Source: Desulfobacteraceae bacterium
GTDB taxonomy: Bacteria; Desulfobacterota; Desulfobacteria; Desulfobacterales; JAABTS01
Assembly (NCBI GenBank): GCA_011389735.1
Contig: JAABTS010000029.1
Span: 1 to 43,384 of the forward strand
Direction: 5' to 3'
Length of the DNA: 43,384 nucleotides
The position numbers were made by a program, and so were the translations under genes. Shown one piece after another: positions 1 through 43,384 of the stretch; within the stretch, counting starts at the first letter, position 1, and each line of letters begins with the position of its first letter. The notes under the pieces were generated by a model that was not told the origin of the DNA, did no database searches, and was given only the letters and a program-made list of their open reading frames with translations.

Positions 1-3000
1 ATAAGGTGGTAATACACGTTTTCAAGCTGCTTATAAGGCCGTACATGGAACTTGTTGTAATAATAGGCGTTCATCTCATTGAGCAGGGTTTCAAACCCCG
101 GAAACAGGGATGTGGAAATTACTCCGGTGCGGTCCCGCATCGTCTCGGGGAGCGCCAGTCCGTCCTGGATTTTATCTCCCCCACGGGTTTCCCGAGTCCA
201 GGGAATAAGCGGAATGTGCGCGTCTTTCAAGGCCTCATACCCTGCGGCGATGGCCAGGCCGTATGTGATGTCATAGTCCCGGTCCACTCCGTATTCACTT
301 TTTAGATTGAAATATCCGAGCTTTCCAGCCAGATGAATGACATCGTCCGTACTTTCGATATCCACCAGCCGGGCGTTTCCATCCGATTCCTTGAACAGGC
401 GGGTGATTTGCATATCGGCCATGCTTTCTTTTTCTTCGAGAGATAGTGGTTCGATAAAACTATATCCTTTCAAAATCTTATCGAAATTGTCAGGATCGAA
501 CACCTTGTTCCCTGATCCGGGCAGGCCGATGGACACCCCCGCAATACGAATATCGCCAGTGTAAAAATCGAATTTTTCAAGCGCTTTGATCCGTTTTTCC
601 TGCTGATGCTTTAAATATTCGCGATACACGGCCGCCTTGACCGACACTTCGTTTTCTTTGATAAATCGTTTATAATCTTCCGAATCCCCCGGATCGGGGG
701 CGATATTCGGGATCGAAGCCGAGTCCGGGGCGGACGTTTCTTTCATTTTTTTCCGATACGAGTCGAACCGATCGATCTCCGGCGGCGGCGTATTCTCGAT
801 AAAACCGTCTTGCCGAAGATGCGCCGTCAGTTCGGACAGCGTTTCTTGTTCACCTTTTTTGGGGTCGGCCGACGGCGCGGCAAAAAAATCGCCGATATCC
901 GTCTGCTTGAGCAGATTGCACAAAATCCGTCCAGGGCCGATTTCGACGAATCGATCCGCGCCCGCCGATCTGACATGCCTCACCGCGGATGTAAATTCCA
1001 CCGGGGATACGATCTGCCGGGCCAGCAAATCCTTAACGGCCTGAGTCTCGACAGGGTAGGGAAGGCCGGTGGCGTTTGAATAAATCACGCCGTTCCCGTT
1101 CCCTTTGAATTTTACTGTTTGAAGATGTTCGGCCATCATCCGGGATGCGCCGCCCATAAGCGGGGAGTGAAACGCCGCCGATAACGGAAGACGTTTGAAC
1201 ATGATTCCCCAGCCGGTCAGACACTCGCAAAATGCCTCAATCCCGGATATGGTTCCCGACACCGCTGTTTGCCGATCACTGTTTTTATTGGCGATGTATA
1301 CCCCCTTGATTCCGGATGTGGAAATACAATTTTCCACAGTCGCCGTATTTTGGAATACTGCAATGATCCGGCCGGGATTCTCGTCGCCGGCCTGTTTCAT
1401 AAAATCCGAACGATGGATCACCAGTTTCATGGCCTGTTCGAAATCGAGCATCCCGGAACAATAGAGCGCCGAGTATTCGCCGATACTATGGCCTATGAAA
1501 GCGTCCGGACGGAATCCAGGGCGGTTCAGGTGATTCCATATCGCGGCGGTGGACACAAAGACAGCGGGTTGTGTGTTTTCGGTCCGATTCAGCGTATCCC
1601 CTCCCTTGTCCATGATTTCCATCAGCGAACGGCCGCGAAGTTGTTCGAATATCCGTTCGCCTTTATCCATGATATTACGGATATCGGGATTCGACTGGTA
1701 GAGCGAACGCATCATGCCTGGATATTGCGCGCCCTGTCCGGATAACAGAGCTACAACTCCGGTTTTTAATTGAACCGGTTCGGAAACGGGAGCTGATTCT
1801 CGAACAGCGGTCGCATCGACGACCTGACGAGCCTCGTGGCGGTTTTCCAGATGCGGCGGCGGTGAGCCGATCATAAAATGGCCGTGATCGCCGCCGAAGC
1901 CGAAAACATTGGACGCAAACAGAACCGGCCCGGATTCGGCCAGCAGTTCCCGATTGGGTCTGAGGGTTTGGGTGTTCCGAACGAGACTCGTTTTTTCATG
2001 ATAATTGAAACTCGGGAAAATAACCCGGTTTCGGGTCATCAAGATCAGTTTGGCCATTACCACGGCGGGATTGGCGCCCTTGAAATACCCGAATTCCGGT
2101 TTGATATTTCCGAAAAACACAGGCGCTTTGAAATGCTGTTCCACCGCCTGTTGTTCAATCCGGTCAAGCAGGTAGGATGAAAAGCCGAACACATCCAGAT
2201 AGCGCACAGTGCGCGCCGGTTTACCGGATCGCCGGCAGGCTTTAGAAAATACGTTCATGAAGGTTTGTTCAGACGGATAGTACATATTCCCGGAGGGGCT
2301 AGATGCAAAGGCCGCGCCGTCATAGAAAGCCAGCGTCTGCAATCCGTGTTTTCGGGCGTTTTTCAAGGTGGTCATGACAAATAGAGCCGCGCCTTCGCTC
2401 AGGACAAACCCGTCGGCCTCCCGGTCAAAATATCGGCAATCGCCGCCGGACAGAAGTCCGAGTCGTTTGAAGGCCATGAGGGAGCTGGGATGAAAATTAC
2501 AGTCCACGCCGCCGGTGATTACAAAATCGTGCCTGCCGGCAATGATTTCTTTCGCGGCGAGATCCACGGCGACCGCCGCCGATGCGCAGGCAGAATCCAC
2601 TATAAAATTGGCGCCGTTCAAATCATATCGATTGGCGATCCTGGCGGCTACGATATTGGACAACAGCCCCGGAACCGTATCTTCGGTATATTTTTCGTAG
2701 CGCGCTTTGAGGACGGCGGTCAGTTTCTCGATGACGGCGTCCCGTTCATCGGGAGCGAGATCCGGCGTTTCCGCGAGTGTTTTGACGATAACCGGAATTC
2801 GGGTGCGAAGCACGTTTTCCGCATGTTTTTCTCCGGATAAGGTTCCGATAATAACGGCGGTTCGTTCCCTCGATTCCCGTCTATCCAAAATACCGGTTTG
2901 TTCGAACGCCTGTCCCGCCGCATCCAGAGCAAAACACTGGGACCGGTCAAGGCGTTTGGCTGTCAGCGGAGGTATGCGGTGTCGCTTATAGTCAAATTGA

Positions 3001-6000
3001 TAATCTTCCACAATGCCGGCTTTGACTATCGGAATATGATACAGCGGATCGGATTCTTCACAATAGGCCGCATTGTGAAAACGGGTTTCAGGTATTTGTG
3101 TTAACACATTCTTTCCGCTGCTCAATGCATCGAGGAAAGAATCGATATTATCGGCGCCCGGCAGATTTACCCCAAGGCCGCAAAAGACGATCCGGTCATC
3201 GTTGTAATCATGATCCATATCGGCGAACACTCGCCTTTCGGTGGGTTTGGCCGACGAGATGTACTCTTCGACGACCAGATGGTAATTGATGCCTCCGAAT
3301 CCGTAAGAACTCACTCCTGCCCGCCTGGGCCCCCGGTTTTTCGTGTTCCAGGGCGCAGCGTCTTGAATGATATAAAAAGGGTTTTGATCCGGATCGAATT
3401 TCGGGTTGAGCGTTCTGAATCCGCCGTTGGGCGGCAGGGTTTTATGTTTAATCGCCAGCAGCGCCTTGATCAATCCGGCCATGCCCGCTCCGCCCAACAG
3501 ATGGCCGATTTGAGATTTGACGGAACTGACGCCTATAGGATTTCCGCTGTGATACGCTTTGCACAGCGCCTCCATTTCGGCGGCGTCTCCCACCGGCGTG
3601 CCCGTACCGTGAGCCTCGACATAACCGATATCCGAAAAATCACATTGACCGGCGAATCGTTCGAAGCAACGTTTGATCGCCTTAATCTGGCCGCCGGTAT
3701 TGGGCGCCGCGATCGCTTTTCCCTTTCCGTCCGAAGCAACGCCGATTCCCTTTATAACACCGTAAATCCGATCTCCGTCCCGAACAGCGTCCGACAAGCG
3801 TTTCAAAATTACGACGCCCGCCCCTTCGCCGGGAACGAACCCGTCAGCGCGTTCGTCAAAGGGAAATGATCCGGACGCCGACAACGCGCCCATCTTGGAA
3901 AAGCCGATAAAGGTTTCCGGAGACAGATTTGTGTTGACCCCGCCCGTGATCACCAGATCGTGAGATCCGGAAAGAAGTTCCCGGCAGGCGCAATCCACGG
4001 CGGTGAACGAGGATGCGCATGCCGCGTCTACAACATAATGAACGCCTTTGGCGCCGAATTGAGATGCGATTCCAGCCGCGTCGATATTGAGAACCGCGCT
4101 GTCCGGCCGCTCATTTTGATGTCCGCCGGCCATGGCTGTTTTTATCCGTGACAGAATCGATGCTTTTTGGTCAGGATCAAGGGCGGTGAATTCATCAATT
4201 TGTTCCAGGTGATAACGAACTTCAGGATAATAATACTTTAAATGCAGGTCGTTGCCGAGTTCATTGCCTAAACATGACGCTACCACCACGGCGGTTGACC
4301 ATTCCGGGAAATGTTCCGCGATCCGGTTTTGGCTATCCATGTATCCTGAGTCCTTGAGGGCCTGGGCCGAGGCTTCGAGCAGCATTTTCCGGCTTCGGGA
4401 AATCACTTTCGCATCGGTTTCGGAAAAGCCGAACCGTTGATGATCGAAGACAAAATCATCGACAACGCCCGCGATTTTGGTGTAGCTTTTGTCTTCGGAG
4501 CTTCGGTCCGTATCGAAATAAAGATCCGTATCGAACCGGTCTCCGGATATTTCCGCGACGCCGTTGGTTTTCGCCAGGATAGTTTCCCAAAAAGCTTTCG
4601 GGTTGGGCGATTTCGGATATACACAGCCCATACCGATTACCGCAATATCGTCTTGAATCGCGTTACTCCCGCTGGTGTTGAGTTCCAGAGCGTTTAACGT
4701 CTGCGCCAGCGCTTCCTTGCCCGAAAAATAACGATCATGGAGATCTTTGATGCAAAACGGTTTTGAATCAAAGCAGAGCGCGTCGCCGGACATAAAATTG
4801 CCTCGTCGGAGCTGTTCCTGTTCATTGTATTGAATAAAGTCAATCCGCCCGTTTTCACAAGGCCCTTTCCCAAAATCCGGCGCAAATGCTTTGGCCGCGA
4901 TCAGAAGCGAACACATATTGTCTTTCTCGAACGCTTCTTTACGGTGTTTCAGGTTGACGCCCTCCCGTATCCAGGAGTGTTCCTTCTCGGCCATTCCTTG
5001 TGAAAAGGGCGTTTCCACCGTGCGCGCCGGAAGCCCGACTGTATTGCCGATCAACATGGTGCGGTCATGTTCGAACAGCACTGTTTGATAAAATTTGGCC
5101 AGAGCCCCGGTTTCAACAATTTCCCGGGTAAATAAATAGGACGTGCCGATTTGTAAGCCGATTTGGAAACCTTGTGCAGCGAGGATCGACGTCATTCCGG
5201 AAATAAAGCGGGATGCGGTTGCGGTTCCGATACCCCCGGCAAAGATCATGGCGGCTTCCGACCCGCAAACATTCGGCCGGTCAAGAAAATAAGCCGCCGC
5301 TGTTTCCCACAATACGAGGCTGGTGAGATTTCCCACATGCCCTCCGGCCTCGGTCCCCTCGAAAATGAACCGTCTGCATCCGCCTTTGACGGCGTTATCG
5401 AGCATGGCCGACGACGGCGTGTGCAAATAACTCTTGATCCCTTCGGCTTCGAGTTCCGCGATCCGGGCCGGATTCCCGGCTGCAAAAAGAGAGAATGGAG
5501 GTTTATGGCGTTTCATGAGTTCCATATGCTTTGACAGGGACGGATTGAAGGATTCGATACCGATCAAACCCACCCCGTAGCGCTCTACTTTTTCCGACGT
5601 GGATTCGATCATGGTCTCCGCAAGATTGGCGGGCAGGCTTCCCATCGCCAGAAACGGCAGGCCGCCGTTGTCATAGACCTGATACGCAAAGTCCGCCGTA
5701 TCGCTCACATTGGCCATAGGGCCCTGAATGATTGGAAATTCCGTTCCATGAGATTGTGCAAGCGGAGAACCCGCCTTCATCGGATCATGTCCGTCCACCG
5801 CCATTATGGAATCGGCGATTCCTTGAAAAAAATCATGTATTACGTCCTTGACCGATGTTGACCGGCTGACGAACGATCGTGCGAAAACTGCGTCCATGCC
5901 CAGGTAAAAAAGGCTCTGAACGGGACGGACCTCTGTGTTGTCCAAAAAAACAATATTGGTTTTGATTTCATTTAGAAGTGAATCCAAATCGCCGTTCCCG

Positions 6001-6743
6001 GCCTGAACAATACTTTCTTTTTCAAGCAATTTCTTTACGATTTTTGCGGCCGGTTTTGAAAAAAAACGGTAACGGTCATCCAGGGCCTCGCCGACCACGG
6101 CGGTGTCCTTTTCTTCAAGGGTTTGAATCAGTTTTTTGAATGAATCCGCCGTCGGGGCCTCGTCGCAAAGATAGAGCTGATTGTCCAAAATTACCCCCGA
6201 CGCACCTGCGGCGAACATTCCCGGAGCCGTATAGCGTCCTACGCCGCCGTGAATAAACACCGGATATTCGGTGTTTTCCAGATACCACTGCATCAACACG
6301 AACGAGGTGTTTCGCGACACACGGCCCGGCGCTTCTATCCCTTTGACGATCAAACCGTCAAACACGACAGATTCCAGATACTGCTCGATCCGGATATGCC
6401 TTGCTTCCACAAAAACAGTCCCATGGAAATCCAAAAAATCGTATCCTTCAAGATCCGAAGGTTTCCCATAGGCGATCACCAGAGCGTTCAGGTTCGGAAA
6501 GCGGGAATCGATCAGATATTCCCGCAACGGCTCATCGCCGGCGAAACATCTCACCCCGAACAGAACTTCCGCTTTTGAAAGCCGGTCTATGATATCAACA
6601 GCGGTTTCATGATCAAAAAATTCGGTATCCAACACCGGCAGCGCCCCTGCCTGATGAATTGCATTAAAATACGGCCGGTCAAACACTCCGGTCGGATTGT
6701 AAACGATAAGCGGCAGTTTTGAATATAAAAGCCTTGTGAACAT
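1..6743 (-). CDS. Giant multidomain polyketide/fatty-acid synthase (partial, C-terminus beyond left edge)
   Basis: Open without a stop from ATG at 6743 (AAGGAG just upstream) to the window edge, about 2247 residues. Domains in order: an NMO/2-nitropropane-dioxygenase-like half (about 1-230, FIHGGVGRY near 165); a second, fuller NMO/PfaD-type enoyl-reductase-like barrel (about 330-690, EGTEAGGHVG near 465, AGGIGTA near 503); KS1 (about 695-1150) with Cys909 in DAACASS, His1045 in EAHGTGT and His1081 in KSQIGH; KS2 (about 1180-1600) with Cys1386 in SACASA but Phe1519 and Tyr1553 where the two histidines belong; acyltransferase (about 1660-1930) with GHSIGE Ser1753 and AFHS His1859, a pattern usual for malonyl-specific AT; linker; the start of a third KS-like domain from about 2060 (GVSIGLPGSG). 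No ACP is seen before the edge. Cytoplasmic; it probably builds a special lipid or polyketide. Domain content recalls Pfa-type PUFA synthases, but the product is unknown. Confidence 0.9.
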   Translation of the reverse strand, partial: MFTRLLYSKLPLIVYNPTGVFDRPYFNAIHQAGALPVLDTEFFDHETAVDIIDRLSKAEVLFGVRCFAGDEPLREYLIDSRFPNLNALVIAYGKPSDLEGYDFLDFHGTVFVEARHIRIEQYLESVVFDGLIVKGIEAPGRVSRNTSFVLMQWYLENTEYPVFIHGGVGRYTAPGMFAAGASGVILDNQLYLCDEAPTADSFKKLIQTLEEKDTAVVGEALDDRYRFFSKPAAKIVKKLLEKESIVQAGNGDLDSLLNEIKTNIVFLDNTEVRPVQSLFYLGMDAVFARSFVSRSTSVKDVIHDFFQGIADSIMAVDGHDPMKAGSPLAQSHGTEFPIIQGPMANVSDTADFAYQVYDNGGLPFLAMGSLPANLAETMIESTSEKVERYGVGLIGIESFNPSLSKHMELMKRHKPPFSLFAAGNPARIAELEAEGIKSYLHTPSSAMLDNAVKGGCRRFIFEGTEAGGHVGNLTSLVLWETAAAYFLDRPNVCGSEAAMIFAGGIGTATASRFISGMTSILAAQGFQIGLQIGTSYLFTREIVETGALAKFYQTVLFEHDRTMLIGNTVGLPARTVETPFSQGMAEKEHSWIREGVNLKHRKEAFEKDNMCSLLIAAKAFAPDFGKGPCENGRIDFIQYNEQEQLRRGNFMSGDALCFDSKPFCIKDLHDRYFSGKEALAQTLNALELNTSGSNAIQDDIAVIGMGCVYPKSPNPKAFWETILAKTNGVAEISGDRFDTDLYFDTDRSSEDKSYTKIAGVVDDFVFDHQRFGFSETDAKVISRSRKMLLEASAQALKDSGYMDSQNRIAEHFPEWSTAVVVASCLGNELGNDLHLKYYYPEVRYHLEQIDEFTALDPDQKASILSRIKTAMAGGHQNERPDSAVLNIDAAGIASQFGAKGVHYVVDAACASSFTAVDCACRELLSGSHDLVITGGVNTNLSPETFIGFSKMGALSASGSFPFDERADGFVPGEGAGVVILKRLSDAVRDGDRIYGVIKGIGVASDGKGKAIAAPNTGGQIKAIKRCFERFAGQCDFSDIGYVEAHGTGTPVGDAAEMEALCKAYHSGNPIGVSSVKSQIGHLLGGAGMAGLIKALLAIKHKTLPPNGGFRTLNPKFDPDQNPFYIIQDAAPWNTKNRGPRRAGVSSYGFGGINYHLVVEEYISSAKPTERRVFADMDHDYNDDRIVFCGLGVNLPGADNIDSFLDALSSGKNVLTQIPETRFHNAAYCEESDPLYHIPIVKAGIVEDYQFDYKRHRIPPLTAKRLDRSQCFALDAAGQAFEQTGILDRRESRERTAVIIGTLSGEKHAENVLRTRIPVIVKTLAETPDLAPDERDAVIEKLTAVLKARYEKYTEDTVPGLLSNIVAARIANRYDLNGANFIVDSACASAAVAVDLAAKEIIAGRHDFVITGGVDCNFHPSSLMAFKRLGLLSGGDCRYFDREADGFVLSEGAALFVMTTLKNARKHGLQTLAFYDGAAFASSPSGNMYYPSEQTFMNVFSKACRRSGKPARTVRYLDVFGFSSYLLDRIEQQAVEQHFKAPVFFGNIKPEFGYFKGANPAVVMAKLILMTRNRVIFPSFNYHEKTSLVRNTQTLRPNRELLAESGPVLFASNVFGFGGDHGHFMIGSPPPHLENRHEARQVVDATAVRESAPVSEPVQLKTGVVALLSGQGAQYPGMMRSLYQSNPDIRNIMDKGERIFEQLRGRSLMEIMDKGGDTLNRTENTQPAVFVSTAAIWNHLNRPGFRPDAFIGHSIGEYSALYCSGMLDFEQAMKLVIHRSDFMKQAGDENPGRIIAVFQNTATVENCISTSGIKGVYIANKNSDRQTAVSGTISGIEAFCECLTGWGIMFKRLPLSAAFHSPLMGGASRMMAEHLQTVKFKGNGNGVIYSNATGLPYPVETQAVKDLLARQIVSPVEFTSAVRHVRSAGADRFVEIGPGRILCNLLKQTDIGDFFAAPSADPKKGEQETLSELTAHLRQDGFIENTPPPEIDRFDSYRKKMKETSAPDSASIPNIAPDPGDSEDYKRFIKENEVSVKAAVYREYLKHQQEKRIKALEKFDFYTGDIRIAGVSIGLPGSGNKVFDPDNFDKILKGYSFIEPLSLEEKESMADMQITRLFKESDGNARLVDIESTDDVIHLAGKLGYFNLKSEYGVDRDYDITYGLAIAAGYEALKDAHIPLIPWTRETRGGDKIQDGLALPETMRDRTGVISTSLFPGFETLLNEMNAYYYNKFHVRPYKQLENVYYHL

Positions 6744-7108
6744 AATGTGAATCTCCTTAGTAAAAAAAATGAGTCTGGTTTCAATTTCGGCCTCTCATGG
6801 CCGTACGCCGGTTCAAGAAATGGTTAAAAGCTAAAGGCATTTTTCATGCCGAAAAGCGTAAAAAATTGCTAACCAACAGAATATAAAAGGAAAATTATCT
6901 GTTCGGCCCGAGTTGAAAGAAAATTCAAACAAAAAAAATCCGCATTTTTTGAAGAATATGTCCGCATAATTTGCAGAACCATTCAGGAAGACAAATATCC
7001 CAAATAAAACCATAAAACCAATGAACAGATTTTTATTGAACAATGCGCGAATTTTTGATATCTTCCCATTTTATGTATCATCTTCATTTATGTATCGTCA
7101 TATATTAC
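6744..7108. other. AT-rich intergenic region between divergent genes
   Basis: Lies between the start of the synthase (leftward) and the zinc-ribbon gene (rightward). It is AT-rich with short A and T runs and must contain the leftward synthase promoter, but I cannot assign -35/-10 boxes with confidence. Short reading frames here lack ribosome sites and family similarity. The right part of the gap holds the hexanucleotide hairpin and half of a family A repeat, listed separately. Confidence 0.5.
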
Positions 7109-7201
7109 ATCGCTATCGGGATCGGGATCGGGATCGCTATCGGGATCGGAATTGAATTCTTCGATACCGATACCGATCCCGATCCCGATCCCGATACCGA
7201 T
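7109..7201. repeat. Hexanucleotide-repeat hairpin (ATCGGG units)
   Basis: Two 41-42-base arms made of ATCGGG/ATCGCT-type hexamers are inverted around a short centre that contains GAATTC. The left arm reads ATCGCT ATCGGG ATCGGG ATCGGG ATCGCT and so on; the right arm is its near-perfect reverse complement, differing mainly by C/G swaps in the variant hexamers. It would form a very stable cruciform or RNA hairpin. It sits between divergently transcribed genes, so it is not a simple shared terminator. It abuts the right half of a family A repeat and seems to replace that repeat's left half. Confidence 0.9.
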
Positions 7202-7203
7202 TT

Positions 7204-7268
7204 GGGGGTAATACTATTCGTATACTCCATACCGGCGACGCAATGGAATTTGAATTATGGGAGAATAT
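7204..7268. repeat. Family A repeat, right half only
   Basis: Matches the right half of the complete copy at 43195-43298: the shared central word TAATACTATTCG, then CCGGCGACGCAATGG and a GAATTTGAATT arm. The left half is missing and the hexamer hairpin stands in its place. The right end runs into the ribosome-binding site of the zinc-ribbon gene. Confidence 0.7.
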
Positions 7269-7281
7269 ATCGGGAGAGGTC

Positions 7282-7581
7282 ATGAATTGTCCAAAATGTT
7301 TTGAACCGCTGAGAATCGCTGACCGCAAAGGAATCGAGATTGACTATTGCCCGGAATGCAGGGGCGTTTGGTTGGATCGGGGAGAGCTTGATAAAATCAT
7401 CGAACGCACCGGGGTGATGGAAAGCCGGACGCCTGAACCGGAAAGACGCCGGGATTACGGCGATTATAAAGACGGAAAAAAATATTCCGACGACCGCTAT
7501 CGTCATGATCATAAAAAGAAACATTACAAAAAGAAAAAAGCCAAACACCTGCTCGAAGAATTATTCGATGTTTTTGACTGA
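7282..7581 (+). CDS. Zinc-ribbon (TFIIB-type) small protein
   Basis: A 99-residue protein starting MNCPKCFEPL. It has CPKC at 3-6 and CPEC about 20 residues later, followed by RGVWLDRGELDKI, the hallmark of the zf-TFIIB domain family (PF13453). The C-terminal half is a charged, low-complexity stretch rich in Lys, His, Asp and Tyr, ending in LLEELFDVFD. The start at 7282 is preferred because GGGAGAGG lies just before it; an upstream in-frame ATG at 7243 lies inside the family A repeat. The family usually has no defined reaction and probably binds zinc. It lies upstream of the mutase gene, from which it is separated by a regulated promoter region. Confidence 0.85.
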   Translation: MNCPKCFEPLRIADRKGIEIDYCPECRGVWLDRGELDKIIERTGVMESRTPEPERRRDYGDYKDGKKYSDDRYRHDHKKKHYKKKKAKHLLEELFDVFD

Positions 7582-7601
7582 CGCCGGCCTGATGAAAAAT
7601 C

Positions 7602-7668
7602 TTGACATAGTGCGGGAAATTGGGTATTGAGAAAGTTGACTGAGCGCTCGTTCAACATAGGATATAAT
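7602..7668 (+). promoter_or_regulatory. Promoter region with TetR-type palindromic operator upstream of methylmalonyl-CoA mutase
   Basis: A TTGACA box at 7602-7607 is followed after 17 bases by TATTGA, a weak -10. A perfect TATAAT is at 7663-7668. Between them, 7636-7655 is a 20-bp imperfect palindrome with perfect core GAGCGCTC and outer TTGA/TCAA. This resembles operators of TetR-family regulators of acyl-CoA metabolism (TGAnCGnnCGnTCA type). Its position would block either promoter, so repression relieved by an acyl-CoA is a reasonable inference. No regulator gene is seen nearby. Confidence 0.5.
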
Positions 7669-7728
7669 GTTGAATGTGCGTATCCTGTTTAGCATTTAGC
7701 ATTGAACATAATTAAGGAGGAGCGCGCC

Positions 7729-9852
7729 ATGGCGGAACATCCCAAAAAGCAAGAATGGATTGATCTTGCGACGAGTCAAATGAGAGGCAAGCCACTTGAA
7801 GGTTTGAATTGGAACACGCCTGAGGGGATTCAGGTAAAGCCGTTGTACACCAGGGAGGATATTGAAGGTCTTGAGAGTGAGAACACGCTTCCGGGGCTGC
7901 CTCCGTATGTTCGAGGGCCTATGGCGACGATGTACGCCGGCCGTCCCTGGACGATTCGTCAATATGCGGGTTTTTCGACGGCTCGGGAGTCCAACGCTTT
8001 TTACCGGCGGAATCTGGCGGCGGGTCAGAAGGGACTATCGGTGGCTTTTGATCTGGCGACGCATCGTGGGTATGATTCCGATCATCCTCGGGTTTCCGGT
8101 GATGTAGGCAAGGCGGGCGTGGCGATAGACAGTGTGGAGGACATGAAGATATTGTTTGATCAGATACCGCTTGATAAGATGTCTGTGTCCATGACGATGA
8201 ACGGTGCGGTGCTTCCGATTTTGGCGGGTTATATCGTGGCCGCGGAGGAGCAGGGCGTCAAGCAGGATCAATTGGCGGGTACGATTCAAAACGACATACT
8301 CAAAGAGTATTTGACTCGGAACACCTATATATATCCGCCGGAGCCTTCGATGCGGATTGTATCGGACATTATCGGTTATTGTTCAGGTAACATGCCCAAA
8401 TTCAACACGATCAGCATTTCCGGGTATCACATGATGGAGGCCGGCGCCGATTCGGTTCTTCAGACGGCGTTTACGCTGGCCGACGGCGTGGAGTATGTGC
8501 GTGCGGCGTTGAAAGCGGGGCTTGATATCGACGTTTTTGCTCCCCGGCTGTCGTTCTTTTTCGGGATCGGCATGAATTTTTTCATGGAAATCGCTATGTT
8601 GCGGGCGGCCCGTTTTCTTTGGCACAGGCTTATGAGCCGGTTTGAACCGAAAAACCCCAAGTCGTCGATGCTCAGAACTCATTGCCAGACATCGGGGTGG
8701 AGTCTAACGGCGCAAGATCCTTACAACAACATTATCCGGACGACGCTCGAATGTCTGGCGGCGGCTTTAGGCGGAACCCAGTCGCTCCACACCAATTCGT
8801 TTGACGAGGCCATTGGCCTGCCGACTGATTTTTCGGCCGGAATCGCCCGGAACACGCAGCTTATCGTTCAGGAAGAATCTCAGGTTTGCCGCACGGTCGA
8901 TCCGCTTGGCGGATCGTATTACATTGAATATCTGACCGACTCCATTGTCAGGGAGGCGTCGAAGATTATCGACGAGATCGAAGAGATGGGCGGCATGGCC
9001 AAAGCTATCGGCGCCGGAACGCCTAAAATGCGGATTGAAGAATCGGCGGCCAGGAAGCAGGCTCGGATTGATCAAGGGAAGGACACCATAGTGGGTGTCA
9101 ACAAGTACCGTATTGACGATGATCCGGATTTGGAAATCCTGGAGGTGTCCGCGGCGATACGCGACGAGCAGGTATCGCGGTTGAACGAAATTCGGGCGGG
9201 CCGTAATTCGGCCGCTGTCGATGAAGCTCTTAGGGCCGTCACGAGCGCGGCGGAATCCAAAGGCAACCTGCTGGAGGTCTGTATCGACGCGGTGCGGGCC
9301 AGGGCCACGGTGGGCGAGGTGTCCGACGCGCTGGAAAAAGTGTTCGGCCGGTATGTGGCGACCACGCAATGTATTTCCGGCGTATACGCTGCTGAATACG
9401 CGGACGACGACGTATTCAAATCGATTCGGAAACGGACGGACGATTTCAACGAGAAACATGGGCGCAGGCCAAGAATACTGGTGGTCAAAATGGGGCAGGA
9501 CGGTCATGACCGGGGCGTGAAAGTGATCGCCACGGCCTATGCGGATCTCGGGTTTGACGTTGATATCAGTCCCATGTTTCAGACGCCGGAGGAGGCCGCT
9601 CGCATGGCGGTGGAAAACGACGTTCACGTGGTCGGCGTGTCGACTCTGGCGGCGGGTCATAAAACGCTGGCGCCTCAGTTGATCGAGGCCTTGAAAAAAG
9701 AAGGCGGCGGGGATATCAAAGTGGTTGTCGGCGGCGTTATCCCTCCCAAGGACTATGAATTCCTATATGAATGCGGAGCGTCGGGGATTTTCGGGCCGGG
9801 TACGGCGGTGGCCGAATCCGCGAATAAAGTGTTGAACATAATTGAAGCCTGA
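7729..9852 (+). CDS. scpA: Methylmalonyl-CoA mutase, full-length (catalytic plus B12 domain)
   Basis: A 707-residue adenosylcobalamin enzyme interconverting methylmalonyl-CoA and succinyl-CoA. N-terminal TIM barrel: [14 protein letters not shown] with the substrate-contacting Tyr79, YPPEPSMRI, and [10 protein letters not shown] with catalytic His234. C-terminal Rossmann-like B12 domain: base-off motif DGHDRG at 591-596 with His593 as lower cobalt ligand, then [12 protein letters not shown] and GGVIPPKDY. The length matches single-chain mutases. The start at 7729 is chosen because TAAGGAGG ends 8 bases upstream; an in-frame start at 7702 has no good ribosome site. In sulfate reducers this enzyme serves propionate or succinate metabolism. 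The TetR-type palindrome upstream suggests acyl-CoA-responsive control. Heptamer repeats flank the gene on both sides. Related acyl-CoA mutases exist, so specificity for methylmalonyl-CoA is likely, not proved. Confidence 0.96.
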
Positions 9853-9857
9853 CCGAT

Positions 9858-9998
9858 ATTATTAATGTTGAATGCTAAATGTTAAATGGGGGACTCACAT
9901 TCAACATTCAACAATTATTAATGTTGAATGCTAAATGTTAAATGTTAAATGGGGGACTCACATTCAACATTCAACATTTAAAATTTAACATTAGAAAT
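9858..9998. repeat. Heptamer (TGTTGAA/TGTTAAA) repeat block, duplicated
   Basis: Two direct copies, 9858-9913 and 9914-9978, each hold heptamers in forward form (ATGTTGAATGCTAAATGTTAAA), then GGGGGACTCAC, then the same heptamers inverted (ATTCAACATTCAACA). The second copy has exactly one extra heptamer, which suggests slippage. A third partial inverted run continues to 9998. The block lies between convergent genes, and its inverted halves could fold into a hairpin acting as a two-way terminator. Related heptamers occur upstream of the mutase (about 7662-7708) and at 43363-43384. Confidence 0.85.
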
Positions 9999-10691
9999 TC
10001 AACCCGCCCCCTTTTCAATAACGCGTTGATATCGTTTTTTCGCCCATTTCATAATCACAAACAAAAGCACAAAAATTACCGCCATCACGGCGAAGATCGG
10101 CAGGTTCAATTCCGCTGAGGCCTCGCCCAGAAGGACGAACGGAATTCCCATGATCCCCTGGATTAACCATCCGAAAAAAAAATAATGCCGAAAGGGAACA
10201 CCGCTTATGGGCAGCAAATAATTTTTCATGCTATAGGACAGCCCTGGAATGACCATGAACAGGAAGCAGAATTCCATGTTCCGGTCTTCCGGGATGCTGA
10301 AAATCTTATAGTCTTTTTCTTTTTTTAAAGCATATTGTTTGATCCGGTCGCCGATAAACGAGCGGGTCAGCCAGAATGAAAACAGCAAGTGCAGCGGCAT
10401 GATCGAAAACATCGCCAGGATTCCGATAACGACGCCGAAACGCATGCCCATGAGAACCAAAAGCGCGGTTATAGGAAATCCCACGAGCGGCAACATGATA
10501 AAAGCGCCGATAATCACCATAAAATGAATATCTTCATTTTGCAGATAATCTATAAACCGCTGGATTTCCGGTTCAAACAAGATATAGAGCCCCACGGCCA
10601 GGCACAGCACGAGAACAACGATGAGCGTCGCCTGTAATATTTTCCACTTCACACTCCTTGTCAACTTGATGTCTTTCAGAGCTTTAATCAA
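9999..10691 (-). CDS. TVP38/TMEM64 (VTT/DedA-like) membrane protein
   Basis: A 230-residue integral membrane protein with about five or six hydrophobic segments. These include ILQATLIVVLVLCLAVGLYIL near the N-terminus, a VTT core with the LPLVGFPIT re-entrant-loop-like stretch and conserved MVIPGLSYSMKNYLLPISG, and a final hydrophobic helix before a basic tail. VTT/TVP38 proteins are lipid-scramblase or transport-related inner-membrane proteins. The start is a TTG overlapping the stop of the upstream EEP gene by 8 bases, so translation is coupled. Last gene of a four-gene operon (GT4, phosphatase, EEP, VTT). VTT genes often sit next to EEP genes, supporting a shared membrane-lipid role. Confidence 0.88.
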   Translation of the reverse strand: MIKALKDIKLTRSVKWKILQATLIVVLVLCLAVGLYILFEPEIQRFIDYLQNEDIHFMVIIGAFIMLPLVGFPITALLVLMGMRFGVVIGILAMFSIMPLHLLFSFWLTRSFIGDRIKQYALKKEKDYKIFSIPEDRNMEFCFLFMVIPGLSYSMKNYLLPISGVPFRHYFFFGWLIQGIMGIPFVLLGEASAELNLPIFAVMAVIFVLLFVIMKWAKKRYQRVIEKGAG

Positions 10692-11466
10692 AATTCATCG
10701 CCAATTCGCCGCACACCGGCAAATGATCCGACGTTCGCCTGATGTGATAGCCGGAGGGTATATCAATACAAATCGGAAAAAAATGATCCGAAACAAAAAT
10801 ATGATCCAGCCGCAGAATCGGCGACCATGAGATAAAAGTCGCCTTCGGCCGTTTTTTCGGTTCAGCGAGTATTTGCACGTCTTTTAGATACGATGTGATT
10901 TTTCGATAAACGGGCGATCCGGGGCCGCAATTGAAATCGCCGCACAACACGACGGCCTCCCGCTTTTTTAGGGCGTCGCTCAATATCGGATCCAAAAACA
11001 GAGCTTCAGCCTGTACCTGGCGATCTTTCCGGTGTAACCCGAAGTGCGTGTTGACCACCTTGACGGGTCCGCCGGGCGTATTCACCGTCACCGCCATGGC
11101 CCCTCGCATCTCTTTCGGCCTTTTCGATCTCAGAGCCGGCAGAAGCACGCATTGAAAATCCTGCATGGGATACCGGCTCAAGACCGCAAGCCCATACTGT
11201 TCCATTTCGAATTCGACCACAGGGAAAAAATGATAGGTCATGCCGAGTCCCTCGGCCAGATATTCGGCCTGATTCAAAAATTGCGTTCGATGTTTGCCGA
11301 CATCGACTTCCTGAAGAGCGACGATATCCGGGGTCAATCGAGAAATCGATTCCAGAGTCGATTCAGGGTCGATTCGGCGAACGATATTGACGCAACTATG
11401 GATATTGTATGTCATGACCTTGAGCGTAAAACACCCCGCGGTGAATTTATTTTTCCGTCGTCCCAT
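10684..11466 (-). CDS. Endonuclease/exonuclease/phosphatase (EEP) family hydrolase
   Basis: A 260-residue protein with EEP-fold motifs in order: LKVMTYNIHSC near the start (metal-site Asn), DIVALQEVD (catalytic Glu), VVNTHFGLH, VVLCGDFNCGP (Asp/Asn pair), and SDHLPVCGEL at the C-terminus (catalytic Asp-His). All core residues are present, so it should be an active Mg-dependent phosphodiesterase or phosphatase. In this family substrates range from DNA to phospholipids and inositol phosphates. Because it sits between a phosphatase-superfamily gene and a VTT gene, a lipid or head-group substrate is more likely than DNA, but this is inference. No signal peptide is evident. It overlaps the upstream gene by 20 bases and the downstream gene by 8 bases. 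Confidence 0.88.
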   Translation of the reverse strand: MGRRKNKFTAGCFTLKVMTYNIHSCVNIVRRIDPESTLESISRLTPDIVALQEVDVGKHRTQFLNQAEYLAEGLGMTYHFFPVVEFEMEQYGLAVLSRYPMQDFQCVLLPALRSKRPKEMRGAMAVTVNTPGGPVKVVNTHFGLHRKDRQVQAEALFLDPILSDALKKREAVVLCGDFNCGPGSPVYRKITSYLKDVQILAEPKKRPKATFISWSPILRLDHIFVSDHFFPICIDIPSGYHIRRTSDHLPVCGELAMNFD

Positions 11467-13063
11467 CCTGCCTGCTTAAATATTGCAATACAATTTCTCT
11501 TAAATCAATGGGCCTTAAATGCGATCTCCTGTCCTTGATCTCATCCGGCAGAAGCACAAAGGCTCTGGTTTCTTCCTTTCCGATTCCTCCGTGAGCCCCG
11601 TTTTCGATACTGAAGGTCAGCGGAGTGCGAACAGGATCCCATCCGGAAACAATGACGTCTCCTGCATTGGGATGCTCGCATACGTTCGATAGATCCTCAA
11701 CCACTTGGTCGCCAAAGGGATGGTCTTTTCCCAGAATCCTGTCCTTATCGTCGAACAAATCCCATCGGCCCGAAGCGTTTATAGCGGTTATCCGGCCGTC
11801 CTTTTTGAAAATCACCAAAGGGAATCCCGCTTTTTTTACGAGGTTTTCCGCAAAGACGGAACGATACTCCTCGGAACAGGCTTCAAGAATATAAACATGG
11901 CCGAGCGGCCCCATTGTAGTAATTTCGATATGCTCCGGCGATACACGGGAGGTATCCTTGTCGTGCGAATTGAAACCCGAAAAAAGCTTGTTCTTGGAGC
12001 GGTAATATAAATAATCGGACGACCTGTCCGGTTCTTTGCGGCCGGCGGCTCCGCTTACAGTTTCACTGTCCGCGAACACTCTTTTGACGGCGTCTTTCGG
12101 AGATCCGTTAAAACGGTCGAAATAGCTTGCCACTGCTTCCTGCCCGTGGTCTGAAAAAAGGAAAATCGTGTAGTTCCGGTTGCAGCTCCGATCCGCGGTG
12201 CGAAATACGTCCTTGACAACATCATCCACGCCTTTGAGAGTCCAATGCGCAAATCTTGAATTCGGCCCCCTCCGGTGCGCCTGTTCGTCGTAACCGAGCA
12301 GATTGAAGCTGATTATAGGCATACCCCGGGCGATGTCCATCTTGACCCGGAAACGAACCAGTTCACGTAGAACAATACAAATGAATATCCGGGACATTAT
12401 AAACACCGCTTCCTTTCTAAAATTCCTGCCTGTGAAGATTCCCCGGAAAAAATCAGTCACGGCCAGAACGCTTTCCACTATAGAGTATGCGGCCACCCGT
12501 ATGATTTTATCGATATGAAATATCAATAGAAGCAAAATTTTAAATGGGTTCAAAGCTTTGATCATCGATTCGATGGTTAAGCCGTCGGTACAATAATACG
12601 ATACCCGGGCGCCTCCCGAAAACAAGGTGGAATATGCGCTTCCGCCTTTGAGGAGAGGAGTGTTTCCCTTTTCGATCCTACGGGCGACTTTTCGAACAGC
12701 GGCAGGCTGAAACATGGCCTTTCGCTTGCCGTCCTCCCGGTCAAAAAACTCGAAGGCCGGCACGCACGTTTTCACTCCGTAAAACAATTCGCCCATCACG
12801 GCCGGAGTTGAGGACGGGATTCCGGAATAAAACAATTTTCCGGAATATTTTCCGGACTTGATCAATTTCTGAACAAACGGAGTCCGCCCGTTCGCCATCG
12901 CTTTTTCCAACTGACGATAAGAAAGGCCGTCGATTTGAATCATGATAACGCCGTCGCCTTCCGGCCGTTCAACAACTTCCCGCAGATTCATCAAGCGAAC
13001 AAACCAGGAATTTTTGGAAAAATAGGACACCATTTCGCTCAATCGTTTTTTAATTCGATCCAT
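11447..13063 (-). CDS. Alkaline phosphatase superfamily / type I phosphodiesterase-like hydrolase
   Basis: About 538 residues. Metal-binding and nucleophile motifs of the alkaline-phosphatase superfamily are visible: VIMIQIDGLSY with Asp45, SSTPAVMGELF with nucleophile Thr86, FNLLGYDEQAHRRGP (Asp and His ligands) and FLFSDHGQE (Asp-His). A central hydrophobic insert (about 180-250, ILLLLIFHIDKI) may touch the membrane. Probably hydrolyses phosphodiester or phosphomonoester head groups; the exact substrate is unknown. The chosen ATG at 13063 has AAGGA about 11 bases upstream; a GTG at 13072 is the alternative but sits too close to that site. It overlaps the glycosyltransferase upstream and the EEP gene downstream, so the four genes form one operon. 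Confidence 0.88.
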   Translation of the reverse strand: MDRIKKRLSEMVSYFSKNSWFVRLMNLREVVERPEGDGVIMIQIDGLSYRQLEKAMANGRTPFVQKLIKSGKYSGKLFYSGIPSSTPAVMGELFYGVKTCVPAFEFFDREDGKRKAMFQPAAVRKVARRIEKGNTPLLKGGSAYSTLFSGGARVSYYCTDGLTIESMIKALNPFKILLLLIFHIDKIIRVAAYSIVESVLAVTDFFRGIFTGRNFRKEAVFIMSRIFICIVLRELVRFRVKMDIARGMPIISFNLLGYDEQAHRRGPNSRFAHWTLKGVDDVVKDVFRTADRSCNRNYTIFLFSDHGQEAVASYFDRFNGSPKDAVKRVFADSETVSGAAGRKEPDRSSDYLYYRSKNKLFSGFNSHDKDTSRVSPEHIEITTMGPLGHVYILEACSEEYRSVFAENLVKKAGFPLVIFKKDGRITAINASGRWDLFDDKDRILGKDHPFGDQVVEDLSNVCEHPNAGDVIVSGWDPVRTPLTFSIENGAHGGIGKEETRAFVLLPDEIKDRRSHLRPIDLREIVLQYLSRQDGTTEK

Positions 13064-14354
13064 TGTCACCACTGTCCTTTTCGACTGTACCGACCATTGC
13101 CCTGGCTTTTTCCGTCAGCAAATCCCATTCGGCCCGGATTCCCAACAGAAAGGACTCCCAGGGTTCCAGGGTATGGCTTTTGTGCGTTCTTTTTTCCGGC
13201 ATCTCGGCTATCGTGGTTTCGTATAGTTCATTCAGGGCTTCCGCGCATTGTTCCCGGCTGAATTTATCAGCGGTTTCACGCGCTTTCACTTCCCATCTGG
13301 CCATTTGACGGTCGTCCGCCGCCGCCGTTTTAACGGCGTCCGCAAAAATATCTTCGTCCGCATTTTCATCCAAAAGCCGACCGTTTTTACCATCAGCGAC
13401 TACTTCCCTCACTCCCGATGCATCCAGCGCAATTACCGGAACGCCTGCGGCCATGGCTTCGACAAGCACCATTCCCTGAGTTTCGGATTTGGATGAAAAC
13501 ACGAACAAATCCATTGCGTTGTATGCGCCGCTGAGTTCGTCGCCCGATTTTGCGCCGGGCGCTATCAGCCTGTCCTGTAGTCCTTCACGACTAAAAACCT
13601 CGGCGATACCGTCCTGGCTGGGGCCTTCTCCAACCACCAGAAAACAGGTTTCAGTCGTCTGCTTGACAACCCGCACGACGGCTTCGGTCAAAAAATCCAG
13701 ATTTTTTTCAGGCGCAAGTCTTCCGAGATGGCCGATCACAAAAGCGTTTTCCGGGATTTGATGGGATTTTCGAAAGGCCTTACCGTCGCCTTCCGAAAAA
13801 AAGGGAACGTCCACGCCGGTGGGAATTACGCTTATGGGCGTCTCCACGCCTCTGCTCCGGAGCAACTCCTCGATACTGGCGCTTGGAGCCGCCACACGGT
13901 CGCACAAATTCGCGTATTGTATGGATAATTCACGGGCGAACCGTTTCATGACATTGGAATCCTTGTTTATATAATGGGCATATTCCTCGTATAATGTGTG
14001 ATGCGTGAAGACAAGGGGGAGGTTTCGCCGTCCAGCCGCTCGCAACGCCGCATCGCCCAAAAGATAGGGATGGTGGCTGTGGATAATGTCCGGCCTGAAT
14101 TCATCAATTTTTTCATCGATATATACAGGCACGGGGATTCGAAGGGAAAAATCGCTGCCGTTAAATTCCTGAATCGCGGGAACCCTTACAATATCAGGTT
14201 CTTCTTCGTCGCTAACTTCATAACCCGGATAAATCGGCGCTGTGATCATCACGCTATGTCCCAATTCCCTTAAATCCTCCGCAAAAATGGCTACGGACCT
14301 CGACACGCCCCCTACATGAGGCAGATATGTGTTTGTGAACATACAAATATTCAT
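13050..14354 (-). CDS. Glycosyltransferase family 4 (GT-B)
   Basis: A 434-residue GT-B enzyme. N-terminal acceptor domain begins MNICMFTNTYLPHVGGVSRSV with the glycine-rich loop; HSHHPYLLGDAAL follows around residue 95. C-terminal donor domain has GHLGRLAPEKN near 205 and SKSETQGMVLVEAMAAGVPV near 290, the E-x7-E motif binding the nucleotide sugar. The similarity pattern resembles diacylglycerol or phosphatidylinositol glycosyltransferases of the GT4 class, consistent with the lipid-type hydrolases and VTT protein downstream, but the acceptor is not certain. First gene of the operon; GGAAGG lies upstream of the ATG. Probably peripheral at the inner membrane. Confidence 0.9.
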   Translation of the reverse strand: MNICMFTNTYLPHVGGVSRSVAIFAEDLRELGHSVMITAPIYPGYEVSDEEEPDIVRVPAIQEFNGSDFSLRIPVPVYIDEKIDEFRPDIIHSHHPYLLGDAALRAAGRRNLPLVFTHHTLYEEYAHYINKDSNVMKRFARELSIQYANLCDRVAAPSASIEELLRSRGVETPISVIPTGVDVPFFSEGDGKAFRKSHQIPENAFVIGHLGRLAPEKNLDFLTEAVVRVVKQTTETCFLVVGEGPSQDGIAEVFSREGLQDRLIAPGAKSGDELSGAYNAMDLFVFSSKSETQGMVLVEAMAAGVPVIALDASGVREVVADGKNGRLLDENADEDIFADAVKTAAADDRQMARWEVKARETADKFSREQCAEALNELYETTIAEMPEKRTHKSHTLEPWESFLLGIRAEWDLLTEKARAMVGTVEKDSGDNGSN

Positions 14355-14375
14355 CAGATTGTATTCCTTCCGTTA

Positions 14376-14475
14376 CAGGTTTTCAGAAATTTAATTTCAC
14401 AAGGCGGCGGTCCGGGATCATACGATTCGCATTTTCCAGGGCGCCCGCCCTCAGTGAATTTACATCTGAATCAAT
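14376..14475. repeat. Family A repeat, degenerate complete copy
   Basis: The left arm (TTTTCAGAAATTTAATTTCAC, 14379-14400) and AAGGCGGCGG are nearly identical to the copy at 43195. The centre (TCCGGGATCATACGATTCG) and the right arm (GTGAATTTACATCTG) are diverged. It directly follows, in genome order, the start of the glycosyltransferase gene and so lies in that operon's upstream region. Confidence 0.75.
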
Positions 14476-14505
14476 AATCAGGCGACATTTCAATTAAATA
14501 AAACG

Positions 14506-14840
14506 GCGCTTGAACTAAAATCCGCAAAATGCGACGCTGAGCGGGTTTGTAACCACGGATCTAAGCTGGTTTTTAACCCGCGTGTCCCCTCGTGGCCGGC
14601 GAGGATTGCAAATCCCCTGGGAGCTTAAGGCTCTAAGCCGGTTTTTAACCACGGCTCTGAGCGGGTTTGCAACCCGCACGGCCCCTCGTGGCCGGCGGGG
14701 GTTGCAAACCCCCTGAGAGCTTAAGGCTCTAAGCCGGTTTTTAACCACGGCTCTGAGCGGGTTTGCAACCCGCGTGTCCCCTCGTGGCCGGCGGGGGTTG
14801 CAAATCCCCTGAGAGCGTGAGGGGGTTTTTGTTCAGCCGC
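14506..14840. repeat. Family B element with three 96-bp tandem units
   Basis: Outer ends are inverted: GCGCTTGAACTAAAA at the left, TTTTTGTTCAGCCGC at the right. Inside, units at 14551-14646 and 14647-14742 are exactly 96 bp each, with a third partial unit to about 14829. Each unit holds two hairpin cores, GCGGGTTTGCAACCCGC-type and GGGGGTTGCAAACCCCC-type, separated by CCCCTCGTGGCCGGC. The same cores occur in family C. Reading frames through it (for example 14515-14748) give only repetitive Arg/Pro/Leu peptides and are not genes. Confidence 0.88.
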
Positions 14841-14842
14841 TA

Positions 14843-14912
14843 AAATAGGAATAATTATAGCCGGGAAAATGAAAATGCGCCAGTGAAATTTGATTCCTGG
14901 AAGGCTATACCT
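14843..14912. repeat. Family A repeat, right half (split by the family B element)
   Basis: 14876-14912 reads GCGCCAGTGAAATTTGATTC then CTGGAAGGCTATA, matching the right end of the 43195 copy. A left-arm remnant (ATTTCAATTAAAT, about 14488-14500) lies on the other side of the family B element, so family B probably inserted into a family A copy. The repeat's right end overlaps the stop codon of the PRC-barrel gene. Confidence 0.6.
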
Positions 14913-15651
14913 CGAAAGGCCTGCCGTAGTAATCATAAAGATGCATTTCGTATTCAACGTTCACCGGTTTATTCGGATCATATTCCGGGCTGTTTTCAAT
15001 CTGCCGGGTATTTAAATCCACAGACACTTCCGATCCCATCCAATCGATTTTTTCAATCCAGGCCGGGGAAAGAAGCGTTTTTTTACCGCCGGGCAACCAG
15101 TTTCGCGTATCCACAACCATGTATTTCAAAGCCCAGGTTTCGTCATTCAGGATAAAATCTTCTACATGGCCGATATTTCCGTCGGTCGCGGAAATGGAAT
15201 ATCCTTTTACTTCCTTGACGGAACGAAGATGGTTGACTTTTTCAATATCGGTGTCCTCCCCTTGCTGCGTCGCCCGAACCGCATTCAGATTCGTTGGATA
15301 CGGAAACATTCCCCACATGGCGTCTCCGGCCCAATAATATGGATATCCGTAATAATTGAAAAACCGCACCTCGTACTCCCGGGACACCGGCATGTTTTCT
15401 TCGATCGGCGGGCAGCTTTCAATTTGCTCATGGGTGATGTTCATCAAGATGGTTTGGCTTTTCCAGTCGGCTTTCTCGATAAACGCGGGAGAAACGAGTA
15501 CTTTTTTCTCCGCGAGCCAGCTTCCGGTGTCCGCGATCATATACCGGACGGCCCACCACCGGTCGTCGAACAAAAAATCCGCTACCTTTCCAATATCCCC
15601 GTCTTTGGACAAAAGGTTATAATGCACAATGTCGTCTATACTTCTTAGCAT
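14905..15651 (-). CDS. Tandem PRC-barrel domain protein
   Basis: A 248-residue soluble protein with two PRC-barrel repeats. The first, about 1-75, reads LLSKDGDIGKVADFLFDDRWWAVRYMIADTG with VLVSPAFIEKADW. The second, about 145-215, reads ISATDGNIGHVEDFILNDETWALKYMVVDTR with TLLSPAWIEKIDW. Each is followed by a similar tail (REYEVRFFNYYGYPYY and VEYEMHLYDYYGRPFEV). Such proteins occur in stress-related and photosynthetic-reaction-centre-like contexts and bind partners, but no enzymatic role is known. It is divergent from the transporter remnant at 15832. The terminal residues and stop codon coincide with the end of a family A repeat. Confidence 0.88.
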   Translation of the reverse strand: MLRSIDDIVHYNLLSKDGDIGKVADFLFDDRWWAVRYMIADTGSWLAEKKVLVSPAFIEKADWKSQTILMNITHEQIESCPPIEENMPVSREYEVRFFNYYGYPYYWAGDAMWGMFPYPTNLNAVRATQQGEDTDIEKVNHLRSVKEVKGYSISATDGNIGHVEDFILNDETWALKYMVVDTRNWLPGGKKTLLSPAWIEKIDWMGSEVSVDLNTRQIENSPEYDPNKPVNVEYEMHLYDYYGRPFEV

Positions 15652-15831
15652 GTTCCAGTCCTCCTCAATATTTCGTTTCGTCTTCAGATTGATTACATCT
15701 TACCTTCGAGCGTTGCAGACAGGAATACGGGTTTGCATGGATATGGATCGTTTAAAAGATGTAATTCCGGAATGCGTGAGAAGGTTCAATCAGGTCTTGA
15801 AATCCCGGAATAAAACAGATATGATCGCCTT

Positions 15832-16088
15832 ATGTTAGCCGTCATCACATTACTGATCGTCCTTATATTATCCATATTGATCACCCGAATCGCGACTGTT
15901 GCACTGACGCACACCGGCCAAACCTTCATCAAAGCTCACGACACCTTGATTCTATACGGTCGGGCCTCCTCCATTCAACAGCTCGATAACACAAGAAAGG
16001 ATTGATGGGCGATATCGACCACGCCCGTGAAGTCGATGAACAAACACGTATAATTGAGAATGAAAGCCGGGATGATTCCGGGAAATGA
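15832..16088 (+). pseudogene. Decayed TrkA-C-domain membrane transporter gene (internal deletion and frameshift)
   Basis: The reading frame from 15832 (MLAVITLLIVLILSILITRI) continues ATVALTHTG, matching the N-terminus of membrane proteins with a C-terminal TrkA-C/RCK domain. It then jumps directly to KAHDTLILYGRASSIQQLD, which matches the end of the TrkA-C domain of the same family. It stops at 16003-16005. The following frame, shifted by one base, continues with GDIDHAREVDEQTRIIENES, the usual charged C-terminal tail, to a stop at 16086-16088. So about two thirds of the middle is missing and the tail is out of frame: a dead gene. The assignment rests on remembered family sequence, so a database search is needed. 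Confidence 0.65.
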
Positions 16089-16201
16089 CGTCTTTTTTAA
16101 AGCTGCATGACTTCCCGGCTGAAAATACATATTTTCCCGATTGACGGTCTATTAAAAGCTCCCGGTAAATTTCGGGAACAGTGCATAACCTGTTGAGATA
16201 A

Positions 16202-17983
16202 ATGAGCGTGAACTTCCCAAGAAAAAAAGCGAAAATACTGCTTGTTGACGATGAAAAGACATATCTGGATGTCCTTGTTGACTTGCTTGAGAAAGACTAT
16301 AAATTAATCATCGCCAAAAACGGTGAACAGGCGTTGAAAAAGTCGATTGTCGATTATCCGCCCGATCTGATTCTCCTGGATATTTTAATGCCCGGCGCCG
16401 ACGGTTATGAAGTATGCCGAAAATTAAAAAAGGACTCACGGACGAAAAACACGCCGGTGATATTTCTCAGCGCCCTTGATGAAGTCGAAGATAAAACCAA
16501 AGGATTCGACGCAGGCGGTGTCGATTATATAACTAAGCCTTTCCAGGGGAAAAAGGTTTTAGCCAGAGTCGAAACCCATGTGAAGATACAGGAACTCCAC
16601 CGAAGGCTCGAAGAAGAGAACACTCGTTTTAAAACCCTTGCGGAAGCGGCTTTCGAAGGAATTGTGATCCATAACAACGGATGGATTATAGAAGCCAATA
16701 GCGAAGCGAAACGGATTCTTGGCCGGAAGGCAAATGATTTTTCAGGCCGCAATCTAATGGATTTCATGCCGGCTGAATGTCTGGACGCCGTTCAAAAAGA
16801 AAAGGAAAAACCCTGGAAAGGAAACATCAAAGCACGAAACGAACAATTAACGCCTGTAGAAATACGAACAAAAAGAATGGATATGAAAGATTATCCTGTT
16901 CACGTCACGGCGATACGGGATTTATCAGCTCAAAAATTGATCGAAAATGAGAACAAGGCTCTGCAAAAGGAAAATCGCGCGCTGAAAGACAGTATGGGAG
17001 AAAGATATAAATTCGGGGATCTGATTGGCCGAAGCCCGCAGATGCAATCGGTTTATGAGTTGATCGCCAGGGCCGCCGCTTCCGAATTTCATGTAGTTAT
17101 ATACGGTGAATCCGGAACCGGCAAAGAACTGGCGGCTCGAACGATTTTTGAAATGAGCCCTCGTAATAAAAAAGCCTTTGTGGCGGTTAATTGCGGCGCA
17201 ATAACCGAAACGATTTTCGAAAGAGAATTCTTCGGCCATCGTAAAGGCGCGTTTACTCATGCGGAACAGGATAAAAAAGGATTTTTCGACGCGGCAAACG
17301 ACGGCGCGCTGTTTCTCGATGAACTCAGCGAATTAAAACCCGCCATGCAGGTAAAGCTGCTCAGGGTGCTTGAAAACGGCGAATATACGCCAGTAGGCGA
17401 TACAAAAGCCAAAAAAGCGAATGTGCGTGTTATCAGCGCCACTAACAAAGATTTGTTTTCCCTTGTTCAGCAGGGAAAATTCCGGGAAGATTTATTTTAT
17501 CGAATTCATGTGATTGAGATCGTTATGCCGCCTTTAAGAGAACGAAAAGAAGATATCCCTCTGCTGGCCGATTATTTTCTTTCCCGGTTTTCAACGCCGG
17601 GTAATTCCGGGGACACAAAACCTGATTATACGCAAAGCAGTATAATTAAGCATTGTGTCCCCGGAATTACCGGCAAAATGCTCGATTCAATGTACCAATA
17701 CGAATGGCCCGGCAACGTAAGGGAGCTTCAAAACTTTCTGCAAAGGTTTCTTGCGACAAATCAACTGACTCTTCCCGGCGAATTTTCAATGCAAGTGGAA
17801 GAAGAGCCCGGTACTTGCGACGGAAATTTGAACAAGGCGATTGAAACCCTGGAACATAAAATGATAAATGATACACTCAATAAGACAGGCTGGCATAGGG
17901 GCAAGACAGCCGAAATCCTGAATATTCCCCGCAGGACGCTTCAACGTAAAATGATCAAATACGGATTCCGGGATGCTGATTAA
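16202..17983 (+). CDS. Sigma-54-dependent response regulator with PAS domain
   Basis: 593 residues. N-terminal receiver (about 12-125): LLVDDEKT acid pocket, phospho-acceptor Asp60 in LLDILMPG, and a KPF lysine loop near 117. PAS domain (about 140-250). AAA+ domain: Walker A GESGTGKE at 302-309, GAFTHA in place of the usual GAFTGA, Walker B GALFLDE, then YEWPGNVRELQN. C-terminal Fis-type helix-turn-helix (GKTAEILNIPRRTLQRKM). It would contact sigma-54 RNA polymerase and open promoters after phosphorylation. No cognate kinase is adjacent. Oddity: about 26 residues just before the WPGNVREL region are encoded by a REP-like inverted repeat (17596-17674) inserted in frame. The start ATG at 16202 gives a normal receiver N-terminus. 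Confidence 0.92.
   Translation: MSVNFPRKKAKILLVDDEKTYLDVLVDLLEKDYKLIIAKNGEQALKKSIVDYPPDLILLDILMPGADGYEVCRKLKKDSRTKNTPVIFLSALDEVEDKTKGFDAGGVDYITKPFQGKKVLARVETHVKIQELHRRLEEENTRFKTLAEAAFEGIVIHNNGWIIEANSEAKRILGRKANDFSGRNLMDFMPAECLDAVQKEKEKPWKGNIKARNEQLTPVEIRTKRMDMKDYPVHVTAIRDLSAQKLIENENKALQKENRALKDSMGERYKFGDLIGRSPQMQSVYELIARAAASEFHVVIYGESGTGKELAARTIFEMSPRNKKAFVAVNCGAITETIFEREFFGHRKGAFTHAEQDKKGFFDAANDGALFLDELSELKPAMQVKLLRVLENGEYTPVGDTKAKKANVRVISATNKDLFSLVQQGKFREDLFYRIHVIEIVMPPLRERKEDIPLLADYFLSRFSTPGNSGDTKPDYTQSSIIKHCVPGITGKMLDSMYQYEWPGNVRELQNFLQRFLATNQLTLPGEFSMQVEEEPGTCDGNLNKAIETLEHKMINDTLNKTGWHRGKTAEILNIPRRTLQRKMIKYGFRDAD
17596..17674. repeat. REP-like inverted repeat inside the sigma-54 activator gene
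   Basis: Left arm 17596-17618 contains GTAATTCCGGGGACACAA; right arm 17653-17674 contains TTGTGTCCCCGGAATTAC, its exact reverse complement. A 34-base centre contains TATACGCAAAGCAGTATAAT. The arms resemble the GGGGACA-type REP/RAYT-associated repeats common in Desulfobacterota and cyanobacteria. The unit of about 78 bases keeps the reading frame. Confidence 0.85.
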
Positions 17984-18148
17984 CGTCAGCGGCGGGATGA
18001 TATAATCGTGCAGCCCTAAAATCGGACCGGGAAAATGGGAACGCCCCCGGAGTTGTCGATAGATATGAACCCACCGGGCCTTGCGGAAGTTAAGATCGTC
18101 GGCTGAATACATTATTGTAACGACTGATTGTACAACTCTTCAGCAACG

Positions 18149-18697
18149 CTAAGATTCAACTGATCTCCTTTTTTCCCAGTCCGCCCGAAAAATCGCCATG
18201 GCGATGTCGTCATGAAATTTTCCATACCGGTAAATCTCGTCTTTCATGACGCCTTCGGTCCGGAATCCCACTTTTTCGTAGCATCTCATGGCGCGCTTGT
18301 TGTATGAGATGACACGGAGCTTCACCTTATAGAGATTAACTTCGAGAAAACAGAAATCGACCAGCAGGCTCATGGCGTCGGTTCCGTAACCTTTATTCCA
18401 GAACGGTTTGCCTATCAGGACGCCTAATATGGCGTTCCGGTTTTTGGCGCTTATTTTGTTGATGCTGCAACCTCCGATATAGGTTCCGTCAGCTTTCAAT
18501 TCGATTGCGAACGTATAATCCGTCTGACTGTCCGAGCGGATCGTATTGTACCAGGCTTCTTCCTCTTCATGACGATATGGAAAAAATATGCCCGGTCGGA
18601 TTCCGGAGGCTGTTTCCGGATCATTTATGAACGTTCTAACCGTTTCCATGTCTTCTTTTTCATAAGCTCTGAATCTTACCAGATTGCTTTCAAACAT
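18149..18697 (-). CDS. GNAT-family N-acetyltransferase (RimJ/RimL-like)
   Basis: A 182-residue protein starting MFESNLVRFRAYEKEDM. GNAT motif A follows YIGGCSINKISAKNRNAILGVLIGKPFWNKGYGTDAM; the acetyl-CoA-binding segment is KPFWNKGYGTDA, and VNLYKVKLRVISYNKRAMRCYEKVGF is the typical later strand and helix. The family transfers acetyl from acetyl-CoA to protein N-termini or small amines; the substrate here is unknown. The start at 18697 is chosen because GGGAGG lies 7 bases upstream. An in-frame start at 18802 adds 35 residues with no family similarity. Stand-alone gene on the minus strand, with a family C repeat upstream. Confidence 0.88.
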   Translation of the reverse strand: MFESNLVRFRAYEKEDMETVRTFINDPETASGIRPGIFFPYRHEEEEAWYNTIRSDSQTDYTFAIELKADGTYIGGCSINKISAKNRNAILGVLIGKPFWNKGYGTDAMSLLVDFCFLEVNLYKVKLRVISYNKRAMRCYEKVGFRTEGVMKDEIYRYGKFHDDIAMAIFRADWEKRRSVES

Positions 18698-18897
18698 ATC
18701 ATGCCTCCCTTGAGAGATAGGCTCGGCTTTCAGCATTAATCGAGCCGCTTTTTCCAGTCTTTTATCATCGATTTTTCGATCCAGGGCCTCCGCGGTAACC
18801 AAACGATCAAAAGAATCTCAAGTCAGGTTCCGTTGATGTTCTTTGCTTTGACAACAATTCTTACAGGTTACATAAGCTCGCCTTTCATCGTCATGGA

Positions 18898-19071
18898 GGG
18901 CTTGATTCTAAGATCGGCCGGAGCGCCAGGGTAAGCCGGGGGTTGCAAACCCCCTCTGAGCGGGTCTCTTGCTCTGAGCGGGTTTGTAACCCGCGACTTA
19001 CGAAGCGCGGTCTCCGGCTTTGCCGCTACAGAGCAACCCGAAAAATTATGGCCGAAATTAGAACCAGGCCC
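18898..19071. mobile_element. Family C MITE-like element, copy 1
   Basis: A 174-bp element. Left end GGGCTTGATTCTAAGATCGG is inverted relative to the right end, whose reverse complement begins GGGCCTGGTTCTAATTTCGG. It is flanked by GTCATGGA (18890-18897) and GTCATGGG (19072-19079), a 7-of-8 target-site duplication. Inside are two hairpin cores, GGGGGTTGCAAACCCCC and GCGGGTTTGTAACCCGC, shared with family B. Nearly identical to copy 2 at 39153-39321. No coding capacity, so it must be moved by a transposase elsewhere. Confidence 0.88.
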
Positions 19072-19591
19072 GTCATGGGAAACCGAATTTTCGTTTAGGC
19101 CTTTTCTTGTTTATGCGGCCGGATGCTCATTGCGGATGTCCCTATCACAGGTTGAATGTCAATTTTAGTTTCAATAGCCTCAATATATAATGGAATTGAG
19201 CGACGCATGCAAGATTTTTTCGAGGGCTCGTAGAATCGAATAATGGGCTCAAAATAAGTAAGTTCTCCCCGAATTCATAGTAGGGCTCGAATGAAACAGA
19301 GCCGCAAAATTATGGTATGAGTCAATCTGGCCAACGCCTATGACAAAGTGGCCGATTGATCTATATTTCATTATTTTAAGCTATTACATACTAATTGCAT
19401 GAATCCGGCCTGGCCATTGTGGCCGATTTTTATTCCTGATCATCGTCAATCCATCCTCCACTTAACATCCAACCTCCTGTAATTTATCAATATACAAAAA
19501 AATAAGATTGCGGGCGCCGTTTTTGCAATCAATTACGTATATGCTTTTGGGATGGAGATTTTTATTGAATCACGCAGAAAGGAGAACTTTT
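19072..19591. other. Intergenic region upstream of the beta-helix genes
   Basis: About 520 bases with no supportable gene. It shows short imperfect repeats (GGGCTC words at about 19222-19300; GTGGCCGATT at about 19350 and 19420) and AT-rich stretches. It probably carries the promoter for the tandem secreted-protein genes, but no clear sigma-70 or sigma-54 site is visible. Confidence 0.4.
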
Positions 19592-21073
19592 ATGAAAACC
19601 AGACAGGTCAGAAACTTGCTTTATTGGATTTGTTCGCTCATGATGATCTGTTGCGCGCAATCATCGTGGGCGCAACCCCCTGCAATAGGATCGGTATCGC
19701 CATCCAGCGCGTGGTTGGACGACGCAATGCCGATTTCGGTCACTATTATTTTGGAAGGTTCCCAGATTCCTAAAGACATTTCCAGTGTCGCCATTGGAGC
19801 GGTTACGGTCTCGGCCCCGAATTTTACATTCAATTCGCCGAACATTACAGCCGATTTTGATTTCCGGAGTGAAACAGCCGGATTGAAGGATGTTGTGGTG
19901 GTGTTCCCCACACCTGACGGCGACCAGACATTGACAAAAGCCGGCGGTTTTACCCTGACTCCGGCAGGCGGTTCAGCGGCTACGGTATATGTGAACGCAT
20001 CGGCAAGTTCGCAATCACCTGATGGAACCACATGGGACACAGCCTATCAAAATATTCAGGACGGCGTCGATCTGGCGTCTGTCAACGGCGTCGATCTGGC
20101 GTCTGTCAACGGCGCCGATGTATGGGTGGCCCAGGGAACCTATACGCCTACCAGTGGAACGGATAGAACAATATCCATTGAATTGAAATCCGGGGTCTCG
20201 CTTTATGGCGGTTTCACCGGGTCGGAAACAGAACTCAACCAGCGTAACCCTGATCCTGAAACCAACAATACCGTACTGTCCGGCGATATCGGAGCCACAG
20301 GAACGGATACCGATAATTCCTACCATGTTTTGATCGGCGCGGATAACGCCGTGCTTGACGGTTTCACCATTAAAAATGGGCGCGCCGACGGCAGGGTTTC
20401 CAAACGGATGGGCGGGGGCATGTATAATGCGAGTACATACAGCAGTAGCGGCTCGCCGGCTGTTTGTACGATTCGTAATTGCCTGTTCACTGAAAATTAT
20501 GCCGAATCCGGCGGCGCCATGTATAACTTTTTCAGCGCGCCGGCAATCAGCGATTGTATTTTTTCCAATAATTCCGCCAATTACGGCGGAGCCATTTTAT
20601 TGCGCGTCAATTGCGGCGGCGACTCAACCTGCACGGACGCATCGATCAGCAATTCAGTATTTAAATTCAATACCGCCGAATGGCGGGGCGGAGCGATTTT
20701 TATCGATTACGGCGCCGGCCCCACTGTTTCAGGTTGCACATTTGAAGATAACGGAACCTCCGGAAACGGCGGCGCCATTTTTATAGACGACCGCGCATCA
20801 CAGCTCGGCGGAACCTATCCGACATTCAGCTCCTGCATGTTTTCAAGAAATACCGCATCATACCGGGGCGGAGCGTTCGCCGCCTATAACAGCAGTTGCT
20901 ATCCGGAGTTGCTCACCTGCTCGTTTAACAATAACACGGCAACGGAAGGCGGAGGGGCTATCGCTTTGAACCAGAGCGTCGTGCTGACGCTGACAAACCC
21001 CACATACTCAGGCAATAACGGCGGCTCGGGCAATGCCGATATAGACTATGACAACACCTGTACGGTGCAATAA
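19592..21073 (+). CDS. Secreted right-handed beta-helix protein (polymorphic repeat type)
   Basis: About 493 residues. A signal peptide (MKTRQVRNLLYWICSLMMIC to about SWAQ) is followed by an IPT/TIG-like segment (PPAIGSVSPSSAWLDD to about 120). Next is the module VYVNAS, DGTTWDTAYQNIQDG, VWVAQGTYTPT that opens many secreted beta-helix proteins. Parallel beta-helix repeats with GGA(M/I) and N-rich turns (SGGAMYNFFSAP, NYGGAILL, RGGAIFIDYG, NGGAIFID) run to the end. No enzymatic site is seen; probably a surface or extracellular structural/adhesive protein. The start at 19592 follows AAAGGAG; a frame extending to 19508 lacks a signal sequence at its start. An 8-residue tandem duplication (GVDLASVN twice) lies at 20063-20110. 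Only 15 bases separate it from its paralog. Confidence 0.85.
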   Translation: MKTRQVRNLLYWICSLMMICCAQSSWAQPPAIGSVSPSSAWLDDAMPISVTIILEGSQIPKDISSVAIGAVTVSAPNFTFNSPNITADFDFRSETAGLKDVVVVFPTPDGDQTLTKAGGFTLTPAGGSAATVYVNASASSQSPDGTTWDTAYQNIQDGVDLASVNGVDLASVNGADVWVAQGTYTPTSGTDRTISIELKSGVSLYGGFTGSETELNQRNPDPETNNTVLSGDIGATGTDTDNSYHVLIGADNAVLDGFTIKNGRADGRVSKRMGGGMYNASTYSSSGSPAVCTIRNCLFTENYAESGGAMYNFFSAPAISDCIFSNNSANYGGAILLRVNCGGDSTCTDASISNSVFKFNTAEWRGGAIFIDYGAGPTVSGCTFEDNGTSGNGGAIFIDDRASQLGGTYPTFSSCMFSRNTASYRGGAFAAYNSSCYPELLTCSFNNNTATEGGGAIALNQSVVLTLTNPTYSGNNGGSGNADIDYDNTCTVQ

Positions 21074-21088
21074 AAGGAGGTATGGATC

Positions 21089-24000
21089 ATGCAAAAAAGA
21101 TTATCGTTATTGCTGTTTATAATTATCTGTGTATTCCCTTTTTCATCCCTGGCCGTTGTTTATGTCGATATCGACAACACCGGAACCGAAAACGGAACAT
21201 CCTGGGACTATGCCTACAATACGATTCAGGAAGGAATTAACGCTGCTACATCGGGCGAGGAAGTCTGGGTTGCGGAAGGGACATACTATATCTATTCGTC
21301 ATCAACGGACGACACTGTAATGATGGCGAACGGAGTTCATTTATACGGCGGATTCGCCGGGACTGAAACGGCTAAAAGCCAAAGAAACTGGGAAATTTAT
21401 GTCACCACAATAGACGGACGCCAATCTCAAGGAAGTGCAAATCAGGTGAAACATGTGGTTACGTTTTTTGAGAATTCCACGGTCACGGGATACAGCGCCA
21501 CAATAGACGGTTTCACCATAACCGGGGGAAACAGCGCGCAGATGGGACCTCAGAAGAGAATCAAACAGCCTCGCGCAACCAGCCCGGATGCGATTTTCAC
21601 GTCTCAGGGCAACGGCTGCGCAGGCGGAATATTGATCTGGCGGTGTAATCCCAGGGTGGAAAATTGTATCATCACCAATAACAGCGCATCCAAGGGAGGC
21701 GGCGTTTATGCGATGGTCGCTACAACTTTTCCGTCTCAAGCCCCCAATCCGGCGCCGAGTTTTATCAACTGCACGTTTTCCAATAATACGGCAAGCGCCA
21801 GAGGCGGGGGAATCAGCAACGATGTGGCGACGCATCCCACATTTACAAACTGTGTATTCATGAACAATTCATGCGACGCCAAGGGCGGCGCCATGTATAA
21901 CGATTTCGGGTGTTCGCCGACGCTGATCAATTGCCTGATCGCTCAAAACACGGCCGAACAGGCTTCAGCGATGGGCATTGACGGTTCATCCTCTCCGAAA
22001 CTGGTGAACTGCACGGTCACGGATAATTATGCATATGACATCGGCGCCGGACTTTATACGGGAAGTTATTTGGGAACTCCCAACGAACCGGTTCTTGTAA
22101 ACTGTATTGTATGGGGTAATGAGAATCAATGGGGCGGGCCCGTGGATATGGCTATCTGGCACGAAAATCATTTTTACACATCCTATAGCCTTCTTGGAAC
22201 TGGATTTACAGCTCGTGATGAGGGCGACGGCGACGGCGACGGCGTACTTCAGGGCGAAACGATCGATCCGTTGTTTGTGAACCCCGGCGCCGGAGATTAC
22301 AGCTTGCAGTCAACTTCTCCGTGCATAAATTCAGGAACAAATTCGGATACGGATGTCCAATCCACGGATATCGACGGTAAAACGAGAGTAGATCTTCCGG
22401 ATATGGGCGCATATGAATATACGGGAATCGTTTCCACCGGAACACTCACGGTGGCTATCGAGCCTTCGGAGGCCGTCTCCGCCGGGGCTCGATGGAGCGT
22501 GGACGGAAGCACATGGTATGACGGCGGAACGACACAAACATTGACTGAAGGCGATTATACGGTAACCTACAAGACAGTGAGCGGTTATGATGCTCCGGCA
22601 AGCGATTCGGTCACAGTTTTATCGAGTACGCCGGTCAGCATTACCGGAATCTACACGGAACAGGTAATAGAGCAAACCACCGGTCTTTTTATCAATGACC
22701 CAGCAGCTTACGAAGGATATACGCTTTTTGCGCCGATGCAGTCAAAAAATACGTATCTCATCGATAATGAGGGAACCGTCATCCACACATGGACAAGCAG
22801 TTACAATCCCGGACTTTCAGTTTATCTCCTGGAGAATGGAAATTTGTTGCGAACCGGAAACACCAATAATGCGACTTTCAATGCAGGCGGGGCCGGTGGA
22901 ATCGTTGAAGAACTTGATCTCGACGGGAACGTTGTCTGGAGCTACACCTTGTCCGGCCCAGAGGCCTGTCTTCATCACGATGTGGAATATCTTCCCAATG
23001 GAAATATCCTGATGATCGCATGGGAAATGAAAACTGAAAGCGAGGCGGTCGCTGCTGGACGGAATCCGAATCTTTTATCGGATGGAGAACTCTGGCCGGA
23101 TACCATTATCGAAGTCGATCCGTTTACAAACACGATCGTATGGGAATGGCGTGTATGGGATCATCTGGTTCAGGATTATGATTCAAACAAACCTGATTAC
23201 GGTGTTGTTTCCGATAATCCGCAGCTCATCGATCTGAATTACACATTCGGGCCCACGGCGGGCGCCGACTGGACCCATTTCAATTCCGTCGAATATATTG
23301 AGGAGTTCGACCAGATCATGGTCAGTGTCCACTCATTTTCCGAAATCTGGGTGATCGACCACAGCACGACCACGGCTGAGGCAGCCGGCCATTCAGGAGG
23401 GAATTCCGGAAAAGGAGGGGATCTTCTGTATCGATGGGGGAATCCTCAAACATACGGCCAGGGCGATTCCACGGATCAGAAATTATATTCCCAACATCAT
23501 GCGACCTGGATACCCGCCGGCTATCCAGGCGAAGGGGATATCCTGATTTTCAATAACGGAACCATGCGTCCGGGCGATGACTATTCCACCATCGAACAAA
23601 TCACGCCGCCAATCGACGAATTTGGGAGTTACACTTATTCACCGGGCTTCGCATACGGCCCGGCGTCATCGACCTGGACCTATACGGCGGCGAATCCAAC
23701 CGGGTTTTATTCTAAAAATATTTCAGGCGCGCAACGATTGGCGAACGGAAATACATTGATCTGTGAAGGAACAACGGGAAGGTTTTTCGAAACGGCCCAG
23801 GATGGAACAATCGTGTGGGAATACGTTAATCCGGTGACGGACAGCGGGGTACTCGGACCTTATGATACGATTCCGACATCACCGATGGGCGATCAAAAAA
23901 ACCAGGTGTTCAATGTCAACCGTTACTATCCCGCTTATCCGGGGCTTTCCGGAATTGTTCCGGTTAATTACACATTGGATAACGCCATTGCCACATTACA

Positions 24001-24112
24001 GATCCTTTGCGGAATAGATACGACTTTGGAATGGAAAGAAGCGGTTCCGGACGGAAAAGCGAACCTTTCGGACGTTGTGTACATTCTTTGGTATTTGGCC
24101 GGCTTGCAATAA
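21089..24112 (+). CDS. Secreted beta-helix / arylsulfotransferase-like / dockerin-like fusion protein
   Basis: 1007 residues behind a strong AAGGAGG site. Signal peptide (MQKRLSLLLFIIICVFPFSS). Beta-helix region (about 25-445) opening with the same VYVD, GTSWDYAYNTIQEG, VWVAEGTYY module as its upstream neighbour and closing with DIDGKTRVDLPDMGAYEY, typical of choice-of-anchor beta-helices. A PEGA-like domain follows (about 450-530, GTLTVAIEPSEA). Then an arylsulfotransferase (ASST, PF05935) six-bladed propeller-like region (about 540-950) with repeated GNILM, GNLLRTGN and HHDVEYLPNGN motifs and SQHHATW. The last 45 residues (LDNAIATLQILCGID, DGKANLSDVVYILWYLAG) resemble a dockerin-like EF-hand pair. 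Probably extracellular; it may move sulfate between phenols, but the catalytic histidine cannot be fixed without an alignment. Confidence 0.85.
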   Translation: MQKRLSLLLFIIICVFPFSSLAVVYVDIDNTGTENGTSWDYAYNTIQEGINAATSGEEVWVAEGTYYIYSSSTDDTVMMANGVHLYGGFAGTETAKSQRNWEIYVTTIDGRQSQGSANQVKHVVTFFENSTVTGYSATIDGFTITGGNSAQMGPQKRIKQPRATSPDAIFTSQGNGCAGGILIWRCNPRVENCIITNNSASKGGGVYAMVATTFPSQAPNPAPSFINCTFSNNTASARGGGISNDVATHPTFTNCVFMNNSCDAKGGAMYNDFGCSPTLINCLIAQNTAEQASAMGIDGSSSPKLVNCTVTDNYAYDIGAGLYTGSYLGTPNEPVLVNCIVWGNENQWGGPVDMAIWHENHFYTSYSLLGTGFTARDEGDGDGDGVLQGETIDPLFVNPGAGDYSLQSTSPCINSGTNSDTDVQSTDIDGKTRVDLPDMGAYEYTGIVSTGTLTVAIEPSEAVSAGARWSVDGSTWYDGGTTQTLTEGDYTVTYKTVSGYDAPASDSVTVLSSTPVSITGIYTEQVIEQTTGLFINDPAAYEGYTLFAPMQSKNTYLIDNEGTVIHTWTSSYNPGLSVYLLENGNLLRTGNTNNATFNAGGAGGIVEELDLDGNVVWSYTLSGPEACLHHDVEYLPNGNILMIAWEMKTESEAVAAGRNPNLLSDGELWPDTIIEVDPFTNTIVWEWRVWDHLVQDYDSNKPDYGVVSDNPQLIDLNYTFGPTAGADWTHFNSVEYIEEFDQIMVSVHSFSEIWVIDHSTTTAEAAGHSGGNSGKGGDLLYRWGNPQTYGQGDSTDQKLYSQHHATWIPAGYPGEGDILIFNNGTMRPGDDYSTIEQITPPIDEFGSYTYSPGFAYGPASSTWTYTAANPTGFYSKNISGAQRLANGNTLICEGTTGRFFETAQDGTIVWEYVNPVTDSGVLGPYDTIPTSPMGDQKNQVFNVNRYYPAYPGLSGIVPVNYTLDNAIATLQILCGIDTTLEWKEAVPDGKANLSDVVYILWYLAGLQ

Positions 24113-24187
24113 GGATTGAACGTATTTTATCCGGAAATTATTCGCCGGAAGGCCATATTTTCCAAACAATCAAAACTCAAGACAAAA

Positions 24188-24218
24188 GACCTCCGAGGTT
24201 TTCAAAACCTCGGAGGTC
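24188..24218. terminator. Perfect palindrome after the arylsulfotransferase gene
   Basis: A 31-base perfect inverted repeat: GACCTCCGAGGTTTT, one central C, then its exact reverse complement AAAACCTCGGAGGTC. It starts 75 bases after the stop codon. It has no following T-run, so it may be a factor-assisted terminator or RNA-processing hairpin, or a short repeat widespread in the genome. Confidence 0.55.
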
Positions 24219-24350
24219 CCCAGAATTACGTAAATTCAATCTGTTTACAATAAAAAGCAACTATTTAACATACATAACGTTTTATCTTTACGATTTCTTA
24301 AATTTAATCTATGATGGCCTCACAGACAATAAATTTCGGAGCCCGGATTA

Positions 24351-24428
24351 ATGACACAACATTTAGAGAGGATCTTTAACAATGATATTCAGTTGCTGAA
24401 GCATTACCCCCAACCGAAGCAACCATGA
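24351..24428 (+). CDS. Possible 25-residue leader peptide coupled to the YfiR gene
   Basis: An ORF starting ATGACACAACAT with GGAG about 9 bases upstream encodes 25 residues (MTQHLERIFNNDIQLLKHYP then QPKQP). Its stop TGA shares the ATGA of the YfiR start codon. The YfiR gene itself has only a weak ribosome site, so coupling is plausible. No family is recognised and chance is possible. Confidence 0.3.
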   Translation: MTQHLERIFNNDIQLLKHYPQPKQP

Positions 24429-25021
24429 ACCTTCTTTTCCAATTTTTCATAGCCCTGAAGACCCCGTTAAAATTGCAACGCCATTTCATTGCAGTTCTAT
24501 TGTTATTCCATATGATAGTTCTGGTTTTCGCCCCGATTTCTACATCCTATTCCCAAAAATTCACCGATAATGAAGTCAAAGCAGCTCTGGTTTTTAAATT
24601 TCCGGTTTATGTCAGATGGCCTGAGAACGCCATGAACGATGACATGGAAAAGTTTAGATGTTGCATTATTGGTGAAGATCCGATGGTAAAATTTTTAACG
24701 CAATTTAACGGAGAAAAGTTGATCGGAAAAACAATTCATGTTAAGCAGATTTCCGATATCGATACTCTTGAAGATTGTCTCATGCTTTATATCTGTTCTT
24801 CAGAGAAAGGAAAACTTGCGGAAATCATGAAATCCATCGAGGGCAAACCGGTTTTAACCATAGGCAATATGAAAGCATTCGCGACAAACGGCGGTATTAT
24901 CAATTTCATCATGAAAGAGGGTTCGGTTCATTTTGAAATTAATCCGGAAGCCGGCAAAAAGGCCGGATTGGAAATCAATTCAAAACTTCTTAGAATAGCT
25001 AACATTTCAGGAAATAAGTAA
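24425..25021 (+). CDS. YfiR family periplasmic protein (DUF4154)
   Basis: 198 residues. A hydrophobic signal segment (about 22-42, FIAVLLLFHMIVLVFAPIST) precedes the YfiR domain: NEVKAALVFKFPVYVRWPE, RCCIIGEDPMVKFL, the strand VLTIGNMKAFATNGGIINFI, and SVHFEINPEAGKKAGLEINS, all family landmarks. In Pseudomonas YfiR is a periplasmic repressor in c-di-GMP signalling; in many environmental bacteria it sits, as here, before a TonB-dependent receptor and a CHASE-type hybrid kinase, suggesting a shared sensing role. First clear gene of the operon. A family B repeat separates it from the receptor gene. Confidence 0.88.
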   Translation: MNLLFQFFIALKTPLKLQRHFIAVLLLFHMIVLVFAPISTSYSQKFTDNEVKAALVFKFPVYVRWPENAMNDDMEKFRCCIIGEDPMVKFLTQFNGEKLIGKTIHVKQISDIDTLEDCLMLYICSSEKGKLAEIMKSIEGKPVLTIGNMKAFATNGGIINFIMKEGSVHFEINPEAGKKAGLEINSKLLRIANISGNK

Positions 25022-25024
25022 ATA

Positions 25025-25099
25025 GTGCTTGAACGAAAAGTTTCAAAATACGGGTATTGCAAATTCCCTGGGAGCTTGAGGCGCTTTTCGTTCAGCCGC
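25025..25099. repeat. Family B element, short copy
   Basis: Inverted ends GTGCTTGAACGAAAAG and CTTTTCGTTCAGCCGC (13 of 16 pair) enclose a single decayed hairpin core with GGGTATTGCAAATTCCC. Flanked by TAAATA on both sides (25019-25024 and 25100-25105), a possible 6-bp target duplication. It lies between the YfiR and TonB-receptor genes of one operon. Confidence 0.75.
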
Positions 25100-25125
25100 T
25101 AAATATCATTTAACCGGGGGGTGAA

Positions 25126-27120
25126 ATGAAGAAAACGCAAGGCGTGATTCAAGGGGGGTGTATTTTTTTTCTGACAGCGATCTTCGGAACCTGCTTCGGC
25201 GTCGCAGGAGACAGCCGGGTGCTTGAACTGTCCAGGTTAAGCATCGAGGAATTGATCAGTATCAAGGTGACGTCCGTCATGAAAATACCGCAATCCTGGT
25301 CAAAAACGCCGGCGGCGATTTATGTGGTTACCCAGGAAGACATCCGGCGTTCAGGAGCGGAAAATGTGCCGGATCTTCTCAGGATGGTTCCGGGCGTACA
25401 GGTCGCTGAAATCGATGAAGACATTTATGCGATCAGCATTCGAGGGTTTAATGACGCTCACGCCAACAAGCTTCTGGTTATGGTGGATGGACGGAGCATT
25501 TATAACCATATCTTTTCCGGGGTCATCTGGAGTTACATGAATGTTGTGATGGAAGACATCGACAGGATTGAAATTATTCGAGGCCCCGGGTCAAGTGTCT
25601 GGGGGGCTAACGCGGTCAATGGGGTCATCAATATTATTACTAAAAAGACGGAGGATACAAAAGGGATGTTTGCCGGGTTCAGCGGAGGATATCCAGGCCG
25701 GGTATCAGGCACTGTTCGTTACGGCGGTGAGATCGGAAATAACGCAGGCTTCAGGATTTACGCAAGAGGGTATGAAAATCACAATGACCATCTTTCGCAG
25801 ACGGGCGACGATGCCGGGACAGTTTATAATTCAGTGATGACCGGCTTCAGGACGGATTGGGATGTAACCAGTTCAGACAATGTTTTCCTTCATGGAGAAA
25901 TGAGCCGTTACGCCAGCGACACTGTCGAGAACAATCCAATTATCCCTGATAAACTCATTCGATCCGTCGATACGGACGCATATCATCTTCTTGGGCGATG
26001 GCGGCATACATTCTCGGAAAGCTCAGAGGCCGCATGGCGGATTTATCATCAACATGAGAAACGAAGGGAAGACTACGAATTCGATACGACCGACATTGAT
26101 TTTCAACATGATTTTAAATGGAAGGAACGCCATCAATTCGTCTGGGGTCTCGGATACGGATTTATTTCAGATGAAATGATAAAGGGATTATTGGGCCGTT
26201 ATACATATAATCCCGTAAAGCGGGATCAAAGCCTGTTCAGCTTTTTTCTCCAGGATACGGTTCAACTATCGCCGGATTATCTGAATCTGACTTTGGGATC
26301 CAAATATGAGCACAACGATTACACCGGTTCTGAAATTCAGCCGGGAATACGCATATCCTGGACTCCCCATGAGCGCCATATATTCTGGGGTGCTGTGTCC
26401 CGATCGGTTCGAACCCCGTCCAGAATCGATTCCCATGCAACGGCCAAACAAGGCTCTAAATTATCCGGTGCTACAGGTCCGCCGCTCAATGCAAAGGCAG
26501 TCAGAGGCAGTGAGGATTTCGAATCCGAGGAATTAATCGCCTATGAACTCGGGTATCGACTGAATCCGCGGGATGCGTTTAATCTGGATTTTGCAGTGTT
26601 TTATAATGTTTACGATAAGTTGTTCACCTACGAAGAGCGTGAACCCGGCATATGGGAGATCGTCAATGACATGGAAGGAGAAACATACGGTATTGAGATC
26701 ACGGCGGACTATCGTCCCGTCGATTGGTGGCGGCTTTCCGGGTGCTGGTCTTATCTGGAAATGGATATGCGGCTGAAAAACGATCAGGCGGCGGATCTTA
26801 CGGAATATGTCGAAGAAACCAACCCGAAACATCAAGCATCCCTGCATTCCGCATTCAACATCAGGGATGATGTTGAACTGGATTTATCAATTCGCCATGT
26901 AGACTCCATCGGCCACCACCGTCCTGCGCTTCGTCTGGCGTCGATGCCGGGCGAAACCGGAGATTACACCGAAATCGATATCCGGCTCGCATGGAAACCG
27001 GTGAGAAATGTCGAATTGTCTCTTAACGGTAAAAACCTTGGCGGCGGCCATAGGGAATTCAGCAATTATGAAATTGACGAGAGCATCCTTTTCAAAGTGA
27101 AGATCGGATTTGGAAACTGA
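25126..27120 (+). CDS. TonB-dependent outer-membrane receptor
   Basis: 664 residues. Signal peptide to about residue 29. The plug domain follows, with VTSVMKIPQSWSKTPAAIYVV, SGAENVPDLLRMVPGVQV, ISIRGFNDAHANKLLVMVDG, and IEIIRGPGSSVWGANAVNG then VINIITKK. The 22-strand barrel ends at VELSLNGKNLGGG and a final aromatic-alternating strand FKVKIGFGN. The family imports siderophores, vitamins or glycans through the outer membrane using TonB energy; the ligand cannot be read from sequence. GGGGGTGA precedes the ATG. The gene lies between YfiR and a hybrid kinase. Such small plug-barrel receptors in this gene order probably act in signal sensing as well as uptake. Confidence 0.93.
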   Translation: MKKTQGVIQGGCIFFLTAIFGTCFGVAGDSRVLELSRLSIEELISIKVTSVMKIPQSWSKTPAAIYVVTQEDIRRSGAENVPDLLRMVPGVQVAEIDEDIYAISIRGFNDAHANKLLVMVDGRSIYNHIFSGVIWSYMNVVMEDIDRIEIIRGPGSSVWGANAVNGVINIITKKTEDTKGMFAGFSGGYPGRVSGTVRYGGEIGNNAGFRIYARGYENHNDHLSQTGDDAGTVYNSVMTGFRTDWDVTSSDNVFLHGEMSRYASDTVENNPIIPDKLIRSVDTDAYHLLGRWRHTFSESSEAAWRIYHQHEKRREDYEFDTTDIDFQHDFKWKERHQFVWGLGYGFISDEMIKGLLGRYTYNPVKRDQSLFSFFLQDTVQLSPDYLNLTLGSKYEHNDYTGSEIQPGIRISWTPHERHIFWGAVSRSVRTPSRIDSHATAKQGSKLSGATGPPLNAKAVRGSEDFESEELIAYELGYRLNPRDAFNLDFAVFYNVYDKLFTYEEREPGIWEIVNDMEGETYGIEITADYRPVDWWRLSGCWSYLEMDMRLKNDQAADLTEYVEETNPKHQASLHSAFNIRDDVELDLSIRHVDSIGHHRPALRLASMPGETGDYTEIDIRLAWKPVRNVELSLNGKNLGGGHREFSNYEIDESILFKVKIGFGN

Positions 27121-27122
27121 AT

Positions 27123-30107
27123 TTGGATAAAATCTCCCGCGCGCCCATAAAATTCAAGCTGATTTTGATGACGACCGCCGTATCAGCTCTGGCCCTGCTG
27201 TTGACATGCGTCGCGTTCATTGTCAACGATCTGGTAACGTTCAAAACGTCAATGGTTCACGATATGACGATTCTGGCAAGGATTACGGCGTCTCATTCTC
27301 AGGCGGCGGTGGATTTCAGAGACGCTCGGACCGCGAATGAAACCTTGTCCGCGCTTAAAAAGAATCCAAATGTCGTGATGGCCTGCATTCAGGATCGCGA
27401 CGGGGTAATGCTGGCCCATTATTCAAGGGACGGCGTGTCGATGGAAAATGCGCCGCCGTTCATTGCGGAAACAGGTTATCTTTTTCAGAATCGCCATTTG
27501 ATCGTTTATGAACCCATTTTTTCGGATGAAAAACGAATCGGCGTTCTCCGTATCGAATCAGACCTGCAAAGGCTTTATGACAGATTATACACGAATGTGA
27601 GTATCGGCTTTCTGATCATGGGACTTGCGACGCTCCTGGCCTTTGCTCTGGCGTCAAAGTTTCAGAATCTGATTTCGAAACCGATTCTGCATTTGCTGGA
27701 AACAACCATCGCCGTGTCAACAGGTGAAAAAGATTACGCTCATCGAGCGGAAAAATTCGGAGATGATGAACTGGGGCTGCTGACCGACGGTTTCAACGCC
27801 ATGATGGCGGAAATCGAAAAACGGGATCTCCGGCTGTCCGAAAGAGGGGATCAGGCGGAACAGGCAAGACGCTACAGCGAACATCTAATGCTCATGGTAG
27901 CCGATAATTCCCCGGCTTATATCGGTTATGTCGGGTTGGACGATCTGCGCTACCGGTTTGTGAATCAAAAATTTGAAGCCGCGTTCGGACGCCCGCGTGA
28001 TCAAATTATTGGAGAACATATTAAAAATATTATCGGCGAAGCAAACTACAAATTCGCTCTTCCCCACATAGAAACAGTTAAATCCGGGTTGCCCGCGTCT
28101 TATGAGAATTCTTTCCCGCTGGAAACCGGAACGCGATGGATCAAGGTGAATTATGTTCCTGATTTCGATGAGAATGGGGCCGTGAGAGGAATTGTCGTGA
28201 TGAGTTACGATATCACGGATCAGAAAAACATCGAAATCACCCTGCATAAGGCGAAAGACGACGCTGAAACCGCAAACCGGGCCAAATCGGAATTTCTGGC
28301 CAACATGAGTCATGAAATCCGGACGCCGATGAATGCGATCATCGGCTTAAGCCACCTTGCTTTGCAGACACAGATGACGCCTCAGCAATCAGACTATCAG
28401 CAAAAAATCCACGCATCCGCGAATTCACTCCTCAGATTGATTGATGATATCCTTGATTTTTCTAAGATCGAAGCCGGTAAGCTGGATATCGAACATCATG
28501 ATTTCTTCCTCGCTGATGTGCTCGAACGTCTGTCATCCCTTATCAGCGTGGAAGCCGCTGAAAAAGGATTGACCTTTTCGCTCGATATGGACGAATCGAT
28601 CCCCGACGTTCTGGTGGGAGATGAGATGCGTTTAAGACAGGTGCTTATCAATCTCACATCAAACGCGGTCAAATTTACTCATCAGGGAGAAATTTCGATT
28701 TCAATAAATGTGCTTGAATGGTCTGATAAGGACCTAGTTTTGCGTTTTATCATCCGAGATACGGGTATCGGTATGAACCGGGAACAGCTCGATCAATTGT
28801 TCAAGCCTTTCGAACAGGGGGACGCATCAATTAATCGCAAATACGGCGGCACGGGATTGGGATTGGCCATCAGCAAGCGACTGGTGGATATGATGGGAGG
28901 AGAAATAGATGTCGACAGCGAACCAGGGTATGGCGCGCAATTTGCTTTGATCCTCAGATTTGCAATATCAAATAAAACAGCGCCCCTGTATACCACCCAT
29001 TTTTCCAGAGATATGGCTAAAAATTGGCTGGCGGAAAGTCAAATTCTACTGGTTGAAGATAACGAGATCAACCTTCAGGTCGCCCGGGAATTGATGGAAC
29101 ATGCCGGTATCGTCGTCACAACCGCGGTCAATGGGGAACAGGCCGTGGAGATGGCCAATATGAATCCGTTCGACGCCGTACTCATGGACTTGCAGATGCC
29201 CGTAATGGACGGCCTGACAGCGACTCAACGAATTCGATCCGGCAACGCGCCGTCAGGTCTTCCTATTATCGCCATGACCGCCAACGCCATGGCCGGAGAC
29301 AGGGAACAATGCCTGAATGCGGGAATGAACGATTATATCTCCAAACCCATCAAGCCGCCGATTTTATATGAAACCCTGATTCGATGGATCAAACCGGAGG
29401 CCTTGCCGATTCTTGCGCATAGCGGGACAGCGCCGCAGGAGTCTCCGTCGTCGGAAGATCTGAACATTTTCAATTCATTGGAAGGCGTGGATGTGAAAAC
29501 AGGCCTCAACCATGTGAATGATAACGGCGATATCTACATGAAAGTTCTCGAAAATACTTACACCCGGTTTTCAGACGTCACGGATCAAATCAAAAAAAAA
29601 CTGGACGAAAATGATCAGGAAACCGCCCTTCGTATGGCGCACACATTCAAAGGCGTCGCCGGGACCATGGGCGCCCTGGAACTGAGTGAAAAAGCCTTTG
29701 AACTTGAAAAGGCCATTAAAAAGAATGAAACAAGTATGATTCCTGTTCTACTGGAAACTGTTTCCAAAAAATGGAGCAAAGTGAAGACGTCGCTGAAAAC
29801 GTTGTTCAACGAACGAGACTGCCTCAATCAAAAAAATCTTCAGTTCGCTGAAACGGCCGGCGAACAGGATATGGAACAATTGAAAGTTCTTTTAAAAACG
29901 CTTTCCGGCCTCATCGACGAAGGCGATTCCGAAGCGTTGAAGCGTGTCCGTGAAATCAAGGGGTTGATGAAATCATCGATGATTACGGACGATATTCAAC
30001 TGCTCGAATCTCAAATCGATGAATACGAATTCGATGACGCGCAGGAAACGTTGAAACGGATGATCAAAGAGTTCGCGGGACTTATGGGGACGTCCTCGAA
30101 TAATTAA
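27123..30107 (+). CDS. Membrane hybrid histidine kinase (periplasmic sensor, HAMP, PAS, HisKA, REC, Hpt)
   Basis: 994 residues. TM1 (about 13-36), a CHASE8-like periplasmic sensor (about 37-155), TM2 (about 156-178, GFLIMGLATLLAFALA), HAMP (about 180-235), PAS (about 255-370). The HisKA box has phospho-His397 in NMSHEIRTPMN. HATPase_c has the N box (LTSNAVKFT), G1 (RDTGIGM) and G2 (GGTGLGLAIS). The receiver has Asp689 in LMDLQMPVMDG; the C-terminal Hpt has His840 in AHTFKGVAG. A full phosphorelay is thus present in one chain, but the final response regulator is not nearby. The start is TTG at 27123, two bases after the receptor stop; translation is probably coupled. Confidence 0.93.
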   Translation: MDKISRAPIKFKLILMTTAVSALALLLTCVAFIVNDLVTFKTSMVHDMTILARITASHSQAAVDFRDARTANETLSALKKNPNVVMACIQDRDGVMLAHYSRDGVSMENAPPFIAETGYLFQNRHLIVYEPIFSDEKRIGVLRIESDLQRLYDRLYTNVSIGFLIMGLATLLAFALASKFQNLISKPILHLLETTIAVSTGEKDYAHRAEKFGDDELGLLTDGFNAMMAEIEKRDLRLSERGDQAEQARRYSEHLMLMVADNSPAYIGYVGLDDLRYRFVNQKFEAAFGRPRDQIIGEHIKNIIGEANYKFALPHIETVKSGLPASYENSFPLETGTRWIKVNYVPDFDENGAVRGIVVMSYDITDQKNIEITLHKAKDDAETANRAKSEFLANMSHEIRTPMNAIIGLSHLALQTQMTPQQSDYQQKIHASANSLLRLIDDILDFSKIEAGKLDIEHHDFFLADVLERLSSLISVEAAEKGLTFSLDMDESIPDVLVGDEMRLRQVLINLTSNAVKFTHQGEISISINVLEWSDKDLVLRFIIRDTGIGMNREQLDQLFKPFEQGDASINRKYGGTGLGLAISKRLVDMMGGEIDVDSEPGYGAQFALILRFAISNKTAPLYTTHFSRDMAKNWLAESQILLVEDNEINLQVARELMEHAGIVVTTAVNGEQAVEMANMNPFDAVLMDLQMPVMDGLTATQRIRSGNAPSGLPIIAMTANAMAGDREQCLNAGMNDYISKPIKPPILYETLIRWIKPEALPILAHSGTAPQESPSSEDLNIFNSLEGVDVKTGLNHVNDNGDIYMKVLENTYTRFSDVTDQIKKKLDENDQETALRMAHTFKGVAGTMGALELSEKAFELEKAIKKNETSMIPVLLETVSKKWSKVKTSLKTLFNERDCLNQKNLQFAETAGEQDMEQLKVLLKTLSGLIDEGDSEALKRVREIKGLMKSSMITDDIQLLESQIDEYEFDDAQETLKRMIKEFAGLMGTSSNN

Positions 30108-30306
30108 AGAATTCTTGATCTCTCGGAAAAGACAATGACACAATTTAGCCGTTTTTGAGTCCGTTCGGCTTGCCGTTGAAAGAATGCGGCCGTTGAACTT
30201 CGTAACGCCTTCGACCCCGGCTGAGACTTTCGTTTATTCTTCAGTTCCGCCTTGACCGGGTTAACCGAACTTCATGGTTTTTTAGAGCGTGTTTGAAAAA
30301 TAGTAA
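30108..30306. other. Intergenic segment left of the IS remnants
   Basis: No supportable gene. On the minus strand an open frame without a start codon (about 30110-30265) reads NPVKAELKNKRKSQPG and so on; it has no recognised family and could be part of an old mobile repeat. Confidence 0.35.
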
Positions 30307-30420
30307 TCACGGAGATAACCTCCTTAGCATATTTCCTATCATTGCAATATGTATCATGGTTTCGCTCGTGCTTAATTGACGTTCATAGTCTTTACTAAGA
30401 GGGTGCTTTAAAAATACCCT
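30307..30420 (-). pseudogene. C-terminal remnant of an IS5-type transposase
   Basis: Minus-strand frame ending at the stop 30307-30309 reads PLSKDYERQLSTSETMIHIA followed by MIGNMLRRLSP. This matches the C-terminal signature of IS5-family transposases (RRLSKDYERxxxTSEAxIxIAMIRxMLRRL). Only about 37 residues remain. It meets the oppositely oriented IS1634-like remnant at about 30425. Confidence 0.65.
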
Positions 30421-30429
30421 CTTAGGTAT

Positions 30430-30870
30430 CGGATATGTTGCTCAAGAATAAGGATACCATCGAAAACCATCTGCAAAAGCAAGAGCGACATCTTTTCAAT
30501 CTTGAGGAACATGTTACTCGATTTGGAAGATGCCTTCCGTTCGATGAAATCTGAACTTGGACTCAGACCGGTCCATCATCAGAGGGAATATCGATGTGAA
30601 GGTCATCTGTTTATTACAGTTCTGGCTTACCATATTCTTCATTCAATTCGATTAAAACTCAAGGAACAAGGAATAACGTATTGCTGGAGAACGATTCGGA
30701 ACACGCTATCCTCTCATCACCGTGTGACGACCTCAATGAAACGCTCGGATGGCAAAATGCTATATATCCGTCCATAAAACTGCAATGCCCGAAGATTGCC
30801 ACACCATGATTTATGATGCACTTGGCCTTCCCCATCGTCCGGGCAAGGTTAGCAAGGCCCATAAACGGCA
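30430..30870 (+). pseudogene. Remnant of an IS1634-type (IS4-superfamily) transposase
   Basis: Frame from 30502 gives DLEDAFRSMKSELGLRPVHH, then REYRCEGHLFITVLAYHILH, IRLKLKEQGI and TTSMKRSDGKMLYIRP, the C-terminal catalytic part of IS1634 transposases (E-containing DDE segment). A frameshift near 30765 moves the end (TAMPEDCHTMIYDALGLP then HRPGKVSK) into another frame. The N-terminal half is missing, so it is inactive. It lies directly downstream of the phosphorothioation operon. Confidence 0.75.
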
Positions 30871-30947
30871 GAGCAATGATAAAAAATCTCTTCGAATCCA
30901 GATAAAAAACAAGTCCGCTATTTCCGGTCAGATGACGCCGTCAAAGA

Positions 30948-31814
30948 TCAGCGTTTCGCCTCTTCTTTAAAAAATTTTAATAAAGATACGATTTCTGAAT
31001 CAATATTTTCGTTTATCCTTATATGACGGGCCAGCTCTCCGCGCCGATCATTCGAAGATGAATCGTACAGGCGCATTCGGCGAAGCATTCGTTTTCCATC
31101 AATCAAGCGGCTGAGTTTCTCCCAACGGTTTTTATCAATACTTGTTATTCCTTCCGCGAAAGCCTCTATTTTATCGATGACGCCGTTTAATTGTGCGAGT
31201 ACTGAATCTCCGAACCTTTTTTTAAGGTATTTCGTCGTTTCTTCCAGCAAATCCATCCCTGCTTTTTGGGTTCCAAACTCATTCGGGAAATGCTCGCCGT
31301 TTTCATGGCAATAGATAGCCGCTGCGGATAAAACCTTAACATTTTCGGCCTGCTGGTTGATATCGATGAGTACTTCATCAATTGGCCTCAATGAACGAAA
31401 ATATTTATCCGCAAGGACAATTTCAATTTCATTTGGGGAAAGCAGGTAGTTTTCTATCTCCCATTTTTTCAAAATCTTGATATGTTCGCCCCAGGGATTT
31501 CCGGCGGCGAGAACAGCATCATCTTTCTCCCACCAGAGATCCCACAAACGATATTGGAGTAACGCATCCCGATCTACTATTCCAAAAGCGTTAACGCCTC
31601 TCCGCCTGTCAAACCCGACCCGGCTGATTACCTGTCCACAACCGCCGCCCACTCCCGAATCTACTGATTTAAATTCCACAAACCGCCCTTCATCGAAAAA
31701 CCAACGTTCTTTAATAATTTGAACATCTTCTTCGGATTCCAGATAAACAATAGTTTTATCCAGATAGGCGCTATCGATCGTATCCAGTTTTTGATATTGT
31801 TTCAGACCAGGCAT
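30948..31814 (-). CDS. DUF4435 / TOPRIM-like protein, AriB-like
   Basis: 288 residues. N-terminal half looks TOPRIM-like: acidic strand TIVYLESEEDVQII (Glu26/Glu28/Asp30), a Gly-rich turn GGGCGQVISRVGF, then FGIVDRDALL with the DxD pair Asp81/Asp83 and later KKWEIENYLLSPNEIE, the IENYLL landmark of DUF4435. The C-terminal third is helical and charged. DUF4435 proteins act as nuclease effectors beside an ABC-type ATPase in PARIS (AriB) and related anti-phage systems. Its start follows the stop of the ATPase gene directly (TAAATG), so the two are co-translated. Last gene of the operon. Assignment to AriB itself is inference; OLD-like TOPRIM proteins are the alternative. Confidence 0.75.
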   Translation of the reverse strand: MPGLKQYQKLDTIDSAYLDKTIVYLESEEDVQIIKERWFFDEGRFVEFKSVDSGVGGGCGQVISRVGFDRRRGVNAFGIVDRDALLQYRLWDLWWEKDDAVLAAGNPWGEHIKILKKWEIENYLLSPNEIEIVLADKYFRSLRPIDEVLIDINQQAENVKVLSAAAIYCHENGEHFPNEFGTQKAGMDLLEETTKYLKKRFGDSVLAQLNGVIDKIEAFAEGITSIDKNRWEKLSRLIDGKRMLRRMRLYDSSSNDRRGELARHIRINENIDSEIVSLLKFFKEEAKR

Positions 31815-32972
31815 TTAAGAGATTCCCTGCTTAATGATTTCACCGCCCTTTCTTATTCCTTCTTCGGGTATATCAAGAGGGAAGGCGCTTAGTATCTCCC
31901 TTGAATGTGTGCTGGCGATTACTGTTAATCCAGGATAATCTCTCACCAGTCCCTTAAACAGATCTATAATGTGATGCTGCCAGTTTGGATGGAGATGAAC
32001 ATCGAGTTCGTCGATTAAAATTATTGTATTTTGCGTCATATGTGCGCCTATTCGAAGAAATAGCTGCACAAGACTTTTTTCTCCACTGCTCAGTTGATCC
32101 AGTCGATGTTTCTCTCCGCCATTATTGACAATGGCTTCAGGCGGATCTTTACGAACATCCGACAAAAATTTAACGCCTTCGTCAAACACTCTTTTGTTGA
32201 TAATTTCCCTGGCGCGTTCAAAACGACCGTCTCCAAGCCATTTTAGCCAGACCAGCAAATTATCCAGAGACTGTTCCCATTCTCGTCCCTGAGATGTAAT
32301 TTCATAGGCCGATGAATACCCCCAATCTTTAGGTCTTGAAATAGATCGATTGACGGTTCCAACACGTTCAATATCTCTATAGGCGGAAAAAAACAATACT
32401 CTTGGAAGGGTCATTGATGGTTCTTCAAAACCCGAAGGAGGCGATCCAAGCTCAGTTTCGGCTTGGACTACTCCAATGAAAGCATCTAAAAACTCATCTG
32501 ATTTTCCTCCGACCGGCTTCCAACTCTTCTCGAACCGGCTTTGCCTGTAACCCATTCGATACCAATTCTGGATACCAAAATGATTCAGCTCATTTTCCGT
32601 CCAATCCTTGATCGCCGGAGTTTCTCTATTTAGGTTGCCTGCCAGCATGGATAACAGGACACAATGCTTTGTATCTTTCCATGTCGCCTGCATACGAATA
32701 TCCCACTGAATTCCGCCATTTTTCAGGTCTATGTCCTCATGTCCGAAATGTTTGGGTTCCGGATTGAAAACAAAATGCATGAGCTTCGAAAGGACTTCCA
32801 ACAAAGTGGTTTTCCCGTAACCGTTTTTGGACAGCAACAGAAACAAATTACATGGCTGCCCGGCGGTGTCCGTGAAGTCGATCTCATAAGGGTGAGTCCG
32901 GAATGGCCCGACATTATCGATGGTAACATGGAAGGGTTCAAACCGGTCCACGATAAAGTTATTTCTTATCAT
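31815..32972 (-). CDS. ABC/SMC-type AAA ATPase, AriA-like
   Basis: 385 residues. Walker A region LLLSKNGYGKTTLLE (48-55; Ser48 replaces the first Gly), a long insertion lobe, ABC signature LSSGEKSLVQLFL, Walker B NTIILIDELDVHLHP and H-loop VIASTHSREIL: a single-chain AAA_15/AAA_21 ATPase of the kind found in OLD, RloA and PARIS AriA proteins. Its partner is probably the DUF4435 protein directly downstream. It shares ATGA with the upstream DndE-FtsK gene, so it belongs to the phosphorothioation operon. It likely acts as a sensor or scaffold that controls the downstream effector; that role is inferred from PARIS. Confidence 0.82.
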   Translation of the reverse strand: MIRNNFIVDRFEPFHVTIDNVGPFRTHPYEIDFTDTAGQPCNLFLLLSKNGYGKTTLLEVLSKLMHFVFNPEPKHFGHEDIDLKNGGIQWDIRMQATWKDTKHCVLLSMLAGNLNRETPAIKDWTENELNHFGIQNWYRMGYRQSRFEKSWKPVGGKSDEFLDAFIGVVQAETELGSPPSGFEEPSMTLPRVLFFSAYRDIERVGTVNRSISRPKDWGYSSAYEITSQGREWEQSLDNLLVWLKWLGDGRFERAREIINKRVFDEGVKFLSDVRKDPPEAIVNNGGEKHRLDQLSSGEKSLVQLFLRIGAHMTQNTIILIDELDVHLHPNWQHHIIDLFKGLVRDYPGLTVIASTHSREILSAFPLDIPEEGIRKGGEIIKQGIS

Positions 32973-34495
32973 AACGACCTCTTCTGTTGTATGGCCGATT
33001 TAACAATCGTATTTATATCATCCCTTGTTATATGTACGCCGTGGACTCTTTCAGGTTCCTTCCCGGGGTCGACTTTTACGAGCATATCACCATTCATTAA
33101 AAGCTTTTCAGCTCCTGTCTGATCCAAAATAATTTTTGATTCGGTGCTTTTTTGAACCGTCAAAGCGATCCGGGCTCGAATATTGGATCTTATTAGACCA
33201 CTGAATGTTTTCGCATCAGGCCGTTGTGTCGCCAGTACAAGATGTATCCCAACGGCGCGCGCCACCTGAGCGATACGAATAATGCGGTTTTCCACTTCAT
33301 GATTGGATTGTAAAAACAAGTCCGCCAACTCTTCAATGAATATAACTATCCTGGGAAAACTCACCTTTCCGGTTTCCAGGGCGTCAGCCAAATTAGACAC
33401 TTTAATACGTTCCAATTCATTTGTTCGTGTTTCCATTTCTTCAATCAAATGACTCAGTGTCTCATTCGCATCCCCTGCGTCCGTAATCACTTTTCCCTGA
33501 TATAAATGAGGCAAATCCCTATAGTGGCCGAACTCAACACGCTTGGTGTCGATCAGGCAAACTTGAAGTTCTTCCGGATCAAATTGCATCAACAGTGATA
33601 AAAGTAATGTATGAACACAAACGCTCTTACCGCTGCCGGTAGTTCCGCCGATTAGAAGATGAGGGGCCTGAACGAGGTTAAAATGATATGGATTCCCAAG
33701 TATATCAACACCTGGCCAGACATTTAAAGATGTAGCATCATGCTCTGTTTCGGATATCCATTTATGCAATTCCGACATGGCGACATGCTTCCAGCTTTCA
33801 CGGGGGCGGGGAATATCGAGTCCCACAAGCCGAGGCGTTGATGTGCCTCGAACCATTAAAGAGTTCTCGGGAAGCCCTAATAGAAAACAAAGCTTATCCA
33901 ATCCCTTTCGCAAAATCTCCATTTCCCGTGCGTTTTCGATATGAAGGAAATACCTTGTCATTCGAGGTCCTTTTGTCTCCTGCTCACTTTTTGCACTGAC
34001 GCCGATTTCTTTTAATGCGGAAATCAGGTTTTCACCGACATCACCCGATACGCCGGCGTCATCAGAAGAGGCGATATTTGAAAAAAATTCATGGTAGAGA
34101 TAGTCATAAAAGTCATGTCCTGACCGCCAGCTTGATTTAATCTCATGTAATCCGCGGCGTATATGCCTTTGTAAAAGACGCCGGAATTGTTCCTCGTTTT
34201 TAAAAAGATTTTCATTATGATGGACACTCAACAAAGCGCAAACTCCGTCCGTAATATCTCGACCCCCCAGATCATCGCCTTTTTGCCCTTTCCAGGTGAC
34301 TTGCTCAAGATCATAATTTTTTGAACGTCCGTGCCAGGTATCAAAGCTTTCATCCGGCATCGAAGGCATGGAAAGCGATTTTCCAAGCGCTATTCTCAAA
34401 ACTGACCATTTCGGTAAATCGGGCATTTCCAGCCCGTGTCTGCGAACGGTTTCGATAAATAATTCATCGTCTTCATCAATATAAATATCAGGCAT
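32969..34495 (-). CDS. dndE: DndE-domain / FtsK-type DNA translocase fusion protein
   Basis: 508 residues. Residues 10-130 look like a DndE domain (DELFIETVRRHGLEMPDLP, WSVLRIALGKSL, then a basic helix FRRLLQRHIRRGLHEIK). DndE normally is a stand-alone protein of about 110-120 residues that binds nicked DNA. Residues 165-235 match the FtsK beta region (GPRMTRYFL, VGLDIPRPRES). Residues 270-500 form the FtsK/SpoIIIE motor: Walker A GGTTGSGKS (283-291), Walker B IVIFIEELADL (383-393), LATQRPDAKTFSGLIRSN and GAEKLLMNGDML. No FtsK membrane domain or gamma domain. The start at 34495 overlaps the dndD stop by 8 bases (ATGCCTGA); an upstream in-frame ATG at 34537 would overlap by 50. It probably couples DNA translocation to phosphorothioate modification or surveillance. 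Confidence 0.85.
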   Translation of the reverse strand: MPDIYIDEDDELFIETVRRHGLEMPDLPKWSVLRIALGKSLSMPSMPDESFDTWHGRSKNYDLEQVTWKGQKGDDLGGRDITDGVCALLSVHHNENLFKNEEQFRRLLQRHIRRGLHEIKSSWRSGHDFYDYLYHEFFSNIASSDDAGVSGDVGENLISALKEIGVSAKSEQETKGPRMTRYFLHIENAREMEILRKGLDKLCFLLGLPENSLMVRGTSTPRLVGLDIPRPRESWKHVAMSELHKWISETEHDATSLNVWPGVDILGNPYHFNLVQAPHLLIGGTTGSGKSVCVHTLLLSLLMQFDPEELQVCLIDTKRVEFGHYRDLPHLYQGKVITDAGDANETLSHLIEEMETRTNELERIKVSNLADALETGKVSFPRIVIFIEELADLFLQSNHEVENRIIRIAQVARAVGIHLVLATQRPDAKTFSGLIRSNIRARIALTVQKSTESKIILDQTGAEKLLMNGDMLVKVDPGKEPERVHGVHITRDDINTIVKSAIQQKRSL

Positions 34496-36548
34496 GATTG
34501 ACTCTTTTTGTTTGGAAATACATTTTTTCCTCAACAACGCTTGTTTTATAACCCGTCGGATTTTGAAGAATATATTCCCGATAAATAAACGGTTCTAAAA
34601 TTTTGTATTTGGCCTCATCAATTTCCGAGTCTGTCGGTAAAACAATAATCTGCTGCGCGGCTTTCGGATAATAGCGGCGAAGCAAATTTTCCTGGTGACC
34701 CCGGTCAATTCTGGCCAGTGGAGTGTCAACAATCAGGGGAATATTTTTTTGTGACACGTCTTTTAGCGCCCACAATAATGAAGTCGCTACAAGCTGTTTC
34801 ATGCCTGCGGATAGGCTTCCCATACCGATCGGATTTTGATTCGCATCCATATATCGAATATCAAAGTCATCTCCAATTTCAATTTTATCAATAAAGGTTT
34901 GAGATGTCATCAGCTCTGAAAAATGCTTGTTTACAGCTTCTTCTATTGCTTTCCGGCGTAATTTTTTTAATTCATTTTTATATTCCTGAAAGAATGTTTT
35001 GAAAAGGTTGGCTTTTTCGACTTTCTTTCTTGCCATTTGACTTTGTTTGTACCGCTCCTGCTGGTGTTTGATTTTCTCTTGCTGCTTTTTCAAAAGGGTG
35101 TTTATAGCTTTTAATTCACTTTGGTTTTTTTTCAGATCCGCCTTCAAATCGATTATTTTTCCCTCCGCCAGATTTTTCTCTTTTACTCGTTTTTCATATA
35201 AAGCCTGTTCATCCATGGAAAGCGTACTGATATTTTCCAATTGATCAGCGATATCATGTAATCTGGCTTTAATGTTGCGAAGATCCCTGAATTTATCAGC
35301 CAGTTCAACTGTAAATGATTTTGAATGCACAAACGGGAGAAGCATGTCGAGCGTCTTTTGAGCCTGTACTGCATCTATTTTAATGAGACTGCCTGTCCAA
35401 TGAGCCGGGTTCGCTTTATATCCAAGAATATTATTGGCAAGACGTTCTTTAAAAAAATTGAGCTGCGCCTGCGTTAGTTTTTCCGCGGGATAGGGGGGCA
35501 TTTCAAACACTTGAGATGGTAGATGTTGGGCTAACTTGTTCAATAAATCCGATTGAATACCGCTTTCGCTATCAATAATTTCATGCAATGTGTCAACAGT
35601 TCGGCCGGTCAGACCCAGATTGGAATATAATGGCAAGTGGCGCGGCAAAATAGTTGCTATTTTTTTTTGTATTTCGCTACGACGCACTTCCAAATCGGCT
35701 TTTACTTGTTTTAACTTGACTTCTTCACTTTGGTTTCTGAAAGCCGCCATACCTTCGATGGTTCTATTTAAATAGTGAAGATTAGCCTCTGAATCCTCAA
35801 TTTCAGAAGAAATGTCATCGATTGTTTGCCCCTTCGCTTCAACTTTGGCCTGCTGTTCCTTCAATTCATTTTCAAGCCTGATTAATTCCGCTTTATCTTT
35901 TTGATCCAACGCTTCCCGTTTCCAATCCCCGGCGACGTATCCGATATGCTCGATCAATCTTTCCATCGGAGCAATATTAAGCAGCTTTTCCATATGCTGT
36001 TGTTGAACGTTCCAATTGGCTTCAGCGATTTCCTGGATTTGTTCCCCGTCAAAGAAAAAATAGGGAATGTAGCTTTGTGGGATACGTTCGCTTAAAAAAT
36101 GATTGATTTGATCTTCATTTTCCTTTGTCAAAGGATTTTTGAAAAATTCGGCATCTAATTGAATGTTCGATTCAAAAGCATTAGCGTTAATGGTCCATGT
36201 TCTTGATAGCCTTACCGTTCCTTTTTCCTCCCGCCAGACCGTCTCAACGCCGCATGACTTCTTCCCGTCAGCCCGCGCCTGGACGTTCATGACGCCGAGC
36301 CAGTCATCACCCGCCCCCATGATGTATTGTCTGGGACTTGGTTTGCGGCCTCGTTGAACTGAACTACGAAGAGCGTCTGTCACTCCGCCGAACAACAATT
36401 TGATGCTGTTCAAAAAGTTGGTTTTCCCATATCCGTTGCGGCCGCTGATCATCACGATATTCTTTTTATCTGTCAAACCGCGTAAATCGAATCGTTGGGG
36501 CCCGTAATAAGCGAACAGGTTATGAATGGTAATTTCCTCGAATATCAT
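34488..36548 (-). CDS. dndD: DNA sulfur modification protein DndD (SMC-like ATPase)
   Basis: 686 residues. N-terminal ATPase half: FEEITIHNLFAYYGPQRFDL, Walker A GRNGYGKTN near 36-44, and FFFDGEQIQEIA (Q-loop region) near 170. A long coiled coil runs about 200-560 (EQQAKVEAKGQTIDDISSEI and similar). C-terminal half: ABC signature LSAGMKQLVATSLLWAL, Walker B PLIVDTPLARIDRGHQENLL and the ending IVLPTDSEI typical of DndD. DndD provides ATPase and probably nicking activity for oxygen-to-sulfur replacement in the DNA backbone. It shares ATGA with dndC upstream. The gene is visibly more AT-rich than the synthase and mutase regions, consistent with horizontal transfer. Confidence 0.94.
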   Translation of the reverse strand: MIFEEITIHNLFAYYGPQRFDLRGLTDKKNIVMISGRNGYGKTNFLNSIKLLFGGVTDALRSSVQRGRKPSPRQYIMGAGDDWLGVMNVQARADGKKSCGVETVWREEKGTVRLSRTWTINANAFESNIQLDAEFFKNPLTKENEDQINHFLSERIPQSYIPYFFFDGEQIQEIAEANWNVQQQHMEKLLNIAPMERLIEHIGYVAGDWKREALDQKDKAELIRLENELKEQQAKVEAKGQTIDDISSEIEDSEANLHYLNRTIEGMAAFRNQSEEVKLKQVKADLEVRRSEIQKKIATILPRHLPLYSNLGLTGRTVDTLHEIIDSESGIQSDLLNKLAQHLPSQVFEMPPYPAEKLTQAQLNFFKERLANNILGYKANPAHWTGSLIKIDAVQAQKTLDMLLPFVHSKSFTVELADKFRDLRNIKARLHDIADQLENISTLSMDEQALYEKRVKEKNLAEGKIIDLKADLKKNQSELKAINTLLKKQQEKIKHQQERYKQSQMARKKVEKANLFKTFFQEYKNELKKLRRKAIEEAVNKHFSELMTSQTFIDKIEIGDDFDIRYMDANQNPIGMGSLSAGMKQLVATSLLWALKDVSQKNIPLIVDTPLARIDRGHQENLLRRYYPKAAQQIIVLPTDSEIDEAKYKILEPFIYREYILQNPTGYKTSVVEEKMYFQTKRVNHA

Positions 36549-37864
36549 TGATTCGCCTCTACTAAATTTTCCTGTTCAATATGCTTTTCAATAATCCTTT
36601 TGACGCCCTGTTTCAATTCTTCTCTGGCGCCTGAAACGCCATAATCTAAAGAAGGATAATATCTTGAAACTATCTCCTGCAATTCCCATACACAAGTTTC
36701 GTCTATTTCAAAACTAACCATCAATTTCCGGATCAGCTCTTTTTCATCCGGAGAAATTTCAGTATATGACATTTCTTTGATATTCCTTCCATATTTTCCG
36801 GCTATCAAGTATGCCGAATCGACCTCGTCAAAATCTTTTCGCCATATTCCTTGTATGCATGATATTTCTCCATCACTGATAAGCCGCCTGCCAACTTTTT
36901 GCTCCGTTTCGAGAAGATTTCGCAATATAACTTTTCTTGCTTCAGGAGAAAAGGGTCCGGGGCCTTCCGCTTTATTTCTGCGATATGGAAGACGGAGGGT
37001 CATATCTTCTCGAATCTTTTTGAGCCACACACGAAAGTCAAAAAGAGGCCGCATCCACTCTTCTCCGGTCTGAAGAAACCCCTTCATAGATTTATCCTCT
37101 TTTACAACAGTGCATGTCCAGCACCCGAAACGGCTTCCACCGCAAGACGGTGTCTGTAAATCAATGGCCAACAAACATTCCGAACCGCCGGCCTGCCGGT
37201 AAAGATCGAGCATATAGTCGTGGTTACCACCCCACGGCGGCGGCGTTTTAGATAAAAACCGCCATACATCATCTGTTTCCCAATCGGCAATAGGTGTAAA
37301 AACCAGAGCGTTCGGAATTTCATGATGTGGATTGAGCCCACGGCTATTTTTTATTCGGCCGTTCATCCCCTGTTTTCTAAGGCTACTTTCACTCAAGCGG
37401 GAACCGAGCAATAAAATGACGCCTCCATGTTTCGCTGTAATTTTTTCAATTTCAATCCTTGATGGTTTTACTTTCATTTTATGCGTACACCAGCGAAACC
37501 ATCTGGTTGGGGATGGATATCCTTTCCCGATCAAACAATCCCAAAAACCTTCTCCGATTGCAGGTTTAACCAATTTGATATGTATCGGCAATTCGTTATG
37601 ATTCGCATGCGCCGTTAATTTTTCAAGTCGTTCTGCGAGATATTCTTCAATATTCGGCGGTTCGACTCTTGTATCGGAAGCTATGATATATATGGGTTTT
37701 AAAGCGTCTTCGTTTTGATGTTTCAGATTTAACGCCATTTCATACACCAATTGCAGAACCAGGGTTGAATCTTTACCTCCGGAATACGCCACAACCCAGG
37801 GGCGTTTATCCGCCAAATAATTTTCAAGTAAATTTTTACGAGTTGTTGGAACGTTTTCTCTCAT
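36545..37864 (-). CDS. dndC: DNA phosphorothioation sulfurtransferase DndC
   Basis: 439 residues, PAPS-reductase-like. The PP-loop SGGKDST at 28-34 binds ATP; IASDTRVEPPNIEEYL follows. Cysteines fit the Fe-S site: Cys126 (RWCTHKMK) and the cluster Cys230, Cys241, Cys248, Cys251 (SCGGSRFGCWTCTVV). GFWDCLIGKGYPSPTRWFRW is a recognisable DndC stretch. DndC activates the DNA phosphate and accepts sulfur from a cysteine desulfurase; no dndA is present here, so a housekeeping IscS would have to supply sulfur. First gene of a five-gene operon; the ribosome site is weak and no clear promoter was found upstream. Confidence 0.95.
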   Translation of the reverse strand: MRENVPTTRKNLLENYLADKRPWVVAYSGGKDSTLVLQLVYEMALNLKHQNEDALKPIYIIASDTRVEPPNIEEYLAERLEKLTAHANHNELPIHIKLVKPAIGEGFWDCLIGKGYPSPTRWFRWCTHKMKVKPSRIEIEKITAKHGGVILLLGSRLSESSLRKQGMNGRIKNSRGLNPHHEIPNALVFTPIADWETDDVWRFLSKTPPPWGGNHDYMLDLYRQAGGSECLLAIDLQTPSCGGSRFGCWTCTVVKEDKSMKGFLQTGEEWMRPLFDFRVWLKKIREDMTLRLPYRRNKAEGPGPFSPEARKVILRNLLETEQKVGRRLISDGEISCIQGIWRKDFDEVDSAYLIAGKYGRNIKEMSYTEISPDEKELIRKLMVSFEIDETCVWELQEIVSRYYPSLDYGVSGAREELKQGVKRIIEKHIEQENLVEANQ

Positions 37865-38200
37865 AGGCTTAAATTATGTCTTTTATTGCGGAATGTGTAA
37901 TCCTTTCTTGAATAATTACAGGAACCCTTTATTCAGACGATAATTTGTTGATAACATGTGAATTCAGAAAAAGCAATGAACATGTGCATTTTGATCGTGA
38001 TATCGCATTCGGACTTAGTGCAGGATGAACGTCGGGTTACGCTTAGATAGCTTCAGCTTCGGTCTTAGACCAATTTATTCTCGCAGATATGAGATATCAA
38101 CCGACCTCCAGGGTCTGCTCTATGGTTATCCGCTAGGTGAAATACATCAATTTACCTGCGACTGGGAGGCATGGGATAAGAAAACGTAGATGAAGGAGAA
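37865..38200. other. Intergenic region upstream of dndC, with a possible 54-residue ORF
   Basis: Contains the dndC promoter, not clearly readable. On the plus strand an ORF at 38025-38189 encodes 54 residues (starts MNVGLRLDSFSFGLRPIYSR, ends HQFTCDWEAWDKKT) with a poor ribosome site. It may be a fragment of a lost gene; no family is recognised. No dndB is present in this gap. Confidence 0.35.
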
Positions 38201-38301
38201 ATTTTCATAAATTAAACTTCACAAGGCGGCGTGCTTGAGATAATACTATTCGTAAATCCCAAACCGAAAACACCGTGAAATTTTATTTCTATAGAGCTAT
38301 A
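38201..38301. repeat. Family A repeat, complete diverged copy
   Basis: Left arm ATAAATTAAACTTCACAAGG, shared centre GATAATACTATTCG, and right arm CACCGTGAAATTTTATTTC then TATAGAGCTAT. Arms are inverted relative to each other as in the 43195 copy. It lies between the phosphorothioation operon and the CheD-like gene. Confidence 0.8.
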
Positions 38302-38384
38302 TGAAAAGTAAACATGAATCGTAAATTTAATCTTGACTTAATCAGCAACCGCCTCGTGGGCTAAATTAGTTTTTTCAGGAACTT

Positions 38385-39128
38385 ATGAACCGTTACAGAT
38401 TCCCGATAGGGCAAAACCAGCTCATAATTGTACAACCCCGAATACGGATGTCGTTTTACACCAATCCTGCGTCATGCATATCCGTAGCCGTATTTGACCG
38501 CCGCGAAAAAAAGGCGGCGCTTACCCACACTCTGAATCCGTCCAACCATAAAACGGCTCCGACACTTGACCGCCGTTGTTCGCCCGAAGATTATCTGAAG
38601 CGTCTTCCAGCGATGGCAAAGGAAAAACGAAATTTTTTAGAAGAACATTTCGGCTGCATTCTGGAATATCATTCATGCGATAAAGCGTCATATACGGACG
38701 AGTCGATCCAATACCTGTTCAACGAATTCGGAAGGGGCGAACATATTGAGTACAACCTGATCGGCGGAGCTTCCAACCGTTCGACACAAAAAATAAAAAT
38801 TTCATTGAAGGAAATTTTCAAAAATGATCACGCCTGTCTTTCCGATTTGTTAAAGATCAAAACCATATCCCGGGATTATGTATATATGAGCGATCTCAAT
38901 GTAGTGACGGCGCTAATCCAGGTCGTCCGTCTGCGATTGAATCTGGTTTACGCCGATATTTGCGGCGGCGGCCATCGTATGTTCGATTTTTTTTGTGACA
39001 CGGGCGAGATCGTTTATTCTCCGAAAACAAAGGTTCGAAATCCGGTTTTATTAAGAAAAAACGACATGATGAACACACAAATTCGGAACGTCATAAAAGA
39101 ATTGATCAGTTCGGCAAGCCGGCCCTGA
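38385..39128 (+). CDS. CheD-like glutamine deamidase family protein (divergent)
   Basis: 247 residues, longer than usual CheD (about 160-200). CheD landmarks are recognisable: FYTNPASCISVAVFDRREKK in place of TLGSCVAVxxYD, with Cys31 as candidate nucleophile; THTLNP with His48, 17 residues later, the same spacing as Cys27/His44 of Thermotoga CheD. NLIGGASNR stands for KLFGGA; NVVTALIQVVRLRLNLVYAD then ICGGGHRMFDFFCDTGEIVY for the C-terminal GGxxxRxVxFxxxTG block. CheD deamidates chemoreceptor glutamines. No chemotaxis gene is nearby, so a different target is possible. The start at 38385 has CAGGA upstream. A family C element lies 24 bases after its stop. Confidence 0.62.
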   Translation: MNRYRFPIGQNQLIIVQPRIRMSFYTNPASCISVAVFDRREKKAALTHTLNPSNHKTAPTLDRRCSPEDYLKRLPAMAKEKRNFLEEHFGCILEYHSCDKASYTDESIQYLFNEFGRGEHIEYNLIGGASNRSTQKIKISLKEIFKNDHACLSDLLKIKTISRDYVYMSDLNVVTALIQVVRLRLNLVYADICGGGHRMFDFFCDTGEIVYSPKTKVRNPVLLRKNDMMNTQIRNVIKELISSASRP

Positions 39129-39152
39129 AGCGTTTTTGTTCATAATTTTCGA

Positions 39153-39321
39153 GGGCTTGGTTCTAAGATCGGCCGGAGCGCCAGGGTAAGCCGGGGGTTG
39201 CAAACCCCCTCTGAGCGGGTCTCTTGCTCTGAGCGGGTTTGTAACCCGCGACTTACGAAGCGCCGTCTCCGGCTTTGGCGCTCCAACCCGAGAAATTATG
39301 GCCGAAATTAGAATCAAGCCC
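39153..39321. mobile_element. Family C MITE-like element, copy 2
   Basis: A 169-bp element nearly identical to copy 1. Ends GGGCTTGGTTCTAAGATCGG and (reverse complement of the right end) GGGCTTGATTCTAATTTCGG are inverted repeats. Flanked by a perfect 8-bp duplication ATTTTCGA at 39145-39152 and 39322-39329, direct evidence of transposition. Same internal hairpin cores as copy 1. Confidence 0.92.
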
Positions 39322-39438
39322 ATTTTCGAGCAGGCGCAAAAGCGATATAATCGCTTGAAAAACTAGAAAAAATTTATTACACTTGAATTTTGGGAACTGG
39401 GATGAACAAAACTTTGCAATGCACATATCTCTTTTCAG

Positions 39439-39465
39439 ATATAGGTTTGCGGAAATTAAATTTCA
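39439..39465. repeat. Family A repeat, left-end fragment
   Basis: ATAGGTTTGCGGAAATTAAA followed by TTTCAGA matches the left arm of family A. The rest is absent; a family B element lies 25 bases further right. Confidence 0.5.
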
Positions 39466-39490
39466 GAACAACTCAGGCATTTATAAACCA

Positions 39491-39610
39491 ATGGCTGAAA
39501 GAAAACATCCTCACGCTCCCAGGGGATTTGCAATCCCCGCTGGCCACGAGAGGGAAAAGCGGGTTACAAACCCGCTCAGAACGGTACTTTGCATCTTTTC
39601 GTTCAAGCAC
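39491..39610. repeat. Family B element, inverted copy
   Basis: The reverse complement of the family B pattern: GGCTGAAAGAAAAC at the left, cores GGGGATTTGCAATCCCC and GCGGGTTACAAACCCGC, and CTTTTCGTTCAAGCAC at the right. It lies 16 bases before the start of the solute-binding protein gene and extends that gene's open frame upstream artificially. Confidence 0.8.
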
Positions 39611-39626
39611 AAATCAGGAAAAAAAC

Positions 39627-40385
39627 ATGAAATTCAAATTATTGATATCCATTTTGACCACGACCTTTTTGATCGCATCGTCAATGGGCGTTTCGGCTCA
39701 ATCCATCGACGATATTAAATTTATGACCGAACAGTACCCTCCGTTCAATTTTGAAAAAGACGGTAAACCTTCGGGCTACGCAGTCGATTGTCTGGTCATC
39801 ATGCTCGAACGGCTTAATTCCGGATTGACTAGAGAGGACATTGTTCTTTTTCCCTGGGCTAGAGGATACCATATTATCCGGAACTCTCCCAACACCTGCC
39901 TGTTCACTATGACCAGAACTGCGCAAAGAGAAAATTTATTCAAATGGGTGGGGCCTCTTTGTGCGAGCAAAATCGTACTGACCGCGCCCAAAGAAAAACG
40001 TATCGTCATTCGCGGCGTGGAAGATTTAAAAAAATACACCATCGGGGTGGTTCGCGACGATGTGGGGGAACAGGCGCTGATCGAAGCGGGAGTTCCGGAA
40101 AGTGTTATCGAAGCCGTCGGATCTCCGGATTTGAACGCGAAAAAATTAAATCGAGGACGGATCGATATGTGGGCCTACGGCGATATCGTCGCCAAATGGA
40201 TACTGAAAAAAAACGGATTCAACCCGGATCGTTATGAATCGGTTTTCACGCTGAAAACAGGTTCGATGTATTACGCCTTCAACAAAAACACGCATTCTAA
40301 ATTAATAGCGGATTTACAGCGAGTTTTTGATGAAATAAAAAGCGAAGGCCGGGTGGAGGAATTAATAGACCGATACACGAAATGA
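39627..40385 (+). CDS. Periplasmic solute-binding protein (family 3, amino-acid-type)
   Basis: 252 residues with a clear signal peptide (MKFKLLISILTTTFLIASSM to VSAQ). The bacterial SBP family 3 fold shows as IKFMTEQYPPFNFEKDGKPS then GYAVDC, the hinge region GVEDLKKYTIGVVRDDVGEQ, and GRIDMWAYGDIVAKWIL. It probably binds a small amino-acid-like or organic-acid ligand; no permease or ATPase gene is adjacent, so it may serve as an orphan sensor-type binder. The start at 39627 (AGGAAAAA upstream) is chosen over the in-frame ATG at 39390 because the extra residues are encoded by repeat DNA and would bury the signal peptide. It converges with the helicase gene, only 16 bases apart. Confidence 0.88.
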   Translation: MKFKLLISILTTTFLIASSMGVSAQSIDDIKFMTEQYPPFNFEKDGKPSGYAVDCLVIMLERLNSGLTREDIVLFPWARGYHIIRNSPNTCLFTMTRTAQRENLFKWVGPLCASKIVLTAPKEKRIVIRGVEDLKKYTIGVVRDDVGEQALIEAGVPESVIEAVGSPDLNAKKLNRGRIDMWAYGDIVAKWILKKNGFNPDRYESVFTLKTGSMYYAFNKNTHSKLIADLQRVFDEIKSEGRVEELIDRYTK

Positions 40386-40401
40386 CCGGCGGCGCCACAA
40401 A

Positions 40402-42945
40402 TCACCCGGCTGCGTCATATGTTCCTACATAGGTGTCAAACAGAGATTCGGTAATATCGATAATTTCGCCGTCGCGAATGAACGCCCGTTCCATGCGGTT
40501 GAAAATATCCGATTTGGCCTGATATTTCAAGCATTCCAGATCTCCCGTAATGGCGATGCTCCTCCTGCACCGGGTGTGCGCTACGTTGATCCGGTTGGGA
40601 TTGTCCACAAACCCCACGCCCTGGCCGTCGTTGCTTCTGACATAGCTGATTATGACCAGATCGCTTTCAGCCCCCTGGAAACTGTCTACGGTCGAAATTC
40701 TGGAATTAAGATAATCCTCCCAGGCGCTTTTCCCCACGGATTCGGGTAAAAACCGTTCCACCGTGTCATAATCAAGCAGTTTTCGAACAAGCCTGGTCTG
40801 GCGCTTATACGGCGTGATGACCACAATCTGATCGAAAGAATACTGTTGCAGGGATTCGATCAATATATGCCGGCAGATAACCGCTTCGCAATAATTCTCG
40901 ATCCCGACCCCGTTCTCGTCGGATACGACTTGTTCCCGCCGCACATTTTCCGGAATGGAACTGGTGCTGTAAAACCGCAGGGTTGACGCCGGATATACCT
41001 CCTGCCGCTTATAATAAGGAAGCTGGAAGTATTCCGCTTTCCGGCTGGTCTTGACTTTGGCGTGATAAAACAGAGTCGATGAAAACCGGATCAATCTGGG
41101 GTTCTGGCAGCGGTAGGAGCGTTTCAGCATCACGGCGTTCGCGTTCCGGTGTCGGGTGAGCCATTCCATTGCACTCATCCCGATGATGCTCAGCGTCCTT
41201 TGGGACGTATTTTCATGCTTTTTCATCAGCTTGTTTTGAATTTTTTCCGAAAGCGGGTGCGGCGGGAGCTGACGCTGATCCCCAAACACAATGATCCGTT
41301 CGCCCATTTGCGAGCAAAGAATGAATTCACTCATTCCGGACATGCCCGCCTCGTCGAAAACCACCACGTCATACAAGCCTCTTTCCCGGTAATCCTTGGT
41401 TATCACGTTGTCGAACAGGCCTCTTGCGTGTGTGGCGCCGTAAATGCACCCAGTTTTTCCCGGCTTGTATTTTTTCAAGTAGTTGTCGATATTGTCCGCA
41501 CTGCCGGCCCAACAGGTGTTGACCACCTCCGGGTCTATTTTACCGGCCTTCCCGAATCTCAAGGTCGGGAGATCCGACACCATTTTGCAGACATTGTCCA
41601 GGGCGGCGTTGGACGGCGTCGTAATGAAAATCCGGAGCCCTTGCCCGCACAGCCGGCGAATGATTTGCGCCAGAGTCCAGGTCTTGCCGGTTCCGGGAGG
41701 CCCTTGAACCACCACCACTTTGTTCCCGGGATTGACTGCGGACATCCAGGCGGACTTCTGTGAAAAATCCATTTCCGTGTCCGCCGGCGGTTCTTCGTCC
41801 ACGGACAGCCCGGCGGGCTCCATGCCCAGAATATAGCGCAATGCGCCTTTTAATTGATCGGGAGACCGGGTAATGACGTCATAAAGCGCTTTTGTTTTCT
41901 TGAGAGCCAGTTCATGGGGGCTTCTGTCGGCTTTCAGATAGATTTCGTCAAAATTTTTCGAATCTCCCGGATCGTTCCAGATCAGTTCGCCGAAAAGGGT
42001 GTCATAATCCAGCAGCCCGATGACGCATCGCCCAACCTTTGACGAATCACCCCGCCGGTGTGCGATCAGCCGGCTGCCTTCATAAAGCGGCGCTTCTCTA
42101 AGCGTGTCGATATCCCTGATTCGGACAATGGACCGTTTAGGATCATCCATCGGCAATATATCGCAATCGGACAGAAACAGTGTAAAATTTTTCTGAACCT
42201 CATACTTGAAACGCGTCATGTCCAGCATCAATTCGATTTCCTTGATGATTTCCCAATGGGTCCTTTGCGGCGTATGAGACGCCGAATCGATCTTTTCGAC
42301 GATGGCTTTCGATTCCAGAGTCGAACTGTAGGCGAAAGACTCGTCAAAGGGTAGATTGATTTGGGAGGATAACTCGTCGATGGCCATGTCTTCGGCCGCC
42401 TCCACAAACAAGGTCTTGATTTCGGACATTTTAAGCCGGGCCATCCGGCTCAGCAGCTTTGGGTCATATTCAAACGGGAGCGACTTTAAAATAGCGGTGA
42501 ACTCCTTTTTTTTGATTTTCATGACGTCGGCGTCGGGCTTGCGGCTCCGGACATTGTCAAAAACGTCATAAATAACCTCCACGGCCTCTCCGTCCCGACT
42601 CAATGTCCGGGACAGGGACAATGTCTCCGGATCGCCGAAATCAACACGGCCTTCGTTCAATTGAACAGGAAATCTGAAGAGCGTTTGCCGGGTTTCAGCG
42701 TTCAGATCGGGGCCGGATCTGTCGTTGTTCCAGCTCAGGTACAACAAATAATCGCCTTTTTTGGGCAGAGCCGCCCGGCGGCCTCCGATATCCGTAACCG
42801 GGCCTTTCACCGGCGCCGGATACGGCCGGTTCGACAGTTCCCATTCTTCGAAGACACTTTTACGGGTTATTCTGTCCGGATCGTTTGCCCGATTCGTTTC
42901 GATTTCATTGAAATAACGATCTATCTTTTCAAGTTCGGAATTCAT
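40402..42945 (-). CDS. UPF1/DNA2-like superfamily 1 helicase
   Basis: 847 residues. Helicase core in the C-terminal half: motif I QGPPGTGKTWTLAQII near 415, Ia FITTPSNAALDNV, motif II VVFDEAG near 532, motif III FGDQRQLPPHPLS, motif IV region LKRSYRCQNPRLIRFS, motif V STVDSFQGAESDLVIISYVR and motif VI NRINVAHTRCRRSIAITGD, all in SF1B UPF1-like order. The N-terminal 400 residues hold an accessory region (WELSNRPYPAPVKG and following) without a recognised domain or nuclease motif. Probably unwinds DNA or RNA 5' to 3'; the role is unknown. AGAAGG lies just before the ATG. No operon partner is seen; such helicases often sit in defence islands, and the dnd operon is about 2.5 kb away. Confidence 0.9.
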   Translation of the reverse strand: MNSELEKIDRYFNEIETNRANDPDRITRKSVFEEWELSNRPYPAPVKGPVTDIGGRRAALPKKGDYLLYLSWNNDRSGPDLNAETRQTLFRFPVQLNEGRVDFGDPETLSLSRTLSRDGEAVEVIYDVFDNVRSRKPDADVMKIKKKEFTAILKSLPFEYDPKLLSRMARLKMSEIKTLFVEAAEDMAIDELSSQINLPFDESFAYSSTLESKAIVEKIDSASHTPQRTHWEIIKEIELMLDMTRFKYEVQKNFTLFLSDCDILPMDDPKRSIVRIRDIDTLREAPLYEGSRLIAHRRGDSSKVGRCVIGLLDYDTLFGELIWNDPGDSKNFDEIYLKADRSPHELALKKTKALYDVITRSPDQLKGALRYILGMEPAGLSVDEEPPADTEMDFSQKSAWMSAVNPGNKVVVVQGPPGTGKTWTLAQIIRRLCGQGLRIFITTPSNAALDNVCKMVSDLPTLRFGKAGKIDPEVVNTCWAGSADNIDNYLKKYKPGKTGCIYGATHARGLFDNVITKDYRERGLYDVVVFDEAGMSGMSEFILCSQMGERIIVFGDQRQLPPHPLSEKIQNKLMKKHENTSQRTLSIIGMSAMEWLTRHRNANAVMLKRSYRCQNPRLIRFSSTLFYHAKVKTSRKAEYFQLPYYKRQEVYPASTLRFYSTSSIPENVRREQVVSDENGVGIENYCEAVICRHILIESLQQYSFDQIVVITPYKRQTRLVRKLLDYDTVERFLPESVGKSAWEDYLNSRISTVDSFQGAESDLVIISYVRSNDGQGVGFVDNPNRINVAHTRCRRSIAITGDLECLKYQAKSDIFNRMERAFIRDGEIIDITESLFDTYVGTYDAAG

Positions 42946-43194
42946 ATCCTTCTGCGTGTTTGGTTAAAATTTTCGGTTTTTATAAAGACGCCTGAGCGCC
43001 GTTTCCAAAATTAGGCGCTCGACATACTGGGTCAAGTCTGCTATAAAATTTTTCAGTGATTATATTTCAGGAAGCTATAGTTCAAATTTTTGCACATTTT
43101 TAATCAGAACATATAATTAATAGCGGTCGTTTTTCAATGGTTTTTTTGTTTTGCAGACGTTTTTTTTATTCCGGACCGGCCTCCGTTTCAATTA
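42946..43194. other. Intergenic region upstream of the helicase gene
   Basis: AT-rich, with T-runs at about 43139-43170. It must hold the leftward helicase promoter, but no convincing boxes or other features are seen. Confidence 0.4.
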
Positions 43195-43298
43195 CAGGCT
43201 TTCAGAAATTAAATTTCACAAGGCGGCGGGCCTGGGATAATACTATTCGAATATCCCAGGCCGGCAACACAATGAAATTTGATTTCCGGAAGGCTATG
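43195..43298. repeat. Family A repeat, best complete copy
   Basis: A roughly 104-bp imperfect palindrome: left arm GGCTTTCAGAAATTAAATTT then CACAAGGCGGCGGGCCTGGG, central ATAATACTATTCGAATAT, right arm CCCAGGCCGGCAACACAATG then AAATTTGATTTCCGGAAGGC. The right arm is close to the reverse complement of the left. Used as the reference for family A. Confidence 0.88.
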
Positions 43299-43305
43299 GA
43301 ATATA

Positions 43306-43384
43306 TAGCTTTTCAGATAATTAATTTCACTGCTTTGTCGGCCCGGGGATATAAGAATTATATTATGTTGAATGTTGAATGTTG
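43306..43384. repeat. Partial family A repeat followed by heptamer repeats
   Basis: TAGCTTTTCAGATAATTAAT then TTCAC, TCGGCCCGGGGATATAAG match the left half of family A, directly after the complete copy. From about 43364 to the window end, ATGTTGAATGTTGAATGTTG is a run of TGTTGAA heptamers like those flanking the mutase gene. The block continues beyond the edge. Confidence 0.7.

Follow-up and report, generated by a model that had tools for sequence, protein, structure and literature searches.

Bacterial membrane fatty acids normally come from separate type II enzymes, and single-chain systems are found mainly in fungi, animals and mycobacteria. Fungal and mycobacterial FAS I share with the bacterial synthase described here the fusion of many domains and an enoyl reductase (ER) of related barrel fold (the ER fold being the one feature compared); their domain order and domain types differ. 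The closest described systems are the Pfa and other secondary lipid synthases (pfaA-E, hgl; Types A–T, PMC3098273). They have in common with the present synthase an iterative ketosynthase (KS), a chain-length-factor-like KS, an acyltransferase (AT), tandem acyl carrier proteins (ACPs), a ketoreductase (KR), a flavin TIM-barrel ER and a separate phosphopantetheinyl transferase (PPTase). The present synthase differs in being a single chain in which the ER is FabK-like and doubled, a third KS is of the FabF type, and a dehydratase (DH) of the polyketide synthase (PKS) type stands in place of a FabA-like DH/isomerase. Shulse and Allen delimit a secondary lipid synthase by a FAS/PKS cluster that holds KS, ACP and KR together, usually with the ACPs in tandem, and all of these features were found. 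An unequal pair of TIM-barrel ER domains is shared with the ERb/ERc heterodimer of the thraustochytrid polyunsaturated fatty acid synthase, where the histidine is present in each of the two domains, which are PfaD-like and are located on two proteins (PMC13311796). What appears to be new is the condensation of a synthase of the secondary lipid type into a single chain, in which the FabK-type reductase is doubled and a third KS is present.

Domain organization of the window gene

The stretch of DNA analyzed (the window) is a whole contig (C194, bases 1-43384) of a Desulfobacteraceae genome of 6.5 Mb in 477 contigs. A single intact ORF on the minus strand (6743..3), open at the contig end, encodes the N-terminal 2247 amino acids of the synthase (3..6743), and a ribosome-binding site (AAGGAG, 6753..6758, minus strand) is recognizable in the sequence 9 nt before the ATG. 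The ORF aligns over its whole length (1-2247) with full-length orthologs at 46-52% identity and without stops, and is thus not a chance reading frame. The Pfam matches comprise NMO (two stretches), KS (two domains, both complete) and one acyltransferase, and the domain borders were set with HMMs made from the orthologs. The order that results, all on the minus strand, agrees with the sequence-only reading, which had described two reductase-type barrels fused ahead of KS-KS-AT-KS and had pointed out that this arrangement departs from the pfa layout.

The first barrel (B1, aa 1-315, 5799..6743) was recognized by ortholog HMM, AlphaFold and fold match, and the second (B2, aa 320-655, 4779..5786) by ortholog HMM, TIGR03151 and fold match. 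B2 is a FabK-like FMN enoyl reductase: it matches the FabK model (TIGR03151, 100 bits), it matches FabK structures with a fold Z of 38 over ~310 residues, and the catalytic histidine of its EAGGH motif is kept in 87 out of 88 rows of the ortholog alignment, so that motif and fold are both those of FabK. It differs from FabK itself in scoring far under the model cut-off (100 versus 453 bits) and in being fused to a histidine-less barrel within a megasynthase. A partial Pfam match had hinted that B1 is a half barrel; this was ruled out by the AlphaFold model of B1-B2, which contains two full barrels (pTM 0.93; B1 pLDDT 92), B1 having eight strands and the FabK fold (Z 31 over ~300 residues when compared alone). 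The earlier count of two reductase-like barrels therefore holds for the fold, but in the motif alignment the EAGGH histidine of B2 has no counterpart in B1, and only one active reductase is expected. The earlier assignment of the barrels to the PfaD type was not upheld, since PfaD (TIGR02814, cut-off 449 bits) does not appear among the 25 NCBIfam families that score best with the window protein, a list that reaches down to 46 bits.

The barrels are followed by KS1 (aa 690-1171, 3231..4676), KS2 (aa 1181-1628, 1860..3203) and a FabD-like AT with a GHSxGE motif (aa 1661-1966, 846..1763), each recognized by Pfam, ortholog HMM and motifs, and by the start of a partial, FabF-like KS3 (aa 2057-2247, 3..575) recognized by ortholog HMM. 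KS1 is PKS/PfaA-like and has a Cys-His-His triad, the three residues of which are kept in 81, 79 and 78 out of 84 rows; its closest structures in the PDB are ketosynthases of bacterial polyketide synthases. The PfaA model TIGR02813 scores 587 bits in the truncated window protein and 860 bits in a full-length ortholog, both below its cut-off of 1010. KS3 is closest to FabF (98 bits), with its Cys-His-His residues kept in 54, 54 and 53 out of 59 ortholog rows. KS2 has the KS fold and keeps the cysteine (47 out of 54 rows) but has lost both catalytic histidines. Its position is that of a chain-length factor; classical chain-length factors lack the cysteine, so any role assigned to KS2 is a guess. 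KS1-KS2 could form a KS/chain-length-factor pair and B1-B2 a fused pseudo-dimer. Among the remaining motifs, the AT GHSxGE is conserved in 75/75 rows, the KR tyrosine in 48/48 and the DH histidine in 46/46.

The probable second half of the gene and its relatives

A Pfam scan of the 2247 amino acids identified no ACP, as had been remarked from the sequence. This absence is an artefact of the contig end. When the genome was searched using the C-terminal half of an ortholog as query, a second contig (C202) was found that starts inside an ACP and continues with a second ACP, psiKR, KR and DH (ortholog-HMM scores of 127, 222, 346 and 368, respectively) up to a stop at 3067, followed by a PPTase gene (3165-3878); the ACP, DH and PPTase that the sequence-only reading proposed to look for are thus all present, together with a KR. 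The DH is of the PKS type (PF21089/PF14765), as it is in an ortholog. The synthase part of C202 is 39-45% identical to the same five orthologs to which the window part is 47-51% identical, whereas the C-terminus of the genome's own PfaA (C201) reaches only 23-26%, which identifies C202 as the right partner. Between the two contigs the assembly lacks about 500 amino acids, which comprise the first ACP and the greater part of KS3. The opening ACP of C202 and the next copy are 92% identical in DNA, and such near-identical copies would explain the assembly break on that side. The two contigs would accordingly carry one split gene, the window ORF most likely being roughly the front two thirds of a giant synthase.

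Full-length orthologs are single ORFs of 3,700-4,200 amino acids with the order B1-B2-KS1-KS2-AT-KS3-ACP(2-7)-psiKR-KR-DH. The long chain was identified in 11 out of 58 genomes of the order, including that of the window. Scanning GTDB genomes with a B1-B2 profile gave at least 80 loci; those listed are mostly from Desulfobacterales, and others come from some Spirochaetes, from a single Bacteroidales bin and, as more distant members, from Heimdallarchaeia. The layout recurs in dozens of Desulfobacterales genomes, and across orders and phyla. In two bins (L106, Desulfotignum; L124, Desulfobacula) the reading frame is broken into pieces, by decay or assembly error.

A sigma54-type AAA+ regulator of ~500 amino acids is encoded divergently within 1.5 kb of the synthase in 41 out of the 75 related loci whose upstream sequence extends for 1.7 kb or more, a few genomes being counted twice. 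Where present, the regulator is 53-69% identical to the copy in L054, and one shorter match was found at a locus under the length limit. No such regulator lies next to the window gene, where a methylmalonyl-CoA mutase (7702-9852, plus strand) occupies the divergent position instead; regulation in this organism may therefore differ from that in its relatives. Of the related loci, 11 have a PPTase family adjoining the synthase or close to it and 17 have a PlsC-like acyltransferase family in the neighborhood, and comparison of the related loci revealed no conserved tailoring genes beside the synthase. Elsewhere in the window, on the minus strand, a run at 9999-14354 encodes a VTT-domain protein, an endonuclease/exonuclease/phosphatase-family protein, a phosphodiesterase and a family 4 glycosyltransferase, which may belong to a lipid or glycolipid pathway. 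A second run (30948-37864) consists of defence genes of the phosphorothioation type: DndC (395 bits), DndD/PbeC (412 bits), an FtsK/SspH-like protein that matches DndE weakly, and a PtuA-like AAA ATPase. An SF1-type helicase at 40402-42945 has MkoA as its best PADLOC match (206 bits, partial).

Proposed reactions and alternative explanations

The window gene most likely encodes the first two thirds, from the N-terminus, of a type I fatty-acid/polyketide synthase that is complete in a single chain, works iteratively, reduces its product fully and belongs with the secondary lipid synthases. From the observed anatomy, motifs, conservation and PPTase linkage, the reactions, the product and its release can be proposed as follows. 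The PPTase would arm the ACPs and the AT would load malonyl. Condensation would be carried out by KS1, acting with KS2 as a KS/chain-length-factor-like unit, and by KS3. Each two-carbon unit would then be reduced in full by KR, DH and B2, the last held in a fused pseudo-dimer with the inactive B1. The sequence-only reading had suggested that the product may be a novel lipid; the domain set predicts ordinary full reduction, and the outcome would be a saturated or hydroxylated long acyl chain. Since no thioesterase was seen among the synthase domains, the chain is probably passed to an acyltransferase.

A secondary-metabolite polyketide synthase with a product other than a membrane fatty acid is an unlikely but not negligible alternative. 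It would agree with the PDB neighbors of KS1, with the PKS-type DH and with a genome that already has FabZ, FabH and FabD along with an NRPS-PKS cluster, but the full reductive set and the tandem ACPs argue against it, as do the lack of conserved adjoining tailoring genes, the nearby PlsC-like acyltransferases and the presence of the synthase in every genome of a family without FabZ. The NRPS-NRPS-PKS cluster itself is located on another contig (L076, G000:C420, 1969-18228).

A relic, whether redundant, silent or decaying, is an improbable reading of the gene in this organism. The type II genes alongside and the missing divergent regulator might suggest it, but 2247 amino acids on C194 and 1021 on C202 contain no stops or frameshifts, the active-site motifs are intact and the ribosome-binding site is clear.

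The genome does contain a standard pfa set, with PfaD (620 bits with TIGR02814) and PfaA on C95/C201 and PfaBC with a FabA-like DH on C438, which is only distantly related to the synthase. The sequence-only reading would have taken such a set next door as a sign of a rearranged copy; the set exists, but on other contigs. In a KS tree, the window's KS1 falls together with that of 55 orthologs in a clade of moderate support (0.80) that leaves out the KS of the genome's own PfaA, which groups with the PfaA of relatives, and for both reasons the objection does not apply. A rearranged or duplicated pfa cluster making polyunsaturated fatty acids, which this set, the tandem ACPs, the PfaA-like KS1 and a domain list resembling pfaD, pfaBC and pfaA joined end to end might recommend, was rejected on the KS tree and the FabK-like rather than PfaD-like reductase, and is disfavored by the PKS-type DH, the absence of a FabA-like isomerase domain and a layout common to several orders and phyla; it is largely refuted and highly improbable.

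Accessory or core fatty acid synthesis

For the single-chain fatty-acid/polyketide synthase, the physiological role may differ between lineages. The genome of the window has FabZ (C477), two FabH (C35, C470), FabD (C429) and stand-alone KS genes, and with these present the synthase is most likely accessory to the type II system in this organism. In some other lineages it is probably the main fatty-acid synthase. The family of G017 carries the synthase in 8/8 genomes and FabZ above cut-off in 0/8, including a single-contig genome (G059) inferred to be Desulfoluna limicola, and in another 46 genomes that carry the synthase or a relative, FabZ was found in 13. FabH scores above cut-off in 31 out of 36 carriers (lacking at that threshold in the four spirochaetes and one other) and stand-alone FabD in 10 out of 36; the absences of all three enzymes come from partly incomplete genomes. 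Complete loss of the type II system in the FabZ-less Desulfobacterales is ruled out, FabH remaining in most. In a survey of ketosynthases that set aside weak thiolase-like matches, the synthase is the only clear ketosynthase gene in two spirochaete bins (G101, G077), a Desulfobacula genome (G104) has no stand-alone KS, and G059 has one of 410 amino acids.

A strict link between the synthase and FabZ loss across the order was rejected, as FabZ is kept in 8 out of 11 carriers and lacking in 10 out of 47 non-carriers (58 genomes); the link is lineage-specific. Because Desulfobacterium autotrophicum HRM2 (now Desulforapulum) lacks fabA and fabZ, Shulse and Allen speculated in 2011 that Type S serves as its core synthase (PMC3098273). 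Type S may be the present synthase family, and a metagenome-assembled genome of Desulforapulum autotrophicum (L091) carries the single-chain synthase. The absences in carriers fit this speculation and extend it beyond one genome, and literature searches returned nothing else on a single-chain synthase of this kind as core synthase.

A wider proposal is tentative, its two parts together having somewhat less than an even chance: that de novo fatty-acid synthesis depends mainly or wholly on the single-chain synthase in the lineages that have lost FabZ (Desulfoluna, Desulfobacula and relatives, several Spirochaetes), and that Heimdallarchaeia owe a bacterial-style fatty-acid synthase to a relative carrying a fused PPTase. 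Where FabZ is missing, a system of one gene accompanied by its own PPTase and regulator makes it possible to test whether a synthase of "secondary lipids" has turned primary in major sulfate reducers, and a primary role would bear on sediment lipid biomarkers, on inhibitors of fatty-acid synthesis and on the making of fatty acids by Asgard archaea. A PUFA-like PKS of Heimdallarchaeota was noted earlier from KS fragments (PMC7472256). The complete chromosome of Heimdallarchaeum endolithica (CP084167.1, L153:9971-20518) encodes a relative of 3515 amino acids with an NMO barrel, KS, AT, a second KS, three ACPs, KR, DH and a fused PPTase; a profile search detected no KS2 in it, and FabZ was not found in the genome. 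A two-chain relative of the synthase is present in the Desulfobulbaceae (L137:9908-21319), where FabZ is retained.
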